Source: Janibacter limosus (lineage in GTDB: Bacteria; Actinomycetota; Actinomycetes; Actinomycetales; Dermatophilaceae). Taken from it: DNA of 64,000 nt. Positions 1-64,000 of the stretch are shown here, one piece after another. The translations under genes were made by a program, and so were the position numbers. The stretch covers positions 682,001 through 746,000 of the forward strand of contig NZ_CP036164.1 of NCBI RefSeq assembly GCF_004295485.1, given 5' to 3'. Positions within the stretch are counted from its first letter, which is position 1, and every line of letters begins with the position of its first letter. Under the pieces are notes generated by a model. The model was not told the origin of the DNA, ran no database searches, and was given only the letters and a program-made list of their open reading frames with translations.

Positions 1-1257
1 GAGTTCCGTGCCGTCGCCGAGCTGCGAGCCCGTGGTCTGGACCCCGAGGAGACGCCGGAGGAGTACGAGGCTGCGTGGGACGACGCGCTCGCCGAGGCGG
101 AGAAGGCCGTCGAGGCCGAGCACGAGGAGGTCACCGAGCTCGGTGGTCTGTACGTGCTGGGCACCGAGCGGCACGAGTCGCGTCGCATCGACAACCAGCT
201 GCGCGGCCGCTCCGGTCGACAGGGTGACCCGGGCGAGTCCCGCTTCTACCTCTCGCTCGAGGACAGCCTGATGCGGCTCTTCAACGCCGCCTTCGTCGAC
301 CGGGTCATGACCACGGCCAAGATCGACGACGAGACGCCGATCGCCGGCAAGATGCTCACCCGGTCCATCGAGGGCGCGCAGAGCCAGCTCGAGGGCCAGA
401 ACTACGAGACCCGAAAGAACGTCCTCAAGTACGACGACGTCCTCAACCGGCAGCGCACGGTGGTCTACGACGAGCGTCGCCGGGTGCTCAAGGGAGAGGA
501 CCTCGAGGAGCAGATCCGTCTCTTCATGACGGACGTCGTGGGCGGTTATGTCGACGCTGAGACGACCAACGGGTTCTCCGAGGACTGGGACCTGGATCGG
601 CTCTTCACCGCGCTGAAGGCGATCTACCCCGCGTCGTTCACCCCGCAGGAGCTGATCGAGGGGGCCGGGGGGCTCGCCAGCCTGTCGGCTGCCGGCCTGC
701 GGGAGGAGATCGTCACCGACATCCACGAGGCCTACGACCGTCGCGAGCAGGAGCTCACCGAGCCGGTGGCCCGCGAGCTCGAGCGTCGGGTCGTCCTGTC
801 GGTCCTGGACCGCAAGTGGCGCGAGCACCTCTACGAGATGGACTACCTCAAGGAGGGCATCGGTCTGCGGGCGATGGCCCAGCGGGACCCGCTCGTGGAG
901 TACCAGCGTGAGGGCTTCCAGCTCTTCGAGGCGATGAACGAGGCGATCAAGGAGGAGTCGGTCGGCTACCTCTTCAACTCCGAGGTCCAGGTCCCGACCC
1001 TGCCCGAGTCGACCACCCAGCCCAAGAGCGTCGACGCACTCCTCGGCGGCGAGACGGAGGGCGCCGAGAGCGCTCGACCCCAGGTCATGGCCAAGGGGCT
1101 CGAGGACGGGTCGCGGCAACGCCAGCTGCACTACTCGGCACCGTCCGAGGACGGCGGTGTCGACGAGCGCGACGACGGCGGCTCCACCGACAGCGGCTCG
1201 CGCTCGGAGCGTCGCGCCGCGGCGAAGAAGGTCAAGAAGGCCAAGAAGAGCCGCTGA
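1..1257 (+). CDS. secA: Preprotein translocase ATPase SecA (3' part; N-terminus outside window)
   Basis: This is the C-terminal 418 residues of SecA, the motor that drives unfolded proteins through SecYEG. The reading frame is open from base 1. The second nucleotide-binding domain motif [20 protein letters not shown] is complete, followed by the helical scaffold and wing region (for example YDDVLNRQR, then [18 protein letters not shown]). The tail is acidic and Ser-rich and ends in a Lys/Arg cluster ([15 protein letters not shown]). No Cys-rich zinc motif of the kind found at the end of many SecA proteins is visible. A stem-loop follows directly and separates it from a convergent gene. SecA1 versus SecA2 cannot be proved from this part, but the full-length scaffold and gene context favour the housekeeping SecA. 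Confidence 0.97.
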
Positions 1258-1271
1258 TCGAGACGGCTCGT

Positions 1272-1307
1272 GTCGGCCCGGGTCCCCGTGAGGGGGCCCG
1301 GGCCGAC
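1272..1307. terminator. Bidirectional terminator after secA
   Basis: A 15-bp inverted repeat with one mismatch (arms 1272-1286 and 1293-1307, GTCGGCCCGGG...) lies 14 bases after the secA stop and 11 bases before the stop of the convergent gene. No T-run follows, which is usual for high-GC actinobacteria. Confidence 0.75.
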
Positions 1308-1318
1308 GAATGTCGGGG

Positions 1319-1846
1319 TCAGCCGACCTGGAGCGCGTCGACGACCCAACGACGGTCACGGCCGACCAGGCGCAGGGCGAGTGCCCGCACCCGTCCACCG
1401 TCGACCAGCACCACGGAGGCCTCGGCGACGTGGGGGGAGAGCTCGCACAGGTGCACGCGGATCACCCGGGTGCGGTGCGCCGAGTCACGCGTGGTCCGGC
1501 GCCGCCCCGCACGCGAGCCACGCCGGGCGACGACCGCGTAGACCTCGGGGCTGGTCCAGCGCATGACCTGGCTGGGCGGGCGGACGCCGTGCATGACCTC
1601 GACGAGGCCTTGGGCGATGTGTGCCGCCCAGTCGCGGGCATCGGGCAGCTCGGCTGCCAGGCTCGTCTGCGGACCGAAGACCTGCTGGTCGGTCGCTGCC
1701 GCGAAGTCGACGGCCAGAGCGTCCTGCACGTAGGGAGTCGCGGCCCGAGCCCGCTCCTCGCGACCCTGTGCGTGGGTCGGGAGCGGGACGCCCTCCGGGC
1801 AGTGACGTGGTGCCGGGAGTACCCGCAGTGGTGGCGTGGCGGTCAT
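1319..1846 (-). CDS. Rv3235 / DUF6459 family protein
   Basis: A 175-residue protein of unknown function that is often found beside secA in actinobacteria. The N-terminal third is Pro/Arg-rich and looks disordered. The C-terminal part (about residues 60-175) is a compact alpha/beta domain containing WAAHIAQGLVEVMHG, RVIRVHLCELSPHVAEASVV and the closing DRRWVVDALQVG, which is what I recognise as the family core. The ATG overlaps the stop of the upstream LysM gene (ATGA at 1843-1846), so the two are translationally coupled and probably act together. There is no signal peptide or membrane segment, so it is cytosolic. The family assignment is from memory of the motif pattern, not a search. Confidence 0.75.
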   Translation of the reverse strand: MTATPPLRVLPAPRHCPEGVPLPTHAQGREERARAATPYVQDALAVDFAAATDQQVFGPQTSLAAELPDARDWAAHIAQGLVEVMHGVRPPSQVMRWTSPEVYAVVARRGSRAGRRRTTRDSAHRTRVIRVHLCELSPHVAEASVVLVDGGRVRALALRLVGRDRRWVVDALQVG

Positions 1847-2697
1847 CGTGTCCCCTTCGTGGCCGAGGTCGCCCCCGGGTCGTGGTGGTGATCGGGCGGA
1901 CTCAGGCGAGTCCCGGGCAGCAGGAGGTGAGGGTCGGGGCCGATGCGATCGGCGTTGGCCTCGTGCCACCGGGGCCAGGCCTGCGCGATCTCCGCGGCGG
2001 TGGCATCCGGGCCGAGGTGGGCGGCGGTGATCGACCACAGGCTGTCGCCACGTCGGACGACGACCTCGTCGCCCGAGTCCGCTCGGTGGTGGCCGGTCAG
2101 GAGGCTCGGGTCGGTGCGGTGCCTGGGCCCGGGGCGTCGAGGAGTCCACCCGGGTGCGGCCGGTGTCGTGGTCGGCGCACTCGACTCGGTCGTGGCGCTC
2201 CAGCCCGGCGAGGTGCCCGGGGTGGGCGCGGGGCGGGAGGTGCGTGGTGTGGGTGCGGTGAGCGGGGTCGGTGCGTGGGCGCTCTCCGGCGCCGACGGCA
2301 GCCACCCGGGTGCCAGCGCATCGATCCGGACCTGCGAAGGGCGGACGGCGGCCACTGCGGTGCCGGGCAGGACCGAGGCGGTCACCGAGGCGCCGATGAC
2401 GACGGCTGCCCATCGTCGGACGATGGCCGGCGTCACCCGGTCGCGCAGGTGGAGTGCCCAGCGTCCGATGCCTCCTGGCACCTGCGCCAGCAGTGACAGG
2501 AGCAGGGCGAGCGTCAGCCACCCGACGATGAGCGTGGCGCCAAGGGCGGCCACGCCGACGACGGCCGCGGCGGGGTCGCCGCCGGTGGCGAGGCCGTCGA
2601 GCGCCATCCGGTGGGCGCCGACGGCGAGGACCAGGGTGAGCAGGACTCCGCAGAGGGTGGCGACGAAGGCCCAGATGCTCCTCTGCAGGTGTCGCAT
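1843..2697 (-). CDS. LysM-domain membrane protein
   Basis: A 284-residue predicted membrane protein. Two hydrophobic segments lie in the first 80 residues (IWAFVATLCGVLLTLVLAVG and ATLIVGWLTLALLLSLLA), and a third near residue 110 (AAVVIGASVTASVLPGTAVA) could be a membrane anchor. A Pro/Thr-rich linker leads to a C-terminal LysM module (VVRRGDSLWSITAAHLG ... LLLPGTRL) that would bind peptidoglycan outside the cell. I chose the ATG at 2697 because GAAGGG sits six bases upstream; an in-frame ATG at 2703 has no room for it. It precedes and overlaps the DUF6459 gene. The operon starts in an unusually AT-rich region holding two palindromes. Confidence 0.85.
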   Translation of the reverse strand: MRHLQRSIWAFVATLCGVLLTLVLAVGAHRMALDGLATGGDPAAAVVGVAALGATLIVGWLTLALLLSLLAQVPGGIGRWALHLRDRVTPAIVRRWAAVVIGASVTASVLPGTAVAAVRPSQVRIDALAPGWLPSAPESAHAPTPLTAPTPRTSRPAPTPGTSPGWSATTESSAPTTTPAAPGWTPRRPGPRHRTDPSLLTGHHRADSGDEVVVRRGDSLWSITAAHLGPDATAAEIAQAWPRWHEANADRIGPDPHLLLPGTRLSPPDHHHDPGATSATKGTR

Positions 2698-2726
2698 GTC
2701 CATCCCTTCGGTGGTCCGATGTATCG

Positions 2727-2786
2727 ATCAATATATTTTGATGCTGTTTGTGTGTGTTTGATGTGGTTCATAGCAAATCACGTGAT
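2727..2786. promoter_or_regulatory. AT-rich intergenic region with two palindromes
   Basis: The 143-base gap between the divergent genes at 2697 and 2847 is much richer in A and T than its surroundings. It holds ATCAA-TATATT-TTGAT at 2727-2742 and a perfect 10-bp palindrome ATCACGTGAT at 2777-2786. Both look like operators. The first overlaps the only plausible -10 sequences for the leftward LysM operon. No regulator can be named. Confidence 0.45.
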
Positions 2787-2834
2787 CTGGATGGTGGCAA
2801 CAGGTGATGTCGGGCGCATGTGGAGGGGACGGCC

Positions 2835-2840
2835 TACATT
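2835..2840 (+). promoter_or_regulatory. -10 box for a leaderless start at 2847
   Basis: TACATT lies six bases before the GTG at 2847. The transcript would begin at or next to the start codon, and no ribosome binding site is present. Confidence 0.5.
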
Positions 2841-2846
2841 GGGCGG

Positions 2847-3386
2847 GTGCGCTGGGACCGACTCTTCGACGACCTCGAGGCGCAGCTGGCTGCCCAGACC
2901 CGTCTGGAGCTCGACGCCGAGGTGGCCGAGCGCACCAGGACCGAGCGGTCGAAGGTCACTCTGGGGGAGCGGATCTCGGGTGCGGTGGGCGCCCACCTGG
3001 TCATCCGACTGCGGGGTGGGTCGGTGGCGCGCGGTCGGCTCGACGACTGCGGCGACGGGTGGCTGCTGCTGGTCGAGGACGGTGGTCGTCAGCAGCTGGT
3101 GTCCGTCGCTGCGGTGCTTGGTGCCTCAGGGCTGGGCCGCCCCCGGGACGACACCCGAGCGCGACGCTTCGGCATCGGGTCGGCGGTGCGGGGCATCAGC
3201 CGTGACCGACGGGCCGTCGCGGTCATCGATGTCGACGGCGGAACGGTGCACGGCACGATCGACGGTGTGGGAGCGGATGCCTTCGACATCACCGAGCACC
3301 CGCTGGACAGCCCGCGCAGGGCGGCCAACGTGCGCGGCGAGCGGGTCGTCCCCTTCGCCGCGGTCGCCCTCATCAGCTCGTCCTGA
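2847..3386 (+). CDS. Conserved hypothetical protein (about 179 aa)
   Basis: The protein starts VRWDRLFDDLEAQL. A Glu/Arg-rich helical N-terminus of about 50 residues (LFDDLEAQLAAQTRLELDAEVAERT) is followed by two beta-rich halves with Gly-rich strands (GAHLVIRLRGGSVARGRLDDCG and AVAVIDVDGGTVHGTIDGVG). The internal similarity suggests two small barrel-like repeats. There is no signal peptide or membrane segment. I do not recognise a function. The GTG at 2847 is preferred over the upstream ATG at 2820 because a -10 box lies six bases before it. It is divergent from the LysM operon and convergent with the small HTH gene. Confidence 0.8.
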   Translation: MRWDRLFDDLEAQLAAQTRLELDAEVAERTRTERSKVTLGERISGAVGAHLVIRLRGGSVARGRLDDCGDGWLLLVEDGGRQQLVSVAAVLGASGLGRPRDDTRARRFGIGSAVRGISRDRRAVAVIDVDGGTVHGTIDGVGADAFDITEHPLDSPRRAANVRGERVVPFAAVALISSS

Positions 3387-3402
3387 TGGGTGCGCCCGCG
3401 GG

Positions 3403-3618
3403 TCACTCCTCGGGGCCACCACGCTGGACGAACTCGCGCGTCTGGGCGTACATCCGCTCGATGTAGGCGTCCAGCTGGTCGACCTCGACCCGCCACTGGC
3501 CGCGCCCGCCGACCTTGATGGCGGGCAGCTCGCCGCTGCGCACGAGCGCATAGGTCTGTGCAGCCGAGACGCCGAGGACCTCGGAGACCTCTGTGAGCGG
3601 GACGAATCTGCGGGCCAT
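3403..3618 (-). CDS. Small MerR/excisionase-like helix-turn-helix protein
   Basis: A 71-residue DNA-binding protein. The sequence FVPLTEVSEVLGVSAAQTYA is a winged helix-turn-helix of the HTH_17 (excisionase/MerR-like, BldC-like) type, followed by LPAIKVGGRGQWRVEVDQLD, the typical wing and dimer strand. ATG at 3618. It is too short to have a ligand domain. No integrase or attachment site lies nearby, so I read it as a chromosomal transcription factor and not as a phage excisionase. It may regulate the adjacent divergent SAF/CpaE-like pair, but this is only inferred from position. Confidence 0.8.
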   Translation of the reverse strand: MARRFVPLTEVSEVLGVSAAQTYALVRSGELPAIKVGGRGQWRVEVDQLDAYIERMYAQTREFVQRGGPEE

Positions 3619-3747
3619 GCCCCCAAGTCTGCCATCGGGCCGGGTGAGCCACGCGCATCGACCGCACCCCTGTGGATGATCGCCGAGCACTGTCGGCCGC
3701 ATCGGTGCATGATGCTCGTGACCCGATCTCGACTCCGAAGGAGCGCC

Positions 3748-4422
3748 GTGAGCTCGCTGCCCACGCCGACCGCACGGCGACTGACCAAACCGTCGTGGAA
3801 GGACACCCGCCTGCTGATCGGCATCCTGCTGGTCCTCCTGTCCGTGGTCATCGGGGCCCTGGCCTTCCGCGCGGCCGACGACCGGGTGGGGGTGTGGGCA
3901 GCCAACGCACCGCTCACGCCCGGCGAGTCGATCGACGAGAGCGACCTGAAGAGGGTCGATGTCCAGCTGGGTGACGGGTCGGCCACGTACCTCCGCTCGG
4001 ACCAGGAGCTCCCCGAGGGCGCGGTCGTCGACCGCGAGCTGCGAGCGGGTGAGCTGCTGCCGCGCTCAGCGGTCGTCAGCCCCCTCGAGCTCGACGTGCA
4101 ACGGGTCCCGGTGCGCGTCGACCCGGTCTCGTTGAGCAACCTCACCAAGGGCTCACGAGTGACCGTGCTGGCGCCCCCTGCGCCTGCGCCGTCCGCTGAG
4201 CGACGGCGGTCGGACGAGCGCCCGACCTACGAGGTCGTCGCCCGCCGGGTCACCGTCTATGCGCTGCCCAAGTCCTCGGGCGGGGTCATGGGGACCGGGT
4301 CAGGGTCTGCCGCGATCCTCGTCGTCCCCAAGGACCTCGTGGCCGAGCTGCTGTCGTTGGACGACAAGGACCATCCGATCAAGCTCGTCATCGAGGCCGG
4401 GAGCCCGGAGAAGAAGGACTGA
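3748..4422 (+). CDS. SAF-domain (CpaB/RcpC-like) Flp pilus assembly protein
   Basis: A 224-residue protein with one transmembrane helix at residues 22-40 (LLIGILLVLLSVVIGALAF). An SAF domain follows at about 48-115 (PLTPGESIDESDLKRVDVQL ... LPEGAVVDRELRAGELLPRSAV), and then a C-terminal beta domain. CpaB proteins of Tad systems have this layout and act in the periplasm or wall during pilus secretion. GTG start at 3748 with AAGGAG at 3738-3743. It overlaps the next gene by one base (TGATG), forming a two-gene unit with no other Tad gene nearby. A second SAF protein is encoded at 37.3 kb. Confidence 0.88.
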   Translation: MSSLPTPTARRLTKPSWKDTRLLIGILLVLLSVVIGALAFRAADDRVGVWAANAPLTPGESIDESDLKRVDVQLGDGSATYLRSDQELPEGAVVDRELRAGELLPRSAVVSPLELDVQRVPVRVDPVSLSNLTKGSRVTVLAPPAPAPSAERRRSDERPTYEVVARRVTVYALPKSSGGVMGTGSGSAAILVVPKDLVAELLSLDDKDHPIKLVIEAGSPEKKD

Positions 4423-5735
4423 TGTCCGTCACCGTGCTCACTGCCCTCTCCCACGCGTGGGAGGGGCGCATGGTCGAGATCGTCGACCGGCTCCCGGGGA
4501 TCGCCGTCGGACGCCGCTGCGTCGACCTCGCTGACCTGCTCGCTGCTGCCGCCGCCGGCCACGGCGACGTGGCCCTGGTCTCCGCCGACCTTCGGGGGCT
4601 GGATCGGGACGCACTGGCGCACCTGGGCGCGCACGGGGTCGCCGTCGTCGGCGCGAGCCCCGACGGGGACGAGGAGCAGGAGCGCCGGCTGCGCCAGCTC
4701 GGTGTCCAGCGGCACGTCCACCTCGCCACCCCCGGCGAGGACCTCGTGGAGAGTCTGACCGTGCACGCTGCTGCAGGCGTCGCCGTCGCCTCGGGACCGC
4801 AGCAGACGTGGCCCGGCCAGGACCCGCCGACAGCCCCCGTGGCGCTCGTCACCGACTCCACCCCGCCACCCGTGGCTCCGGCCGAGGCGGTGCGCGGACG
4901 GGTCATCGCGGTCTGGGGACCGACCGGCGCACCCGGGCGCAGCACCGTCGCGGTCAACCTGGCGAGTGAGCTCGCGGCCGCCGGCGCACCGACGGTCCTC
5001 ATCGACCTCGACACCTACGGCGCAGCGGTCGCCCAGCTGCTGAGCGTCCTCGACGAGGCGCCGGGTCTGGCCTCGGCCGCGCGCGCGTCCGAGCTGGGGA
5101 CCCTCGACCTGATGGGGCTGGCCCGGCTCGCCGTCGAGGTCTCGCCCCGCTTCCGTGTCCTGACGGGCATCCCGACACCCAACCGGTGGCCGGAGATCCG
5201 TCCGGCGGCCGTGGAGCAGATCATCGACCTGTCCCGCTCGCTCGGCGCCTTCGTCGTCCTCGACCTCGGCTTCGCCATCGAGGACGACGAGGAGCTCAGC
5301 TACGACACCGCTGCGCCGCGGCGCAATGCCGCGACGCTCTCCGGTCTCGCCGAGGCGGACGACCTGCTCCTCGTGGGTTCGGCCGACCCCGTGGGGCTGC
5401 AGCGGATGGTGCGGGCCGTGCAGGGGGTCGGGCAGGTGGCCTCCCCGACGCCGCGACCGGTGGTCAACCGGCTGCGCGCCTCGTCGGTGGGCGCCGACCC
5501 GAGGCGTCGCGTCGAGGAGTCGCTGGCCCGCTTCGCCGGGGTGGAGGGCATCACCTTCCTCCCCGAGGACCGTGCCGCGACCGACGCTGCTCTGCTGGCC
5601 GGCATGACGCTGGCCGAGTGCGACCCCGACAGCGAGCTGCGCCGGGCCATCGCGCAGCTCGCGGGGACCTTCAGCGGGGTCGTCGCCCCAGCCCGACGAG
5701 CATCGGGTCGTGTCCTGCGGAGACGTCGACCGTGA
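4422..5735 (+). CDS. CpaE-like / MinD-type ATPase of a Tad system
   Basis: A 437-residue protein. The N-terminal 110 residues look like a receiver-like pseudo-domain (VALVSADLRGLDRDALAHLG, VAVVGASPDGDEEQE). After a linker comes a MinD/ParA-type ATPase. Its deviant P-loop at about residues 166-175 reads GPTGAPGRST, so both lysines of the usual KGGxGK(S/T) are replaced (P and R). The Walker B-like strand is APTVLIDLDTYGA. CpaE proteins localise Tad machinery at the inner membrane. Loss of the lysines is common in actinobacterial relatives as far as I recall, but it makes ATP hydrolysis uncertain. It is coupled to the SAF gene and could serve the incomplete Tad locus at 26.5-31.1 kb. Confidence 0.85.
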   Translation: MSVTVLTALSHAWEGRMVEIVDRLPGIAVGRRCVDLADLLAAAAAGHGDVALVSADLRGLDRDALAHLGAHGVAVVGASPDGDEEQERRLRQLGVQRHVHLATPGEDLVESLTVHAAAGVAVASGPQQTWPGQDPPTAPVALVTDSTPPPVAPAEAVRGRVIAVWGPTGAPGRSTVAVNLASELAAAGAPTVLIDLDTYGAAVAQLLSVLDEAPGLASAARASELGTLDLMGLARLAVEVSPRFRVLTGIPTPNRWPEIRPAAVEQIIDLSRSLGAFVVLDLGFAIEDDEELSYDTAAPRRNAATLSGLAEADDLLLVGSADPVGLQRMVRAVQGVGQVASPTPRPVVNRLRASSVGADPRRRVEESLARFAGVEGITFLPEDRAATDAALLAGMTLAECDPDSELRRAIAQLAGTFSGVVAPARRASGRVLRRRRP

Positions 5736-5798
5736 TCGCGGCACCGGTCACATGACCAAGGGGGTGCCCGTCACCCCCGCCCGTGCCACCATGTCCTC

Positions 5799-7226
5799 GT
5801 GGTCAACAAACTCAGTGCCCTGGACGCGGCCTTCCTCTACCTCGAGGAGGCGACGCTCCCGATGCACGTGGGCTCGGTCATGGTCTTCGAGCCTCCGGCA
5901 GACGGATTCGACTACGACCGCTTCGTGGCCGTCGTCGGCGATCGCATCGCCGGTCACGGCCGGTACCGGCAGCGCATCCGTCAGGTCCCGGGACGACTCG
6001 ACACCCCTGTGTGGGTCGACGACCAGCACTTCGACCTCACGTACCACGTGCGCCGGGCCGCCCTTCCGTCGCCGGGGACGCGTGGCGATCTCGAGGAGTT
6101 CGTCGCGCGGATCATGGCCCGCCGTCTGGACCAGGCCCGGCCCCTCTGGGAGGCCTACTTCGTCGAGGGTCTCGAGGGCGGTCGGTTCGCCGTCGTCACC
6201 AAGGCGCACCAGGCGATGGTGGACGGCATCCATGCAGTGGACCTCGCGCACCTGCTCGTCGACCCGGATGCCGTCCCCGTCGACGACGCCACCTCCGTGC
6301 GGCGCAAGGAGCCCTCTGACCTGCGCCTGGTGGCCGACGCCCTGCTCGGCTCCGTCCTGAACCCCGCACGGCTCGTCTCGAGCGTCAGCCACGGGCTCAA
6401 GGACGTGTCGGCCACCGGTCGTCGGGCCACCGAGACCGCCGGCAGGGTCGTCTCGACCCTGGCCAAGGTGGGCACCCGACCGGCCCCCAGCTCGCCGCTC
6501 AACACGCCCGTGGGCGCCGCCCGCCGCTACGTCATGGTCGACACCGACCTCGACGACTACCGCAAGATCCGCAGTCGACTCACCCGGGGCAAGTATGTCG
6601 AGGCCGTCACCGTCAACGACGTCATCCTCGCCACGCTGACCGGCGCCCTTCGTGCCTGGATGCAGACGCGCGGCCTCCCGGTGACCGGGACCTCGGCGCT
6701 GCGGGTGATGGTCCCCGTCAGCATCGTGGACGGCTCGGGCGATCCGCTGACCGACGCAGCGATGACGGCGTGCTACGTCGACCTGCCCATCGGGGAGAAC
6801 AACCCCTCGATGCGCTTGCACCAGATCTCCTTCGCGATGCGCCAGCAGATCGAGTCTGCTTCTGCCGAAGGGGTCGGGGCCACCTCGCTGGCGTCGATCG
6901 GTGGGTTTGCGCCGCCGACGCTGCACACCCTGGGCGCCCGGCTGGGCAGCGCCATGACGCGACGGCTCTTCAACCTGGTCATCACCAATGTCCCGGGTCC
7001 GCAGCAGGCACTGCACGTCGAGGGGTGCCGACTCGTCGAGACCTATCCCGTCATGCCCCTCGGTCGCGGTCAGGGTCTGGCGATCGGGCTGACGTCCTAC
7101 GACGGCCGGGTCTACTACGGACTCAACGGCGACCGCGACTCGATGAGTGACCTGGACCTGCTCGCGCAGGCCATCGAAGATGCCCTGTCCGACCTGAAGT
7201 CGGCCCAGCGATCGAGGGGTGCGTGA
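5799..7226 (+). CDS. WS/DGAT family acyltransferase
   Basis: A 475-residue wax ester synthase/acyl-CoA:diacylglycerol acyltransferase, the enzyme class that makes storage lipids from acyl-CoA and alcohols or diacylglycerol at the membrane. It begins with the family signature VNKLSALDAAFLYLEEA and ends with the DUF1298 signature ITNVPGPQQAL. The catalytic motif HHxxxDG is changed: residues 137-143 read HQAMVDG, so the second His, normally the base, is Gln. Length is normal for the family. GTG start at 5799, 63 bases after the CpaE-like gene. The stop overlaps the following DUF6912 gene. Whether the HQ form is active, or has another acyl acceptor, cannot be told from sequence. Confidence 0.93.
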   Translation: MVNKLSALDAAFLYLEEATLPMHVGSVMVFEPPADGFDYDRFVAVVGDRIAGHGRYRQRIRQVPGRLDTPVWVDDQHFDLTYHVRRAALPSPGTRGDLEEFVARIMARRLDQARPLWEAYFVEGLEGGRFAVVTKAHQAMVDGIHAVDLAHLLVDPDAVPVDDATSVRRKEPSDLRLVADALLGSVLNPARLVSSVSHGLKDVSATGRRATETAGRVVSTLAKVGTRPAPSSPLNTPVGAARRYVMVDTDLDDYRKIRSRLTRGKYVEAVTVNDVILATLTGALRAWMQTRGLPVTGTSALRVMVPVSIVDGSGDPLTDAAMTACYVDLPIGENNPSMRLHQISFAMRQQIESASAEGVGATSLASIGGFAPPTLHTLGARLGSAMTRRLFNLVITNVPGPQQALHVEGCRLVETYPVMPLGRGQGLAIGLTSYDGRVYYGLNGDRDSMSDLDLLAQAIEDALSDLKSAQRSRGA

Positions 7227-7621
7227 GCGTGCGGGCCTACCTGCCCCTGCTGCTGCCCGAGCTCACCGGTGTGGTGGAGCAGGGTCGCTTGCCGCAGCGT
7301 CATGGCTGTGCGGTCACCGCGGCGCTTCGCTCGTGGGATGCCACCGCAGACGAGGAGGACCTCGAGTTCGAGGCCATGTGCCAGGCCCTCGACGCCGCTC
7401 GCGCGCTGGGTGCCGGCCGACGTGTGGTCGCCTCCGCGGACGTGGCCGAGACGGCGGGTACGTCACCCGATGCCAGTCTCGACTCGCTGCTCGACGTGCC
7501 GCTTCGCGACGTGGTGTGCTTCCACGTCGAGGAGGAGGAAGGCGCGGTCGGAGCCGGGTATGACGATCTCCTCTGGTACGACGTGACCGAGCTGTCGCAG
7601 CTGGCCCGCGCCACCGACTGA
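7223..7621 (+). CDS. DUF6912 family protein
   Basis: A 132-residue cytosolic protein of unknown function. It starts VRAYLPLLLPELTGVV and contains the pattern CAVTAALRSWDATADEEDLE and RRVVASADV, which I associate with DUF6912. The second half is acidic (FHVEEEEGAVGAGYDDLLWYD). The GTG overlaps the stop of the acyltransferase (GTGA at 7223-7226), so it is translated from the same message. It ends 13 bases from the convergent DUF2505 gene. Confidence 0.8.
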   Translation: MSVRAYLPLLLPELTGVVEQGRLPQRHGCAVTAALRSWDATADEEDLEFEAMCQALDAARALGAGRRVVASADVAETAGTSPDASLDSLLDVPLRDVVCFHVEEEEGAVGAGYDDLLWYDVTELSQLARATD

Positions 7622-7634
7622 CCCGTGTCGGGAC

Positions 7635-8120
7635 TCAGGTCAGCCGAGCGCCGAGCTGGCTGACCTCGTGGTCGATCGAGTCGTCGATCGCTGGTCTGGC
7701 AGCCTCCTCGATCTTCTTGCCGAAGAGCGGGATCGAGCACGACAGGTCGGCGTCGATCACCAAGGTCGACCCCGAGGCGGTGGGGGAGAGGGCGATCGTC
7801 CCGACGAGCTTGAGCGGGACCCCCGTGACGGTGAGTGCGAGGTCGGCGTGACGTGACCCGTCGCTCCTCGCCGGACCCCAGGTCTGCTGCTCGATGATCG
7901 ACAGGGTGTCGCCGACCATGGAGACGACCGGTCCAGGCATGCCCGCAGTCGGCAGGTGGCGCTCGGAGCGCACCACGGTGCTGCCGGCGCGGTCGGTGAC
8001 CGTCGCGGTCGCGCGCGGCGTCTGTGCCTCGACCTTGGCCTGCTGGTACTCCTGCGTCGAGACGACGGCGAAGGCGTCCTCGACGCCGGCCGGCAGGGGG
8101 GCGCTGCGCGTGATCTTCAT
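7635..8120 (-). CDS. DUF2505 (SRPBCC-like) family protein
   Basis: A 161-residue protein with the helix-grip pattern of SRPBCC/Bet v1-like lipid- or ligand-binding proteins. It opens MKITRSAPLPAGVEDAFAVV, runs through beta strands (TATVTDRAGSTVVRSERHL, HADLALTVTGVPLKLVGTI) and closes with a long amphipathic helix (GKKIEEAARPAIDDSIDHEV). This matches DUF2505 as I know it. The ligand is unknown. I use the ATG at 8120; a GTG six bases upstream is also possible. It is convergent with the DUF6912 gene and lies downstream of the two small helical genes on the same strand. Confidence 0.85.
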   Translation of the reverse strand: MKITRSAPLPAGVEDAFAVVSTQEYQQAKVEAQTPRATATVTDRAGSTVVRSERHLPTAGMPGPVVSMVGDTLSIIEQQTWGPARSDGSRHADLALTVTGVPLKLVGTIALSPTASGSTLVIDADLSCSIPLFGKKIEEAARPAIDDSIDHEVSQLGARLT

Positions 8121-8144
8121 GGGCACACGCTAGCGCTCGTGCGC

Positions 8145-8666
8145 CTACCGACGCAGCGCCGCGCTCGTCTCGCCGAGCAGTCGAGTGGCCTGCTCGCACT
8201 CGGCGGTGAGCTGGGCGCGCAGCCGGCCCACGGCGGAGGCGAGCAGGTGCAGCCGACCCTGGAGTGCCTGGCGGGCCCGGTCTCCGTCGGCCTCCGCGCC
8301 GTGGTCGGCCACACCGGTGATGCCCCAGGCGCGCAGCAGCCGGCCGTCCTGCACCTCGAAGCCTGCGGCGCCCGCCTGCTCCTCGATCGCGCGGAGGTCG
8401 GCCGTGCAGCCCGCGAGGTCGGTGGCGGCGCGCTGCAGGGACCCTCCGCACGCGTCCAGGGCGGTCGCGACCGTCTCCACCGAGGCCACGACGGCGGCGC
8501 TGCGACGGCGAGTCGTCGTGGCCGTCGGTCCGGTCCATCCCGGCGAGGCGTGCTCGAGTGCCGACGCCAGACGCTCGGCATCCGTGCGCAGCTGAAGGGC
8601 GGCTCGGCGCACGGTCGCGGCGAGGGCGCTGAGCGAGGCCGGGTCGCCCATCCCGGGATGGCTCAT
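8145..8666 (-). CDS. WXG100-like helical protein
   Basis: A 173-residue, almost all-helical, Ala-rich protein. About the first 100 residues look like an ESAT-6/WXG100 helical hairpin: helix (LSALAATVRRAALQLRTDAE), turn with a W-x-G motif near residues 44-46 (SPGWTGPTA), helix (SAAVVASVETVATALDACGG). A further helical pair fills the C-terminus. WXG100 proteins are substrates of type VII secretion. The ATG overlaps the stop of the upstream 99-residue gene (ATGA, 8663-8666). The assignment rests on motif and fold pattern only. An EssC-like ATPase is encoded 9.4 kb away. Confidence 0.65.
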   Translation of the reverse strand: MSHPGMGDPASLSALAATVRRAALQLRTDAERLASALEHASPGWTGPTATTTRRRSAAVVASVETVATALDACGGSLQRAATDLAGCTADLRAIEEQAGAAGFEVQDGRLLRAWGITGVADHGAEADGDRARQALQGRLHLLASAVGRLRAQLTAECEQATRLLGETSAALRR

Positions 8667-8962
8667 CGCAGCGGCCTGACCCGTGGGGCGTGGACGCTCT
8701 CCTCGGCCCGGGTCGTCCCGGTCGCGAGCGGTCCCAGGGCGGCCAGGCCGAGAGCGATCTCCCGGCTGCTGGCGCCGATCTCACGCAGCGTGTCGATGGC
8801 AGCGTCGATGGTTCCATCGACGGCCGACTGCGCCGTGTGGTCGCCGACGGTGACCATGTGGTCGAGCAGGTGCTCCCCGACGGCGGCGGCGTGCTCGGCC
8901 ACGGCGGACATGGCGGCACCCAGCTCGTCGAGGTCCTCGGGCCGAGGATGCGAAGGGGGCAT
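8663..8962 (-). CDS. Small helical protein, possible ESX-associated partner
   Basis: A 99-residue protein. Residues 8-75 form two or three amphipathic helices (EDLDELGAAMSAVAEHAAAV and TIDAAIDTLREIGASSREIA), and the C-terminus is Arg-rich. Size, helicity and coupling to the WXG-type gene resemble the small ESX secretion-associated (EspC/DUF2580-like) proteins, but I cannot confirm a family. ATG at 8962. A -10-like TAGGCT lies on the minus strand at 8973-8978, ten bases upstream, so the pair probably has its own promoter facing away from the glutamate dehydrogenase gene. Confidence 0.6.
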   Translation of the reverse strand: MPPSHPRPEDLDELGAAMSAVAEHAAAVGEHLLDHMVTVGDHTAQSAVDGTIDAAIDTLREIGASSREIALGLAALGPLATGTTRAEESVHAPRVRPLR

Positions 8963-9060
8963 GGTGCGACTCAGCCTAACGAGGATGGTTCGCGGTCCAC
9001 CTGAGTCGTCCACAGCGGTGGTCGTCCGCGAGGTGGTGACGTGATGCAGATCATGACCGC

Positions 9061-9092
9061 TACCCTCGAAGGGACGGGACCGCGAGGTCCCG
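9061..9092 (+). promoter_or_regulatory. gdh promoter -10 and 5' hairpin with GNRA loop
   Basis: TACCCT at 9061-9066 is a good -10, which puts the transcript start near 9073. At 9075-9092 lies a perfect 7-bp stem CGGGACC / GGTCCCG closed by a GCGA tetraloop. The message would therefore begin with a stable hairpin, 13 bases before the gdh ATG at 9106. Confidence 0.5.
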
Positions 9093-9105
9093 TGACCAGT
9101 CGCGA

Positions 9106-12100
9106 ATGCAGATCGAGGACGCCCCACACATGGCTCAGCTGCCTGCCCACACCGCCACCGCCCCAGGGCTCGCCGAGGAGTTCGTCACCGCCGCCACCGC
9201 GGCAGGCGTCGAGCCCCCCTTCGTCGAGCGGTACCTCCGACACGTCGACGAGACGGTGCTGCAGGAGCGCAGCCCTGAGCAGCTCGTCGCGATGGCGACC
9301 ACCCACCGGCGCGTCGCCGCCCGGCGTGCGCCCGACGAGACGATCGTCGAGATCGTCGACGGGGTGCTCCACGTCGTCACCGCCGACCGGCCCTTCCTCG
9401 TGGACTCCGTCCTCGGTGAGCTCGGGGTCGAGGGTGTGGCTGTCGCTCTCCTGATCCACCCGCTCTTCGCCGTGCGCCGGGATGACGACGGCACCCTCGT
9501 CGAGGTCGTGGACCAGGACCCGCGGTCGGGGCACACCGACCCGCACCTCCACGACGAGTCCTGGATCCGCATCGAGTTCGCCGACCGGGTCGACGTCTCG
9601 CTGCTCCGCGAGCGGGTGGTGGAGGTGGTCGACGCGGTCGCCGCCACGGTCGACGACTGGGATGCCATGAAGGCGGCCACCCTCGAGGCCGCAGCCTTCC
9701 TGGAGGGCGGGCGCGGCATCGGCAGCGAGCAGTCCCAGGGAGCCGCTGCAGAGTTCCTGCACTGGCTCGGCGACGACCACTTCACCTTCATCGGCTCCCG
9801 GGACCACGTCGTCGATGAGGACGCGACCGTCACACCGATCCCCGGGAGCGGTCTCGGCATGCTGCGCTCCGACTCGACCGCCGAGTCGATCACGCCCCTC
9901 GGGAGCTCGCTCGGCCACACCGACCACGGGATGAGCTGCCTGTCCATCGGCAAGTCGCGTGCCGTGCTGCCGGTCCACCGGGTCACCCACCCCGACCTCG
10001 TCGCCGTGCGGTTCACCGATGAGCAGGGGCGTGTCATCGAGCGTCGGCTCGCTGGCCTCTTCTCGTCGACGGCCTACACGAGCTCGGTCCTGTCGATCCC
10101 GCTCATCGCCGACAAGGTGCAGCGGGTGCTCGACGATGCGGGCTGGGCTCGCGACAGCCACTCGGGTGCCTTCGTGATGCGTCTCTTCGAGACCCTCCCG
10201 CGGGACGAGCTCTTCCAGGCGCCGGTCGACCACCTGCGTGAGGTCGTGACGCGCATCCAGCAGATGGCCCACCGGATGCAGACCGCGACCTTCCTGCGTC
10301 TGGATGCCGGACGGCAGTTCGTCACCGCGATCGTCTACCTGCCCCGGGACCGCTACACCACGGTGGTGCGGCACCGCATCGAGGACAGGTTGTGCGAGGC
10401 GACGGGCGCCGACGAGGTCTCCTTCACCGCGCACGTGTCCGAGGAACCGATGGCGCGCCTCTACTACATCCTGCGCAGCTCGTCGGAGGTCGTGCTCCCG
10501 GAGGGCGACGCGCACCGTGAGCTCGACGAGGCGGTGGCCGACGCGGTCCTCACCTGGCAGGAACGACTGGTGCGCGCCGCGCACCAGATCGTCGGGCCCG
10601 AGATCGCGACGACGCTGCTCAGACCCTGGGTCGACGGCTTCCCCGTGGACTACGAGGAGGACTTCGACGTGGCGCAGGCGGTCGCCGACCTGAAGAACCT
10701 CGCCACGCTGGGGGAGGCCACCCCCTTCGCCTGCGCGCTCTACAAGCCGCGTCGCGGCTCCGGTGGGGGAGAGGACCCGCGGATCCGGCGGTTCAAGCTC
10801 TTCAGCTCCGAGGAGCTGATCCTCGACGACCTCATGCCGATCTTCCGCGACCTCGGGGTCAAGGTCATCGAGGAGGAGCCCTACACGCTGACGCGGGCAG
10901 ACGGGATGGTCGTGGGGATCTACGACTTCAGCCTGCGCACCGAGGACCCCGCGGTCTGGGAGGTCCACACCCACGAGGAGCTGCGCGACCTGGTGGAGTC
11001 GGCGGTCATGGCCGTGCGGGGTGGGCGCACCGAGTCCGACGGCTTCAACGCACTCATCATCCGGGCCGGCCTCACCTGGCGACAGGTCGGTCTCCTGCGC
11101 GCGATCGGCCGCTACCTGCGGCAGGCCGGGGGCACCTGGGGCCAGACGAGCCTCGAGTCCGCGCTCGTCGACAACCACGAGATCGCGGCGGACATCGTCG
11201 CCCTCTTCGAGGCCCGCTTCGACCCCGAGACCCATGACGGGCTCGCCGACGAGGCGCGTGCGGCCGTCGAGCAGGAGATCACCGACCGGATCCACGCCCA
11301 GCTCGAGGACGTCAGCTCGCTCGAGCACGACCGGATCGTCCGGGCCTTCCTCGGGGTCATCGGCGCCACCCTGCGCACGAGCTACTTCGTCCGTGACGAG
11401 CGGGGCGAGCCGCTCCCGCGGATGTCCTTCAAGCTCGAGCCGGCCAAGGTGCCGGACATGCCCAAGCCGCACCCTGCCTTCGAGATCTGGGTCCACAGCC
11501 CGCAGGTCGAGGGGGTGCACCTGCGCTTCGGCGCCGTCGCTCGCGGTGGTCTGCGGTGGAGCGACCGGCGCGACGACTTCCGCACCGAGGTGCTCGGTCT
11601 GGTCAAGGCCCAGATGGTCAAGAACGCCGTCATCGTCCCGACGGGGAGCAAGGGCGGCTTCTTCGGCAAGCAGCTGCCGGACCCGACGCTCGACCGTGAG
11701 GCGTGGATGGAGGCCGGCCGGTCGGCCTACCGCGCCTTCATCTCAGGGCTGCTCGACGTGACCGACAACCGCGTCGACGGGGGCATCGTCCCGCCCGAGC
11801 GCGTGGTGCGGCACGACGGCGACGACTCCTACCTCGTCGTCGCCGCCGACAAGGGCACCGCGACCTTCTCCGACCTGGCCAACTCCATCGCCCGCGAGTA
11901 CGGGTTCTGGTTGGACGACGCCTTCGCCTCGGGTGGATCCGTCGGGTACGACCACAAGGGCATGGGCATCACGGCCCGCGGCGCCTGGGAGTCCGTCAAG
12001 CGGCACTTCCGCGAGCTCGGACACGACACCCAGAGCGAGGACTTCACGGTCGTCGGCATCGGTGACATGAGTGGCGACGTCTTCGGCAACGGCATGCTGC

Positions 12101-13935
12101 TCTCCGAGCACATCCGCCTGGTCGCAGCCTTCAACCACCTGCACATCTTCATCGACCCGCAGCCCGAGGCGGGCCCGTCGCACGCCGAGCGTCGGCGGCT
12201 CTTCGACCTGCCCCGCAGCACCTGGGACGACTACGACCGCTCCCTCATCAGCGAGGGAGGGGGAGTGTATTCCCGCAGCGCCAAGTCGGTGCCGGTCAGC
12301 GAGCAGGCGGCCGCAGCGCTCGGGCTCGACGGGCCCACCTCGATGACCCCCAACGAGCTGATCCACCTCATCCTGCAGGCGCCGGTCGACCTGCTGTGGA
12401 ACGGCGGCATCGGCACCTACGTCAAGTCGGGTGCCGAGTCGCACTCCGACGTGGGCGACCGCGCCAACGACCCCATCCGGGTCGACGGAGCGCAGCTGCG
12501 CGCCCGCGTCGTGGGCGAAGGGGGCAACCTGGGGGCCACTCAGCGAGGACGCATCGAGGCGGCCGGTGCCGGGGTGCGGATCAACACCGACGCGGTCGAC
12601 AACTCAGCCGGCGTCGACACCTCGGACCGTGAGGTCAACATCAAGATCCTGCTCGGTGAGGCGATCCGGCAGGGCAGCCTCGACCCGCAGGAGCGGGTGG
12701 CACTGCTCGCCTCGATGACCGACGAGGTCGCCCAGCAGGTGCTGCGCGACAACTACGAGCAGAACGTCCTCCTGGGCAATGCCCGGGCTCAGGACGGGGC
12801 GATGCTCGTCGTGCACGAGCGGCTCATGGAGTCGCTCGTCGAGCGCGGTGACCTCGACCGTGAGCTGGAGTTCCTGCCGAGCCGGTCGCAGGTCGCGGAG
12901 CGGATGGCGGAGCACGAGGGACTCTCCTCGCCCGAGCTGGCGGTGCTCCTGGCCTACTCCAAGATGTCCCTCAAGGCCGACCTGCTCGAGTCCGACCTGC
13001 CCGACGACCCGGCCACTGAGCGCCAGCTCACCGAGTACTTCCCGACGCCGCTGCGGGGCACCTACGGCGAGGCGCTGCGGGCCCACCCCCTTCGTCGGGA
13101 GATCGTGACCACGGCCGTCGCCAACGACCTCGTCAACCGGGGTGGGATCACCTTCGTCCAGCGGGCGGCCGAGGAGACCAGCGCGACGTCCGCCCAGGTG
13201 GTTCGCGCCTTCCTCGTCAGCCGCGAGGTCTTCGGCCTCGACGACTTCGTCGCCCGGGTCGAGGCGCTCGACAACGTCGTCCCGACCATGGTGCAGACGA
13301 GGCTCTACCTCGAGCTGCGCCGGCTGATGGACCGGTCGGTCAGGTGGTTCCTCGGCAATCGCCCCGGTCGTCTCAACGTGAGCGAGGAGATCGAGCGCTT
13401 CGCCGAGCCGGTCGCGCAGATCGCGCCACAGATCCCCGAGCTGCTGCGTGGCTCGCAGGCGCAGCGACTGGTCCGCAAGACCCAGGAGCTCGTCGACGAC
13501 GGGGTGCCGACCGACCTCGCTCGACGCACGGCGATCCTGCTCGACCTGTACTCGGTGCTCGACATCGTCGACACGGCGCAGCAGGGTGGGCACACCCCCC
13601 TCGAGGTCGCTGAGTGCTACTACCTGCTCTCCGAGACCTTCGGCATCGACGAGCTGCTGATCATGGTCACCCGGCTGCCCCGCGAGGAGCAGTGGGATGC
13701 CATGGCACGCGGCGCCCTCCGTGACGACCTCTACGCGACGCTCCACTCCCTGACGAGCGCGGTGCTGGAGCGCGACGGGAGCGATGCGGCAGGGCGGTTC
13801 GCCGAGTGGTCCCGCGAGCACGACGAGGCCGTCGAGCGCGTGCAGACCCAGCTGGCGGGGATCCGACAGCTGACCTCACCGGGGGTGGCGGCGCTGTCGG
13901 TGGCCCTGCGCACCCTGCGCTCGGTCACGCGCTGA
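9106..13935 (+). CDS. gdh: NAD-specific glutamate dehydrogenase (large class)
   Basis: A 1,609-residue protein matching the L_180 class of NAD-dependent glutamate dehydrogenases (about 1,600 residues), which convert glutamate to 2-oxoglutarate and ammonia. Long N-terminal ACT-like and helical regions occupy roughly residues 1-700. The dehydrogenase core at about 780-1250 has GGLRWSDRRDDFRTEVLGLV, KNAVIVPTGSKGGFF, IGDMSGDVFGNGMLLSEH and VVGEGGNLGATQRGRIE. A helical C-terminal domain follows. ATG at 9106 is the first in-frame start after the promoter; an ATG at 9130 is an alternative. The gene stands alone. In mycobacteria this enzyme is controlled by GarA, but no such gene is seen here. Confidence 0.96.
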   Translation: MQIEDAPHMAQLPAHTATAPGLAEEFVTAATAAGVEPPFVERYLRHVDETVLQERSPEQLVAMATTHRRVAARRAPDETIVEIVDGVLHVVTADRPFLVDSVLGELGVEGVAVALLIHPLFAVRRDDDGTLVEVVDQDPRSGHTDPHLHDESWIRIEFADRVDVSLLRERVVEVVDAVAATVDDWDAMKAATLEAAAFLEGGRGIGSEQSQGAAAEFLHWLGDDHFTFIGSRDHVVDEDATVTPIPGSGLGMLRSDSTAESITPLGSSLGHTDHGMSCLSIGKSRAVLPVHRVTHPDLVAVRFTDEQGRVIERRLAGLFSSTAYTSSVLSIPLIADKVQRVLDDAGWARDSHSGAFVMRLFETLPRDELFQAPVDHLREVVTRIQQMAHRMQTATFLRLDAGRQFVTAIVYLPRDRYTTVVRHRIEDRLCEATGADEVSFTAHVSEEPMARLYYILRSSSEVVLPEGDAHRELDEAVADAVLTWQERLVRAAHQIVGPEIATTLLRPWVDGFPVDYEEDFDVAQAVADLKNLATLGEATPFACALYKPRRGSGGGEDPRIRRFKLFSSEELILDDLMPIFRDLGVKVIEEEPYTLTRADGMVVGIYDFSLRTEDPAVWEVHTHEELRDLVESAVMAVRGGRTESDGFNALIIRAGLTWRQVGLLRAIGRYLRQAGGTWGQTSLESALVDNHEIAADIVALFEARFDPETHDGLADEARAAVEQEITDRIHAQLEDVSSLEHDRIVRAFLGVIGATLRTSYFVRDERGEPLPRMSFKLEPAKVPDMPKPHPAFEIWVHSPQVEGVHLRFGAVARGGLRWSDRRDDFRTEVLGLVKAQMVKNAVIVPTGSKGGFFGKQLPDPTLDREAWMEAGRSAYRAFISGLLDVTDNRVDGGIVPPERVVRHDGDDSYLVVAADKGTATFSDLANSIAREYGFWLDDAFASGGSVGYDHKGMGITARGAWESVKRHFRELGHDTQSEDFTVVGIGDMSGDVFGNGMLLSEHIRLVAAFNHLHIFIDPQPEAGPSHAERRRLFDLPRSTWDDYDRSLISEGGGVYSRSAKSVPVSEQAAAALGLDGPTSMTPNELIHLILQAPVDLLWNGGIGTYVKSGAESHSDVGDRANDPIRVDGAQLRARVVGEGGNLGATQRGRIEAAGAGVRINTDAVDNSAGVDTSDREVNIKILLGEAIRQGSLDPQERVALLASMTDEVAQQVLRDNYEQNVLLGNARAQDGAMLVVHERLMESLVERGDLDRELEFLPSRSQVAERMAEHEGLSSPELAVLLAYSKMSLKADLLESDLPDDPATERQLTEYFPTPLRGTYGEALRAHPLRREIVTTAVANDLVNRGGITFVQRAAEETSATSAQVVRAFLVSREVFGLDDFVARVEALDNVVPTMVQTRLYLELRRLMDRSVRWFLGNRPGRLNVSEEIERFAEPVAQIAPQIPELLRGSQAQRLVRKTQELVDDGVPTDLARRTAILLDLYSVLDIVDTAQQGGHTPLEVAECYYLLSETFGIDELLIMVTRLPREEQWDAMARGALRDDLYATLHSLTSAVLERDGSDAAGRFAEWSREHDEAVERVQTQLAGIRQLTSPGVAALSVALRTLRSVTR

Positions 13936-13969
13936 CCCGGGGCGGCCGCTGCCGGTGTCCGTGCGTCAC

Positions 13970-13975
13970 TAGGAT
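13970..13975 (+). promoter_or_regulatory. -10 box for a leaderless start at 13982
   Basis: TAGGAT lies six bases before the GTG of the histidine kinase. The spacing is identical to that at 2835 and 54266, and no ribosome binding site is visible. Confidence 0.55.
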
Positions 13976-13981
13976 CGCGAC

Positions 13982-15445
13982 GTGCGGACACTGGCGGACT
14001 TCCTGCGGATCACCCCGAGCCTCGACGCGGCCGATGACGAGCGGCTGCATCTGCTCGTGGAGGACTGGCACCTGCTCGCCGACCTGTCCTTCAGCGACCT
14101 CGTCCTCTGGCTGGCCCACGACGGGGGCTGGGTCGCTGCGGCGCACACCCGTCCCATGACGGGCCCGATGGTCTTCGTCGAGGAGGTCGCCGGCCAGGAG
14201 GCCAGCGCAGTCTTCGGGGACCTGATCACCCGGGCGGCCGACGCCGGGCAGAGCGAGCACGTGCGTGAGCGCGGGCAGGACCTGATCCACGAGCGGGCCC
14301 GCCTCGTGCGCCGGGCCGGCCGCACGATCGGCATCCTGAGCATCCACGACCAGCTCGACAGCGGTCGCCCGCAGACCCGTCTCGAGGAAAACTACGCGGG
14401 CATGGGCGACGAGCTCTTCGCCATGGTGGCCGACGGCACCTGGCCGGCGTCCGCCTCGCCGAGCGGGCCGCACCGTGGTGCGCCACGGGTCGGCGACGGC
14501 GTGATGCGCCTGGATGCGGCCGGCACCGTCGAGTACGCATCACCCAATGCGCTGAGCGCGATCCGGCAGCTCGGGCACCCGGGACCCGTCGAGGGCGAGG
14601 TCCTCATCCAGGTCCTCAGCGGCCTGCCCAACCAGAGCGGTCACCTCGACGAGGGACTGTCCCTGGTGGCCATGGGCCGGGCGGCCTGGCGTGCTGACAT
14701 GTCGGTGGGGGACGCTGCGCTGGCCCTCCGGGCGATCCCGCTCCTGCGGGGGCGAGACCGGCACGGCGCCATCGTCGTCGTCAGGGACGTGTCCGAGCTG
14801 CACCGTCGTGGCAGCGAGCTGATGACCAAGGACCAGACCGTCCGCGAGATCCACCATCGGGTCAAGAACAACCTCCAGACGGTCGCGGCGCTCCTGCGCA
14901 TGCAGTCGCGCAGGGTGCCGGACCAGTCGGCCAAGGAGGCTCTCGACGAGGCGGTGCGCCGCGTCGGGGTCATCGCCATGATCTACGAGGCGCTGAGCAC
15001 CGGCTTCGCCGAGGCCCTCGAGTTCGACGAGGTCGCCATCCGTGGCCTGCGCGCCATCGTCGAGGTCGCGCGCACGAGCGGTGACATCGACTCGCGCTTC
15101 ACCGGCTCCTTCGGGCTGGTCCGGGCAGAGGACGCCACCGCGATCGCGCTCATCCTCTCGGAGCTGGTGCAGAACGCCGTGGAGCACGGCATCCCCGAGG
15201 GCGGGAGCGTGCACGTCGATGCCCAGCGCACCGGCGAGGAGGAGGACGACGACATCCTGCGGGTCACCGTCGTCGACGACGGCGTCGGGCTGCCCACCGG
15301 GTTCCGGCCCAGCCGGGCGGGCCTCGGGACCAGGATCATCACCTCGATGGTGCACGACCTCGGGGGGCAGATCAGGTGGGACGACGTGGAGCCCCATGGG
15401 ACTCGGGTGCGGTTCAGCGTGCGGCTGCGCGGCGTCGAGACCTGA
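13982..15445 (+). CDS. pdtaS: PdtaS-like sensor histidine kinase
   Basis: A 487-residue soluble kinase. Residues 1-150 are GAF-like (the PdtaS N-domain), 160-285 are PAS-like (VMRLDAAGTVEYASPNALSA) and 285-370 are a HisKA_2 dimerisation domain. The phospho-acceptor His is in EIHHRVKNNLQTVAALL. The C-terminal ATPase has an N-box (LSELVQNAVEHG) and G-boxes (VVDDGVGLP, AGLGTRIITSMV). In mycobacteria PdtaS pairs with the RNA-binding antiterminator PdtaR. No membrane segment is present. It is convergent with whiB1, the same neighbour as in mycobacteria, which supports orthology. PdtaR is not in the window. Confidence 0.93.
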   Translation: MRTLADFLRITPSLDAADDERLHLLVEDWHLLADLSFSDLVLWLAHDGGWVAAAHTRPMTGPMVFVEEVAGQEASAVFGDLITRAADAGQSEHVRERGQDLIHERARLVRRAGRTIGILSIHDQLDSGRPQTRLEENYAGMGDELFAMVADGTWPASASPSGPHRGAPRVGDGVMRLDAAGTVEYASPNALSAIRQLGHPGPVEGEVLIQVLSGLPNQSGHLDEGLSLVAMGRAAWRADMSVGDAALALRAIPLLRGRDRHGAIVVVRDVSELHRRGSELMTKDQTVREIHHRVKNNLQTVAALLRMQSRRVPDQSAKEALDEAVRRVGVIAMIYEALSTGFAEALEFDEVAIRGLRAIVEVARTSGDIDSRFTGSFGLVRAEDATAIALILSELVQNAVEHGIPEGGSVHVDAQRTGEEEDDDILRVTVVDDGVGLPTGFRPSRAGLGTRIITSMVHDLGGQIRWDDVEPHGTRVRFSVRLRGVET

Positions 15446-15461
15446 CCCCACAGACGACGAA

Positions 15462-15494
15462 ACCGCCCCCGAGCGAGTGCCCGGAGACGGCGGT
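15462..15494. terminator. Bidirectional terminator between pdtaS and whiB1
   Basis: ACCGCC (15462-15467) pairs with GGCGGT (15489-15494), with an inner CCG/CGG pairing. It sits between two convergent stop codons. On the whiB1 strand the stem is followed by TTTCGTC. Confidence 0.6.
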
Positions 15495-15508
15495 CAGGTG
15501 CGGTGAGG

Positions 15509-15757
15509 TCAGCCGGCGCGGCGGGCGCGGGCCTTGCGGCGCTTGAGGGCGCGGCGCTCGTCCTCGGACAAACCACCCCACACCCCGGCGTCCTGGCCGG
15601 ACTCGATGGCCCACTTGAGGCAGGTGTCGACGACCTCACATCGGCGGCACACCTTCTTGGCCTCCTCGATCTGTGCGATCGCGGGGCCGGTGTTGCCGAT
15701 GGGGAAGAACAGTTCCGGATCTTCGTCCAGACAGGCTGCGCGGTCGCGCCAATCCAT
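15509..15757 (-). CDS. whiB1: WhiB1-type iron-sulfur transcription factor
   Basis: An 82-residue Wbl protein. The four cluster-ligand cysteines are C9, C37, C40 and C46 (C-x27-C-x2-C-x5-C). They are followed by GVWGGLSEDERRALKRRKAR, the GVWGG turn plus basic DNA-binding tail. The opening DWRDRAACLDEDPELFFP and the length match WhiB1, the essential NO-responsive regulator that binds the sigma factor. ATG at 15757 has AAGGAG 11 bases upstream. It lies convergent with pdtaS, as in mycobacteria. Its long upstream region (about 200 bases, AT-richer) suggests strong transcriptional control. Confidence 0.96.
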   Translation of the reverse strand: MDWRDRAACLDEDPELFFPIGNTGPAIAQIEEAKKVCRRCEVVDTCLKWAIESGQDAGVWGGLSEDERRALKRRKARARRAG

Positions 15758-15864
15758 GAGGGTGGTGCTCCTTGTTGTCGGGGAGGTCTATGCATGGCAA
15801 ACGGTGCCGTGGACGACCGGGTGTGCACCAAGACGTGGGCGAGCCACGACTCAATACACACACC

Positions 15865-15893
15865 ATTGTCCAAGATACTGCTCGGTATGCCAA
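15865..15893 (-). promoter_or_regulatory. Possible whiB1 promoter
   Basis: On the minus strand TTGGCA (15888-15893) and GACAAT (15865-15870) are separated by 17 bases, about 108 bases upstream of the whiB1 start. The match is moderate, and the leader would be about 100 bases. Confidence 0.35.
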
Positions 15894-15940
15894 CGGTGTG
15901 GGAGAACGGCTTGTTCCTTCTCCGCGTGTGTTCGGTCACC

Positions 15941-15946
15941 TACGCT
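15941..15946 (+). promoter_or_regulatory. -10 box for a leaderless start at 15954
   Basis: TACGCT lies seven bases before the GTG at 15954. No ribosome binding site is seen. Confidence 0.45.
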
Positions 15947-15953
15947 GCTGGTC

Positions 15954-16352
15954 GTGACCTCGAGCAGCGCCCTTCCCCCGCCCACCCGACCCGCGATCGC
16001 CGCCGCGGCGGTGTGCCTCGTCGAGGCGCTCGCGCTCGTCGTGACGGCGCTCCTCTACGGCCTCGAGCTGGCCGACGGCCGGGCCGTCGACGCCAGCACC
16101 GCCTCCATGTCCCTCGTGGTCTGCCTCATCTTCGCCATCCTGCTCGCCGTCCTGGCTGCGGCCTGGCGCAAGTCGGCGCTGTGGCCGCGGACGCCGACCC
16201 TCGTCTGGAATGTCCTCCTCCTGCCGGCAGCCTGGACGCTGACGGCAACCAACGGCATCTGGGTCGGCCTGGCCCTCGCGGTGGTCGCCGTGGCAGGGGA
16301 CGTCGCGTCCCTGCTCGCTCCCTCCGCAGACCTGACGGACCGGACGCTCTGA
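15954..16352 (+). CDS. Small integral membrane protein (Rv3217c-like position)
   Basis: A 132-residue protein with four predicted membrane helices: AAAVCLVEALALVVTALLY, MSLVVCLIFAILLAVLAAAW, TLVWNVLLLPAAWTLTA and VGLALAVVAVAGDVASLL. The N-terminus is short and Pro-rich. Function is unknown. Its place beside whiB1 and pdtaS matches the mycobacterial gene Rv3217c, a small membrane protein, so it may be the counterpart; I base this on order and size, not on sequence comparison. The GTG at 15954 fits a leaderless promoter. The amidase start follows one base after its stop. Confidence 0.75.
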   Translation: MTSSSALPPPTRPAIAAAAVCLVEALALVVTALLYGLELADGRAVDASTASMSLVVCLIFAILLAVLAAAWRKSALWPRTPTLVWNVLLLPAAWTLTATNGIWVGLALAVVAVAGDVASLLAPSADLTDRTL

Positions 16353-16353
16353 C

Positions 16354-18060
16354 GTGGGGAGCATCGACGTCGTCGAGGCGGACATCGCCTCCCTTCGCTC
16401 AGCCCTCGTCTCCGGAGAGACGACGAGCGAGGACCTCGTCACCGCCTACCTCGCCCGGATCGCTGCCTACGACAGTGGCGGTATCCGGCTCAACGCCGTC
16501 GTCGTCCCCAACCCGGAGGCGCTGCGGGACGCGAGGGCCAGCGATGCCCGCCGGGCGAAGGGAGCGGCCCTCGGCCCTCTCGACGGCATCCCCTACACGG
16601 CCAAGGACTCCTACCTCGCCCGCGGGCTCACCTGCGCGAGCGGGTCACCCGCCTTCGCCGACCTGGTGGCCCAGCGAGATGCCTTCACCATCGAGCGGCT
16701 GCGTGGCGGTGGTGCGGTCCTCATCGGGCTGACCAACATGCCGCCCATGGCCAACGGCGGCATGCAGCGGGGCGTCTACGGCCGGGCGGAGAGCCCCTAC
16801 AACGGTGACTACCTCACAGCGGCCTTCGGCTCGGGCTCGTCCAACGGGTCGGGGACGGCGACGGCAGCAAGCTTCGCGGCCTTCGGGCTGGGGGAGGAGA
16901 CGTGGTCCTCCGGTCGGGCGCCGGCGAGCAACAACGCGTTGTGCGCCTACACGCCGTCGCGCGGGGTGATCTCGGTGCGCGGCAACTGGCCGCTGGTTCC
17001 CTCGATGGACGTCGTCGTCCCGCACACGCGCACGATGGCCGACCTGCTCGAGGTCCTCGACGTCATCGTCGACGACGACCCCGACACCACGGGTGACCTG
17101 TGGCGCACCCAGCCCTGGATCACGGTGCCGGCCGCGTCGACGGTGCGACCGAGGTCCTACCCGCAGCTGCACCCGCGTGACGCGGCCCCCCTTCGCGGGC
17201 TGCGGCTGGCGGTGCCGCGGATGTACCTCGGCACCGATGACGAGGCCGGGACCGGAGTCGGCCTCGGCGGGCCCATCGGTCAACGGATCGTGCCACGGCC
17301 CAGCTCGTTGGCACTCTTCGAGACGGCGCGCGCCGACCTCGAGGCCGCGGGCGCCGAGGTCGTCGAGACCGACTTCCCGGTCGTGTCCAACTACGACGGG
17401 GACCGCGCCGGCGCACCGACGGTGCGCACCCGCGGCCTGCTGCCGCGGGGCTACCTCGACGAGGAGATCTGGGACCAGTCGATGTGGGGCTGGGAGACCT
17501 TCTTGCAGGCCAACGGCGACCCGGCGCTCCACCGGCTCGCGGACGTCGACGGGCCGCGGATCTTCCCCCACCCCGAGGGCTCCTTGCCATATCGCTACGG
17601 CGAGCTCGACTTCGACCTCGCCGACTACGTGACCCGGGCCCGTGCGATGGGTGTCGTCGAGGACGTGACGACCCTGCCCCTGCTCGAAGGGGGTCTGCGC
17701 GGCCTCGAGGAGACCCGACGGGTCGACCTCGAGGAGTGGATGGACGACCTCGGCCTCGACGCGATGATCTTCCCCGCCGTCGCGGACGTGGCGCCCGCCG
17801 ACGCCGACGTGCGGGAGGAGTCGGCCGACATCGCGTGGCGCAACGGCGTGTGGGTGGCCAACGGCAACCTCGTGCCACGGCACCTCGGCATCCCCACGGT
17901 CACCGTCCCCATGGGCACGATGACCGACATCGGCATGCCGGTCGGCCTGACCTTTGCCGGGCGCGGCTGGGACGACAACCGGCTGCTGACGATGGCTGCG
18001 GCATTCGAGTCGACCGGGCGGCGCCGCACGGAGCCACCGCGCACCCCGCGCCTGGGGTGA
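16354..18060 (+). CDS. Amidase signature family hydrolase
   Basis: A 568-residue protein of the amidase signature family, which uses a Ser-cisSer-Lys triad to hydrolyse amides. The catalytic Lys is in GIPYTAKDSYLA. The Gly/Ser signature reads GSGSSNGSGTATAA, and the probable nucleophile Ser is in GEETWSSGRAPAS, which aligns with the usual DTGGSIRxPA. It differs from GatA at several signature positions and no gatB or gatC is nearby, so it is probably a catabolic or detoxifying amidase; the substrate is unknown. GTG start one base after the membrane protein stop (TGACGTG) suggests co-translation. It is convergent with the EssC-like gene across a terminator stem. Confidence 0.9.
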   Translation: MGSIDVVEADIASLRSALVSGETTSEDLVTAYLARIAAYDSGGIRLNAVVVPNPEALRDARASDARRAKGAALGPLDGIPYTAKDSYLARGLTCASGSPAFADLVAQRDAFTIERLRGGGAVLIGLTNMPPMANGGMQRGVYGRAESPYNGDYLTAAFGSGSSNGSGTATAASFAAFGLGEETWSSGRAPASNNALCAYTPSRGVISVRGNWPLVPSMDVVVPHTRTMADLLEVLDVIVDDDPDTTGDLWRTQPWITVPAASTVRPRSYPQLHPRDAAPLRGLRLAVPRMYLGTDDEAGTGVGLGGPIGQRIVPRPSSLALFETARADLEAAGAEVVETDFPVVSNYDGDRAGAPTVRTRGLLPRGYLDEEIWDQSMWGWETFLQANGDPALHRLADVDGPRIFPHPEGSLPYRYGELDFDLADYVTRARAMGVVEDVTTLPLLEGGLRGLEETRRVDLEEWMDDLGLDAMIFPAVADVAPADADVREESADIAWRNGVWVANGNLVPRHLGIPTVTVPMGTMTDIGMPVGLTFAGRGWDDNRLLTMAAAFESTGRRRTEPPRTPRLG

Positions 18061-18071
18061 GCGGGCGTCGG

Positions 18072-18100
18072 CCTCGGCCGGCCCGGCGGCGCTGCCGAGG
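18072..18100. terminator. Bidirectional terminator between amidase and EssC-like gene
   Basis: CCTCGGC (18072-18078) and GCCGAGG (18094-18100) form a 7-bp stem with a GC-rich loop that can pair further. It fills the 40-base gap between convergent stops. Confidence 0.5.
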
Positions 18101-21100
18101 TCATGGGCCGGTCGTGAGCATCCCTACCCGTGGGTGGGCGACCTGCACCTCCAGCGCTCGTCCGTCGACGACGAGGTACCCACGCCCCGGGACGCGCGCG
18201 AGCGGGGGGACCCGCAGACCCAGTGCATCGCCGTCGGAGCGCGCCGAGGGCTGCAGGAGCAGGCCGGTGCGGGCGCGGGCGAGTTCGGAGATCAGCCCCC
18301 GGACCTGGCTGGCGGCACTCTGCGTCGATGTCGACCCGATGAGCAGGCCCCGGTCGGCGTCGAGCCGGCGCACGATCTCCTTGAGCACGTCGGCCACCGG
18401 GGACCCGTCGAGCCGCTCGAGGTCGTCGGCCACGACGGCCAGGTCCGGGTGGCGCTGACGCAGCGCGATGAGGGAGTCGTGATCATCAGGCCCGATGACG
18501 GGGCAGTCGAGCCCGGCGGCGACCTCGGCGGAGCCGACGACGACCAAGGGGTGGCCTGCCGCCACGAGCTGGTGCGCGAGTGCCGCCAACGTGGTGGAGC
18601 GACCGCTGCGCGGAGGGCCGCAGACGAGGAAGCGGCGTGCTCCGTCGGTCCGCCAGATGATCGGCTCCGTGCCGCAGCCCCCGAGCCCGAGGGGTACGCG
18701 CTCGCGGTCGGCGCTGCTCAGCAGGTCCAGTGGGACCGACGTGGGCAGCGCCTCCACGACCCATGGTGGGACGACGGGCGGCGGTTCGCCGGGTGACACC
18801 TCTGGTGGACGTCGCGGCAGGGCCACCTGCACGAGGTGGCCGCCGGGCTGGAGCCGACCTCGACCGGGGACGAGGCGCTCTGAGACCTCGCCCCGTGCGA
18901 GACCGGCGAGGGCTGCGTCACCGCGGTCGCCCAGGTGCAGCACGAGACGGGTCGTGACGAGAGAGGACACCCGACCGGAGAGCAGCTCGCGACCACCGGT
19001 CACGAGCACCCGTAGGCCCAGCGCGATCCCGTCACGCATGAGCGTCTCCAGCACCTCGGCGCTCTCCCCGAGGTCCATCGACCCTCTGGGGCGGGTGATG
19101 CGTCCCCAGCCGTCGATCGCGAGCAGCAGGTGGGGCGGTGGTGCCACGGGCGCCGGGTCGGTGTCGTGCGCGGCCCACCAGGCGTCGAGCGTCGAGTGGC
19201 CGCTGGTCCGCAGGAGCGAGCGTCGCTCGGCGATGTCGTCCTCGAGCCGGTCGAGGAAGCGCCCGACCACGGTGCTCTCCTCGCCGTCGACGACGCTGCC
19301 GACGTGCGGCAGCCTCGTCAGGGACGCCAGTCGCGAGGAGCCGTCACCGAGGACCTGCACGTGCAGGCGGTCGGGACCCCAACGACCGGCGGCGGCGGTG
19401 ACCAGCGAGGCGATGCTGCTCGTGCGCCCGGAGCCCGGGCCCCCGACGACCATCCAGTGGCCGTCGGTGGTCGACCACGCCAGCGACGACTGGCGCTGCT
19501 CGGCGGGCAGGTCCACCAGGCCGAAGGGCGCCTCGCCCACCACCGTAGCGGGCAGGGCCTGCGCCTCGATCGTCTCGGACAGCGGAGGCAGCCACGGGCG
19601 GTGTGGCGCCGGCAGGTCCAGCGACGCGGCGAGCCGGGTCATCGTGCGCGTGAGGCGCTGCAGGTCGGTCGGCCCGGCGTCGTCGACCGCCGGGGGACTG
19701 GGCCACGGCTCGTCGGCCCGGCGCACGAGCAGCGCACCGCCGACACCTGCGGCGTGCCCGGCGACCCGTCCGGTCTGGAAGGGCCGCGCGGGGCTCCCGC
19801 CCGTGCTCGCCAGGGCCCGGCCCGGCGAGGACTCCGGGATGTCCACCGCGTCGGCGCAGCCGATCACGTCGTCGCTGTCGACGCGGTCACGCACGCGCAG
19901 GGCGATGCGCAGGTTGACATTGGCCTTGATGTCCGCGGAGACGATGCCGCCCGGCCGCTGGGTCGCGAGGACGAGGTGGACACCGAGCGATCGACCGACG
20001 GCGGCGATGCGCATGAGATGGGCGAGGGCGTCGGGCTGCTCCTCGGCGAGCATGCGGAACTCGTCGATCACGATCATCAGCCGGGGCAGCGGCTCGCCGC
20101 GATGGTCGTCGATGTCCTTGGCACCCGAGGCGGCGAGGACGTGCTCGCGGCGGGTCAGCTCGGCGTCGAGGCTGGTCAGTGCCCGCTCGGCAGCGGCCGG
20201 GTCGAGGTCGGTGAGCATGCCGACGGTGTGTGGGAGCCGGGAGCACTCGGCGAAGGCAGCGCCGCCCTTGTAGTCGACGAGGACGAAGGTGATCTCGCGC
20301 GGTGAGAGACGAGCCGCGAGCGAGGCCACCCAGCTCTGGAGGAACTCGGACTTGCCGGAGCCCGTCGTCCCCGCGACGAGGGCGTGCGGACCGTCCCGCC
20401 GCAGGTCGATGCGGAATGACCCCTCGCCGGCTGCCCCGACGACGACGGCGAGGTCGGTGGGGCGCTGCGCGCCGGACTCCCGCCACCGGTCGTGGATCGC
20501 GGTCGGCTCGTCGGGGGAGAGGTCGAGCAGGTCGACGAGCCGAGCGGCCGAGGGCAGGCTGCCTCCCCGGGCGTCGGGTGTCGCGTCCCGCAGGGGCGCG
20601 AGCGCCGTGGCGATCCGTCGCCCCCAGCTCTCGCCCGTCCCGTCGACGACCCCGCGTGCCGCCTGCTCCCCGGCGAGCAGCAGCCGCAGGTCGTCACCGT
20701 CGAGGGCTGCCACGGCACCGGCCTCGTGGGGCAGCTGGGCCGGGCTGTCGGCGAGGGCGATCACGAGGACGCGCTGCGGTCCCCCTTCGCTCATGATCGT
20801 CCGCAGGCCGGGGTCGGCCCGCCAGGTGCCGACCCCGTCGACGATGACGACGTGGGTCACGAGCGGTTGCTCGCCCTCTCGGCGACGATCGAGGGCGCCG
20901 GCGGCGCGCTCCGTGGTGAGGCGGGCGAGCCCAGCGAGCAGGGCGGCGCCGTCCTCGGGGCTGGTCGCCACGCGGGCGGACTCCGGGAGGTCGTCGTGGG
21001 CGCGCAGGTGGACCAGCCCGGCGAAGGGGGTCCACCACCCCCCGTCGTCAGCGACCAGGCTCACGCGCACGTCGTGGTGGGAGTGCAGTGCGACGAGCTG

Positions 21101-22282
21101 GCCGAGCAGGTGCCGCGCGAGTCGGTCGCGTGACCACTGCGGCCCCGCGACGCCCAGGACTCCTGCCTGCGCGAGGTCGACGGTGAGCGGCACGTCGTCG
21201 AGGACCGGGTGGCCGCGCGCGCCCGGGCCGTGCTCGACCTCCAACCGGGCGGGCTGTGCGCCGAGGCCGAGTCGTAGGGCGAGATGCTCCGCGTGCTGGG
21301 AGCGCCTCTCCCAGAGGCGAGTCGACTCCCCACGGACCGCGTCGAGGAGCGCGGCCGGGTCGGGTGCCACCCGGAGCCGCTCACGCCGCTCGGCAGCCAG
21401 CGCCGCGGTGAGTCGGGTGCTGGTCCGGGCGCGCTCACGCACCCACTCGGCGTGGGCCTCGCGGTGCTCCCGCCGGGAGCTGGTGCGGTCCGAGAGCGTC
21501 GAGCCGAGGACCATCAGGGGGGACAGGAGGCCGAAGAGCAGCATCCTGGGTCCGAAGAAGAAGGCGAGCACGCCCGCGAAGGGCAGCGGCAGCAGCACCA
21601 TGACCCACGGGATGCGACGACGAGGTGGGACCGTGGGCTCCGGGGGCACGCGGATGGTCACGGGCGGCGCGGTGCGGGGCAGGTGCGGGGTCGGGTTGAC
21701 CCCGAGGGTTCCCTCGCCGGTCGGGGTGCGTCTGGCGGGTCGAGGACGGTGGGCCTCGATGGTCAGGCTGCTGTGGCCCGCCCGCAGGTGGCAGCCGGAG
21801 CGCACGCGCACGCCATCGAGCGGTACGGGCGCGCCGTCCAGCAGGGTGCCGTTGGTCGTGTCGAGGTCGCGCAGGTGGATGCCGTCGCGGTCGACGGTCA
21901 GCTCGAGGTGCTCCCGCGAGAGGGCGTCGTCGGCGAGCCGCAGCGTGGCGGCCTCACCGCGGCCGATGGTGTGCCGGCCGGGAGTGAGGTCGTGCGTCCG
22001 GCCCGCATCGGGGCCGCACGTCGTCACCAGGCGAAGGGGGGGGCGCCGCGGCCCTCCCGCGCCGGGGCCGGCGTCGCCGAGGACGAGGGTGGCCCCGCCG
22101 AGCAGGGGCGGCAGCCCGATGGGCGCGTCGTGCGTGAGGCGCTCCCGGCCGACGTGCACGGTCGAGCTCGGGTGGCCGGCTGCGTCCAGCAGGTCACCGA
22201 GGGTGTGGTGCTCCTCGGCGCGGACGTCGATGGTCTCGGTGCCCCCGCCGCGGGAGTCGATGATGCTCATCCGCAGCTGCAT
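18101..22282 (-). CDS. FHA-FtsK/SpoIIIE ATPase, EssC-like (type VII secretion motor-like)
   Basis: A 1,393-residue protein. An N-terminal ubiquitin-like/FHA part spans residues 1-175 (HTIGRGEAATLRLADDALSR, LRDLDTTNGTLLDG). Two hydrophobic segments at about 222-258 form the membrane anchor. Three FtsK/SpoIIIE-type ATPase modules follow. Module 1 has an intact P-loop near residue 640 (GTTGSGKSE) and Walker B (LMIVIDEFRML). Modules 2 (GGPGSGRTSS, about 952) and 3 (GPPRSGRSTT, about 1,224) have Arg in place of the Walker Lys. This is the layout of EssC, the type VII motor. No EccB, EccD, EccE or mycosin gene is nearby; WXG-type genes lie at 8.1-9.0 kb. The start is ATG 22282, or ATG 22270. Confidence 0.88.
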   Translation of the reverse strand: MQLRMSIIDSRGGGTETIDVRAEEHHTLGDLLDAAGHPSSTVHVGRERLTHDAPIGLPPLLGGATLVLGDAGPGAGGPRRPPLRLVTTCGPDAGRTHDLTPGRHTIGRGEAATLRLADDALSREHLELTVDRDGIHLRDLDTTNGTLLDGAPVPLDGVRVRSGCHLRAGHSSLTIEAHRPRPARRTPTGEGTLGVNPTPHLPRTAPPVTIRVPPEPTVPPRRRIPWVMVLLPLPFAGVLAFFFGPRMLLFGLLSPLMVLGSTLSDRTSSRREHREAHAEWVRERARTSTRLTAALAAERRERLRVAPDPAALLDAVRGESTRLWERRSQHAEHLALRLGLGAQPARLEVEHGPGARGHPVLDDVPLTVDLAQAGVLGVAGPQWSRDRLARHLLGQLVALHSHHDVRVSLVADDGGWWTPFAGLVHLRAHDDLPESARVATSPEDGAALLAGLARLTTERAAGALDRRREGEQPLVTHVVIVDGVGTWRADPGLRTIMSEGGPQRVLVIALADSPAQLPHEAGAVAALDGDDLRLLLAGEQAARGVVDGTGESWGRRIATALAPLRDATPDARGGSLPSAARLVDLLDLSPDEPTAIHDRWRESGAQRPTDLAVVVGAAGEGSFRIDLRRDGPHALVAGTTGSGKSEFLQSWVASLAARLSPREITFVLVDYKGGAAFAECSRLPHTVGMLTDLDPAAAERALTSLDAELTRREHVLAASGAKDIDDHRGEPLPRLMIVIDEFRMLAEEQPDALAHLMRIAAVGRSLGVHLVLATQRPGGIVSADIKANVNLRIALRVRDRVDSDDVIGCADAVDIPESSPGRALASTGGSPARPFQTGRVAGHAAGVGGALLVRRADEPWPSPPAVDDAGPTDLQRLTRTMTRLAASLDLPAPHRPWLPPLSETIEAQALPATVVGEAPFGLVDLPAEQRQSSLAWSTTDGHWMVVGGPGSGRTSSIASLVTAAAGRWGPDRLHVQVLGDGSSRLASLTRLPHVGSVVDGEESTVVGRFLDRLEDDIAERRSLLRTSGHSTLDAWWAAHDTDPAPVAPPPHLLLAIDGWGRITRPRGSMDLGESAEVLETLMRDGIALGLRVLVTGGRELLSGRVSSLVTTRLVLHLGDRGDAALAGLARGEVSERLVPGRGRLQPGGHLVQVALPRRPPEVSPGEPPPVVPPWVVEALPTSVPLDLLSSADRERVPLGLGGCGTEPIIWRTDGARRFLVCGPPRSGRSTTLAALAHQLVAAGHPLVVVGSAEVAAGLDCPVIGPDDHDSLIALRQRHPDLAVVADDLERLDGSPVADVLKEIVRRLDADRGLLIGSTSTQSAASQVRGLISELARARTGLLLQPSARSDGDALGLRVPPLARVPGRGYLVVDGRALEVQVAHPRVGMLTTGP

Positions 22283-22341
22283 GTGGGCACGGTAGGTCGA
22301 TCCGCGTCATCGATGTCGGGAGTTGTCCACAGGCCGTCGGG

Positions 22342-22938
22342 TCAGTCGTCGAATCCGCGTGCGGCGAGCGCGTCTCCCATGGCATCGGCCCTGCGCAGGG
22401 CGCCCACGATGAGCGGGACGGCGAAGGCCCGCGGGCTCGCGCCCAGCCCGCGGGCGTGCTGCGCCTCGCGCACGCGACGGCCCAGGTCGATGACCAGCGG
22501 CACGGCGCGGATCGCCAGCTGGAGCATCAGCCCGACGCGCTCCGGGTTGACCCCGACCCGACGCAGCGGCCCGCACACGCGGACGACGACGTCGATGAGG
22601 TCGCTGGTGCGGGTCGTGAGCGTGACGAGGTTGGCCAGCAGCACGAGGGCGACGAGGACACCGACGATGACGAAGGCTCGCTGCCAGCCCGCCACCACGG
22701 TCTGGAAGACCGCCAGCGGCACCATGACGAAGAGCAGCGGCCGCAGCATCTGCAGCAGCACCCGCACCGGCATCCGGGCGAGGGCGTAGCCCGCGAGGAC
22801 GAGGATCAGCGCCGCGGTCGTCGCCACCGTCGACCGGACGAAGGGGGAGACCAGCCCGGCGAGCAGCAGGCCGGCGAGCTTGGCTCCGGCGGGCAGGCGG
22901 TGGATGACCGAGTGCCCTTCGCGGTAGAGGCCGATCAC
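22342..22938 (-). CDS. bioN: ECF transporter transmembrane protein BioN (EcfT)
   Basis: A 198-residue membrane protein with four to five helices. It has the EcfT pattern: an N-terminal SVIHRLPAGAKLAGLLLAGL and a cytoplasmic coupling helix with an Ala-Arg-Gly motif (EAQHARGLGA). It couples the ATPase BioM to the biotin-binding BioY. The GTG overlaps the bioM stop (GTGA, 22935-22938). It is the last gene of a five-gene overlapping operon whose other members include bioY, so biotin is the likely substrate. Confidence 0.88.
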   Translation of the reverse strand: MIGLYREGHSVIHRLPAGAKLAGLLLAGLVSPFVRSTVATTAALILVLAGYALARMPVRVLLQMLRPLLFVMVPLAVFQTVVAGWQRAFVIVGVLVALVLLANLVTLTTRTSDLIDVVVRVCGPLRRVGVNPERVGLMLQLAIRAVPLVIDLGRRVREAQHARGLGASPRAFAVPLIVGALRRADAMGDALAARGFDD

Positions 22939-23624
22939 CGGTCGTGGTCCATGAGGTCGAGGTAGTGGGCGATGGAGTCCGACGGGCTGCCGTCGTGCAC
23001 CAGCCGGCTGTTGTCGAAGACGAGCACCCGGTCGAAGTCGGTGAGCAGGTCGAGGTGATGCGTCACGAGGACGACCTGCTGGGGCAGGTCCCGGACCGCG
23101 TCGGCGACCCGGCGGGCGTTGCGGATGTCGAGCAGCGTCGTCGGCTCGTCCATGACGAGCAGGTCGGGCTCGGTGACGAGCACGGCGGTGAGAGCGAGCA
23201 GCTGCTTCTGCCCACCGCTCAGCAGGTGCGCGGGGTGGGCGCCCCGACCGGCGAGCCCGTGCGCCGCCAGGGCGGAGTCGACGCGATCAGCGATCTCGGC
23301 CTTGCTGAGCCCGCGGCGCCGCAGCGAGAAGCCGACGTCCTCCGCGACCGTCGGCATGACGATCTGCGCGTCGGGGTCGGTGAAGCAGAAGCCCACCCGG
23401 CCCCGAACCTGGCGTCCCTGCCGGGCGGTGTCGAGCCCGTCGAGGGTGACCGTGCCGTGCTCGGGGACGACGAGTCCGTTGAGCATCCGGGCGAAGGTCG
23501 ACTTGCCGGACCCGTTGGCCCCGATGACCCCGATCCGCGGCTCCTCGAGGCGGATCGTGAGGTCGCGCAGCACCGGTGTGCCACCGTCGAACCCGTGCGT
23601 CACGTCCCTGACGTCGATCAGCAT
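22935..23624 (-). CDS. bioM: ECF transporter ATP-binding protein BioM
   Basis: A 229-residue ABC ATPase with Walker A GANGSGKST, Q-loop region FCFTDPDAQIVMPTV, signature LLSGGQKQLLAL, Walker B LLVMDEPTTLLD and switch His in VTHH. Size and Q-loop context fit cobalt/biotin-type ECF ATPases. ATG at 23624 overlaps the end of the thiolase gene by seven bases. It powers biotin uptake with BioN and BioY. The operon has only one ATPase gene, so it probably forms a homodimer as in other BioMNY systems. Confidence 0.9.
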   Translation of the reverse strand: MLIDVRDVTHGFDGGTPVLRDLTIRLEEPRIGVIGANGSGKSTFARMLNGLVVPEHGTVTLDGLDTARQGRQVRGRVGFCFTDPDAQIVMPTVAEDVGFSLRRRGLSKAEIADRVDSALAAHGLAGRGAHPAHLLSGGQKQLLALTAVLVTEPDLLVMDEPTTLLDIRNARRVADAVRDLPQQVVLVTHHLDLLTDFDRVLVFDNSRLVHDGSPSDSIAHYLDLMDHDR

Positions 23625-24751
23625 GCCTGCACCACCATCGCGACTCCCTGACCGCCGCCGGCGGCGATGGCGGCGAGGCCGAGCTCGCCCCCTTCGCGCT
23701 GGGTGACGAGCTGGTGGAAGAGCCGCACGGCGAGCACGGCCCCGGAGGCGCCCCACGGGTGGCCGAGGGCGAGGGCGCCACCGTCGGCACACACGCGAAG
23801 GGGGTCCAGCCCCAGCTCGTCGCAGCACGCGAGGACCTGCCCGGCGAAGGCCTCGTTGATCTCGATGGCGTCGATCTGGTCCAGACCGACACCGGCGCGC
23901 TCGAGGGCGATGCGGGTGGCGGGGACGAGCCCTCGACCGGGTCGCTCGGGCGGCACGGCAGCGGTGGCGGTGCTGAGGATGCGCAGGCCGGGGACTCCGA
24001 GCCGAGCCCGGGTCGCCTCGTCGACGACCGCCACGGCAGCGGCGCCGTCGCTGATGCCGCACGAGTTGCCGGCGGTCACCGAGCCGTCGTCGCGGAAGGC
24101 CGGTCGCAGTCGCGCGAGCTTGTCCACGGTGAGTGCCCGCTTGGGTCGGTCGTCGCGCACCACCTCGTCGACGGCGACCACTTCACCGTCGAACCGTCCC
24201 GCGTCGCGAGCTGTCACGGCCCGGGCGTGCGAGCGCGCGGCGTACTCGTCCTGGCGCTCGCGGGTCACGCCGGCCTCCTGGGCGAGCAGGTCGTTGGCGA
24301 CGCCCATCTCGGGGTCGTCCCAGCCCGCCGGGGCGAAGGGAGCGCGCTCGTAGCGCACGGGGTCGGCGCCGTCGACGGGTGGCCAGTAGCGCCACGGGGC
24401 GGTGCTCACCGACTCGACCCCGCCGGCCAGGACGGCATGCGCACCGCCGCGCACGAGGTGCGCCGCGACGTCGATGGCGGCCAGCCCGCTCGCGCACTGC
24501 CGGTCGACGGTGAGGGCGGGGACGCCGACGGGCAGCCCACCGGCCAGCGCTGCGGCGCGGGCGATGTCGCCGCCGGGGCCCATGCAGTTGCCCAACACCA
24601 CGTCGCAGACCTCGTCAGCGACCAGGCCGGAGCGCTCGAGGGTGGCCGCGAGGACGGGGCCGGCGAGGCGGTCGACGGTCAGGTGCGAGAGGGAGCGACC
24701 GGCGGTGCCGATGGGGGAGCGGGTCGCGGCGATGATGACGGGGTGGCTCAT
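23618..24751 (-). CDS. Thiolase-family protein lacking the second catalytic cysteine
   Basis: A 377-residue thiolase. The acyl-accepting Cys is present (C86 in DRQCASG), as are NEAFA and GGALALGHPWGASGA with the active-site His. The second catalytic Cys, normally in CIGGGxG near the C-terminus, is missing: residues 362-369 read IAAGGGQG, so A363 replaces it. Such an enzyme could be impaired in the claisen/retro-claisen step or act on a special substrate. It is embedded in the biotin uptake operon between a short acyl-CoA ligase (ATGA overlap) and bioM. A role in biotin, biotin-precursor or biotin side-chain metabolism is inferred only from context. Confidence 0.88.
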   Translation of the reverse strand: MSHPVIIAATRSPIGTAGRSLSHLTVDRLAGPVLAATLERSGLVADEVCDVVLGNCMGPGGDIARAAALAGGLPVGVPALTVDRQCASGLAAIDVAAHLVRGGAHAVLAGGVESVSTAPWRYWPPVDGADPVRYERAPFAPAGWDDPEMGVANDLLAQEAGVTRERQDEYAARSHARAVTARDAGRFDGEVVAVDEVVRDDRPKRALTVDKLARLRPAFRDDGSVTAGNSCGISDGAAAVAVVDEATRARLGVPGLRILSTATAAVPPERPGRGLVPATRIALERAGVGLDQIDAIEINEAFAGQVLACCDELGLDPLRVCADGGALALGHPWGASGAVLAVRLFHQLVTQREGGELGLAAIAAGGGQGVAMVVQAC

Positions 24752-25743
24752 CGTGTCGCCTCGAGTGCCGCGCGCACGGCGCTGCGGTCGACCTTGTCGT
24801 GGCTGGTCGTGGGCATCGGGTCGAGGTGCACCCAGCGGCGTGGCCGCTGCGCAGGGATGAGCTGCTCGCGGGCGAGGGCGGTCAGGCGGGACACGTCACC
24901 AGCATCGGTCACGGCCGCGGCGACCACCTCGCCGAGGTCGGGGTGCGGCAGCCCGACGACGACGACCTCGCCGATGGCGAGGGGGCGCAGCACGTGCTCG
25001 ATGTCCGCGACCCTGACCGTCGCGCCTGCGGTCGTGATGCCGCCGGAGCGGCCGAGGACGACGACCCGGCCGTCCACGACCTCGCCGCGATCACCGACGC
25101 TGGTCCAGCCCCCTTCGCTCCGGAGGACGTGCTCCGGCTGCAGGTAGCCCTCGCTGACGAAGGGGGAGCGCACCCACAGCTGGCCGTCGCGCGCCTGCAC
25201 GTCGACGCCGGGGAAGGGGCGGAGCGCGTCCGCGTGCTCGCCCCAGGCGACCAAGGACAGCTCGGCGGCGCCGTAGTAGTGGTGCAGGCGACCGCCGGCG
25301 GCGCGCACCCGGGCTGCCTCGGTCGCGTCGACCCGGTCGCCGGCGACGACGAGATCACGACCGGTGAGGTCGGCGTCGTCCGCGAGCAGCCGGCGCAGCG
25401 CGGCCGGGGTGAGGTGGGCGTGGGTGGCGTCGGTGAGGCGGTCGACGAGCGTCGCGCCGACAGCGTGGGCGTGCACGGCGGCGAAGAGGTTCATCGTCGC
25501 GGTCACCGGTCCGGGGATCCAGATACGGCTGTCGGCGGCGGTGCCGGTCAGGTCGCTGACCGCGGCGAAGGAGTCGGTCCACGAGGCGGTCGTGCGCACG
25601 ATCGTCCGGGGGTGGCCGGACGTGCCGGAGGTCGGCAGGGCGACGCGCAGCCCCCTGTGCTGCGCGTCGCCGAAGGCCGCGACCGGGTCGTTCGTGGCGA
25701 GCACGTCGACGACTTCCCGCGCGGTGACCTCAGGCAAGGGCAT
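24748..25743 (-). CDS. Short AMP-forming acyl-CoA ligase-like protein
   Basis: A 331-residue member of the ANL adenylating family. It has a P-loop-like TSGTSGHPRT at residues 38-47 (Arg where Lys is usual), YYGAAELS, SVGDRGEVVDGRVVVLGRSG and the C-terminal catalytic Lys region TTSHDKVDRSAV. Typical acyl-CoA ligases have about 500 residues or more; this one lacks most of the N-terminal subdomain, like MenE-type short ligases. No menaquinone genes are near. It lies between bioY and the thiolase in one overlapping operon, so it may activate a carboxylate such as pimelate or biotin. ATG 25743 is used; GTG 25749 is possible. Confidence 0.85.
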   Translation of the reverse strand: MPLPEVTAREVVDVLATNDPVAAFGDAQHRGLRVALPTSGTSGHPRTIVRTTASWTDSFAAVSDLTGTAADSRIWIPGPVTATMNLFAAVHAHAVGATLVDRLTDATHAHLTPAALRRLLADDADLTGRDLVVAGDRVDATEAARVRAAGGRLHHYYGAAELSLVAWGEHADALRPFPGVDVQARDGQLWVRSPFVSEGYLQPEHVLRSEGGWTSVGDRGEVVDGRVVVLGRSGGITTAGATVRVADIEHVLRPLAIGEVVVVGLPHPDLGEVVAAAVTDAGDVSRLTALAREQLIPAQRPRRWVHLDPMPTTSHDKVDRSAVRAALEATR

Positions 25744-26320
25744 CCGCACGCTTGGTGCGGCGGGTGCGGATCAGGCCGGGGTAGGCGGCGTGCACGCCCT
25801 TGGCGACGAAGGCGCAGATGACGGCCTTGACGATGTCACCGGGGACGAAGGGGGCGGCCGCGACGAACGCGGCACCGACGCCGAGGTCGGCGCGCAGGAT
25901 CATCCCGATGATGCCGAGCAGGTTGAGCAGGACGACGCCTCCGAGGAGGGTGACGCCGATGCCGGGTGCGACCCGGTAGGGCGTGCCCATCGCGCTGGTC
26001 ATGACGCCGACGGCGTAGGCCGCGATCGGGTAGCCGATGAGGTAGCCGACGCTCGGGCCGGCGAAGACGCCCAGGCCGCCGCGGCCGCCGGCCAGCAACG
26101 GCAGGCCCAGGGCCACGAGGGCGAGGAAGACGAGGACGGCCAGTGCGCCACGTCGGCCGCCGAGGATCGCGCCGGCGAGCATGATGCCCAGCGACTGCGC
26201 GGTGATCGGGACGGCATTGCCGAAGGGAGCGACCGCGGGGATGAGTCCGAGGACGGCGATGATGCCGGCGAAGGTGGCGATCTGGGCCAGCTCGCGGCCG
26301 GTGTGGCGTTGGTGGGACAC
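25730..26320 (-). CDS. bioY: Biotin-specific ECF S-component BioY
   Basis: A 196-residue membrane protein with six helices. BioY signatures are visible: PITAQSLGIMLAGAILGGRR in the first third, then FAGPSVGYLIGYPIAAYAVG and the closing FVPGDIVKAVICAFVAKGVH. It binds biotin outside the membrane and uses BioMN for uptake. GTG start at 26320. It is the first gene of the operon and overlaps the ligase gene. A BioQ-like operator lies 56-68 bases upstream, so repression under biotin sufficiency is likely. Confidence 0.95.
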   Translation of the reverse strand: MSHQRHTGRELAQIATFAGIIAVLGLIPAVAPFGNAVPITAQSLGIMLAGAILGGRRGALAVLVFLALVALGLPLLAGGRGGLGVFAGPSVGYLIGYPIAAYAVGVMTSAMGTPYRVAPGIGVTLLGGVVLLNLLGIIGMILRADLGVGAAFVAAAPFVPGDIVKAVICAFVAKGVHAAYPGLIRTRRTKRADALA

Positions 26321-26375
26321 GGGGGTGCCTTCCGGTCGAGGGGACCCCGATCATGACATGGATCGGGCCCTCAGC

Positions 26376-26388
26376 AGAACAGTGTTCA
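26376..26388 (-). promoter_or_regulatory. BioQ-like operator upstream of bioY
   Basis: On the minus strand the sequence is TGAAC-ACT-GTTCT, a near-perfect inverted repeat (GAACA / TGTTC). The BioQ operator described in corynebacteria and mycobacteria is TGAAC-N3-GTTAC, so 8 of 10 defined bases match. It lies 56 bases upstream of the bioY GTG, near the likely -35 region. Confidence 0.65.
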
Positions 26389-26412
26389 GGAGATGTTGTC
26401 CACAGGTCAGAA

Positions 26413-26450
26413 ATTTCTCGAGATGCGAAATCCGCCGAAGTCGCTAGCGT
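26413..26450 (+). promoter_or_regulatory. Possible promoter and dyad upstream of Tad locus B
   Basis: ATTTC (26413-26417) and GAAAT (26427-26431) form a dyad in an AT-richer patch. TAGCGT at 26445-26450 is a candidate -10. A similar arrangement (TGCG about 21 bases before CTAGCGT) occurs at 33840-33867, in front of the lipoprotein module. Confidence 0.35.
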
Positions 26451-26517
26451 TTCTGGTCGGTGGGCCGGAGGGAGGACCCGCTCACGTCACCGCACGATCG
26501 TACGAAGGGGGCTGGAC

Positions 26518-27747
26518 TTGGACGCCGTCGAGACCGTCGAGGCCGAGGTCCGCGAGCTCATCCGACGCTCGGGTGTGGACCCGGTCCGCGAGACCGCGGA
26601 GGTCGCCGACCTCGTGCGCGCCGCGGTGAGCGACTACGACGAGCGGGCCACCCAGGGTGGGTTGCCCCTGCTGGGCAACTTCGAGGCAGCGGTCAAGTCG
26701 GTCCTCGACACGGTCGCGGGCTTCGGTCCCCTGCAGCGCTACTTCGACGACCCCTTCGTCGAGGAGATCTGGATCAACAGTCCCAGTCAGGTCTTCGTCG
26801 CCCGCAACGGCGTCTCGGAGCTGACGAGCACGGTCCTCACGGCCGACGAGGTGCGCGACCTCGTCGAGAAGATGCTCAAGTCGTCGGGTCGGCGGATCGA
26901 CCTGTCGTCGCCCTTCGTCGACGCGACGCTCCCCGACGGCAGCCGCCTGCACGTCGTCATCCCGGACATCACGCGGGAGCACTGGGCGGTCAACGTCCGC
27001 AAGTTCGTCGTCAAGGCCGACCACCTCGACGACCTCGTGCGGCTCGGCACGCTCACCAAGGAGGCCGCGGTCTTCCTGCAGGCCGCGGTGGCGGCAGGTC
27101 TCAACGTGCTCGTGGCGGGAGGGACCCAGGCCGGCAAGACGACCCTGCTCAACTGCCTCTCGGCTGCCATCCCGGCCCGTGAGCGGATCGTGACGTGCGA
27201 GGAGGTCTTCGAGCTGAAGATCCCCATGCGTGACGTCGTGTCCATGCAGTGCCGCCAGTCCAACCTCGAGGGCATGGGCGAGATCCCGCTGCGCCGGCTC
27301 GTCAAGGAGGCACTGCGCATGCGCCCCTCACGCATCATCGTCGGTGAGGTGCGTCAGGCCGAGAGCCTCGACCTGCTCATCGCCCTCAACTCCGGGCTTC
27401 CGGGGATGTGCACGATCCACGCCAACTCGGCCCGCGAGGCCGTGACCAAGATGTGCACCCTGCCCTTGCTGGCCGGCGAAAACGTGGGGTCGCGCTTCGT
27501 GGTGCCCACGGTCGCCGGGTCCATCGACCTGGTCGTCCACGCCGCGTTGGAGGCCGATGGAGTCCGGCGCGTCCGGGAGATCGTGGCGCTGCCGGGGCGG
27601 ATCGAGAACGACGTGGTCGAGATCAGTGACATCTTCACCACGCGCGAGGGCCGGCTCGTGCGGGCCGACGGTTACCCGCCGCACCGTGACCGCTTCGCTC
27701 GTGCGGGATATGACGTGGCTGCGCTGCTCGGGGGGCGTCCCTCGTGA
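26518..27747 (+). CDS. cpaF: CpaF/TadA-type secretion ATPase (Tad locus B)
   Basis: A 409-residue type II/IV secretion ATPase that powers assembly of Flp pili at the inner membrane. It has an N-terminal helical region and the GFGPLQRYFDDPFVEEIWIN motif, Walker A GGTQAGKTTLL (about residues 200-210), an Asp/Glu box (IVTCEEVFELKI), Walker B RIIVGEVRQAESLD and a His box (GMCTIHANSA). I place the start at TTG 26518 because AAGGGGG lies six bases before it; an upstream in-frame ATG at 26353 would run through the promoter region. The stop overlaps tadB (GTGA). The order cpaF-tadB-tadC-pilin-TadE-TadE-TadG matches the mycobacterial Flp locus. Confidence 0.92.
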   Translation: MDAVETVEAEVRELIRRSGVDPVRETAEVADLVRAAVSDYDERATQGGLPLLGNFEAAVKSVLDTVAGFGPLQRYFDDPFVEEIWINSPSQVFVARNGVSELTSTVLTADEVRDLVEKMLKSSGRRIDLSSPFVDATLPDGSRLHVVIPDITREHWAVNVRKFVVKADHLDDLVRLGTLTKEAAVFLQAAVAAGLNVLVAGGTQAGKTTLLNCLSAAIPARERIVTCEEVFELKIPMRDVVSMQCRQSNLEGMGEIPLRRLVKEALRMRPSRIIVGEVRQAESLDLLIALNSGLPGMCTIHANSAREAVTKMCTLPLLAGENVGSRFVVPTVAGSIDLVVHAALEADGVRRVREIVALPGRIENDVVEISDIFTTREGRLVRADGYPPHRDRFARAGYDVAALLGGRPS

Positions 27748-28613
27748 CCGGGGTGATGGTCGGGGCACTCCTGGGGGTCGGGCTCTTCCTCATCTGGTGG
27801 TCGATGTGGCCGCGTGACGAGGAGCGCGTCGCTCCGCACCGCGACCACAAGGTGATCCGGCGCTTGCGCGACGAGCTCGCCCAGGCCGGTTATCGGGGGA
27901 TCGGCCCGGCCGGTCTGCTGACGGCCTGCGCCCTCGCCTTCGTCCTGACCCTCGTCACCGGCGTCGCGCTCACCCGCGTCCCGGCGATCGCCCTGTGCTT
28001 CGCGGTCATGGCCGGCTGGGCCCCGGTCGCCGTCGTCAGCATGCGGGCGAGGGCGCGGCGTGCGCATCTGAGGGACCTGTGGCCGGATGCCGTGGACAAC
28101 GTCACCTCGGCCGTCCGAGCCGGTTTGGCTCTGCCAGAAGCCCTGTCACAGCTGTCGGTGCGCGGCCCCGAGGAGCTGCGTCCGCCCTTCGCCGAGTTCG
28201 CGAGCGACTACCGCACGACGGGCCGCTTCAACGACTGCCTCGACCGGCTGAAGGTCCGCCTGGCCGACCCCGTCGGTGATCGACTCGTCGAGTCGCTGCG
28301 CATCGCGCGCGAGGTGGGCGGCTCGGACCTCGGCTCGCTCCTGCGGACCCTCTCGACCTTCCTGCGCGAGGACGCGCGCACCCGCAGCGAGCTCGAGACC
28401 CGGCAGTCGTGGACCGTCAACGCAGCCCGCCTGGCCGTCGCGGCGCCATGGCTCGTCCTGGCCATGCTCTCCACTCGGCCGGAGTCGGTCCAGGCCTACA
28501 ACACCTCGACGGGCGCGCTGGTCCTCGCCGTCGGTGCGGCTGCCACGTTCGTGGCCTACCGGGTCATGGTCCGGATCGGGCGGCTCCCCGAAGAAGAGCG
28601 GGTGCTGCGATGA
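27744..28613 (+). CDS. tadB: TadB-like type II secretion F-family membrane protein (locus B)
   Basis: A 289-residue protein. Membrane helices lie near the N-terminus (VGALLGVGLFLIWWSMW, LTACALAFVLTLVTGVAL, IALCFAVMAGWAPVAVV) and at the C-terminus (ALVLAVGAAATFVAYRVM). The cytoplasmic T2SSF domain is between them (LWPDAVDNVTSAVRAGLALP ... IAREVGGSDLGSLLRTLS). It forms the inner-membrane platform together with TadC and CpaF. GTG start overlaps the cpaF stop and its own stop overlaps tadC, so the three are translationally coupled. Confidence 0.88.
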   Translation: MTGVMVGALLGVGLFLIWWSMWPRDEERVAPHRDHKVIRRLRDELAQAGYRGIGPAGLLTACALAFVLTLVTGVALTRVPAIALCFAVMAGWAPVAVVSMRARARRAHLRDLWPDAVDNVTSAVRAGLALPEALSQLSVRGPEELRPPFAEFASDYRTTGRFNDCLDRLKVRLADPVGDRLVESLRIAREVGGSDLGSLLRTLSTFLREDARTRSELETRQSWTVNAARLAVAAPWLVLAMLSTRPESVQAYNTSTGALVLAVGAAATFVAYRVMVRIGRLPEEERVLR

Positions 28614-29563
28614 CGGACCTCGTGCACTCGATCGGCCTCGGGCGCAGCGGCGCCCTGCTCGGGTTGCTCCTCGCCCTCGGCCTCGCGTTGGTCCACCAGG
28701 GACTGCCCCGGCACCGCCGCGCCACCCTCGACGACCGCCTCGCGCCGTACCTGCGGGACACTCCCCGACCCTCGCGGCTGCTGGCCACGGAGGACGTCTC
28801 CCTCATCGCCGTCATCCCGACCGTGCTGCGGCCACTGGTCACCGATCTGGCGCGCCGGGTCGAGTCGGTCCTGGGCGGCACCGCTTCGGTGCGTCGCCGG
28901 CTGCTGCGCGCCGGCCGGACGCCGGACACCGACCACTTCCGGGCCGAGCAGGTCGTCTACGGCTTCGCGGGCGCGGTGCTCGGAGGAGTCCTCGGCGCCG
29001 TCTACGTGACCGGTCAGGGGCGCTCGCCGATCTTCCTGGTCGTGCTCGTCCTGCTCGGCTTCGCCATCGGGGTCGTCGTCCGCGACACCCTGCTCAGCCG
29101 TGAGGCGGACCGCCGAGAGGCCCGCATGCTCGCCGAGTTCCCCACCGTGGCAGAGCTGCTCGCGCTCGCAGTCGGGGCGGGCGAGGGAGCGGCTGGTGCC
29201 CTCGAGCGCGTCGTCCGGCTCTCCGACGGCGAGCTGTCGGACGAGCTCGGGCGTTGCCTCGCCGACGCCCGCGCCGGGGCGAGCCTGCCGACAGCGCTGC
29301 AGGGGCTGGCGGAGCGCACCGGCCTCACCTCGCTTGCTCGGTTCGTCGACGGCATCGTCGTCGCGGTCGAGCGCGGGACCCCACTGTCGGACGTCTTGCG
29401 GGCCCAGGCCCAGGACGTCCGTGAGCAAGGCCGCCGGCTGATCATGGAGGCCGGCGGCAAGAAGGAGATCGCGATGATGGTGCCGGTTGTCTTCGGCGTC
29501 CTCCCGGTCACGATCCTCTTTGCCCTCTTCCCGGGGCTCGGCTTCTTCCAGTTCCAGATGTGA
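28610..29563 (+). CDS. tadC: TadC-like type II secretion F-family membrane protein (locus B)
   Basis: A 317-residue second platform protein. It has an N-terminal helix (ALLGLLLALGLALVHQG), two central helices (YGFAGAVLGGVLGAVYV, IFLVVLVLLGFAIGVVV), a T2SSF domain (MLAEFPTVAELLALAVGAGE, GLTSLARFVDGIVVAVERGT) and a C-terminal helix (PVVFGVLPVTILFALFPGLG). ATG overlaps the tadB stop (ATGA, 28610-28613). The size and helix pattern are standard for actinobacterial TadC. Confidence 0.88.
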   Translation: MTDLVHSIGLGRSGALLGLLLALGLALVHQGLPRHRRATLDDRLAPYLRDTPRPSRLLATEDVSLIAVIPTVLRPLVTDLARRVESVLGGTASVRRRLLRAGRTPDTDHFRAEQVVYGFAGAVLGGVLGAVYVTGQGRSPIFLVVLVLLGFAIGVVVRDTLLSREADRREARMLAEFPTVAELLALAVGAGEGAAGALERVVRLSDGELSDELGRCLADARAGASLPTALQGLAERTGLTSLARFVDGIVVAVERGTPLSDVLRAQAQDVREQGRRLIMEAGGKKEIAMMVPVVFGVLPVTILFALFPGLGFFQFQM

Positions 29564-29595
29564 CCACACAGCACCATGCCACCAAGGAGATTCAC

Positions 29596-29820
29596 ATGAC
29601 CGACCCACTCATCAAGGCCCACGTCCGCTTGGCCGGGAGCATCCGGCGCGCGGCGGTGCGACTCGACGACGAGAGGGGTGACGTCCCCGGCTGGGTCCTG
29701 ATCACCCTGATGACCGCGGCCCTCGTGACCGGCATCTGGGCGATCGCGGGAGAGCAGCTGAAGACGATGTTCGAGAGCGCGCTCAACGGCGTCACCGGGC
29801 CCGACCAGGTCCACGATTGA
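29596..29820 (+). CDS. Small Flp-like pilin candidate (locus B)
   Basis: A 74-residue protein. After a basic 25-residue leader comes DDERGDVPGWVLITLMTAAL, then a hydrophobic helix to about residue 55 and a short polar tail. The position right after tadC, the size and the single helix preceded by a charged cleavable region fit the major pilin slot. The Gly/Glu cleavage site of classical Flp pilins is not obvious; GDVPGWV is the likely equivalent. AAGGAGA lies seven bases before the ATG, the best ribosome site in this locus, as expected for an abundant subunit. Confidence 0.75.
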   Translation: MTDPLIKAHVRLAGSIRRAAVRLDDERGDVPGWVLITLMTAALVTGIWAIAGEQLKTMFESALNGVTGPDQVHD

Positions 29821-30212
29821 TCGGTGCCGTGCGGCTGGACGACGACCGCGGCTCAGCGGTCGTCGACTTCACCCTGACCTCGACGCTGCTTCTCTTCGTC
29901 TTCCTCGCGGTCTTCCAGCTGGGGCTGGCCCTGCATGTGCGCAACACGTTGATCTCGTGCGCGAGCGAGGGTGCGAGGTACGGCGCCCGCGAAGGGTCGT
30001 CGGCGCAGCAGGGGGAGGCCCGCACGAGGGACCTCATCGGCCGGTCCTTGTCTCCTCGGTACGCACGCAGCGTGGGGTCGAGCATCGCCACGACGGGCTC
30101 CGGCGTGGAGGTGCTCGTCATCGACGTCTCGGCCCCGGTACCCGTGGTCGGGCTCTTCGGGCCCGGTGGAGGATTCGACGTCTCGGGCCGCGCCTTCGTG
30201 GAGTCCCAGTGA
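29817..30212 (+). CDS. TadE-like pseudopilin (locus B)
   Basis: A 131-residue protein with the TadE signature: a short leader followed by DRGSAVVDFTLTSTLLLFVF, one hydrophobic helix, then a mainly beta extracellular part. The initiation codon is uncertain: TTG 29817 overlaps the pilin stop, and GTG 29829 is an in-frame alternative. It overlaps the next gene (GTGA). TadE proteins are minor pilins processed by prepilin peptidase, and no such peptidase gene is in the window. Confidence 0.82.
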   Translation: MIGAVRLDDDRGSAVVDFTLTSTLLLFVFLAVFQLGLALHVRNTLISCASEGARYGAREGSSAQQGEARTRDLIGRSLSPRYARSVGSSIATTGSGVEVLVIDVSAPVPVVGLFGPGGGFDVSGRAFVESQ

Positions 30213-30664
30213 GTGGCGCGCTCCCGTCCGCCCGTGACCGCTTGGCCGACGAAGGGGGGACTGCCGTCATCGAGTTCGTCTGGCTGGCGGTCCTGCTCCT
30301 CGTCCCGCTCATCTACCTGGTCCTGTGCCTTGCTCGTCTTCAGGCCGGGTCCTATGCAGTGACCCAGGCGGCTCGGGAGTCGGCCCGAGCATTCGTCACG
30401 GCAAAGGATGACCCGTCGGCCCGGGCTCGTTCGCAGGCGGCTGCGGACATCGCCTTCGAGGACCAGGGATTCACCGCCGGTGGGTCCCTCTCGGTGAGCT
30501 GCTCGGCAGCTCCGTGTCTCTCGCCGGGGGAGTCGGTGACGACGCAGGCAGCGGTGAGTGTCCCCCTTCCCCTCGTCCCGGCCTTCCTCGGTGACTCGGT
30601 GCCGTTGCAGATCCCGGTCTCGGCGACCCAGGTTGCTCCGGTACCGCAGTACGAGGTCCGATGA
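30209..30664 (+). CDS. TadE-like pseudopilin 2 (locus B)
   Basis: A 151-residue protein. It has a leader and EGGTAVIEFVWLAVLLLVPL with Glu at the +5-like position of the helix, then AARESARAFVTAK, the usual helix of TadE-like proteins. Two Cys residues lie in the outer part (SCSAAPC) and may form a disulfide. GTG 30209 overlaps the previous stop, and its own stop overlaps the TadG-like gene. Confidence 0.82.
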   Translation: MSGALPSARDRLADEGGTAVIEFVWLAVLLLVPLIYLVLCLARLQAGSYAVTQAARESARAFVTAKDDPSARARSQAAADIAFEDQGFTAGGSLSVSCSAAPCLSPGESVTTQAAVSVPLPLVPAFLGDSVPLQIPVSATQVAPVPQYEVR

Positions 30665-31143
30665 CCTCCCTTCGAGCCGCTGTGCGTCAGCGTTGGCGCG
30701 ATGACAGTGGGCAGCTGAGCGTCCTCGTGCTCGGTCTGACCGTCATCGCGATGACGTTGATCATCGGGGGGTTGGCCGTCACATCGGTGCAGATCTCCCG
30801 GATGCGGCTGCTCGACGCGGCCGACTCGGCCGCGCTCGGCGCCACCGATGATGGTGCCGAGCGGATCTATGACGACGGGGTGGGCGCCGACCTGCCCCTC
30901 GATGACGCCAGCGTCCGGGAGAGCGCCGCGACGCATCTGTCCGAGCGGTCACGGCCTCACGGACTGGAGAGCTGGGCCGTCGCGCCGGGCACCGGGAGCC
31001 CTGACGGTCGCACTGCGGTCGTGGTGCTCACGGGTGAGGCCGATCTGCCCCTCATCGGCGGGCTGCTGCAGTCGATGGGTGGGTCGGTCACGCTCACCGT
31101 CGAGTCGAGGGCCCGAGCTGGCGTGGTCACCGCCCCGCAGTGA
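30661..31143 (+). CDS. TadG-like Flp pilus protein (locus B)
   Basis: A 160-residue protein. It starts with DDSGQLSVLVLGLTVIAMTL, a hydrophobic helix, then VQISRMRLLDAADSAALGAT, the typical TadG-like N-terminal pattern. The rest is a small extracellular domain with no von Willebrand module, so it is a short form. ATG overlaps the previous stop. It is the last gene of locus B; the next gene starts 148 bases on, and I see no clear hairpin in that gap. Confidence 0.8.
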   Translation: MTSLRAAVRQRWRDDSGQLSVLVLGLTVIAMTLIIGGLAVTSVQISRMRLLDAADSAALGATDDGAERIYDDGVGADLPLDDASVRESAATHLSERSRPHGLESWAVAPGTGSPDGRTAVVVLTGEADLPLIGGLLQSMGGSVTLTVESRARAGVVTAPQ

Positions 31144-31291
31144 GCGGTCCCGTCGGCTGGCGAACGCCCCTCCACCGCGCGCGTTCATCGCAGCCTCCAA
31201 CCTCGAGCCTGCTGCGCTCCCACCTGACAGGCCGAGGTGACACGATGACGGCGCGGGGTGACCGCACCATTCGTTCGGGAGAGGCACGCGC

Positions 31292-32653
31292 GTGGAGCAA
31301 CAACTGTCTGGGGAATCGTCCCCGACCCAGTCGGCCGACAAGGGCGAGTCCACCGAGGCCAGGTCGACCTCTGGCACGACGGTCCAGTCCGAGATCACGG
31401 ACGAGCCGGGCGGCACCGATGCAGGAGCAGCTGAGCCAGCCGACACCGACCGGGGATCCACCGACGAGGTCGTCCACACCAGCGACGGTGAGGTCATCCC
31501 CGAGGACGAGGCGGCGCCCGACGCGGAGACGATCCCGGTGAGCGAGCTGCGCACACCCGAGCGAGAGCACGAGCACGACGAGCTCCCGATCAAGGCGCGG
31601 GTCTCGCTGCCCCCGACCCTCACCCTTCTGCTCGGTCTGGCCGCCACGGTCATCGCGATCGCCGGTCTCAAGCAGGTCGCCGGCATCATCGCCCCGACCT
31701 TCCTCGCGGCGACGCTGATCATCGCGGTCTACCCGATCTACAAGACGCTGCGGCGATTCCTCGGGGGAGCCATCGCCGGACTGCTGCTCATCGTCATCCT
31801 CTACGGGATCCTCGCGGCCCTGGGCGCCTCGATCGGTATCGCGGCGAGCAAGTTCGCGTCCGAGCTGGCCAGGCCCGAGTACACGAGCACCTTCACCGGC
31901 CTCGTCTCCGACGGGCGTGACTTCCTGACCTCCAAGGGGATCGAGGCACAGGAGATCGATGATGCCATCGCCAACTTCGACCTGCGCAACCTGACCGGTC
32001 TCGCGAGCTCGCTGGCCAACACGGTCACCGGGCTGACCACGACCATGCTCTTCCTGCTGACCGTGATGATCTTCCTCGTCATGGACGCCGGCGGCTTCGC
32101 GCGGCGGCTCGCGGCGATCCACCGTCACAAGCCTGACGTGGCGGATGCGCTCGTCGACTTCGGCTACCGGGTGCGCAAGTACTGGATCGTCTCGACGGTC
32201 TTCGGTGTCATCGTCGCGGTGATCGACTACATCGCGCTGATGTGGCTGGGGGTGCCGCTGGCGATGACCTTCGCCCTGCTGTCCTTCGTCACCAACTACA
32301 TCCCCAACATCGGCTTCGTCCTCGGTCTCATCCCACCGGCCTTCATCGCGCTGCTCTCCGGAGGGGTGTCGACGATGGTGTGGGTCATCGCCATTTACTG
32401 CGTCGCCAACTTCCTCATCCAGACGATCCTGCAGCCGAAGTTCACCGGCGACGCCGTCGGCATCAACGGCAGCACAGCCTTCCTGTCGCTGATGTTCTGG
32501 GCCTATGTCTTCGGCGCGCTCGGGGCCCTGCTTGCCATCCCCTTCACCCTCCTCTTCAAGAGCTTGCTGATCGATCGCGACCCCAGCGCGCGGTGGGTCA
32601 ACCAGTTCATCGCGAGCTCCCCGGAGGAGGGGACGAGCGCGCAGCCGACGTAG
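31292..32653 (+). CDS. AI-2E (YdiK/PerM) family membrane permease
   Basis: A 453-residue protein. The first 105 residues are acidic, Ser/Thr-rich and probably disordered (a long cytosolic extension). Eight hydrophobic segments follow, in the family order. Motifs include LAATLIIAVYPIYKTLRRFL, TTTMLFLLTVMIFLVMDAGG, FALLSFVTNYIPNIGFVLGL and LQPKFTGDAVGINGSTAFLS. The family is named for autoinducer-2 export, but members do various transport jobs and the substrate here is unknown. GTG start at 31292 follows GGGAG. It precedes prfB. Confidence 0.88.
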   Translation: MEQQLSGESSPTQSADKGESTEARSTSGTTVQSEITDEPGGTDAGAAEPADTDRGSTDEVVHTSDGEVIPEDEAAPDAETIPVSELRTPEREHEHDELPIKARVSLPPTLTLLLGLAATVIAIAGLKQVAGIIAPTFLAATLIIAVYPIYKTLRRFLGGAIAGLLLIVILYGILAALGASIGIAASKFASELARPEYTSTFTGLVSDGRDFLTSKGIEAQEIDDAIANFDLRNLTGLASSLANTVTGLTTTMLFLLTVMIFLVMDAGGFARRLAAIHRHKPDVADALVDFGYRVRKYWIVSTVFGVIVAVIDYIALMWLGVPLAMTFALLSFVTNYIPNIGFVLGLIPPAFIALLSGGVSTMVWVIAIYCVANFLIQTILQPKFTGDAVGINGSTAFLSLMFWAYVFGALGALLAIPFTLLFKSLLIDRDPSARWVNQFIASSPEEGTSAQPT

Positions 32654-32674
32654 GGGAGGGGCGGCCCCCTGCCG

Positions 32675-32680
32675 TAGGGT
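32675..32680 (+). promoter_or_regulatory. -10 box upstream of prfB
   Basis: TAGGGT lies eight bases before the prfB GTG. It would give a transcript with almost no leader. Confidence 0.4.
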
Positions 32681-32688
32681 GACCTGCT

Positions 32689-33801
32689 GTGGCTGTCGAC
32701 TTCGAGACCGAGATCAAGAACCTCCGCACGACCATGGGATCGGTGCGTGAGGTCACCAACGTGCCTGCCCTCGAGACGCAGATCGCGGACCTGGAGCAGC
32801 AGGCAGCCGCTCCCGACCTGTGGGACGACCCGGACAAGGCGCAGGGTGTGACCTCGGCGCTGTCCCGCGCCAACCACGAGCTCGAGCGCATCAACACCAT
32901 GGACGCCCGCATCGACGACCTCGAGGCCCTCGTCGAGCTCGGCCAGGAGGAGCGGGACGCAGACACGCTCGCCGAGGCCGAGGAGGAGCTGGCCAAGGTC
33001 GCCAAGTCCGTCGGCCAGCTCGAGGTCCGCACGCTGCTCGCCGGGGAGTACGACGAGCGCGAGGCCGTCGTCACCATCCGCGCTGGCGCCGGTGGTGTCG
33101 ACGCCGCGGACTTCGCCGAGATGCTCATGCGCATGTACCTGCGTTGGGCCGAGCGGCACGGCTACCCGACCAAGGTCATGGACACCTCCTACGCCGAGGA
33201 GGCAGGGCTGAAGTCCGCCACCTTCGAGGTCAACGTCCCCTACGCCTACGGCAACCTCTCCGTCGAGGCGGGGACCCACCGCCTCGTGCGGATCTCGCCC
33301 TTCGACAACCAGGGCCGCCGCCAGACCTCCTTCGCCGCCGTCGAGGTCATCCCGCTCATCGAGAGCACCGACTCCATCGACATCCCGGACGGCGAGCTGA
33401 AGATCGACGTCTTCCGCTCCTCGGGCCCCGGCGGCCAGTCGGTCAACACCACGGACTCCGCGGTGCGCATGACGCACATCCCGACCGGCATCGTCGTGTC
33501 GATGCAGAACGAGAAGTCACAGATCCAGAACCGTGCGGCTGCTCTGCGCGTCATGCAGTCGCGACTGCTGCTGGCCAAGAAGGCCGAGGAGGCCGCCGAG
33601 CGCAAGGAGCTCGCCGGCGACGTCAAGGCGAGCTGGGGTGACCAGATGCGCTCCTACGTGCTGAACCCGTACCAGATGGTCAAGGACCTGCGCACCGAGC
33701 ACGAGACGGGCAACCCGTCCCCGGTCTTCGACGGCGAGATCGACGCCTTCATCGAGGCTGGCATCCGCTGGCGCATCGAGCAGGCCAAGTCCGAGGACTG
33801 A
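32689..33801 (+). CDS. prfB: Peptide chain release factor 2
   Basis: A 370-residue RF2 that reads UGA and UAA stop codons. The anticodon-like tripeptide SPF is at residues 203-205 (RISPFDNQG), and the GGQ loop near 249-251 ([13 protein letters not shown]) triggers peptide release. The frame is open from the GTG at 32689 to the stop, so the programmed +1 frameshift that autoregulates prfB in many bacteria is absent. Further downstream comes a lipoprotein gene with its own promoter. ftsE lies 13 kb away here, whereas prfB and ftsE are adjacent in many actinobacteria, so the Tad and lipoprotein genes may have been inserted between them. Confidence 0.97.
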
Positions 33802-33839
33802 GCCGGCTGGCCCCTCGCCAGACGGGTAGTCCTCCCCAC

Positions 33840-33867
33840 TGCGCATTTGCCTGATTGCCCCTAGCGT
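33840..33867 (+). promoter_or_regulatory. Possible promoter of the lipoprotein module
   Basis: TAGCGT at 33862-33867 is a candidate -10, preceded by TGCGCATTTG starting at 33840. The same TGCG-plus-CTAGCGT spacing is seen upstream of Tad locus B. The leader to the start at 34004 would be about 130 bases, and I see nothing else in it. Confidence 0.35.
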
Positions 33868-34003
33868 GGGGAGCAACAATCTGCTGGCAGCAGGCTCGAT
33901 CACCCGACGTCCGCGACGTGCAAGGTGCGCTGGAGTCCGCGTGTGATGGGTTGGACCGAGTTCGGGGCCTCTGTATCCTCGGTCGAGATCGGGGAGGATG
34001 CTG

Positions 34004-34603
34004 ATGCGCGAAGTGCGCGAGTTGATGGGGATGACCGCGCTGTGCGCTGCCCTCATGATGACGGTGGCCGGGTGTGGCGACAGCGGCGGCGGTGAGACGA
34101 CGGAGCCCTCGACCACGTCCTCCAGCAGCACGTCGTCGCAGCCCACCTACGACGAGAACCACATCATGGATGAGGTCCGCAGGGTGGACAAGGAGCTGAG
34201 GAAGCTTGGCCCGAACGACAAGATCTCGGCGGATGCGGCGTGGGCGACAAGCGGCTACCGGACCGCATACAACGAAGGGGTCGCGGCGACAGAAGACGCC
34301 GGAGCGAAGCTGAAGGGCAAGGTCACGACGGACTCCCTTTGTCTCGCCGACTCCGAGCCGGATGCACCGGGCGGATGGAATGTGACCGTCTACCTCTGCG
34401 CCACGAGCACGGTGCGCGCGTACATCGATGGAGAAGACGTCTCCGCGGATCCCGAGGACTCGAGCAAGCCACTGCCCAAGGGGCCGCGGACGAGCGCCTT
34501 CCTCGAGAGCTTCACGACGCCTGATGGTGGCAGGACATGGCAGCTTGACGACTCGCAGGTACTGACGGGGACAGATGGGGAGAAGGCGCGATGCGGCGGC
34601 TGA
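34004..34603 (+). CDS. Lipoprotein of the duplicated secreted module (copy 1)
   Basis: A 199-residue lipoprotein with lipobox VAGC, the lipidated Cys being residue 24. A Ser/Thr-rich linker (residues 28-50) is followed by a globular domain of about 140 residues. I chose the ATG at 34004 because GGGGAGG lies six bases upstream; an ATG at 33998 is too close. The pattern CLADSEPDAPGGWNVTVYLCATSTVRAYI ends in a Trp-containing strand (GGRTWQLDDSQVLTG). The same layout occurs in the opposing gene at 36525-37112. It overlaps the secreted-protein gene by 13 bases. Function unknown; I suspect an NTF2-like surface domain, unproved. Confidence 0.8.
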   Translation: MREVRELMGMTALCAALMMTVAGCGDSGGGETTEPSTTSSSSTSSQPTYDENHIMDEVRRVDKELRKLGPNDKISADAAWATSGYRTAYNEGVAATEDAGAKLKGKVTTDSLCLADSEPDAPGGWNVTVYLCATSTVRAYIDGEDVSADPEDSSKPLPKGPRTSAFLESFTTPDGGRTWQLDDSQVLTGTDGEKARCGG

Positions 34604-35472
34604 TTGCGACGAGGCGGCTGATTGCGACCATCGGTCTGTTCACGCTCTGCGTGGGTGCGGCACCAGCGGTGGCGAGCACCACGGAATGCCTTGATGGCAC
34701 CACGCGCACGGTGAACCACAACCAGATCGTGATCGAGGCAGATCATTGCACCGGGGACGACAACCGTGATGAGGACCATGAGCGTGACGGTAAAGGTCAG
34801 CGCGACGCTGAGGACGACTCCACGTCGGGTGAGTCCTCGGGACCGACCAGGCGGACGGTCTCGGACAAGGTGTACTGGGAACTCTGGGAGAGGTGTCGGC
34901 GGGGACCCAACCTTGACGCCCTCTCCATCCAGTGCGTGGCGGGGCTGCCAGATCGGGAGGGAGACGCGCCGGCACCCGATGCGCCGGCAGTGACGGTTGA
35001 GCAGGTGCGGGAGAGCGCGATCGCTCAGATCGACATGGGTGCGCCGGAGATCGGTGCTTCGCCCTGCCTGACAGCGGCGGATGCCTGTCGGGGAACGGTG
35101 GGTGTGCCGGTGTGGTTGTGGGTCGGTGACGGCACGGGTTCGTTGCCATCTGACTCGGCGACGGTGACGGCGGGGCCCTACACGATCACGGCGACGGCGA
35201 AGGTGTCGAAGGTGAAGTGGTCTCTGGGTGATGGGCAGAGCGTGGCCTGTCACAGCGTGGGGACGAAGTACGACCCGCAGCGTGATGGCTGGTCTTCGCC
35301 GGCGTGTGGTTTTGACGCAGGGTGGACGCAGGCGGGCACCTACACGTTGACGGCGTCGTATGTCTGGGAGATCTCGTTTTCGGGTGATGCGACGGGGTCG
35401 ATGACGCAGACACTGACCTCGACCGAGCGGGTTACCGTGGGTGAGCTGCAGAGCGTGGCAACGACAGGCTGA
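34591..35472 (+). CDS. Secreted protein with GTVGVPVW domain (copy 1)
   Basis: A 293-residue exported protein. A signal peptide covers residues 1-29 (LIATIGLFTLCVGAAPAVAS), followed by a charged low-complexity stretch and a C-terminal domain (about 155-293). That domain carries GTVGVPVWLW, KVSKVKWSLGDGQSV, paired Cys (ACHSVG, PACGF), TYTLTASYVWEISF and ERVTVGELQSV. It looks like a PKD/Ig-like beta sandwich. Similar proteins in streptomycetes are mislabelled ATP/GTP-binding and lie near Tad-type genes, as I recall. The start overlaps the lipoprotein gene and has GGGGAGAAGG upstream. A paralogue lies head-on at 35620-36528. Confidence 0.82.
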   Translation: MRRLIATRRLIATIGLFTLCVGAAPAVASTTECLDGTTRTVNHNQIVIEADHCTGDDNRDEDHERDGKGQRDAEDDSTSGESSGPTRRTVSDKVYWELWERCRRGPNLDALSIQCVAGLPDREGDAPAPDAPAVTVEQVRESAIAQIDMGAPEIGASPCLTAADACRGTVGVPVWLWVGDGTGSLPSDSATVTAGPYTITATAKVSKVKWSLGDGQSVACHSVGTKYDPQRDGWSSPACGFDAGWTQAGTYTLTASYVWEISFSGDATGSMTQTLTSTERVTVGELQSVATTG

Positions 35473-35502
35473 TCGTCTCCTCCCAGTGCGTGCCTCCTGG
35501 GG

Positions 35503-35611
35503 GCGCCTGTGCAGTCGGACCAGGATGGGCAAGGGTGGAAGGCCGCGGGTAGGTACACGGTGACGGCGTCATACGTCGGGGAGCTGCAGAGCGTGGCCAC
35601 GACTGGCCGAC
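35503..35611 (+). pseudogene. Decayed third copy of the GTVGVPVW-domain C-terminus
   Basis: Between the two convergent paralogues, frame 1 reads GWKAAGRYTVTASYVGELQSVATTG. This matches AGTYTLTASYV joined directly to GELQSVATTG of the intact gene at 34591-35472, so about 25 residues between these blocks are deleted. No start or other domain is present. It is a remnant of tandem duplication or misalignment, and its DNA is closer to copy 1 than to copy 2. Confidence 0.75.
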
Positions 35612-35619
35612 GGTCGCCG

Positions 35620-36528
35620 TCAGCCTCTCTTGGAGGTGACGGCCTGATACTCGCCCACGGTGATCTGCTCGCTCGAGGTGCTGGTGACCGTGGTGCTGCC
35701 GGTCGCGTCCCCGCCGAAGGTCACGGCATAGGTGATGGTCGCGGTGGTGGTGTAGTTGCCGGCCTTGGTGTAGCCGTTGGGCAGGCCGCAGTCGGGGCTC
35801 GAGGCCCAACCCATGCTCGAGGTGTAGGTCGTACCGGCGCTGGTGCAGGTGACCGACTGGCCGTCACCGAGTGACCACACCACCTTGGACGGCTTCGCGC
35901 TGACGCTCACGGTGAGACCTCCTGCGCTGGCGCTGTCGCTGTAGGTCTTCCACTGGTCGCCCTCCAACCAGAACCAGACGGGGACACCGACGGTGCCCTT
36001 GCAGTTGACGCCAGTGCAGGGCGCAGAGCCCATGTCGGGCTTGGGGAGCGAGATCTTGGCCATGGCCATCGAGATGACCTGCTCGATGGTCACCCTCGGG
36101 GGCGTGGGGGTCCCGGGTGTCGCGGGCGTCGCCTCGCAGGGCTCGTACACGTATGGCACGACGAGGACGCCGCACGGTGGTGGACCCGAGGGTTGGCCGG
36201 TGGTCGGGTCGAAGGCGCCGGGCTCCTGCCTCTCCCACTCGGCCAACGCTGCCTCCCGGTCGTAGTCGCCCATGTCGAACGACACCTCGTACCCGGGCTC
36301 GGAGGGGCCGCTCGGGGCATTGCCCGTGGACTGCCCCTCGGACTGATGTCCCTCGGACCCGGGCTCCTCGGTCCGTGTCTCCTCGTGGGACACGGCGATC
36401 GACGTGCAGTTGTTCTGCTCGTCGCAGACCTGCTTCGTCTGATGATCGGCCTGCGCGGGCGCAGCCGTGGCCAGTGCCATCGCTGCAGGTAGGAGCACGG
36501 ACGCAGTCACCTTGGAGAACGTGATCAT
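35620..36528 (-). CDS. Secreted protein with GTVGVPVW domain (copy 2, inverted)
   Basis: A 302-residue exported protein. The signal peptide at residues 1-27 ends in ATAAPAQA. Then come an acidic Glu/Ser-rich region and the same C-terminal domain as copy 1: GTVGVPVWFW, KPSKVVWSLGDGQSV, CTSAGTTY, PDCGL, FGGDATGS and EQITVGEYQAV. The DNA of the two copies is well diverged, so the duplication is old. ATG 36528 overlaps the stop of its lipoprotein partner (ATGA). Two Cys near the N-terminus (CDEQNNC) may form a disulfide. The gene pair has the same order and coupling as copy 1 but lies in the opposite direction. Confidence 0.82.
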   Translation of the reverse strand: MITFSKVTASVLLPAAMALATAAPAQADHQTKQVCDEQNNCTSIAVSHEETRTEEPGSEGHQSEGQSTGNAPSGPSEPGYEVSFDMGDYDREAALAEWERQEPGAFDPTTGQPSGPPPCGVLVVPYVYEPCEATPATPGTPTPPRVTIEQVISMAMAKISLPKPDMGSAPCTGVNCKGTVGVPVWFWLEGDQWKTYSDSASAGGLTVSVSAKPSKVVWSLGDGQSVTCTSAGTTYTSSMGWASSPDCGLPNGYTKAGNYTTTATITYAVTFGGDATGSTTVTSTSSEQITVGEYQAVTSKRG

Positions 36529-37112
36529 GATGCTGCCTTCTCCAGGTCACAGGTCGACTTGTAGCCGACCTCGGTGGCACTGACCTGCCAGTCGGACGAC
36601 GTCGTGGCACGCTCGAAGGTGATGAGGTTGACCACCTCGGTGCCGTCCGCGATCGGTTTGCCGTTGCGATCGGTGCGGATGTTGGTCCCGGCGGGGATCG
36701 TGTCGGTTCCGTTGTCGTAGGCCTTCGTGGCGATGAGCTGCCGATGGACCTCGTAGCACACCTCGACCGTGGCCTTGGTGTCGGACGAGGTCCTGGTCTC
36801 ACTGGCCGTGAGCTCGTCCTTGCCCTTGACGGTCACGTCGGGAAAAACCTTCGACGACTCGACCTGACGCTTGTACGACTCGGCTCCCAGAACCGCCTTG
36901 AGCTCCTTGCTCGGCGGCTCGGACGGGTTTGACTCGTTGCTCAGGCGCCAGTAGTCGCGGAACACCTCCGTGACCTGGGCCTCTCCGGCATCCTTCGAGG
37001 GAAGGGGGGAGGTCGCCGACTCGGCAGGCTCCGCGTCCTCTCCGCACGCGCTCGCAGCGAGACCGATCGCGGCGATGACGCCAGCGGTGATCATCATCCG
37101 AGGGGCAATCAC
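36525..37112 (-). CDS. Lipoprotein of the duplicated secreted module (copy 2, inverted)
   Basis: A 195-residue lipoprotein with lipobox ASAC (lipidated Cys 23). A Ser/Glu-rich linker is followed by a domain with helix YWRLSNESNPSEPPSKEL and strands VTVKGKDELTASETRTS, KATVEVCYEVHRQLIATKAY and TSSDWQVSATEVG. Order of elements resembles the opposing lipoprotein at 34004-34603 (KGKV..., VTVYLC..., TWQLDDSQV), so I infer distant homology. GTG at 37112 with GGAG eight bases upstream; ATG 37097 is an alternative. It is divergent from Tad locus C, separated by 156 bases that may hold promoters for both (for example TTACCGT at 37223-37229 for the rightward side). Confidence 0.75.
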   Translation of the reverse strand: MIAPRMMITAGVIAAIGLAASACGEDAEPAESATSPLPSKDAGEAQVTEVFRDYWRLSNESNPSEPPSKELKAVLGAESYKRQVESSKVFPDVTVKGKDELTASETRTSSDTKATVEVCYEVHRQLIATKAYDNGTDTIPAGTNIRTDRNGKPIADGTEVVNLITFERATTSSDWQVSATEVGYKSTCDLEKAAS

Positions 37113-37268
37113 GGTCTGTCTCCTGGAGGATCGTGGACTGGCGACAATTCCAGTTCACCACATCCACCGTACGATGCGCACGTTCGTGAGCAGTGTCGAC
37201 TCGCAATCAAGCGCTGTGTTGGTTACCGTCAGCGCGTTGGCAGACGTACGCAGGGGGACACGACACAC

Positions 37269-37952
37269 ATGACTGCAGCACCGAGTATCGAGGCTCCGGC
37301 GCCTCCCGCGGGGGGTGCCGCGCGCGACGAGGTCACGGCGATCAAGCCCCGTCGCAACATGCGTCTGGTCCTCCTCGGCGTGGCGCTGGCCGTCGTCTTC
37401 GCTCTGCTCGCGGTCTGGGCCGTCAACCGCGCTGGCGAGGCCCGCAGCGTCGTGGTGGTCGTCAAGGACATCCGCGCGGGCGACCAGATCGCGTCCTCGG
37501 ACCTGGCCACGACCCAGCTGCGTGGTGGCGATGACGTGCAGACGGTGCCGTCGTCCAAGCTCAACTCCCTCATCGGCAAGCGAGCCGAGCAGGGCATGCC
37601 TGCCGGGACACTCGTCACCGAGTCGGATTTCGAGAACCGCATCACGCCCCGATCCGGCGATGCGATCGTCCCGATCGCCGTCACCTCCGGGCAGTTCCCC
37701 GCCAGTGGCCTGCAGCGAGGGGACGTCGTGCGCGTGGTCGTCACGGGTGGCGGTCAGAACATCGAGGGGCTCGAGCCGGGCACCGCCTTCAGCGGCGTCA
37801 TCCTCGCCCTGGGCGACCCCGACGACAAGGGCGGCATGACGGTCGACGTCTCCATCTCCTCGGCCGACGCCCCGTCCGCGGCCGCGGCCGCCGGTACCGG
37901 CCGGATCGCCATCATCAATGTCGCACCGGGCGGCACGGGTCAGGACGGCTGA
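37269..37952 (+). CDS. SAF-domain (CpaB/RcpC-like) protein (Tad locus C)
   Basis: A 227-residue protein with one membrane helix at about residues 33-52 (LVLLGVALAVVFALLAVWAV). An SAF domain follows (DIRAGDQIASSDLATTQLRG ... QGMPAGTLVTESDF), then a beta domain with RGDVVRVVVTGGGQN. It is homologous in layout to the SAF protein at 3748-4422. GGGGG lies upstream of the ATG. It opens locus C; the next gene starts three bases after its stop. Confidence 0.85.
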   Translation: MTAAPSIEAPAPPAGGAARDEVTAIKPRRNMRLVLLGVALAVVFALLAVWAVNRAGEARSVVVVVKDIRAGDQIASSDLATTQLRGGDDVQTVPSSKLNSLIGKRAEQGMPAGTLVTESDFENRITPRSGDAIVPIAVTSGQFPASGLQRGDVVRVVVTGGGQNIEGLEPGTAFSGVILALGDPDDKGGMTVDVSISSADAPSAAAAAGTGRIAIINVAPGGTGQDG

Positions 37953-37955
37953 CTC

Positions 37956-38747
37956 GTGGCCCTGCACATCTTCACCTCCCTCAGCGGAGCGCCGGGCGTC
38001 ACGTCGACGGCCATGACCTGGGCACACGTCAGCGACCGGCCGACCCTCCTCGTGGAGGCCGACCCGGCGGGCGGCTCACCGATGCTGTGCATCGGGTGGG
38101 GCGGGGCGCACCCGCACAACCGATCGATCCTCGACCTGGCCGTCCATCCCCCCGGTGAGTACGTCGAGAGGGTCTGGGAGCTGGCGATCCCGCTTCCCGG
38201 GCGTGAGCGCGAAGCCTGGTTGGTGCCGACGGTCGGGATGACCGCGCAGATGCGGTCCCTGATGGGCGTCTTCGGCCCGCTCGGCGAGGCGCTGGCGCGG
38301 ATCAGCCTCGACAGCAATGTCGACGTGCTCGTGGACCTCGGGCGACTCGGGGCAGCGGGCTCCTCCACCCAGTTGTGGGCGCACGCCGACACCGTCCTGG
38401 TCTTCACCGACAGCACGCTGCAGGCCCTCAACACCCTTGCGGTCGGCCTCCCTTCGCTCGCCGACGAGCTCGACGGTGTCGGTGCACGCCACCGGCTGGC
38501 GGTCGTCCCCGTCCTCGGCGACGAGAAGGGGGCATCCAACCGGCCGTACGGGACGCGCGAGATCAGCGGCATCACGGGCGGGATCCCGGTCCTGTCCGGC
38601 GTCGCACGCGATGCCAAGGCCGCAGGATCGCGCACGTGGGGCAAGCGCGGGCGGTACCCGGTCAGCGTCAAGCGGCTCATCGCCAGCGTCGACCAGCACG
38701 CCCGGTCGGCCAACGACGTCATGGGCGTCGCGGGAGCGACAGCATGA
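37956..38747 (+). CDS. ParA/CpaE-like protein with degenerate P-loop (Tad locus C)
   Basis: A 263-residue MinD/ParA-fold protein. The strand and loop ALHIFTSLSGAPGVTSTAMT stand where KGGxGKST would be, with no Lys at all. TLLVEADPAGGS then resembles the switch I/Walker B region and VDVLVDLGRLGAAG the second Walker-like strand. It probably occupies the CpaE slot of the pilus machine but may not hydrolyse ATP. GTG start at 37956. Its stop overlaps cpaF (ATGA, 38744-38747). Compared with the CpaE-like gene at 4422 it lacks the receiver-like N-terminus. Confidence 0.75.
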   Translation: MALHIFTSLSGAPGVTSTAMTWAHVSDRPTLLVEADPAGGSPMLCIGWGGAHPHNRSILDLAVHPPGEYVERVWELAIPLPGREREAWLVPTVGMTAQMRSLMGVFGPLGEALARISLDSNVDVLVDLGRLGAAGSSTQLWAHADTVLVFTDSTLQALNTLAVGLPSLADELDGVGARHRLAVVPVLGDEKGASNRPYGTREISGITGGIPVLSGVARDAKAAGSRTWGKRGRYPVSVKRLIASVDQHARSANDVMGVAGATA

Positions 38748-40438
38748 GCGCCAAGTCGACGCCCGACCCCACCCAGCCGACGGACCTGCCGATCTTCGCC
38801 CAGCGTCCGGCACCCCCTTCGCGGGCACTCGGGGGGGCAGCTCCCTTCGCCCAGCGCCAGGGAGCCATGCCCCCACCGCCGCCACCGGCACGCCACGGCG
38901 CCACGCCACAGGCGCCCCATGCCCTCCCGAACGAGGCGCCCGAGTCCACCGCTCCGCGCTCGACCCTGCCGGCGAGCCAGCCACCGCCGCCACCGGGGGA
39001 GATCGCCGACGTCGACGGGGTGGACCGGTCGACCGGAAGGCGTCAGTCGCAGATCCGCGCGGCACTCGAGCGACTCGAGCGAGTGGACTGGGCGGCGGTC
39101 CAGCACCTGCGCAGCCAGGTCAGCGCGTCCCTGACCCTCGTGTCCGAGGACACCGTCCTCGACGAGACCCGCCACCGCACGGCGGTCGCCCGACTGACCA
39201 CGCAGGCCATCGACGACTGGACCCAGGACCGCATCGCGCGCGGCGAGGGGCTCGTCTCGCTCGACGGCCAGGCCGCGCTGCGCGAGGCGGTGCTCGACTC
39301 GATGTTCGGTGCCGGGCGGCTGCAACCGCTCCTCGACCTGCCGGGGATCGAGAACATCGAGATCGAGGGCCACGACGGAGTCACCCTCGAGTTCAGCGAC
39401 GGCTCGCTCGAGACCGGGCCTCCCGTCGCCGACAGCGATGCCGACCTGATCACCGAGATCCAGCACCTGGCGCGCACGTCGTCGACGGGGGAGCAGCAGT
39501 TCTCCATGGTCAGGCCGTGGCTGCGTCTCGCCCTGCCCGACGGCTCCCGCATGGCGGCCGAGGCGTGGCTGTCGCACCGGCCCTCGATCACCATCCGCAA
39601 GCACCCGTACATCGACACCGATCTCACGCAGATGAAGGAGCTCGGTGCGATCGACGACTCGCTCCACGCCTTCCTCTCGGCGGCGATCCGGTCGGGCAAG
39701 AACGTCATCGTCTCGGGCGACGCAGGGTCCGGCAAGACGACCCTCGTGCGAGCGCTGCTCAACGAGCTGGACCCACGAGAGCGTCTGGCGACCATCGAGG
39801 CGCAGTACGAGCTGCTCATGCACCGCCTGCCCGAGCGGCACCACCGCGTGTGGGCGGCCGAGGCACAGGGCGGGGGAGAGGTGGGCGCCGACGGGCGACC
39901 CGTCGGCGAGGTGACGCTGACGCGGCTCATCGAGCTCAGCCTGCAGAAGAACGTCACCCGCATCGTCGTCGGCGAGGTCGTCGGCGAGGAGGTCATGGCC
40001 ATGATGGAGGCCATGCAGGGCGGTCGCGGCTCGATCTCGACAGTGCACGCCCACTCCGCCCTCGACACGGTCGAGCGCCTCGTCACCCTCATCACCCGTG
40101 CCCGCAGCAATGTCGACACCTCCTTCGGCTATCGCCTGGTCGCCCAGAACGTCGACCTCGTCGTCCACGTCGGACTCGTCGACGAGTCGCACCTGCCGGG
40201 CGGGCGCAAGTGGCGTCACGTCGACGAGGTCGTGGCGCTCGAGGTCTCGCGTGACACGCACGTGGCCCACACCCGGATCTTCGAGGCGGACGAGTTCGGT
40301 CGAGCCCGCCCGACGGGTCAGCTGCCGCAGTGGATCAGCGACATCGAGCGGCACGGGTTCGACGCTGGCTGGCTCGATCCGTCAGCGAGCACCTGGGGCC
40401 CTCCGCCCGAGCTGCTCATCCGGCACAGGACGGCCTGA
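38744..40438 (+). CDS. cpaF: CpaF/TadA-type secretion ATPase (Tad locus C)
   Basis: A 564-residue secretion ATPase. The first 95 residues are Pro-rich and disordered (short runs of five or six prolines). Then come a helical domain and RLQPLLDLPGIENIEIEGHD, Walker A GDAGSGKTTLV (about 325-335), the Asp/Glu box ERLATIEAQYELLM, Walker B RIVVGEVVGEEVMAMMEAMQ and His box GSISTVHAHSA. An insertion rich in Gly/Glu follows the Glu box (AEAQGGGEVGADGRPVGEVT). It differs clearly from the ATPase of locus B, so the two loci are not recent copies. It is coupled to tadB (TGATG, one-base overlap). Confidence 0.92.
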   Translation: MSAKSTPDPTQPTDLPIFAQRPAPPSRALGGAAPFAQRQGAMPPPPPPARHGATPQAPHALPNEAPESTAPRSTLPASQPPPPPGEIADVDGVDRSTGRRQSQIRAALERLERVDWAAVQHLRSQVSASLTLVSEDTVLDETRHRTAVARLTTQAIDDWTQDRIARGEGLVSLDGQAALREAVLDSMFGAGRLQPLLDLPGIENIEIEGHDGVTLEFSDGSLETGPPVADSDADLITEIQHLARTSSTGEQQFSMVRPWLRLALPDGSRMAAEAWLSHRPSITIRKHPYIDTDLTQMKELGAIDDSLHAFLSAAIRSGKNVIVSGDAGSGKTTLVRALLNELDPRERLATIEAQYELLMHRLPERHHRVWAAEAQGGGEVGADGRPVGEVTLTRLIELSLQKNVTRIVVGEVVGEEVMAMMEAMQGGRGSISTVHAHSALDTVERLVTLITRARSNVDTSFGYRLVAQNVDLVVHVGLVDESHLPGGRKWRHVDEVVALEVSRDTHVAHTRIFEADEFGRARPTGQLPQWISDIERHGFDAGWLDPSASTWGPPPELLIRHRTA

Positions 40439-41289
40439 TGACCGGCTTGGCGATCATTGCCGCACTCGGTCTCGCCGTGGCCATCACCCTCATCGCCGCG
40501 GGACTGACCACGCCGCCGCCGGCCCCGACGCGTCCGCGGGCCCGGCGCAGGCAGAGCGCCACCTTCAGCCCGGTCGACCGTCGCAACCTCGCCATCGGTG
40601 GCGTCGTCGGCCTACTGCTGGCCCTCTACGGATGGGTCATCGCCCTGATCATCCTGCCCGTCTTCGCCGTGGCGCTCCCGTGGCTGATGCGGATCGACCG
40701 GGGCACCACCCCCGAGCAGCTCGAGGCGGTCGAGGAGTGGGTCCGGTCCCTCTCGGGTGTCATCGGCGCAGGGCAGGGCATCTCCGGTGCGATCATCGCG
40801 ACCCGGGTGTCCTGCCCCGACGAGATCCGACCGCAGGTCGACCTGCTGATCAGCCGCATCCATGCCCGCCGACCCTTGGCGGACGCCCTGTACGCGTTCG
40901 CCGACGACGTCGACAACCAGATCGGCGACTTCGTCGCGACAGCCCTGATCCAGGCTGCCCAGCACGAGGGCGCCGGCCTGCGTGAGGCGCTCGGGGGGAT
41001 CGCCGCCGACGTCACCGAGGAGGTGCGGGCACGGCGCGACATCGAGGCCTCGCGCGCTGGGGCGCGCACGCAGGCCCGCCTCATCACCATCGTGGTCATC
41101 GGCGTGCTGGCCCTCTTCGTCTTCTTCACCCCCATCGGTGCCCAGTACCGGACGCCCAACGGCCAGGCCGGCCTGCTGATCCTGTCCTTCCTCTTCCTCG
41201 GGGCCCTCTACTGGCTCAAGCGAGTGGCGACGGTCAAGCCCCTCGCCCGATTCCTCGTCCGTCCCGCCACGACAGGGCCGCAGCAATGA
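40438..41289 (+). CDS. tadB: TadB-like type II secretion F-family protein (locus C)
   Basis: A 283-residue membrane protein. It has N-terminal helices (GLAIIAALGLAVAITLIAAG, AIGGVVGLLLALYGWVIALI), a cytoplasmic T2SSF domain (LEAVEEWVRSLSGVIGAGQG ... IQAAQHEGAGLREALGGIAA) and two C-terminal helices (LITIVVIGVLALFVFFTPIG, AGLLILSFLFLGALYWL). ATG shares one base with the cpaF stop. The stop overlaps tadC (ATGA). Fourth position of the locus C operon. Confidence 0.88.
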   Translation: MTGLAIIAALGLAVAITLIAAGLTTPPPAPTRPRARRRQSATFSPVDRRNLAIGGVVGLLLALYGWVIALIILPVFAVALPWLMRIDRGTTPEQLEAVEEWVRSLSGVIGAGQGISGAIIATRVSCPDEIRPQVDLLISRIHARRPLADALYAFADDVDNQIGDFVATALIQAAQHEGAGLREALGGIAADVTEEVRARRDIEASRAGARTQARLITIVVIGVLALFVFFTPIGAQYRTPNGQAGLLILSFLFLGALYWLKRVATVKPLARFLVRPATTGPQQ

Positions 41290-42176
41290 GCCCGCTGGCG
41301 CTGGCCATGGCGATCTCGGCGATCGCGGGCCTCGGCGTGGCACTCGTCATCGCAGGACTCGTCCCGGCCAAACCCGACCTGGGCGCGGCTGTCGACCGGA
41401 TGCGCCCGCAGACGATGCGGCAGAGCCGGGGCGCCGATGCCGCGTCGACCGACTGGACCCGGACCGAGGTCATCGGAGCGTGGGCGAGGCGCCGGACCGA
41501 CCGGTACACCGTCCTCAAGGCACCGCTCGAGGACCTCGAGCTACTGCAGATCCCGGTCGAGGAGCACTACGGCAAGAAGGCGATCGCGGCCGGAGCCGCT
41601 CTCGTCGGCTGCACACTGCTACCGATGGTCCTGGGCTTCGGCTTCGTCATCCCCTTCGGCATCGGCCTGGCCTTCGCCGTCTTCGCGTGGTTCGTGCCCG
41701 ACCTGACGGCCCGCGATCGCGCCAAGGCAAGTCGTGAGGACTTTGCCTACGCCGCGGTGTCCTACCTGCGTCTGGTCGCGATCGCCCGTCGCGCGGGACT
41801 CGGGCTCGTCGCCTCGCTCGACTCTGCTGCCCGCAAGTCGGACTCGTGGATGTTCCTGCGCATCCGCGAGGAGCTGCGCCTGGCCCGGTGGTCCGGCGAG
41901 ACCTCGTGGGACGCGCTGGAGCGCCTGGCCGGTCGGACCAAGGTGCCCGAGCTGAAGGAGGTCGCCGACATCATCCGACTCGCCAACGACTCCGGGGCGA
42001 GTGTCAGCGACAACCTGCTGGCGCGCGCCGCCTCTATGCGTGACCGGTTGCTCACCCGGGAGCAGACCGCCGCCAACTCCGCCACGAGCTCGATGGGCGT
42101 CCCCCTCGCGGCTCTGGCCGTCCTCTTCCTCATCGCCATGCTGATCCCCGCTGCCATGCAGCTCTCCCCGGGCTGA
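41286..42176 (+). CDS. tadC: TadC-like type II secretion F-family protein (locus C)
   Basis: A 296-residue membrane protein. It has an N-terminal helix (ALAMAISAIAGLGVALVIAG), a central hydrophobic pair (AAGAALVGCTLLPMVLGF, FVIPFGIGLAFAVFAWFV), a T2SSF domain (YAAVSYLRLVAIARRAGLGL, EVADIIRLANDSGASVSDNL) and a C-terminal helix (VPLAALAVLFLIAMLIPAAM). ATGA overlap with tadB. A 48-base gap with a strong ribosome site follows before the small pilin gene. Confidence 0.87.
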   Translation: MSPLALAMAISAIAGLGVALVIAGLVPAKPDLGAAVDRMRPQTMRQSRGADAASTDWTRTEVIGAWARRRTDRYTVLKAPLEDLELLQIPVEEHYGKKAIAAGAALVGCTLLPMVLGFGFVIPFGIGLAFAVFAWFVPDLTARDRAKASREDFAYAAVSYLRLVAIARRAGLGLVASLDSAARKSDSWMFLRIREELRLARWSGETSWDALERLAGRTKVPELKEVADIIRLANDSGASVSDNLLARAASMRDRLLTREQTAANSATSSMGVPLAALAVLFLIAMLIPAAMQLSPG

Positions 42177-42224
42177 ACCATCCGACCTTCGGCACACTAG
42201 ACATCAACACACCAGGAGGAACCT

Positions 42225-42440
42225 GTGATTCGCTTCATCGTCGTCATCTCCATGCTCTGCATGGCACCTGTCCGTCACCTCGATCGCGCGCTCGAGGCAC
42301 GCGGCCAGGACCCTGAGGCCGGCCTGACCACCCTCGAGTACGTCATCCTCGGTGCCCTCGTCCTGGCGGTCGTGGTCACGGTCGCTGCCGTCATCACGGG
42401 CAACCTCGAGAGCTGGGCCAACCAGATCCCGAGCCCCTGA
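42225..42440 (+). CDS. Flp-type pilin candidate (locus C)
   Basis: A 71-residue protein. A leader of about 32 residues ends in DPEAGLTTLEYVILGALVLA, with Gly before the helix and Glu at position 5 of LTTLE, the Flp pilin pattern. A single helix and a short tail follow (ITGNLESWANQIPSP). The GTG at 42225 has AGGAGGA four bases upstream, the strongest ribosome site of the locus, as expected for the major subunit. The N-terminus is itself hydrophobic (IRFIVVISMLCMAPV), which is unusual; a later start is possible but none with a good ribosome site is seen. Confidence 0.78.
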   Translation: MIRFIVVISMLCMAPVRHLDRALEARGQDPEAGLTTLEYVILGALVLAVVVTVAAVITGNLESWANQIPSP

Positions 42441-42454
42441 GAGAGCGCACGACG

Positions 42455-42865
42455 GTGACTCCGGGACGGCCAGCAGTGACGCATCACCCCCATCGGCTCC
42501 GCGCCGACACGGGTGCGGTGACGCTCGAGGGCGCCATCATGGCGCCGGTCGTCATCCTCGCCACGATGATCATCGTCCAGGCTGCGTGCTACTTCATGGC
42601 CAACACGACCGCCACCAACGCCGCTCAGATCTCGGCCGAGACGGCGCGGGTGCGCGGGGCCACGGACGCAGACGGGATGCGGGCCGGTCGTGACTACCTC
42701 GGTGACATCGATGCGATGGCGCAGGCCAGCATCAGCGTCACCAGGTCAGGGGGCACGGTCACGGCGACGGTGACGGCGCCGGCGCCGGCGATCGTGCCGA
42801 TCGTCCCCATGCCAGATGTCCGGTCCGAGATCAACGTCCCCGTCGAGCGGGTGACCCGTCCGTGA
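42455..42865 (+). CDS. TadE-like pseudopilin 1 (locus C)
   Basis: A 136-residue protein. Leader then DTGAVTLEGAIMAPVVILAT with the conserved Glu in the helix, AACYFMANTTATNAAQISAE and a beta-rich outer part with Thr/Val repeats (SVTRSGGTVTATVTAPAPAI). GTG 42455 is used; GTG 42476 is an alternative. Its stop overlaps the next gene (GTGA). Confidence 0.78.
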   Translation: MTPGRPAVTHHPHRLRADTGAVTLEGAIMAPVVILATMIIVQAACYFMANTTATNAAQISAETARVRGATDADGMRAGRDYLGDIDAMAQASISVTRSGGTVTATVTAPAPAIVPIVPMPDVRSEINVPVERVTRP

Positions 42866-43281
42866 GACGTGGCGACGACGGCAGCATCACCCTGGAGATG
42901 GCCATCTGTGCGCCCGTCCTCGTGGGCATGCTCCTCCTCGTGGGCATCTTCGGGCGCACTGCCATGGCCAACTCGCACGTCGACGGAGCGGCCTTCAGCG
43001 CTGCTCGGGCCGCCTCGCTCGAGCGATCCGGCAGCGCAGCGCAGACCGCCGGTGAGACCGCCGCGCGCGACTATCTCGACCAGCAGGGCCTCGCGTGCGA
43101 GGACGTCACCGTCTCCGTCGACACGAGCGGGTTCTCCGCACCCGTGGGGACGTCGAGCCAGGTGCGCGCCTCGGTCTCCTGCCGGGTGCCGCTGTCCGAC
43201 CTGGCCGCCCTCGTCCCGACGCGGGACCGGACGTACACGGGCGTGGCGGTCAGTCCCATCGACCGCTTCCGAGGACGGTGA
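42862..43281 (+). CDS. TadE-like pseudopilin 2 (locus C)
   Basis: A 139-residue protein. A very short leader, DDGSITLEMAICAPVLVGML with the conserved Glu, then HVDGAAFSAARAASLE and an outer domain with two Cys (LACEDVTVSV, SVSCRVPLSDL) that could form a disulfide. GTG overlaps the previous stop and GTGA overlaps the next gene. Confidence 0.8.
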   Translation: MRRGDDGSITLEMAICAPVLVGMLLLVGIFGRTAMANSHVDGAAFSAARAASLERSGSAAQTAGETAARDYLDQQGLACEDVTVSVDTSGFSAPVGTSSQVRASVSCRVPLSDLAALVPTRDRTYTGVAVSPIDRFRGR

Positions 43282-43709
43282 TCGCGGTGCCGCACTTCTC
43301 CCGACGCCTCGCTGACGAGAGCGGCTACGTCGCCGTGTGGACCGTGGTCATCGGCAGCGCCCTCATGCTGGCCGGCGGCGTCGTCTACGACTCCGCGGAC
43401 AAGGCCAACGAGGCTCGTCGCGTGACCATGGTCGCCAACGAGGCCGGTCGGGCCGCGGCCCAGGAGGCCAGCCCCGAGGTCATCGCCGGGTCCTCGGCCG
43501 GGGTGGACCCCGCCCGGGCAGCGCAGGCGGCGCGTGACTACCTCGCGGCCACGGGCATCGACGGAGAGGTGAGCGTCAGCGGCACCAGCGTGACGGTGAC
43601 GACCTCCCAGGGGTGGACGCCCAAGATCATGCCTGTGCTCCAGCCCGACACCCTCACCGCGACCTCTGTCGTCGACCTGGAGCGGGTCGACCCGGGCGTG
43701 GCCCCATGA
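43278..43709 (+). CDS. TadE/TadG-like pseudopilin 3 (locus C)
   Basis: A 143-residue protein with a leader, DESGYVAVWTVVIGSALMLA, one hydrophobic helix and KANEARRVTMVANEAGRAAA, then a small outer domain. It lacks the Glu of the other two, so it is closer to TadG-like N-termini. GTG 43278 overlaps the previous stop; GTG 43287 is possible. ATGA overlap with the LysM-BTAD gene shows that this regulator-like protein is made from the same message as the pilins. Confidence 0.75.
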   Translation: MIAVPHFSRRLADESGYVAVWTVVIGSALMLAGGVVYDSADKANEARRVTMVANEAGRAAAQEASPEVIAGSSAGVDPARAAQAARDYLAATGIDGEVSVSGTSVTVTTSQGWTPKIMPVLQPDTLTATSVVDLERVDPGVAP

Positions 43710-46486
43710 CCCCGGCAGCGCGACAGTCCCGGGGGCGGGTGCTGCTCCGAGGACTCGTCTCGCTCGTGGGGATCGTGCTCATCCTGGTCGGTCTGCCGGT
43801 CGCGCTGATCGTCCTCGGCGGCAACCCTCTCCCGGCAGAGGTCCCGTCGCTGGGCGAGATGGTCGACGCGCTCACCCGGCCGGACGACGGAACCCTGATC
43901 ATCGCCATCATCACGGTCGTCGGCTGGCTCGTCTGGGCGACTCTCGCGATGTCCTTCCTCGTGGAGATCCCGGCCGCCATCCGCGGGGTTCCTGCGCCTC
44001 GGCTGCCCGGTCTGTCGTGGCAGCAGGGGCGCGCTGCCGCCATGACCGGCGCGGTGGTCGCGATGCTGGCCATCGGTGCGGTGGGTGCCGGCAGCGCGAC
44101 GCCGGCCAGCGCCCTGGCGCACGACTCCGGGGCCAACGCCCTGGCGCACGACTCGGGCTCGAGCACGTCGACGGGCGCCGACGCCGTGGCCTCGTCCGTC
44201 TCCGGCGGTGCGGTGGGCCACGTGGTCACGGTGCGGTCGGGAGACACCCTGTGGGACATCGCCGACCGAGAGCTGGGCGACGGTCAGCGCTACCCCGAGC
44301 TGCTCGCCTCGTCGGCCGGTCTGCCGCAACCTGACGGGGGGACCCTGACAGCAGCGGACGACATCCGACCCGGGTGGCTGGTGATGATCCCGACGCCCAC
44401 GCATGCACCGGCTGCACCGGCTGCACCGGCTGCACCGGCTGCACCGGCTGCACCGGTTGCACCGGTTGCACCGGCTGCACCTTCGGCGGCCGCGCTACAG
44501 CTCGACGCGATGATGAGCAACGAGGGTGGATCCGCGGCATCGGCAGCCGACGCGGACGTGGTCGCGCCGGCCCCGACCACGGCCCCCGCACCGGCTCCTG
44601 ATGTGCCTCCTGCCGCCACCACTGCCGGCTCGGTCACCGCGCCACCGGATGGCCCCGTCCACTCGGTCAGCGAGAGCGACCGCCACGGACCCTCGAGTGC
44701 CACGGGACTGGGGCTCGTGGCAGGAGCCGCTGTCCTCGCCTTCGTCGAGGCTCGCCGCCGCCGGCAGCGTAGGGGCCGGCGGCCCGGATGGCGTCTGGTG
44801 CTGCCCTCGGACGTGGCGACCCGCACCGAGTGGTGGTTGCGCGGAGCCTCGGACCTGCCCGGCCACGCCGACCTCGATGCCGCCCTGTCGGACCTCGCGG
44901 CCCGGTGCTCTCCCGCGTCCTTCCCCTCGCTGCGTGCCGCTCGCCTCGGTGAGAGCGAGATCGAGGTCTACGTCGTGGAGGAGCACCTGCAGCTCCCCGC
45001 CCCCTGGATCTCGGCGGGCGGTGGCACCTGGATCCTTGGCCGCCGTCAGGTGCCCACCCACCACCAGCCGCTCCGTACGCCGTGGCCTGCTCTGGTGACG
45101 ATCGGGGAGGACGAGGCCGGAGCCCGGATCTTCGTCAACCTCGAGGAGATCGGGACCCTCGAGCTGCACGGACGGGCCCAGGAGTCGCAGGCCGTCCTCA
45201 CCGCCCTCGCCGTCGACCTGGCGACCTCGGACCACGTCCGTCACCAGGTGACGGTCGTGGGCGCCCTGGCCGACCTCGTCGAGGCCGTGGACAACCCCCG
45301 CGTCACCCACAGCGCTGACGTGGCCGAGGTCCTCGCTCGGCTCGAGCAGGGACTGGGCAGTGGGCTCGACCCGCAGATCCTGCTCATCGCCTCGACTCTC
45401 GGCCGCGATGAGACCGAGCGCCTGCGCGCGCTGCTCGCCGCCTCTCGACGAGGAGCCTTGTCGGTGGTCTCCACGTCCCGTGGCCTGGCCGACTGGTCGA
45501 TGGTGGTCGAGACCCACCGCGAGGGACTCTCGGCCGTCCTGGCCCCGGTGGGGATGTCCCTGCGGCCGGCCGCCGTGACCGGTCCGGGCTATGGCGAGCT
45601 CCTGGAGCTGCTGCGGTCCGCCGTTCGGCCGACGGTCCCGGGGCCGGCCTGGACGGCTGGCTCCGACCACGACCCGTTGACGATCGCCACCGTCCCCCGC
45701 CGCCGTGTCGCGCCGGTCGGAGAGGTCGACCGGCCCACTCCCTCGCCGCCTCCCGTCGATGGCGCCGCCCACGTGCGCGTCCTCGGTCGTGTGCAGGTGG
45801 CTGGAGCGGGACCGGCGCCTGCCGACGAGTCGCGCGCGGCCGAGCTGGTGACCCTGCTGTCCCTCCATCCGGGGTCGGATGCCCACGGGCTGGCCGCGGC
45901 CCTCGACCTGCCGCCGCTCGCCGTCCAGGCCGCCATGCAGGACATCAACCGCTGGCTCGGCTCGGACGGTTCCTCGGTGGTGCGCGAGGCCGACGGCCAC
46001 TACCACCTCGGCGGGCCGCTGCTCGACTGGAACCGCCTGCGCACCCTCGTGGGGCCGGCGGTCGCCACCGCCGACTCGGCCAGCGTGCGCGCGGCCCTGA
46101 CGCTCGTCACGGGCCAGCCCCTCGACGGCGTGCCCCAGGACCGATACGGCTGGGCCGCGTCGGACCGACTGGAGATCTGTGCCGCGGTCGCGGACATCGC
46201 GCACGAGCTCGCCCAGCGGTCGCTGCGTGAAGGCGACCCCGACGCAGCGAGCTGGGCCGCCCGCAAGGGCCTGCTCGCCGAGCCGGTGAGCGAGACCCTG
46301 TGGCGCGATGCCGTCCACGCCTCATGGCAGAGCGAGCAGGTGGAGCAGGCCCGCGACATCGCCGAGACCGCCCGCCGGACACTGGGCCACCTGGGCTCGC
46401 TCGAGACGGACACGACCCTCGTGGTCGAGCGCCTGGAGCGCCGCGCGTCCGCCGAAGATGCCGCGACCCTGCGACCGCAGGCATAA
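43706..46486 (+). CDS. Transmembrane LysM-BTAD protein (locus C regulator candidate)
   Basis: A 926-residue protein. Three hydrophobic segments lie in the first 130 residues (LVSLVGIVLILVGLPVALIV, IIAIITVVGWLVWATLAMSF, AAAMTGAVVAMLAIGAVGAG). A LysM module follows at about 170-228 (VTVRSGDTLWDIADRELG), then an Ala-Ala-Pro repeat and a Pro-rich stretch. A fourth helix is at about 330-348 (GLGLVAGAAVLAFVEA), with an Arg-rich stop-transfer RRRRQRRGRR. The long cytosolic part ends in a BTAD-like helical domain (about 690-915: SLHPGSDAHGLAAALDLPPL, WLGSDGSSVVREADGHYHLG). BTAD occurs in SARP/AfsR-type regulators. LysM would sit in the wall and BTAD in the cytosol. It is the last gene of the Tad operon. 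Confidence 0.82.
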   Translation: MTPAARQSRGRVLLRGLVSLVGIVLILVGLPVALIVLGGNPLPAEVPSLGEMVDALTRPDDGTLIIAIITVVGWLVWATLAMSFLVEIPAAIRGVPAPRLPGLSWQQGRAAAMTGAVVAMLAIGAVGAGSATPASALAHDSGANALAHDSGSSTSTGADAVASSVSGGAVGHVVTVRSGDTLWDIADRELGDGQRYPELLASSAGLPQPDGGTLTAADDIRPGWLVMIPTPTHAPAAPAAPAAPAAPAAPVAPVAPAAPSAAALQLDAMMSNEGGSAASAADADVVAPAPTTAPAPAPDVPPAATTAGSVTAPPDGPVHSVSESDRHGPSSATGLGLVAGAAVLAFVEARRRRQRRGRRPGWRLVLPSDVATRTEWWLRGASDLPGHADLDAALSDLAARCSPASFPSLRAARLGESEIEVYVVEEHLQLPAPWISAGGGTWILGRRQVPTHHQPLRTPWPALVTIGEDEAGARIFVNLEEIGTLELHGRAQESQAVLTALAVDLATSDHVRHQVTVVGALADLVEAVDNPRVTHSADVAEVLARLEQGLGSGLDPQILLIASTLGRDETERLRALLAASRRGALSVVSTSRGLADWSMVVETHREGLSAVLAPVGMSLRPAAVTGPGYGELLELLRSAVRPTVPGPAWTAGSDHDPLTIATVPRRRVAPVGEVDRPTPSPPPVDGAAHVRVLGRVQVAGAGPAPADESRAAELVTLLSLHPGSDAHGLAAALDLPPLAVQAAMQDINRWLGSDGSSVVREADGHYHLGGPLLDWNRLRTLVGPAVATADSASVRAALTLVTGQPLDGVPQDRYGWAASDRLEICAAVADIAHELAQRSLREGDPDAASWAARKGLLAEPVSETLWRDAVHASWQSEQVEQARDIAETARRTLGHLGSLETDTTLVVERLERRASAEDAATLRPQA
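44404..44481 (+). repeat. 9-bp tandem repeat (Ala-Ala-Pro) in the LysM-BTAD gene
   Basis: About 8.7 head-to-tail copies of TGCACCGGC, two of them TGCACCGGT, encode AAP/VAP triplets between the LysM module and the inner membrane helix. A 27-bp period repeat (ALAHDSGAN) also lies at 44111-44154 just before the LysM. Copy number may vary between strains without breaking the frame. Confidence 0.95.
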
Positions 46487-46531
46487 CGCGCCGAGGTCAC
46501 GTCGGTGTCACGACCGTGCAGCGGAGCGGCA

Positions 46532-46537
46532 TATCCT
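46532..46537 (+). promoter_or_regulatory. Probable -10 box of the ftsEX operon
   Basis: TATCCT lies 48 bases upstream of the ftsE ATG in the 99-base gap after the LysM-BTAD gene. No clear -35 is visible. Confidence 0.4.
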
Positions 46538-46585
46538 GCAGGCGGCCGTTTACCCCCTTCGTCCCCCTGAGGCCCCGAGCAGCTG

Positions 46586-47419
46586 ATGATTCGTTTCGAG
46601 AACGTCACCAAGAGCTATCCCAACCAGAGCCGCCCTGCGCTCGACGCGATCGACCTCAACATCGACCGCGGAGAGTTCGCCTTCATCGTCGGCGCGTCCG
46701 GCTCGGGCAAGTCGACCCTGGTCCGGCTGACCATCCGCGAGGAGATCGTCAGCTCCGGCCGCCTCCTGGTCGGGGGCCACGACCTGCGCAAGATGCCGCA
46801 GCGCAAGGTGCCGCAGCTGCGGCGCCAGGTGGGGACGATCTTCCAGGACTTCCGCCTGCTGCCCAACAAGACGGTCCAGCAGAACGTCGCGTACGCCCTG
46901 CAGGTCATCGGCCGTCCGCGCCGAGCCATCCGTGCCCTCGTGCCCGAGACCCTCGAGCTCGTCGGCCTCGCCGGGATGGAGAAGCGGATGCCGCACGAGC
47001 TGTCCGGTGGTGAGCAGCAGCGCGTCGCGATCGCCCGTGCGGTGGTCAACAAGCCGCCGGTGCTGCTCGCCGACGAGCCCACGGGCAACCTCGACCCCGC
47101 CACCAGCCTCGACATCGTCCACCTGCTGCGCCGCATCCACGACTCGGGCACCACGATCGTCATGGCGACGCACGACAACGTCATCGTCGACGAGCTGAAG
47201 AAGCGCGTCATCGAGCTCGAGCACGGTCACATCGTGCGTGACGAGGAGGGCGGCAGCTACGTGCCCAAGGCTGTCGACACCCGCGACCTCGACGAGTACC
47301 CGGCGGAGCAGGACCACGACCTCGACGAAGGGAGCGGGGCCCCGCCCGAGGACCGCCCGATCGGTGAGGTACATGCCCTGGACGAGTGGGACGACGACGC
47401 TGAGGACCTGCTGCGATGA
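46586..47419 (+). CDS. ftsE: Cell division ATP-binding protein FtsE
   Basis: A 277-residue ABC ATPase that pairs with FtsX at the divisome to activate wall hydrolases. Walker [10 protein letters not shown] (about residue 37), Q-loop [12 protein letters not shown], signature [15 protein letters not shown], Walker [13 protein letters not shown] and switch [25 protein letters not shown] is the typical FtsE opening. The protein is about 45 residues longer than the family norm (about 230), with an acidic C-terminal tail ([15 protein letters not shown]). The stop overlaps ftsX (ATGA, 47416-47419). Confidence 0.96.
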
Positions 47420-48324
47420 AGCCTTCCGTCTTCGCCGACGCCTGGGAGGGCCTGCGGCGCAACAAGTCCATCGCCGTCTCGGTGATCCTCGTGACGATGA
47501 TCTCCCTGTACCTGCTCGGTGTCGGCCTGCTCGCGCAGCGTCAGGTCGACCAGATGAAGGGCTACTGGTACGACCGCGTCCAGGTCTCCATCTACATGTG
47601 CACCAAGGGCGCGCTGCAGCCCAACTGCACGGGTGACGCTGCCACCCTCGAGCAGAAGGATTCGGTCGCGGCCCAGCTGAAGGACATGGAGCCGCTCGTC
47701 AAGGACGTCTACTACGAGTCCGAGAAGGAAGCCTTCGACCGCTTCAAGAAGGACTACAAGAACTCCCCGCTCGCCAGCAACATCAGCGTCGGTGACATCC
47801 CGCCGAGCTACCGGGTGCAGCTGTCCGACCCCGAGCAGTTCGAGACCGTCGCCTCCGCCTTCGAGGGGGCGCCCGGCGTCGCGAGCGTGCCCAACCTGCG
47901 CCAGGTCTTCGCGCCGCTCTTCCGCGCGATCAACATCATCACCGGCGTGATGATCGGTCTGGCCGTCCTCACTCTCGTGTCCGCGGTGCTGCTCATGGCC
48001 ACGACGATCCGCCAGGCCGCCTTCACCCGCCGTCGGGAGATCGCGATCATGAAGCTCGTGGGAGCGTCCAACCGGACGATCCGCACCCCCTTCATCATCG
48101 AGACCGTCGCCTCTGGACTCATCGGGGCGGTGATGGCGGTCGGTCTGCTCTGGGTCACGGCGTGGGCACTCTTCGACAAGTACCTGCTCGCCCAGCAGGG
48201 CTCGGGTACCGCCTTCATCTCGTCGGCGGACGTGTGGGTCATCGCCCCCTTCCTGGTCGGTGGTGTGGTCGTCCTCGCGATCGGGACGTCGACCGTGACG
48301 CTCTGGCGCTACCTGCGCGTCTGA
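47416..48324 (+). CDS. ftsX: Cell division membrane protein FtsX
   Basis: A 302-residue protein with four membrane helices: one near the N-terminus (KSIAVSVILVTMISLYLLGV) and three at the C-terminus. A large extracellular domain lies between helix 1 and 2 (residues 45-170). Two Cys in the outer domain (MCTKGALQPNCTGD) may form a disulfide. The motif RRREIAIMKLVGASNRTIR precedes helix 3, as in all FtsX. It relays ATP hydrolysis by FtsE to peptidoglycan hydrolases outside. A wall peptidase of the right type is encoded 65 bases downstream. Confidence 0.96.
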   Translation: MKPSVFADAWEGLRRNKSIAVSVILVTMISLYLLGVGLLAQRQVDQMKGYWYDRVQVSIYMCTKGALQPNCTGDAATLEQKDSVAAQLKDMEPLVKDVYYESEKEAFDRFKKDYKNSPLASNISVGDIPPSYRVQLSDPEQFETVASAFEGAPGVASVPNLRQVFAPLFRAINIITGVMIGLAVLTLVSAVLLMATTIRQAAFTRRREIAIMKLVGASNRTIRTPFIIETVASGLIGAVMAVGLLWVTAWALFDKYLLAQQGSGTAFISSADVWVIAPFLVGGVVVLAIGTSTVTLWRYLRV

Positions 48325-48375
48325 CCGGGGCACGCCGAGCCCGTCGGGGTCCTGTCGTCAGGGCAGTTTGGTGGC

Positions 48376-48381
48376 TACCGT
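48376..48381 (+). promoter_or_regulatory. -10 box upstream of the M23 peptidase gene
   Basis: TACCGT lies eight bases before the ATG at 48390, and no ribosome site is visible. A leaderless or near-leaderless start is likely. Confidence 0.45.
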
Positions 48382-48389
48382 TGTCCTCG

Positions 48390-49778
48390 ATGCAGCGACC
48401 CACACCTCCTCAGGCCCGCCGCCGCACCCGTGCACTCACGGGAGCGGCGCTCTCGCTGTGCCTGCTCGCCGGTGTCGGTCACGCGTTCGCGGCGACCCCC
48501 GACCCGCAGACGCAGAAGGGCCAGGTCGATCAGGACCTCAAGGACGCCCGGGGAGACCTGCGCGAGACCTCCAAGGAGCTGGTCGCGGCCTACGACAAGC
48601 TCGCCGCCACCCGCAAGAAGCTCCCGGGTGCACGCAGTGCTGCCGCGGCGGCGGAGCGGGCGGAGACCACGGCGAAGGGGGAGTACGACGACGCCGTCGC
48701 CGCCTACGACCTGGCCAAGGCCAACGAGGACAAGGCCGAGAAGCAGCTGAAGACGACCAGCTCCAAGATCACGACCTCACGTCGAGCGGTCGCTGGCTTC
48801 GCCGGGCAGCTCTACCAGCAGCAGGGGATGGGCACCCTGGCCGTCGCCGTGGGGAGCGAGACCCCGGCAGCCTTCATCGATCGGATGATCATGGCGCAGT
48901 CGGCCGGTGACACCCAGACGTCGGCCCTCGAGGAGCTGAGCACCTCCCGCGCCAACCTGGTCTCCACCGGGGATCGGCTCGAGGCCCTGCGCGAGAAGAC
49001 CAGCACGGCCAAGGCCACCAAGCAGACCAAGCTCGCCGAGGCCACCAGGGCCAGCACCAAGGCAGACACCAAGAAGGCCGCCCTGGAGTCGCTCGAGAGC
49101 GACCAGAAGAGCCAGTCGGCCAAGCTGAGCCGGGAGAAGCAGAAGGACAAGAAGCGGGTCGCCAGCCTGCAGGCCCAGTCCGACAAGCTGACCAAGATCC
49201 TCCAGGAGCGCGCCCGCAAGGCACGCGTGCGTGAGGCCGCCATCAAGAAGGCGCGTGAGGCGCAGGAGCGTCGGGAGGCAGACGCTCGCGCTCGCGCCGC
49301 CCGCTCGACCCCGTCACGCAATCCATCGACGGCCAGCGTGAGTCCCCCGGACCCCAACCCGCCGGCACCATCGAGCAGCGGTGTCCTGCAGGCGCCGAGC
49401 AATGCGCCGGTCAGCTCGGAGTTCGGACTGCGTTTCCACCCGATCTACCGCACCTGGCGCCTGCACGCCGGGCGCGACTACGCAGGCAACTGCGGCAGCC
49501 CGGTCTACGCGGCCGACAGCGGCACGATCATCTCGGCGCTGCCGCCGGGGTCCACCGGTGGCTACGGCAACCAGATCGTCATCGACCAAGGCGTCAAGCG
49601 GGGCAGCTCGCTGGCCACGACCTACAACCACCTGCAGTCCTTCGCCGTGCGCAGCGGTAGGGTCTCCCGCGGTCAGGTCATCGGGTATGTGGGCACCACC
49701 GGCAACTCCACCGGCTGTCACCTGCACTTCGAGACCCGGGAGAACGGCACGCCGGTCGATCCCCGCGGATGGCTCTGA
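48390..49778 (+). CDS. Coiled-coil M23 (LytM) endopeptidase, EnvC-like
   Basis: A 462-residue exported protein. A signal peptide ends in GVGHAFAA (about residue 34). A long coiled coil of about 260 residues follows (LKDARGDLRETSKELVAAYD, LESDQKSQSAKLSREKQKDK), then a Pro/Ser linker and a C-terminal M23 domain. Zinc ligands are visible: HAGRDY (H at about 360, D at 364) and HLHFE (H445-H447 region). All catalytic positions are kept, so it is probably an active endopeptidase and not a mere activator. Its place after ftsEX suggests it is the hydrolase controlled by FtsX, like RipC or PcsB in other Gram-positives. Confidence 0.92.
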   Translation: MQRPTPPQARRRTRALTGAALSLCLLAGVGHAFAATPDPQTQKGQVDQDLKDARGDLRETSKELVAAYDKLAATRKKLPGARSAAAAAERAETTAKGEYDDAVAAYDLAKANEDKAEKQLKTTSSKITTSRRAVAGFAGQLYQQQGMGTLAVAVGSETPAAFIDRMIMAQSAGDTQTSALEELSTSRANLVSTGDRLEALREKTSTAKATKQTKLAEATRASTKADTKKAALESLESDQKSQSAKLSREKQKDKKRVASLQAQSDKLTKILQERARKARVREAAIKKAREAQERREADARARAARSTPSRNPSTASVSPPDPNPPAPSSSGVLQAPSNAPVSSEFGLRFHPIYRTWRLHAGRDYAGNCGSPVYAADSGTIISALPPGSTGGYGNQIVIDQGVKRGSSLATTYNHLQSFAVRSGRVSRGQVIGYVGTTGNSTGCHLHFETRENGTPVDPRGWL

Positions 49779-49811
49779 GCCCTCGCTGCGACAAACCGGC
49801 GGGACTCCCGC

Positions 49812-49837
49812 ACGGGTCACGGGGTACCGTGACCCGT
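49812..49837 (+). terminator. Hairpin between M23 gene and smpB
   Basis: Perfect 11-bp stem ACGGGTCACGG / CCGTGACCCGT with a GGTA loop. It lies 34 bases after the peptidase stop, no T-run. The right arm includes TACCGT (49825-49830), a possible smpB -10, so the element could serve as both terminator and promoter. Confidence 0.65.
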
Positions 49838-49868
49838 CAGCACACCGGACCTGCGAAGGGGGAGCACC

Positions 49869-50345
49869 ATGGCCAAGAAGACCGCCCAGGGCGAGCTCGT
49901 CGTCGCGCGCAACCGCAAGGCCCGCCACGACTACATCATCGAGGACACCTACGAGGCCGGACTGGCGCTCATGGGGACCGAGGTCAAGGCGCTGCGCATG
50001 GGTCGGGCCAGCCTGACCGACGGCTTCGCCATCTTCTACGGGGATGAGCTCTACCTCGAGGGAGTGCACATCCCCGAGTACGTGCAGGGCACGTGGACCA
50101 ACCACACCCCGCGCCGCCGTCGCAAGCTGCTGCTCCACCGCTCCGAGCTGGACAAGATGGCGGTGAAGGTCCAAGGGAGTGGCCGCACCATCGTGCCGCT
50201 GTCGCTGTACTTCAAGAACGGCCGCGCCAAGGTGGAGATCGCCGTGGCGACCGGCAAGCGTGAGTACGACAAGCGGCATGCCCTGCGTGAGCGTCAGGAT
50301 CGTCGGGAGACCGACCGGGCCATCTTCGGTCGCGGTCGCGAGTAG
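49869..50345 (+). CDS. smpB: SsrA-binding protein SmpB
   Basis: A 158-residue protein that brings tmRNA to stalled ribosomes. Family motifs: [59 protein letters not shown] and the basic tail [18 protein letters not shown], in which the RRE...R residues enter the decoding site. ATG at 49869 with GAAGGGGGAGC upstream. The tmRNA gene it serves starts 81 bases after its stop. Confidence 0.98.
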
Positions 50346-50370
50346 CCCCGGGAATGCGTTTGGCCCCTCG

Positions 50371-50408
50371 CGCTGTTGAGGGGATACTGAGAGCACAACT
50401 CAACAGCG
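50371..50408 (+). terminator. Overlapping hairpins between smpB and ssrA
   Basis: A perfect 10-bp inverted repeat CGCTGTTGAG (50371-50380) / CTCAACAGCG (50399-50408) has an 18-base loop. It competes with a second stem, CCCCTC (50364-50369) / GAGGGG (50378-50383). Either could end smpB transcription or mark the ssrA promoter region. Confidence 0.5.
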
Positions 50409-50426
50409 TGACGTGTCCACCCCATG

Positions 50427-50791
50427 GGGGTGATCGGTTTCGACATTGGCCGGTCCTTCAGGGGAAGCGGGTCGAGGATGCACGGTTATCTCGTAAACGC
50501 TCCGTGCAAACCAATAGGTGCCGATTCCAAGCGCACCGACTTCGCCCTCGCCGCCTGAGCGAGCCCGAAGTCCGTTGGCCTAGGTTTGATCTCGACCTAG
50601 TTCCCAGCGTCAGCTAGAGATCTTGCTGCAGTGTCTTGTCGCGGGGCACTGTGGGACTTCAACGCGACTGGGCCTGTCGGGGAACGTGTGCGCGCGAGCC
50701 CCGGGGCCGAGAAAATCCACAGCGCACTGCACCCGGAGAAGTCCTGTTCGTCTGTCAGTGGACGCGGGTTCGATTCCCGCCACCTCCACCA
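50427..50791 (+). ncRNA. ssrA: Transfer-messenger RNA (tmRNA)
   Basis: A 365-base tmRNA that frees stalled ribosomes and tags the unfinished protein. The acceptor stem is 5' GGGGGTG (50427-50433) paired with CACCTCC (50781-50787), then A and the encoded CCA (50789-50791). The T-arm GGTTCGATTCC precedes it, and the D-like loop CGGTTTCGACA follows the 5' end. The tag frame runs from the resume codon GCC at 50520 to TGA at 50556-50558 and encodes ADSKRTDFALAA, whose LAA end is the protease signal. It follows smpB, a common arrangement in actinobacteria. Confidence 0.97.
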
Positions 50792-50813
50792 TCGTGGGCA
50801 CGTCACGTACCGA

Positions 50814-50848
50814 CCCTTCGAGCTGGTTGCCGCGCAACCGCCTCAGGG
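50814..50848. repeat. REP-like hairpin element, copy 1
   Basis: CCCT-N7-GGTTG-N5-CAACC-N5-AGGG, with the constant parts CTTCGAG and CCTCAGG. It has the same geometry as the two copies near 58.8 kb, but the inner stem is GGTTG/CAACC instead of GCTTG/CAAGC, so the pairing is kept while the bases change. Confidence 0.75.
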
Positions 50849-50850
50849 GC

Positions 50851-50893
50851 CACGCCGAAGGGCGGGACCGCAACGGTCCCGCCCTTCGGCGTG
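50851..50893 (+). terminator. Strong terminator downstream of ssrA
   Basis: A perfect 20-bp stem: arms 50851-50870 (CACGCCGAAGGGCGGGACCG) and 50874-50893, with a three-base CAA loop. No T-run. It is the strongest hairpin in the window and ends the smpB-ssrA region; the next gene lies convergent. Confidence 0.85.
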
Positions 50894-50973
50894 CCTTGGT
50901 GCAGGCTCCGAGCGTTGATCACTCGGGGGTACTCGGGGGCGCAGGTCGGCCGCGACCGTGAGCCCCCGAGCGA

Positions 50974-51144
50974 TCACTTGAAGGCGTCCTTGACCTTCTC
51001 GCCGGCAGCCTTCAGGTCGCCCTTGGTCTCCTGGGCCTCGCCCTCGGCCTGCATCTGCTCGTTGTCGGTCGCGTCGCCAGCCGCGCCCTTGGCCTTGCCG
51101 GCCAGCTGGTCCTTCGCGTTCTCGATCTTGTCACCGATACCCAT
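50974..51144 (-). CDS. csbD: CsbD family stress protein
   Basis: A 56-residue, very hydrophilic helical protein: MGIGDKIENAKDQLAGKAKG then GAAGDATDNEQMQAEGEAQE, typical of CsbD, a small general-stress protein of unknown molecular role. AGGAGGA lies upstream of the ATG at 51144. Just ahead of that ribosome site are two perfect 17-bp repeats that would be in the leader or promoter. In Gram-positives csbD is often under the general stress sigma factor; I see no clear SigB-type promoter here. Confidence 0.93.
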   Translation of the reverse strand: MGIGDKIENAKDQLAGKAKGAAGDATDNEQMQAEGEAQETKGDLKAAGEKVKDAFK

Positions 51145-51159
51145 GGAGTCCTCCTGATT

Positions 51160-51195
51160 GGTGGGTGGTCCACCACTTGGTGGGTGGTCCACCAC
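51160..51195 (-). repeat. Two 17-bp direct repeats with internal palindrome, upstream of csbD
   Basis: GGTGGGTGGTCCACCAC occurs at 51160-51176 and again at 51179-51195 (19-bp period). Each contains the dyad GTGGT-CC-ACCAC. They lie seven bases upstream of the csbD ribosome site. They could be two operator sites or two RNA hairpins. Confidence 0.7.
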
Positions 51196-51257
51196 GCAAC
51201 CACAGGTCGGCCCGGTGCGCCACCCCACCCCTCGACGTGAGGATCGGCGAAGGGAGG

Positions 51258-51629
51258 TCAGCCCGCTGACTCGTTGGCGGCCACCTGCGCCTTGACCTCG
51301 TCCATGTCGACGGCCGCGACCGCGTCGAGCAGCTGCTCGAACTGGGCCTTGGGCAGGGCGCCAGCACTCTGGTGCAGGAGGATGCCGTCGCGGAAGGCCA
51401 TGAGGGTGGGTACGGACGAGACATTGGCCAGCGAGGCCAGGTCGGGGTTGTCGTCGATGTCGACCTTGGCGAAGGTGACGTCGTCGCGGCTGTCGGCGGC
51501 GGCCTCGAAGACCGGGGCGAACTGGCGGCACGGTCCGCACCAGCTGGCCCAGAAGTCCACGATGACCGTCCCCTCGCCGGTGACGGCGGAGCGGAAGCTG
51601 TCGAGATCGAGGTCGGTGATCTTGCTCAT
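51258..51629 (-). CDS. trxA: Thioredoxin
   Basis: A 123-residue thioredoxin. The active site is WASWCGPC (C31, C34), with the buried Asp25 in IVDFWA and the cis-Pro loop SSVPTLMAF. After the normal fold (about 105 residues) there is a short helical extension (AAVDMDEVKAQVAANESAG). It is a cytosolic disulfide reductase; no signal peptide. Start at ATG 51629. It lies upstream of csbD on the same strand, 113 bases apart, and divergent from the VanZ-like gene. Confidence 0.95.
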   Translation of the reverse strand: MSKITDLDLDSFRSAVTGEGTVIVDFWASWCGPCRQFAPVFEAAADSRDDVTFAKVDIDDNPDLASLANVSSVPTLMAFRDGILLHQSAGALPKAQFEQLLDAVAAVDMDEVKAQVAANESAG

Positions 51630-51690
51630 GAACTCAACTGTAGGCCGAGACACCGACGAAAGCCCAAGGCTGGTGTGCTGTGCTGGCCCG

Positions 51691-52062
51691 GTGCCTGCCC
51701 TGACGACCCGCAGATTGCTGGTCCCCGTAGCCCTGAGCATGGCCGTCGTCGTCCAGCTCGTCGTCCTCTATGCGCCCGAGGTTCCCGGTCCGCCGTCGCC
51801 GATCCCGCACAGCGACAAGGTGGTTCACGCATTCGTCTTCGCGCTACCGGTGCTCGTCGCCGGCCTGGGACGGCGTGTGTGGTGGCCCGTCGTCGCCCTC
51901 CTGGTCGCGGTGCACGCACCTGTGAGCGAGGTCATCCAGCACGTGGTGCTGCCGCGCCGGTCGGGGGACCCGTGGGACGTCGTGGCCGATCTCGTCGGTG
52001 TCGGGCTCTCGTCAATAGGGGTACTATTAGTGGTTCGGCGACTCCGGCGTCGCCGCACTTAG
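51691..52062 (+). CDS. VanZ-like membrane protein
   Basis: A 123-residue protein with three to four membrane helices. The VanZ family pattern is visible: HSDKVVHAFVFALPVLVAGL, SEVIQHVVLPRRSGDPWDVV and ADLVGVGLSSIGVLLVV. VanZ relatives affect glycopeptide sensitivity, but most have no known function. GTG 51691 is the first good in-frame start; the gap to the divergent thioredoxin is 61 bases. Its end overlaps the promoter of the DEAD-box gene. Confidence 0.8.
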   Translation: MPALTTRRLLVPVALSMAVVVQLVVLYAPEVPGPPSPIPHSDKVVHAFVFALPVLVAGLGRRVWWPVVALLVAVHAPVSEVIQHVVLPRRSGDPWDVVADLVGVGLSSIGVLLVVRRLRRRRT

Positions 52063-52150
52063 AAACTCGCACGTTCGCTTCCGACCTGAGATGTCGCCCG
52101 CGCCCTTGTGTGCGGGTTTACCCATTTCGGAGAAGAACGAAGGATCACCT
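52022..52150 (+). promoter_or_regulatory. Promoter and leader of the DEAD-box helicase gene
   Basis: TACTAT at 52022-52027 is a good -10 inside the end of the VanZ gene. It would give a leader of about 115 bases before the GTG at 52151. Leaders of this length are usual for cold-induced DEAD-box genes. I can see CCGAC...TTTCGG-type pairings but no known riboswitch. Confidence 0.45.
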
Positions 52151-54268
52151 GTGCCTGCGAAGAAGAAGCCCCGTTGGACCACTGCCCAGAAGAACACGGC
52201 GAAGAAGTCCAACCCCAAGGGCCCCAAGAAGGCCCACCACCGAGGCCAGGCGCCCACTGACGCACCGCCGCGCTCCAAGGACCGTTGGCGTGAGCGGGAG
52301 GACGCGACCGGCGGCGAGCGCCCCAAGCGGGTGCGCCGAGACGGCACCGAGGACCGCGGGCAGCGCACCTGGGAGCGTCGCGAGGACCGCGGGGGCTACC
52401 AGGGCCAGCGGCGTGACACCCGGGGCGATGACCGTCGTGGCGGTGGCTACCAGGGACGTGATGAGCGCACCGACGACCGCGGTGGCTTCCAGCGTCGTGA
52501 TGACCGCACCAGCGACCGCGGTGGCTTCCAGCGTCGTGACAGCCAGGGTGATGACCGTCGTGGTGGTGGCTTCCAGCGTCGTGACAGCCAGGGTGATGAC
52601 CGTCGTGGTGGTGGCTTCCAGCGTCGTGACGACCGCAGTGACGAGCGGGGCGCATATCAGCGTCGTGACGAGCGCCGTGGTGGCGTCGAGCGCCGCTCGG
52701 GCTCGGACGACCGCCGCCGGGGTCCGGCCCCTCGCTTCGACCGGGAGCAGACCGGTGGCCGCCCCGCGCGCTGGCAGCGCGACGGTGACGACTCCCGACG
52801 CGGTCCGGCGCCGCGCTTCGAGCGCGAGCAGAACCGCCGTGGCTTCGCACCCCGCCACGACCAGACGGAGGACCCTGAGGCGCTGCGCCAGGAGGCCGAC
52901 ACCTGGACCTCCTCCGCCCGCACCTCGGTGAGTGGTCCGGTCGAGGTCGCGCAGGACAACGGCTTCGCCGCACTCGGTGTGCCGGAGGTGCTCGTGGAGC
53001 GGCTGGCCCGCGACGGCATCACCGCTCCCTTCGCCATCCAGGAAGCAGCCCTGCCGGACGCGCTCGCCGGCAAGGACGTGCTCGGCCGTGGCCAGACCGG
53101 CTCCGGCAAGACGCTGGCCTTCGGTCTGCCGATGCTGGCCCGCCTCGCCGGGGGTCGCGCCCGCAGCCGCAAGCCGCGTGCGCTCATCCTGGTCCCCACC
53201 CGTGAGCTGGCGATGCAGGTGAGCGACTCGTTGGAGCCCCTCGTCCACGTCTGCGGACTGCGGATCAAGCTCGTCGCAGGTGGCCTGTCCTACACCGGCC
53301 AGACCGCGGCCCTCGACAAGGGCGTCGACGTCCTCGTCGCCACCCCGGGACGCCTCGTGGACCTGCTCGACCGCGGCGCGCTCACGCTCGACGAGGTCGA
53401 GGTGGCCGTCCTCGACGAGGCCGACCACATGGCCGACATGGGCTTCCTGCCCTCCGTCACCCGGATCCTCGACGACTGCGCGCCCGGCGGTCAGCGGCTG
53501 CTCTTCTCCGCGACGCTCGACCGGGGTGTGTCCGACCTCGTCGACAGGTACATGACGGACCCGGTCACCCACAACACCAATGACGTCGGCGCCAGCGTCA
53601 CGACCATGGACCACCACCTGCTCCTCATCGAGCCGCAGGTGAAGAAGCAGATGACGGCCAAGATCGCGGCCCGCTCCGGCCGCACCGTGATCTTCGCCCG
53701 CACCAAGCTCGGGTGCGAGCGGATCGCCGGTCAGCTGCGCGAGGAGGGCATCGCCGCGGCACCGCTGCACGGTGGCCTGACCCAGTCCTCCCGCAACAAG
53801 ACGATCGGTGCCTTCCGCACCGGCACCCTCCCGGTGCTCGTCGCCACGGACGTCGCGGCTCGTGGCATCCACGTCGACAACGTCACGCTCGTCATGCAGG
53901 TCGACCCGCCGGCCGACCACAAGGACTACCTCCACCGTGCCGGTCGTACCGCTCGCGCGGGCGAGAAGGGGAGTGTCGTCACCCTCGTCCTGCCGCACCA
54001 GCGCAAGGACGTCACCCGCATGGCTGCCCAGGCGGGCCTCGAGGCCCGGCCGATCAAGACCGAGCTCGACGCCGAGGTCCTCACGGACATGGGAGCGATC
54101 GAGCCCAGCGGTCAGCCCATCTCGGACGCCGACTTCCGCAAGCTCGTCGACCCGCGGCCGGCCCGTCGTCACTCGGGCACCGGCGGCCCTCGCGGCGCCC
54201 GTGACCACCGTGGCGGCAACCGTGGCGGCGGTCGCCAGGGTGGCTACCGGGGTCGCTCCCGCGACTAA
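52151..54268 (+). CDS. DEAD-box RNA helicase with long RG/RD-rich N-terminus
   Basis: A 705-residue helicase. Residues 1-250 are Arg/Gly/Asp-rich, with FQRRD repeats, likely a disordered RNA-binding region. The core has the Q-motif region (APFAIQEAALPDALAGKDVL), Walker A GQTGSGKT (about 314), PTRELA, DEAD (about 422-425), SAT (about 453), and HRAGRTAR (about 596). The C-terminus is again Gly/Arg-rich (GGNRGGGRQGGYRGRSRD). Such enzymes unwind RNA in ribosome assembly and cold adaptation. GTG 52151 has AAGGA upstream. Unlike most family members, which have short N-termini, this one carries a 250-residue extension. Confidence 0.94.
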   Translation: MPAKKKPRWTTAQKNTAKKSNPKGPKKAHHRGQAPTDAPPRSKDRWREREDATGGERPKRVRRDGTEDRGQRTWERREDRGGYQGQRRDTRGDDRRGGGYQGRDERTDDRGGFQRRDDRTSDRGGFQRRDSQGDDRRGGGFQRRDSQGDDRRGGGFQRRDDRSDERGAYQRRDERRGGVERRSGSDDRRRGPAPRFDREQTGGRPARWQRDGDDSRRGPAPRFEREQNRRGFAPRHDQTEDPEALRQEADTWTSSARTSVSGPVEVAQDNGFAALGVPEVLVERLARDGITAPFAIQEAALPDALAGKDVLGRGQTGSGKTLAFGLPMLARLAGGRARSRKPRALILVPTRELAMQVSDSLEPLVHVCGLRIKLVAGGLSYTGQTAALDKGVDVLVATPGRLVDLLDRGALTLDEVEVAVLDEADHMADMGFLPSVTRILDDCAPGGQRLLFSATLDRGVSDLVDRYMTDPVTHNTNDVGASVTTMDHHLLLIEPQVKKQMTAKIAARSGRTVIFARTKLGCERIAGQLREEGIAAAPLHGGLTQSSRNKTIGAFRTGTLPVLVATDVAARGIHVDNVTLVMQVDPPADHKDYLHRAGRTARAGEKGSVVTLVLPHQRKDVTRMAAQAGLEARPIKTELDAEVLTDMGAIEPSGQPISDADFRKLVDPRPARRHSGTGGPRGARDHRGGNRGGGRQGGYRGRSRD
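52531..52620 (+). repeat. Perfect 45-bp tandem duplication in the helicase N-terminus
   Basis: Two identical 45-bp units (52531-52575 and 52576-52620) each encode RRDSQGDDRRGGGFQ in frame. Shorter degenerate units (39 bp, starting at 52492) precede them. The zero divergence means the last duplication is recent. Confidence 0.95.
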
Positions 54269-54271
54269 GGT
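54266..54271 (+). promoter_or_regulatory. -10 box for a leaderless start at 54278
   Basis: TAAGGT overlaps the helicase stop codon and lies six bases before the ATG of yqgE. No ribosome site is visible. Confidence 0.5.
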
Positions 54272-54277
54272 CTGAGC

Positions 54278-54835
54278 ATGGACACCTCGCTCGCCGGTCG
54301 GCTCCTCGTGGCGACACCGGACCTCACGGACGACCTCTTCGCCCGCAGCGTGGTCCTGGTGCTGCAGCACGACGAGACGACCGCCGAGGGGGTCATCCTC
54401 AACAAGCCGCTCGACACCTCAATCGACGAGGTCCTGCCCGGGTGGCAGGCAGGGTCGAGCCTGCCGCAGCGTGTCTTCCAGGGTGGGCCGGTGCAGCTCG
54501 ACTCCGCGATCGGGCTCGCCGGCCTGCCCGGCGATGCCGAGGAGCCGCCCGGGGTCAAGCGGCTCTTCGGTGCGATCTCGCTGGTGGACCTGGACTCGCC
54601 GCAGGAGATCATCTGGCCCCAGGTCAGTGCGCTGCGGATCTTCGCCGGGTACGCCGGGTGGAGCGCCGACCAGCTCGCCGACGAGCGCGCCAGCGGCGGC
54701 TGGTACGTCGTCGACAGCGAGGTGGGTGACATCTTCGACGAGGATCCTGCCACGCTGTGGCGCCGCGTCCTGCGCCGTCAGAGCGGGACCCTGGGCTGGG
54801 TGTCGACGTACCCGGTGGACCCGGATCTCAACTGA
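54278..54835 (+). CDS. YqgE/AlgH family protein (UPF0301)
   Basis: A 185-residue protein with family motifs LAGRLLVATPDLTDDLFARS, VVLVLQHDETTAEGVILNKP, QGGPVQLDSAIGL and IFAGYAGWSADQLADERASG. The role is unknown; AlgH was first linked to alginate regulation in Pseudomonas. No membrane segment. ATG 54278 with a -10 box six bases upstream. It has an independent promoter from the helicase. Confidence 0.95.
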   Translation: MDTSLAGRLLVATPDLTDDLFARSVVLVLQHDETTAEGVILNKPLDTSIDEVLPGWQAGSSLPQRVFQGGPVQLDSAIGLAGLPGDAEEPPGVKRLFGAISLVDLDSPQEIIWPQVSALRIFAGYAGWSADQLADERASGGWYVVDSEVGDIFDEDPATLWRRVLRRQSGTLGWVSTYPVDPDLN

Positions 54836-54846
54836 CCCGGGGTGTC

Positions 54847-54852
54847 TACGAT
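54847..54852 (+). promoter_or_regulatory. -10 box for a leaderless start at 54860
   Basis: TACGAT lies seven bases before the ATG at 54860. An in-frame GTG at 54854 would be too close to the -10. Confidence 0.5.
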
Positions 54853-54859
54853 GGTGACC

Positions 54860-55177
54860 ATGAGCACGCCTGCCGACCCCACCCAGCCCGGTTCCCCGGT
54901 CACCGAGCCCGGTGGCCCCTCCACGTCGACGTCGCTCCTCGAGCGCACCGAGCCGACGCCTCAGCTGGTCGAGCCCGGTGACCACGAGCGGTTCAGCCAC
55001 TACGTCCGCAAGGAGAAGATCCTCGAGAGCGCCCTGTCGGGTGAGCCCGTCAAGGCGCTGTGCGGCAAGACGTGGGTCCCCGGGCGGGACCCCGAGAAGT
55101 TCCCCGTGTGCCCGATCTGCAAGGAGATCTACGACGGCCTGCGCGCCCCGCAGGACGGTGACGGGGACGAGGGCTGA
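54860..55177 (+). CDS. DUF3039 family protein
   Basis: A 105-residue protein. The first 40 residues are Pro/Ser/Thr-rich and disordered. The conserved part is GDHERFSHYVRKEKILESAL, then ALCGKTWVPGRDPEKFPVCP and ICKEIYDGL. The three Cys (C in ALCGK and CPIC) and one His suggest a small zinc-binding module. DUF3039 is common in actinobacteria and has no known function. ATG 54860 was preferred over GTG 54854 because of the promoter spacing. Confidence 0.92.
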   Translation: MSTPADPTQPGSPVTEPGGPSTSTSLLERTEPTPQLVEPGDHERFSHYVRKEKILESALSGEPVKALCGKTWVPGRDPEKFPVCPICKEIYDGLRAPQDGDGDEG

Positions 55178-55186
55178 CCCCAGCCG

Positions 55187-55981
55187 ATGAGCTCCTTCTA
55201 CCGTCAGCTCGACGATCGCACCTTCGACTCCCTTCCCTCCACTGCCGGACCGTGGAGCCCGCACGCGCAGCACGCCGGCCCACCGGCAGCCCTGCTCGCC
55301 CGCGCGATGGAGCAGCACGAGCCCGCTCCCGGCACACGTCTGGCCGATGTGCGGCTCGACATCCTCGGCCCCATCCCGGTGCGCCCGCTCACGATCGCGA
55401 CCGAGGTCCTGCGAGGTGGCCGCTCCATGCAGCTGCTGCAGGCCACGGCCAGCGTCGACGGACGTCCTGCAGCGGTCGCTCGGGCGTGGCGCATCACGCG
55501 AGCTCCCGACGACTTCCCCCACCTGGCCGGTCGTCGCCCTGCGACGGTGGAGCCGGTGCCGCAGGCGAGCGGTTCGGGACATCTGCAGATGCCGGGAGCC
55601 CACGAGGACGGTTATCTCAAGGCCATCGAGTGGCGGGTCGTCTCCGGAGGCGTGGGGACCGGTGGGGTCACCCTGGCGTGGGGTCGACAGCTCGTCCCGC
55701 TCGTCGAGGGCGAGGAGCCGACCGGCTGGCAGCGCGCCCTCGTGCTGGCTGACTCCGGCGGCGGCATCACCCTGACGCTCGACCCGCGACGGCACACCTA
55801 CATCAACTGCGACCTGCACGTCGCCCTCGACCGCGACCCCGAGGGGGAGTGGATCCGGATGGACTCCCAGGCACTGGCCAGCCCGGGCCACGGCGGCACC
55901 GTCCACACGACGCTGGCCGATGCCCGGGGTGAGCTGGGCACGGGTCTGCAGACCATGGTGTCCATGGACGCACGGCCCTGA
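55187..55981 (+). CDS. Acyl-CoA thioesterase family protein (double hotdog)
   Basis: A 264-residue protein with two hotdog halves. The N-terminal half reads HAQHAGPPAALLARAMEQHE and LADVRLDILGPIPVRPLTIA; the C-terminal half contains ALVLADSGGGITLTLDPRRH and YINCDLHVALDR, the pattern of TesB-like thioesterases (4HBT_3). Such enzymes release fatty acids from CoA. Start ATG 55187, nine bases after the DUF3039 stop. Cytosolic. The substrate is unknown. Confidence 0.88.
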   Translation: MSSFYRQLDDRTFDSLPSTAGPWSPHAQHAGPPAALLARAMEQHEPAPGTRLADVRLDILGPIPVRPLTIATEVLRGGRSMQLLQATASVDGRPAAVARAWRITRAPDDFPHLAGRRPATVEPVPQASGSGHLQMPGAHEDGYLKAIEWRVVSGGVGTGGVTLAWGRQLVPLVEGEEPTGWQRALVLADSGGGITLTLDPRRHTYINCDLHVALDRDPEGEWIRMDSQALASPGHGGTVHTTLADARGELGTGLQTMVSMDARP

Positions 55982-56039
55982 TCGCCCGGGCGTCGGGCGG
56001 CTGGGCAGGTCGCCATTCGGTCCTGTCCCCGCGGCGATC

Positions 56040-56045
56040 TACAGT
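56040..56045 (+). promoter_or_regulatory. -10 box upstream of the SF2 helicase gene
   Basis: TACAGT lies nine bases before the ATG at 56055. The leader would be only two or three bases. Confidence 0.45.
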
Positions 56046-56054
56046 GGCCCTGCG

Positions 56055-57815
56055 ATGAGTCAGTCTGCTGCTTCCAACCTGTCACCCGCCTTCCCGAGGC
56101 GGGCAGCGTGGGGTACCGCCGGAGCGTTGCGTGCCTGGCAGGCGCAGGCCCTCAAGGGGTACCTGGAGAGCGGCCGACGGGACTACCTGGCGGTGGCGAC
56201 GCCGGGGGCCGGCAAGACGACCTTCGCGCTGCGGGTGGCAGCCGAGCTGCTGTCTGCGGGCGAGATCACCAGCGTGACGGTCGTCGCGCCCACCGAGCAC
56301 CTCAAGACCCAGTGGGCCGACGCCGCGGCCCGCGTCGGGATCCATCTGGACCCCAAGTTCTCCAACTCGACGGCGGTCACCTCGCGCGACTACGACGGGG
56401 TCGCCGTCACCTACGCACAGGTGGCCTCACGCCCGTCCGTCCACGAGAGCCGCACCCGGGCCGAGCGCACCTTCGTCATCCTCGACGAGATCCACCACGG
56501 CGGTGACAACAAGTCCTGGGGTGACGGGATCCGTCAGGCCTTCGAGCCGGCCGTCCGGCGGCTGTCCCTGACGGGAACCCCCTTCCGCTCCGACACCAAC
56601 CCCATCCCCTTCGTCGGCTACGAGTACGGCGACGACGGGATCCTGCGCTCCAGCAGCGACTACACCTATGGCTACGCCGAGGCGCTGCGTGACGGCGTCG
56701 TGCGGCCGGTGCTCTTCATGGCCTACGGCGGGGCGATGCGGTGGCGCACCCGCGCCGGCGACGAGGTGGCCGCCCGGCTGGGCGAGCCGATGACCAAGGA
56801 CCTCGTCGCGCAGGCGTGGCGCACCGCGCTGGACCCCAAGGGGGAGTGGATCCCATCGGTCCTCGCCGCCGCCGACAAGCGCCTGACCGAGGTGCGCCGC
56901 GGCGTCCCCGACGCCGGCGCGATGGTCATCGCGACCAACCAGACCCAGGCCCGCGCCTACGCGCGCATCCTCACCGAGATCACGGGGGACAAGCCCACCG
57001 TCGTCCTGTCCGACGACAACGGCGCGTCGCAGAAGATCGAGGACTTCTCCGCGAGCACCTCCCGGTGGCTCGTCGCCGTGCGCATGGTGAGCGAAGGCGT
57101 GGACGTCCCTCGGCTGTGCGTCGGCGTCTACGCCACCTCGACGTCCACGCCATTGTTCTTCGCGCAGGCCGTCGGGCGCTTCGTGCGGGCCCGTGGGCGC
57201 GGCGAGACCGCCTGCGTCTTCCTGCCGAGCGTGCCGATCATCCTCGCCCACGCCGGCACGCTCGAGGAGCAGCGCGATCACGCCCTCGACCGGCCGGAGG
57301 CCCGCGAGGACGAGGCCCCGCTGTGGTCGGAGGAGGATGGCATGCTCGCCGCCGCCAACCGGAGCGACGGCGCCAGCGACGACCTGCTCGGGTCCTTCGA
57401 GGCACTTGAGTCCGACGCGCACTTCGACCACGTGCTCTACGACAAGCAGCAGTTCGGCCTGCACGCCGAGATCGGGTCCGAGGACGAGCAGGACTACCTC
57501 GGCCTGCCCGGCCTCCTCGAGCCGGACCAGGTGCACGCCCTGCTCAGCGAGCGCCAGACCAAGCAGTCCAAGCGCACGGGCCGCACCCGCAAGGACGACG
57601 ACGCACCGATCGCCGCGCACCGGGCCCTGGCAGCCCAGCGCAAGGAGCTCAACAAGCTGGTCGCGGCCTATGCGACGAAGTCCGGCATGCCGCACGCCAA
57701 CATCCACATGGACCTGCGACGCGCCTGCGGGGGACCCGAGCTCGCCCAGGCAACGAGCGAGCAGGTCACCGAGCGGATCGATCGGATCCGGCGCTGGTTC
57801 GTGGGGAAGAAGTGA
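56055..57815 (+). CDS. SF2 DEAD/DEAH-type helicase (DEIH box)
   Basis: A 586-residue SF2 helicase. Walker A ATPGAGKTTFALRVA (about residues 48-58), motif Ia VVAPTEHLKTQW, motif II VILDEIHHGGD, motif III LSLTGTPFRSD, motif V MVSEGVDVPRLCVGVYAT and motif VI QAVGRFVRARG. DNA translocases of the type I restriction/XPB kind have this layout, and a similar protein is conserved in mycobacteria (Rv2917-like, from memory). The Arg-Lys-rich region near residue 510 and the C-terminal helices may bind nucleic acid. No nuclease domain and no restriction genes nearby. The role is unknown. Confidence 0.9.
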   Translation: MSQSAASNLSPAFPRRAAWGTAGALRAWQAQALKGYLESGRRDYLAVATPGAGKTTFALRVAAELLSAGEITSVTVVAPTEHLKTQWADAAARVGIHLDPKFSNSTAVTSRDYDGVAVTYAQVASRPSVHESRTRAERTFVILDEIHHGGDNKSWGDGIRQAFEPAVRRLSLTGTPFRSDTNPIPFVGYEYGDDGILRSSSDYTYGYAEALRDGVVRPVLFMAYGGAMRWRTRAGDEVAARLGEPMTKDLVAQAWRTALDPKGEWIPSVLAAADKRLTEVRRGVPDAGAMVIATNQTQARAYARILTEITGDKPTVVLSDDNGASQKIEDFSASTSRWLVAVRMVSEGVDVPRLCVGVYATSTSTPLFFAQAVGRFVRARGRGETACVFLPSVPIILAHAGTLEEQRDHALDRPEAREDEAPLWSEEDGMLAAANRSDGASDDLLGSFEALESDAHFDHVLYDKQQFGLHAEIGSEDEQDYLGLPGLLEPDQVHALLSERQTKQSKRTGRTRKDDDAPIAAHRALAAQRKELNKLVAAYATKSGMPHANIHMDLRRACGGPELAQATSEQVTERIDRIRRWFVGKK

Positions 57816-58108
57816 TGGACGGCAGCGGGCTGTCCCTCGAGGTCCGCATCGCGATCATGACCGTGGTCCTCGTCATCCTCGCGATCTTGCTCTCCGTGGC
57901 CTTTGTCGCTCTGGCGGTCGGCGCCGAGATGTGGGGGATGCTGGCCGGCGTGCCGGTCGCGATCCTCGGTGGGGTGCTCGTGCTCGTCGGCAGACGTCGC
58001 CGGCTCGCGAGCGACGGCGGCAGGATCGGCGTCTCCGTCCTCGGTGGGGTGCTCGTGGTCGGTTCCACCTGGGTGGCCTTCATGACCAACAACGCAATCA
58101 TCGCCTGA
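57812..58108 (+). CDS. Small membrane protein
   Basis: A 98-residue protein with three helices: IAIMTVVLVILAILLSVAFV, GMLAGVPVAILGGVLVLVG and GVSVLGGVLVVGSTWVAFMT. Basic cluster RRRRLASDGG lies between the second and third. GTG 57812 (or ATG 57815) overlaps the helicase stop, so it is translated with it. No family recognised. Confidence 0.75.
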   Translation: MMDGSGLSLEVRIAIMTVVLVILAILLSVAFVALAVGAEMWGMLAGVPVAILGGVLVLVGRRRRLASDGGRIGVSVLGGVLVVGSTWVAFMTNNAIIA

Positions 58109-58112
58109 GAGC

Positions 58113-58229
58113 ATGCGGGCGGGGGACTTCTGGCGCAGCGCCTGGGCAGACGAGCACAACGGCTTCGCCTTCGTGCTCGGCATGTGCGCCTTCTGGTTCG
58201 CGCCGCTGATGTTCGGGGCCATCGCATGA
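58113..58229 (+). CDS. Small hydrophobic protein (38 aa)
   Basis: A 38-codon frame from ATG 58113 to TGA 58227-58229. It encodes a polar start (MRAGDFWRSAWADEHNG) then one helix FAFVLGMCAFWFAPLMFGAI. The ATGA overlap with the next small frame (58226-58229), the clean codon usage (GC-rich third positions) and the place between two membrane genes support it as real. No known family. Confidence 0.6.
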   Translation: MRAGDFWRSAWADEHNGFAFVLGMCAFWFAPLMFGAIA

Positions 58230-58348
58230 TCCGGCAGGTGCGTCGGTCCGAGCCCGCAACCATCGTGGACGTGACCCCTGCGCTGCCGATGGTGCTTCCG
58301 GCGGTGCTCATGGTCGGCGGCGTCGTGACCTGCCTGCTGTCCTTCTGA
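58226..58348 (+). CDS. Small hydrophobic protein (40 aa)
   Basis: A 40-codon frame from ATG 58226, coupled to the preceding small gene by a 4-base overlap. It encodes MIRQVRRSEPATIVDVTPAL, then a helix with PMVLPAVLMVGGVVTCLLSF. With the neighbour it makes a pair of single-helix proteins in tandem. No family recognised. Confidence 0.55.
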   Translation: MIRQVRRSEPATIVDVTPALPMVLPAVLMVGGVVTCLLSF

Positions 58349-58397
58349 ACCGCACGCCTCCCCCTATCCGAGCCGCAGGGCGGGCATCATGGGGGGC

Positions 58398-58805
58398 ATG
58401 ACCGTCTTCGCGTGGATCCTCGTGGCACTGGCGACCCTCGTGCTCGTCCTGACGCCGCTGCGTCTGCGGGCCTCCCGCAACCAGGAGGGGATGGTCGACT
58501 TCTCGGACTGGGCGCTCAACCTCCACTCGATCACGCTCGTCATCGGACTGGGCCTGATCGTCCTGCGTCTGCTCGACATCCACGAGTCGACCATGGCGAC
58601 GTGGCTCGCGATCCTCGCGCTGATCATCGCCTCGCTCATCGGACTCAGCTTCCTCGCGCGCTGGCGACGCCCGAGGTCTCGTCACGCGGTCGACTTCGCC
58701 GGTGACAGCTGGACACGTGGGCCGTGGCTCTCGCAGGTCGCGCACGTCGGCCTGACGATCGGTACGGTCCTCTTCGCCTGGTTGCTGCTCGCCGACAAGA
58801 TCTGA
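58398..58805 (+). CDS. Membrane protein, unknown function
   Basis: A 135-residue protein with four helices: VFAWILVALATLVLVLTPLR, LHSITLVIGLGLIVLRLLDI, MATWLAILALIIASLIGLSF and VAHVGLTIGTVLFAWLLLAD. Short basic loops (RWRRPRSRHAVDF). ATG 58398 preceded by a G-run; ATG 58389 is in frame three codons upstream. No family recognised. It ends just before the REP-like hairpins. Confidence 0.75.
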   Translation: MTVFAWILVALATLVLVLTPLRLRASRNQEGMVDFSDWALNLHSITLVIGLGLIVLRLLDIHESTMATWLAILALIIASLIGLSFLARWRRPRSRHAVDFAGDSWTRGPWLSQVAHVGLTIGTVLFAWLLLADKI

Positions 58806-58808
58806 GGG

Positions 58809-58843
58809 CCCTTCGAGACGCTTGCTGCGCAAGCTCCTCAGGG
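58809..58843. repeat. REP-like hairpin element, copy 2
   Basis: CCCT-N7-GCTTG-N5-CAAGC-N5-AGGG with constant CTTCGAGACG and CTCCTCAGGG. It lies between convergent genes. The identical copy 3 follows exactly 60 bases later. Confidence 0.85.
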
Positions 58844-58868
58844 ACCGTCCACGTCCACTCGCCAGGGG

Positions 58869-58903
58869 CCCTTCGAGACGCTTGCTGCGCAAGCTCCTCA
58901 GGG
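58869..58903. repeat. REP-like hairpin element, copy 3
   Basis: Same 35 bases as copy 2, 60 bases on; a partial tail CTCAGGGGCC is repeated again at 58921-58930. The pair could act as a double terminator between the convergent genes ending at 58805 and 58937. Confidence 0.85.
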
Positions 58904-58918
58904 GCCGTTCGCGTCTGA

Positions 58919-60763
<1,845 letters not shown>

Positions 60764-60785
60764 GACGTCACCGAGCACCCCCGAG

Positions 60786-60825
60786 CGAAGGGAGCGGCCC
60801 ACCACTTGGGGGGTCGCTCCCTTCG
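60786..60825 (+). terminator. Terminator downstream of hppD
   Basis: CGAAGGGAGCG (60786-60796) pairs with CGCTCCCTTCG (60815-60825), extended inward by GCCC/GGGT with one G-U pair, to about 15 bp with a 10-base loop. No T-run. Confidence 0.8.
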
Positions 60826-60869
60826 TCGTGGGGGCCCGATAGGTTGAGGTGAACTCACCAAGGAGCCGC

Positions 60870-61334
60870 GTGACCTGGTCCCACTTCGTCCCGACCTTCG
60901 TCGGGCTCTTCGTCATCGTGATGCTCCGCGCCAATGCGACCTACTGGATCGGTCGTGGGGCGGCTGCCGGCACGCGGCGCTGGCGCCGGCTCGAGGGGGA
61001 GCCGTCGGCGGGCTGGGCGCGGGCCCAGGGACTGGTCCACCGCTGGGGTCCGCTGGCCGTCGTCCTGTGCTTCCTCACGGTGGGTGTCCAGACCGCGGTC
61101 AACGCGACGGCCGGCATCACCCGGATGCCGCTGCGCCGCTATCTGCCGGCGGTGACCCTCGGCTCGATCCTGTGGGCGGCCCTCTACGCGAGCGTCGGTC
61201 TGGCAGCGGCGCAGGCATGGCTGTCGGCGGCTGCGCGCTCCCCGGTGGTCGCCACGGTGGTCGCCGTGCTGCTCGTCGTGGGTCTGCTCGTGCTGGGTGT
61301 GCGTCGGCGCGCCCAGCGCGACGTGAGATCGTGA
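60870..61334 (+). CDS. DedA/VTT-like membrane protein
   Basis: A 154-residue protein with four helices. VPTFVGLFVIVMLRANATYW, GPLAVVLCFLTVGVQTAVNA and TLGSILWAALYASVGLAAAQ match the VTT (DedA) core in short form, with the loop ITRMPLRRYLPAV before the third helix. DedA proteins help lipid flipping and envelope homeostasis. GTG 60870 has AAGGAG four bases upstream; an upstream in-frame GTG at 60849 lacks one. RDD gene follows after four bases. Confidence 0.78.
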   Translation: MTWSHFVPTFVGLFVIVMLRANATYWIGRGAAAGTRRWRRLEGEPSAGWARAQGLVHRWGPLAVVLCFLTVGVQTAVNATAGITRMPLRRYLPAVTLGSILWAALYASVGLAAAQAWLSAAARSPVVATVVAVLLVVGLLVLGVRRRAQRDVRS

Positions 61335-61338
61335 GCGC

Positions 61339-62205
61339 ATGAGCACCCCCGAGCGCGCCGGTTGGTACGACGACCCGGAGGACGAGTCCCTGCTCAGGTA
61401 CTTCGACGGGATCATCTGGAGCGACCGCACAGTGCCGCGCCGAGCCCCCTCGGCAGCGCCGGCCGCGACGACGGACCCGTCAGGCGCCCACGGCGCAGAC
61501 GCAGCCGGTCCCGCATCGACCGGCTCGGGCACCGACGTCTTCGGTCGACCGACCGGGCACGTGGCCGGACCGGCCACCCAGGCTCCCTACGGGACGGCCA
61601 CCCACGGCACCCCCTACGCCCTGGCGTCCGAGCCGACGACGGCCGACGGCCAGGTGCTCGCCTCGTACGGTGCGCGCGTCGGGGCCTACCTCATCGACTG
61701 GATCATCCTGGCGGTGCTCTACGCCGTCTTCGCCGGGTGGGGCTGGTGGCTGTGGATGAAGGACTACCTGTCCCTGGCCTGGGATGCCGCGATGGCCAAC
61801 CAGCCCGAGCGTGTCGAGTCGCTCACCCCCGAGCAGCTGGTCGGCATGCTGGACTGGAAGTTCTTCTTCATCGCACTGGGCATCACCCTGCTCGTCCAGG
61901 CGGTCTACCACGTCGGCTTCCTCAGCACCCGCAGCGCGACGCCGGGCAAGATGGCGCTCGGGTTGTCGGTGAGGTCGACGGACCGACTGGGCCGTCTCGG
62001 CGTGGGCACGGCCTTCATGCGCACCCTGCTGCCGCTGGCGATCGGGGTCTTCTCGGTCATCCCGCTCGTGAGCTACCTGACGTCCTTCGTCGCGATCGCC
62101 GATCTCGTGTGGCCGATCAAGGACCAGCGGCGTCAGGCACTGCACGACAAGATCGCGGGCACCCAGGTGGTCAGGGGCAAGCAGCCCCCCGCTACCTCGA
62201 GCTGA
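61339..62205 (+). CDS. RDD family membrane protein with DUF2510 N-terminus
   Basis: A 288-residue protein. The first 35 residues form a DUF2510 module (AGWYDDPEDESLLRYFDGIIW). A Pro/Ala/Thr-rich linker then leads to an RDD domain: YGARVGAYLIDWIILAVLYA with the conserved Arg, FLSTRSATPGKMALGLSVRS and IKDQRRQALHDKIAGTQVV with the Asp pattern. Three to four helices. RDD proteins may be ion transporters, but this member's role is unknown. The last 14 bases overlap the end of the convergent unknown gene. Confidence 0.9.
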   Translation: MSTPERAGWYDDPEDESLLRYFDGIIWSDRTVPRRAPSAAPAATTDPSGAHGADAAGPASTGSGTDVFGRPTGHVAGPATQAPYGTATHGTPYALASEPTTADGQVLASYGARVGAYLIDWIILAVLYAVFAGWGWWLWMKDYLSLAWDAAMANQPERVESLTPEQLVGMLDWKFFFIALGITLLVQAVYHVGFLSTRSATPGKMALGLSVRSTDRLGRLGVGTAFMRTLLPLAIGVFSVIPLVSYLTSFVAIADLVWPIKDQRRQALHDKIAGTQVVRGKQPPATSS

Positions 62206-63058
62206 GCAGATCCAGCTCGGCCAGCTCGCCGATCGGGTCGGTGACGTCGCAGCAGCCGTAGCCGGCGAAGGCCGCTCGCACCGCGGCGACGTCGGACGCG
62301 GACCAGCCGCGGACGATCTCGGCGAGGGGCTGGACCTCACGCACCTCGAGCAGGTCGCGCACCGTCTGAGCGTCGCCGCCGCCAGCACTCGCGTGCACCG
62401 CGACGAGCACGTTGAGCAGGCCGTGCTGGGGATCAGCCGTGCCGTCGACCGCGTGGTCGGCCCGCACGACGTGGTGCAGCCCTCCCGTGAGGACGAAGGG
62501 GACGTAGTGCCGTCCCGCAGCGAGGACGAAGGCCGCCAGCTCTGCAGCGTCCGGCCAGGCCCAGTCGGCTGTGACGCCCGTGCGGAACTTCGCGCGGACG
62601 TCGGCGAAGTCGCTCGCCGACGCGATGTCGGCCAGGGCCGCGTCGGGGGCCCCGCGACCCACCTCGAGGTGGATGGGCAGGTCGCCCGGGTCGATGCTGC
62701 GCCAGCCCGTCTGCCACGCCATGTCGATCGACACGAGGCGGGTGCGCCCCTCACCGCGCAGCGTCGCGAAGGCCGCGGCGATGTCCTCGAGCGCGGTCCC
62801 GGGTCGCGCGACCAGGCCGACGGCAGGGGGAGCCGGCGAGCCCGCATCGAGTGCGGCGACGAGGTCGGTCACCGCGGGCACGCCCACGAGGAAGGGCCCG
62901 ACGACATCGGCATGGGGCCCGGACCGGTGCCTGGCGTGGGCGGACAGCGCGTCGGCCATCGGGAGGGCGGCCGGCGGGAAGAGCGCGGCGTCGCTGACGA
63001 GGGCGATGGACAGGGCCGGGTGCGCGGGCCGGGGAGCGGGGCTAGGGCTGCTCGACAT
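62192..63058 (-). CDS. Conserved hypothetical protein next to hemD
   Basis: A 288-residue soluble alpha/beta protein. Features: ALSIALVSDAALFPPAALPM, DVVGPFLVGVPAVTDLVAAL, VRAKFRTGVTADWAWPDAAE, YVPFVLTGGLHHVVRADHAV and QHGLLNVLVAVHASAGG. The barrel-like rhythm and the KFRTGG/GGLHH motif are shared by a family I know only as hypothetical in other actinobacteria. ATG 63058 (GTG not needed). It is downstream of hemD on the same strand with a 10-base gap, so a link to tetrapyrrole metabolism is possible but unproved. Confidence 0.78.
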   Translation of the reverse strand: MSSSPSPAPRPAHPALSIALVSDAALFPPAALPMADALSAHARHRSGPHADVVGPFLVGVPAVTDLVAALDAGSPAPPAVGLVARPGTALEDIAAAFATLRGEGRTRLVSIDMAWQTGWRSIDPGDLPIHLEVGRGAPDAALADIASASDFADVRAKFRTGVTADWAWPDAAELAAFVLAAGRHYVPFVLTGGLHHVVRADHAVDGTADPQHGLLNVLVAVHASAGGGDAQTVRDLLEVREVQPLAEIVRGWSASDVAAVRAAFAGYGCCDVTDPIGELAELDLLSSR

Positions 63059-63068
63059 GGCAGGAACG

Positions 63069-63911
63069 CTACCCGGCGGAGTCGGGTGCGCCGTCGCCGT
63101 GGTGGACGAGCACGGCGCGCACGAGCGCGCCCATCCGGCTGCGCTCGGGGACGAGCGGGTCGACCCCCTTCGCCAGCAGCGGTGCGGCGGTGACCGGCCC
63201 GACGGCCGCGAAGAGGACGTCCTCGTGGGACCGGCGGACGATCTCGTCGGCGACCCCCACGGCCTCTGCCACGGCCCACCACGCCTCGACGGCCGGTGCC
63301 GAGGTGAAGACGACGTCGTCGATCTCGCCCGCAGCCACGGCGCGGACGGAGGCGGTGACCGCCGCGGGGTCCGGTGCGGGGCCCCAGCGGTAGACGACGA
63401 AGGGAGCGACCCTCGCCCCTGCCGCGGTGAGGGCCTCGTCCAGCCCGTCGGAACCGCTGCCGTGGTGCTGCACGGCGACCGTGCTCCCGACGACGCCTGC
63501 GGCGAGCAGGTGGTCGGTGATCTCCGCCGTCGTCTCGGAGGTCGCGACCCACTCCACCGGGAGCCCGGCAGCGATGAGCGCACCCTTGGCCTTGGGGCCG
63601 CGGGCGAAGATGCGGGCCGCGCCCAGCACACGGCGCAGCTCCTCGCCGACCCCGGCGACGTCGGCCGCCTCGAGCCATCCCCTCATCCCCGTCCCGGTGG
63701 TCACCACGAGCAGGTCCGGTGGGTCGGCGAGCAGGGCGCGGGTGTCCTCCACGAGGCGCTCGTCGTCGCTGTGGTGGACGATCGACATCGCCGCCGCGTG
63801 GCGGATCATGGCGCCCCGACGGGCGAAGGCCTCGGCCAGGTCGTCGCTGCGGCGATCGGCCGTGATGAGCACGGTGCGCCCGGCCATCACCGCGGGCAGC
63901 GGGGTGCTCAT
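63069..63911 (-). CDS. hemD: Uroporphyrinogen-III synthase
   Basis: A 280-residue HemD. Two-domain pattern: TVLITADRRSDDLAEAFARR, LLVVTTGTGMRGWLEAADVA, RIFARGPKAKGALIAAGLPV, then VVYRWGPAPDPAAV and DDVVFTSAPAVEAWWAVAEA with VGPVTAAPLLAKGV. It closes hydroxymethylbilane into uroporphyrinogen III, the branch point for haem, sirohaem and B12. The ATG overlaps the stop of the next upstream gene (ATGA, 63908-63911). No other haem genes are in the window, so the copy may serve sirohaem for nitrite or sulfite reduction. Confidence 0.9.
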   Translation of the reverse strand: MSTPLPAVMAGRTVLITADRRSDDLAEAFARRGAMIRHAAAMSIVHHSDDERLVEDTRALLADPPDLLVVTTGTGMRGWLEAADVAGVGEELRRVLGAARIFARGPKAKGALIAAGLPVEWVATSETTAEITDHLLAAGVVGSTVAVQHHGSGSDGLDEALTAAGARVAPFVVYRWGPAPDPAAVTASVRAVAAGEIDDVVFTSAPAVEAWWAVAEAVGVADEIVRRSHEDVLFAAVGPVTAAPLLAKGVDPLVPERSRMGALVRAVLVHHGDGAPDSAG

Positions 63912-64000
63912 GCGCCCGAGCCCGCCGTGGTGGCGCCCGCGTCGACCATCTCGGCCAGGGCGGCCTCGGTGGTCTGCGGGGCCACGCCCGCGATGGTGTC
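63908..64000 (-). CDS. C-terminus of a probable isochorismatase-like cysteine hydrolase (partial)
   Basis: Only 30 residues are inside the window. DTIAGVAPQTTEAALAEMVD matches the end of isochorismatase-family proteins (AG-x-P-x-T-x-x-A-L-x-x-M). It overlaps hemD by four bases, so they are coupled. The catalytic residues lie outside the window. Confidence 0.45.
   Translation of the reverse strand, partial: DTIAGVAPQTTEAALAEMVDAGATTAGSGA

Follow-up and report, generated by a model that had tools for sequence, protein, structure and literature searches.

A gene pair that encodes a lipoprotein and a secreted protein is widespread in actinobacteria, where it goes with one type of Tad operon. We analysed a 64,000-nt window from Janibacter limosus (NZ_CP036164.1), which holds two such lipoprotein/secreted pairs, at 33998-35472 (+) and 35620-37112 (-). 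The pair belongs to the second of the two Tad loci in the window (Tad-2, of the SAF/ParA-like/TadA/LysM type), and not to both. It is apparently undescribed: no description was found in literature searches of titles and abstract starts, whose coverage mostly excludes subscription journals and preprints. In the plasmid records examined, its members are mostly labelled "hypothetical" and "ATP/GTP-binding protein", and the present result corrects this misleading name. Since it sits within one type of Tad operon across the Actinomycetes and on plasmids, beside the SAF gene, the pair supplies named candidates. Some function together with Tad pili is highly probable, and the pair may help the pilus to work where an outer membrane is absent.

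The two units face each other head-on, as originally noted, and all four ORFs are open and complete. On the plus strand, lipP (33998..34603) encodes a lipoprotein with the lipobox VAGC and a Ser/Thr-rich linker, and overlaps by 13 nt with secP (34591..35472), whose secreted product has a variable N-terminal part and a C-terminal PKD-like domain at approximately residues 145-288. The minus strand carries lipM (36525..37112), the second lipoprotein gene (lipobox ASAC), which overlaps by 4 nt with secM (35620..36528), encoding the second secreted PKD-like protein. Position 34004, previously given as the start of lipP, is a second, in-frame ATG. The 3' relic of a further, P-type copy of the secreted gene occupies 35532..35605 (+), with VTASYVGELQSVATTG in the plus strand; 35532-35583 matches 35319-35370 over 52 ungapped bases, and the remainder was assigned by reading. 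The module had been placed between two Tad loci. This holds as to position, but genes for an AI-2E-type transporter (31292-32653) and prfB (32689-33801) intervene on the Tad-1 side, and only Tad-2, whose SAF gene begins at 37269, directly adjoins the module. The P pair runs in the same direction as Tad-2 and the M pair in the opposite direction. The head-on arrangement is a lineage variant, found in three of the nine genomes sampled from the genus (G000, G075, G132), and the J. hoylei stretch examined has a single pair.

The secreted proteins have GTVGVPVW and GDATGS in common, along with the matching strings SKVKWSLGDGQSV and SKVVWSLGDGQSV and the endings TVGELQSV and TVGEYQAV, and so all of the shared strings first noticed are present. 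Their C-terminal PKD-like domains are 49% identical over 156 columns (E 2e-33). A predicted PKD beta-sandwich fold and a WxxGDG-type motif support the assignment to PKD-like proteins, and the family has an invariant Cys pair, which would form the disulfide C220-C239 in secP, and a GxVGxPVW strand. The Pfam PKD profile matches neither secP nor secM even at E up to 1; at the same limit, PF00801 matches 31 and PF18911 matches 32 of 99 relatives (best E 2.4e-5). A Foldseek search of the PDB with secP gave nothing at E 0.001 or better, and a PDB sequence-profile search with the secreted family gave no matches (best E 1.1 with a larger alignment). None of the four window proteins matched Pfam or NCBIfam above a cut-off, and the secreted proteins contained no enzyme domain that we could find.

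By a crude rule, 116 of 125 secreted hits have a hydrophobic N-terminus. A set of 106 proteins, comprising the 112 paired hits minus six without a secreted start, was preselected for this feature, and its 106/106 therefore carries no test value. One of these 106 N-termini fits a loose pattern for a class III prepilin signal within the first 45 residues, and a minor pilin reading was dropped because this signal is absent. LPxTG occurs in 0/106, and a sortase-anchored protein was rejected.

Resemblance between the lipoproteins was originally described as weak. A direct comparison of lipP and lipM (22% identity, E 0.49) amounts to no match, whereas an HMM built on 59 rows taken from other genomes, leaving 12 rows out and with all rows pre-aligned together, recovers whole lipM and lipP at E 1.5e-10 and 1.8e-9. 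With the first 45 residues cut and Z=1000, the same HMM gives 1.6e-4 for lipM and 1.4e-3 for lipP. Since the HMM finds both proteins and direct alignment does not, "weakly" is a correct description, and lipP is a remote relative of lipM. The signal peptide and lipobox Cys characteristic of bacterial lipoproteins are present; the Cys is invariant in 71/71 aligned relatives, which were themselves selected by lipobox. The lipoproteins also have a conserved Cys pair, a putative disulfide C119-C188 in lipM, and a model of lipM (mean pLDDT 87.9) predicts an NTF2-like alpha+beta cone. In a PDB profile search, the best lipoprotein matches lie at the end of the protein formed by signal peptide and linker.

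All four genes show dN/dS of 0.22-0.56 relative to G075 and G132, and synonymous differences between the P and M copies are near saturation (pS 0.60-0.63). The copies have therefore diverged under purifying selection, in agreement with the earlier view that both were kept by selection. Recent duplication was rejected because of the near saturation. Pairs co-duplicate, with several per genome, and the co-distance of lipoproteins and secreted proteins partly reflects species descent.

Tad-2 begins with the SAF-domain gene (37269..37952, +; PF08666, E 9.8e-8, 32.9 bits versus a cut-off of 21), which is divergent from lipM and whose product we take to be RcpC/CpaB-like. Then follow, all on the plus strand, a presumed ParA/CpaE-like gene in the TadZ position (37956..38747; named by position, with no Pfam match of weight), the TadA (CpaF) ATPase (38744..40438; PF00437, E 7.7e-23), TadB (40438..41289; PF00482, E 5.2e-9) and TadC (41286..42176; PF00482, E 4.5e-13), where the starts of TadA and TadB are inferred. 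A 71-aa protein (42225..42440) is a candidate small pilin by motif, not profile; it contains GLTTLEYVILGALVLAVVVTV, presumably a Flp-type pilin motif. Two TadE-like proteins (42455-42865 and 42862-43281; PF07811) precede a TadG-like protein (43278..43709; start inferred), assigned by position, and a LysM protein (43706..46486) that closes Tad-2 before ftsE, with Pfam LysM and BTAD matches under their cut-offs. Plasmid records name the same two positions TadG-related and LysM. No secretin was seen among the profiled window genes, which are part of the ORFs.

The proposed pairing was borne out in 120 loci, which we chose mostly from better-scoring hits and which include several loci from some genomes. 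A lipobox gene is directly upstream of 112 of the 125 secreted-gene hits in these loci, and 109 of the upstream genes form one homology group. At least three Tad-2 matches occur in 82/120 loci; in 82/82 of these, a secreted gene is co-directional with TadA (with TadC in L094). The SAF gene immediately follows the secreted gene in 49/120 loci. Chance adjacency was rejected on the frequency of the adjacent lipoprotein and the uniform strand. Among 149 family genomes, hand-counted from two lists apparently of one draw (listed handles agree), 40 have both the secreted gene and TadA2, 4 the secreted gene only, 9 TadA2 only and 96 neither (Fisher p 6e-23). The corresponding order-level counts are 17, 5, 9 and 88 (p 3e-10); this table combines two different draws, and its "secreted only" and "neither" values are therefore estimated. 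The proposed Tad association stands, then, although it is with Tad-2 and not with both loci.

Fewer than three Tad-2 matches within ~10 kb were detected in 38/120 loci, some of which are close to contig ends; these comprise 4/44 loci of the family sample, 18/36 of the order sample and 16/40 of the class sample. In the samples as a whole, the domain does not occur mostly apart from Tad genes or a lipoprotein, although only 18/36 loci of the order sample are Tad-linked. In 8 of 24 genomes bearing the secreted gene, 22 of them selected because their locus is without Tad genes, TadA2 matches are weak (E above 1e-40), and there is therefore no clear Tad-2 in those eight. Five later, lower-scoring 12-kb loci have a lipoprotein-HMM match beside the secreted gene in 5/5 cases; a Tad-2 set is nearby in L174 and L175, a LysM match alone in L177, and none in L176 and L178. 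Six Tad-2-like loci (L158-L163) have SAF and TadA and no secreted-gene hit, although L159 has a weak lipoprotein-HMM match (E 1.7e-5); L157 has TadA without SAF and without the pair. Because 38/120 loci are without nearby Tad genes and the six SAF-bearing loci are without the pair, it is probably not an obligatory Tad part. Ten loci of family f35 with fewer than three Tad-2 matches have no dedicated partner in common besides the lipoprotein, and flanking genes common to 7/10 are taken as local synteny. Conserved extra neighbours of orphan pairs were dismissed, as the hits that recurred comprised shadow ORFs, the lipoprotein and presumed local synteny.

We tentatively favour an extracytoplasmic accessory complex of the Tad-2 pilus, formed by the lipoprotein and the secreted protein and tethered beside the SAF ring. 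This model draws on the observed pairing, gene overlap, operon position and co-duplication, and on the two predicted folds. An NTF2-like lipoprotein domain on the membrane would grip the secreted protein by its conserved PKD end, and the two together would sit next to the RcpC/CpaB-like SAF ring, at the point of pilus exit from the membrane. The more variable N-terminal part, pointing toward the wall or outside, would fix the pilus in the wall or steer it across, and would determine the binding targets of the machine; several interchangeable pairs per genome could then provide variants of the exit complex. Monoderm Tad systems are not known to have the secretin RcpA, the pilotin TadD or RcpB, outer parts that the pair could replace. 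The argument is limited to these three, because a SAF/RcpC-like gene is present here and rcpC is reported from Gram-positive tad operons (PMC3244431).

Less probably, and much as in the adhesin idea proposed originally, the secreted protein would act as a variable surface adhesin anchored by the lipoprotein, outside the exit path, and would bind a surface or partner cell once the pilus had drawn cells together. Over 108 pairs, identity averages 0.27 in the N-terminal part versus 0.42 in the PKD end, and N-terminal dN is 2.3-4x higher. Relative to G132, N-terminal dN/dS also exceeds that of the PKD end (0.59 vs 0.24 and 0.45 vs 0.27). However, the rate difference is partly synonymous: relative to G075, N-terminal dS is ~3x that of the PKD end, and N-terminal dN/dS is therefore hardly higher there (0.31 vs 0.23 and 0.28 vs 0.28), which slightly weakens both this reading and the exit-complex model. 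Multiple pairs per genome and pairs distant from Tad genes fit interchangeable binders, and Tad-pilus tip complexes vary in Myxococcus (PMC12075869). No recognised binding domain was found, with CBM_14 matching weakly in 2/99 relatives, and the frequent placement directly before SAF means that a machine part fits better than a free adhesin.

Rather unlikely, in our estimation, is a bolder form of the exit-complex model, in which monoderms use the pair in place of the outer Tad part: a ring of NTF2-like lipoproteins, together with a PKD "crown" on the SAF ring, would lead the pilus across the cell wall, swapped co-duplicating pairs would confer different partners, and the whole cassette, acting as a DNA-transfer pilus, would spread on plasmids of actinobacteria. 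We find it unlikelier still that Tad-2 and the pair form a DNA-uptake or mating pilus in which the pair is the DNA- or mate-contact module. secM matches 178 of 72,556 plasmid records, but 149 of the 178 plasmids are non-mobilizable by PLSDB class, the window locus is chromosomal, near prfB and ftsE, and a search of 50,697 phage records with secP found nothing. Among 18 plasmid regions hand-picked from the rows listed of the 178 records (flanks 6.5-12 kb), all have the pair and 16 have Tad genes, with no secretin-named row in those 16. The secreted protein is annotated "ATP/GTP-binding protein" in 13/18, the misnomer that the original prediction pointed out. A replication-relaxation protein is annotated in 8/18 (PF13814 was confirmed for the one tested), one orphan pair adjoins TcpC (VirB8-like) and an AAA_10 (VirB4-like) ATPase, and on Streptomyces plasmids the cassette adjoins plasmid-transfer-like genes. 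Flp pili of Micrococcus luteus serve transformation, for which tad genes are required (PMC4322843).

An export chaperone or quality-control role, also among the original proposals, is improbable; in it, the lipoprotein would act at the membrane to fold or check pilins or its secreted partner. Translational overlap, the NTF2-like scaffold and a possible need of PKD proteins for folding help are consistent with it, but a chaperone should have no use for an extracellular partner that is conserved and co-duplicating and has a variable head, and no chaperone or protease family is above the Pfam cut-off in the four window proteins or prominent among relatives. A contact-delivered toxin from which the lipoprotein shields the producer is very improbable, and was dropped: two partners are co-inherited and contact killing is possible for Tad-like systems (PMC12075869), but Pfam finds no toxin domain, conservation is highest at the PKD-like end, the lipoprotein gene usually leads the operon and conservation of the family is class-wide.

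The accessory-complex model can be set beside several known systems. Bacterial PKD domains, such as those of clostridial collagenase G, differ from ours, which have the invariant Cys pair and GxVGxPVW strand and no enzyme domain found. The M. luteus Flp system is likewise actinobacterial with two loci, tad-1 and tad-2, although the words "lipoprotein" and "secreted" are absent from the main text of its description (PMC4322843). The Myxococcus Kil/Tad Tips resemble the pair as variable modules possibly setting Tad machine specificity, but are minor pilins, whereas our secreted N-termini are prepilin-like in just 1/106. VirB8-like proteins (PrgL, TcpC) are NTF2-like T4SS scaffolds; VirB8 has a membrane helix as its anchor, whereas our proteins belong to the lipoproteins and share a conserved Cys pair, and in the structure match many other NTF2-like chains tie with VirB8-like ones within 1 Z. 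From the diderm Tad assembly of the RcpC/CpaB alignment complex, the secretin RcpA and the TPR-type pilotin TadD, the pair differs in that no secretin was seen here, the model of the lipoprotein is NTF2-like and the partner is PKD-like. The likeness lies in a Tad locus with the SAF gene beside the pair, and in a lipoprotein with an exported partner, both of which would be placed at the pilus exit.

Two gene pairs, each encoding a lipoprotein and a secreted protein, lie at positions 33998-37112 of the window, between prfB (32689-33801), which comes just before them, and the Tad pilus locus Tad-2. The two head-on units of the original prediction are present, with refinements: the P pair consists of lipP (33998-34603) and secP (34591-35472) on the forward strand, and the M pair of secM (35620-36528) and lipM (36525-37112) on the reverse strand. 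Tad-2 extends from its SAF-domain gene at 37269 to the end of its LysM protein at 46486, and is followed by an ABC ATPase gene, named ftsE by position, and beyond it by ftsX and then an M23 peptidase gene. A small ORF resembling a Flp pilin (42225-42440) is located between the TadC and TadE genes of Tad-2. An AI-2E-type transporter gene (31292-32653) lies between prfB and the other Tad locus, Tad-1, which carries TadA (26353-27747), TadB (assigned by position), TadC (up to 29563), TadE (29817-30212) and Tad/TadG (30661-31143). The genome is a single contig of 3.5 Mb and close to Janibacter, with J. hoylei as the one named relative that a near search gave.

The lipoprotein/secreted pair represents a genuine and widespread family. 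With secP as the single query sequence, 62 proteins were retrieved, and the homologues include proteins of Janibacter sp. The secreted gene is present in 44 of 149 genomes of the family (query secM) and, with an alignment as query, in 56 of 297 genomes of the order and 98 of 296 of the class. We sampled 120 loci, none longer than 20 kb, in which 125 ORFs match the C-terminal domain, and a lipobox gene is immediately upstream of 112 of these (99 under a stricter rule). One blastp component unites 109 of the 112 upstream genes. The most frequent junction (66/112) is a 7-base overlap, with the lipoprotein ending in Cys.

By position, the pair belongs to Tad loci. We assessed linkage by tblastn with the window's Tad proteins, using a criterion of at least three of eight Tad-2 queries matched, and 82 of 120 loci are linked (40/44 in the family, 18/36 in the order and 24/40 in the class). 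A secreted gene is co-stranded with TadA in all 82 (with TadC in L094). It lies directly before the SAF gene in 49, otherwise upstream in 8, and downstream in 25, in several loci after the LysM gene. Tad-1-type proteins are seldom nearby, with TadB1 matching 8 and TadC1 5 of the 120 loci. Two loci of the window's genus (L155, L171) have a reversed pair after the LysM gene, with the secreted gene first and the lipoprotein second.

Strong matches (E up to 1e-40) to TadA2, the Tad-2 ATPase, occur in 49 of the 149 family genomes, the secreted gene in 44, and both in 40. Four genomes have the secreted gene but no strong TadA2 match. Of these, G034 and G055 have the pair, then SAF and ParA, in a stretch reaching the contig edge; G118 has the secreted gene, SAF, ParA and part of TadA, also reaching the contig edge; and the match in G030 is weak (E 3e-4, residues 7-89), with no HMM match. 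As for the nine TadA2-only genomes, G144 has the pair by HMM after all, with the two genes reversed and located at the end of the operon, and the stretch in G036 stops at a contig edge. An HMM search of the stretches of the remaining seven, whose TadA matches rank with the weaker ones, found no secreted gene. In G101 the interval from prfB to SAF is without a pair, but two pairs lie at other places.

A search of 72,556 plasmid records with secM gave 178 matching records, of which 141 carry the name Streptomyces, and phage records searched with secP gave no match. In a sample of 18 plasmid regions fetched with their annotation, adjoining lipoprotein and secreted HMM matches are found in all 18, and Tad genes within the stretch in 16; the other two are from Pimelobacter, where the stretch is cut by the record end, and from an S. 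albidoflavus plasmid. The pair in this last stretch (L193) adjoins a TcpC (VirB8-like) gene and, on the opposite strand, an AAA_10 (VirB4-like) ATPase gene. Thirteen regions name the secreted protein "ATP/GTP-binding protein", one "ATP-binding" and one "PKD domain-containing", and three list it as hypothetical; the lipoprotein is named "secreted protein/lipoprotein" in two. Eight of the 18 stretches, all Streptomyces (L180, L181, L187, L188, L189, L191, L194 and L195), have a pair and Tad cassette after a replication-relaxation protein (one was tested and matches PF13814), and in most of them a large hypothetical or "ATP/GTP-binding" protein precedes the cassette. A lytic transglycosylase gene occurs in 5 of the 18 stretches. 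This neighbourhood suggests a link to plasmid transfer. On Curtobacterium and Glutamicibacter plasmids (L184, L185), the pair is between TadG-position genes and a LysM gene, which is followed by A24 or prepilin peptidase.

The lipobox Cys, C119 and C188 (lipM numbering) are invariant in 71 aligned lipoproteins, and C119 and C188 probably form a disulfide in lipM. The model of lipM, built on 71 rows (mean pLDDT 87.9, pTM 0.75), is NTF2-like; VirB8 chains are among its matches, not separated from other NTF2-like chains. An alignment of 99 secreted proteins shows C220 and C239 (secP numbering) to be invariant, and the W, G, D and G of a WxxGDG stretch nearly so. The model of secP, built on 99 rows (mean pLDDT 78.2, pTM 0.61), is confident chiefly in the C-terminal part, and its first ~80 residues are poorly predicted. 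This C-terminal part is predicted to be PKD-like by VIA-align, and the best Foldseek match of the model is also a PKD domain, but with an E of 5.1e-3 only. No profile run identifies either protein as a known Tad protein. The pair is thus assigned to Tad loci by its position, and its proteins are PKD-like and NTF2-like by predicted fold.

In trees of 27 rows, the window's P sequences group with four other P-type rows, and its M sequences with three other M-type rows. Because the secreted and lipoprotein trees agree in these groupings, we conclude that each pair was duplicated and retained as one unit. The distances of the lipoproteins correlate with those of the PKD ends over 108 pairs (r = 0.66, reached by 0 of 500 permutations) and over 12 rows of the genus (r = 0.87), and descent accounts for part of this correlation. 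The head-on arrangement of P and M pairs is present in three of nine sampled genomes of the genus (G000, G075 and G132); the J. hoylei stretch has an M pair only, divergent from SAF, and G117 has a P-type pair after the LysM gene. A third secreted-protein gene, of P type, has left a relic of its 3' end at 35532-35605, and G075 has a longer truncated third copy (L034:10095-10958) between its two pairs. Far from Tad, G000 carries a decayed, fused remnant (G000:C1:230558-230779; L004 about 1431-1728), in which the lipoprotein gene start runs into the C-terminal end of the secreted gene. All four pair genes have dN/dS below 1. In comparison with G075, the N-terminal part of the secreted proteins has a dN 3-4 times as high as the PKD end, and in comparison with G132 2.3-3.3 times as high; N-terminal dS is raised likewise against G075, and dN/dS differs clearly against G132 only.

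The two genes are paired, overlapping, placed in the operon, co-duplicated and under purifying selection, and we found no description of the pair in the literature searched. We propose that the lipoprotein and the secreted protein bind each other, that both sit by the SAF ring, and that the pair may act in pilus exit. An adhesin function stays a close rival, because the N-terminal part of the secreted protein is variable and multiple pairs occur. Orphan pairs with fewer than three Tad-2 matches (38/120 loci) and eight genomes with the secreted gene but no clear Tad-2 ATPase speak against an obligatory core role.

For the proposed role in pilus exit, we take the SAF gene to be the equivalent of rcpC. 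PMC12307814, in which the word SAF is absent, describes RcpC of a diderm Tad system as a secretin-binding ring with 12-fold symmetry. Secretin, RcpB, RcpC and TadD are said to be missing from monoderm systems (PMC6916266), although tad operons of Gram-positive bacteria are reported to include rcpC (PMC3244431) and Tad-2 of the window has a SAF gene. A lipoprotein-tethered secreted protein, made beside the SAF ring, would be a natural candidate to stand in for the missing outer parts.
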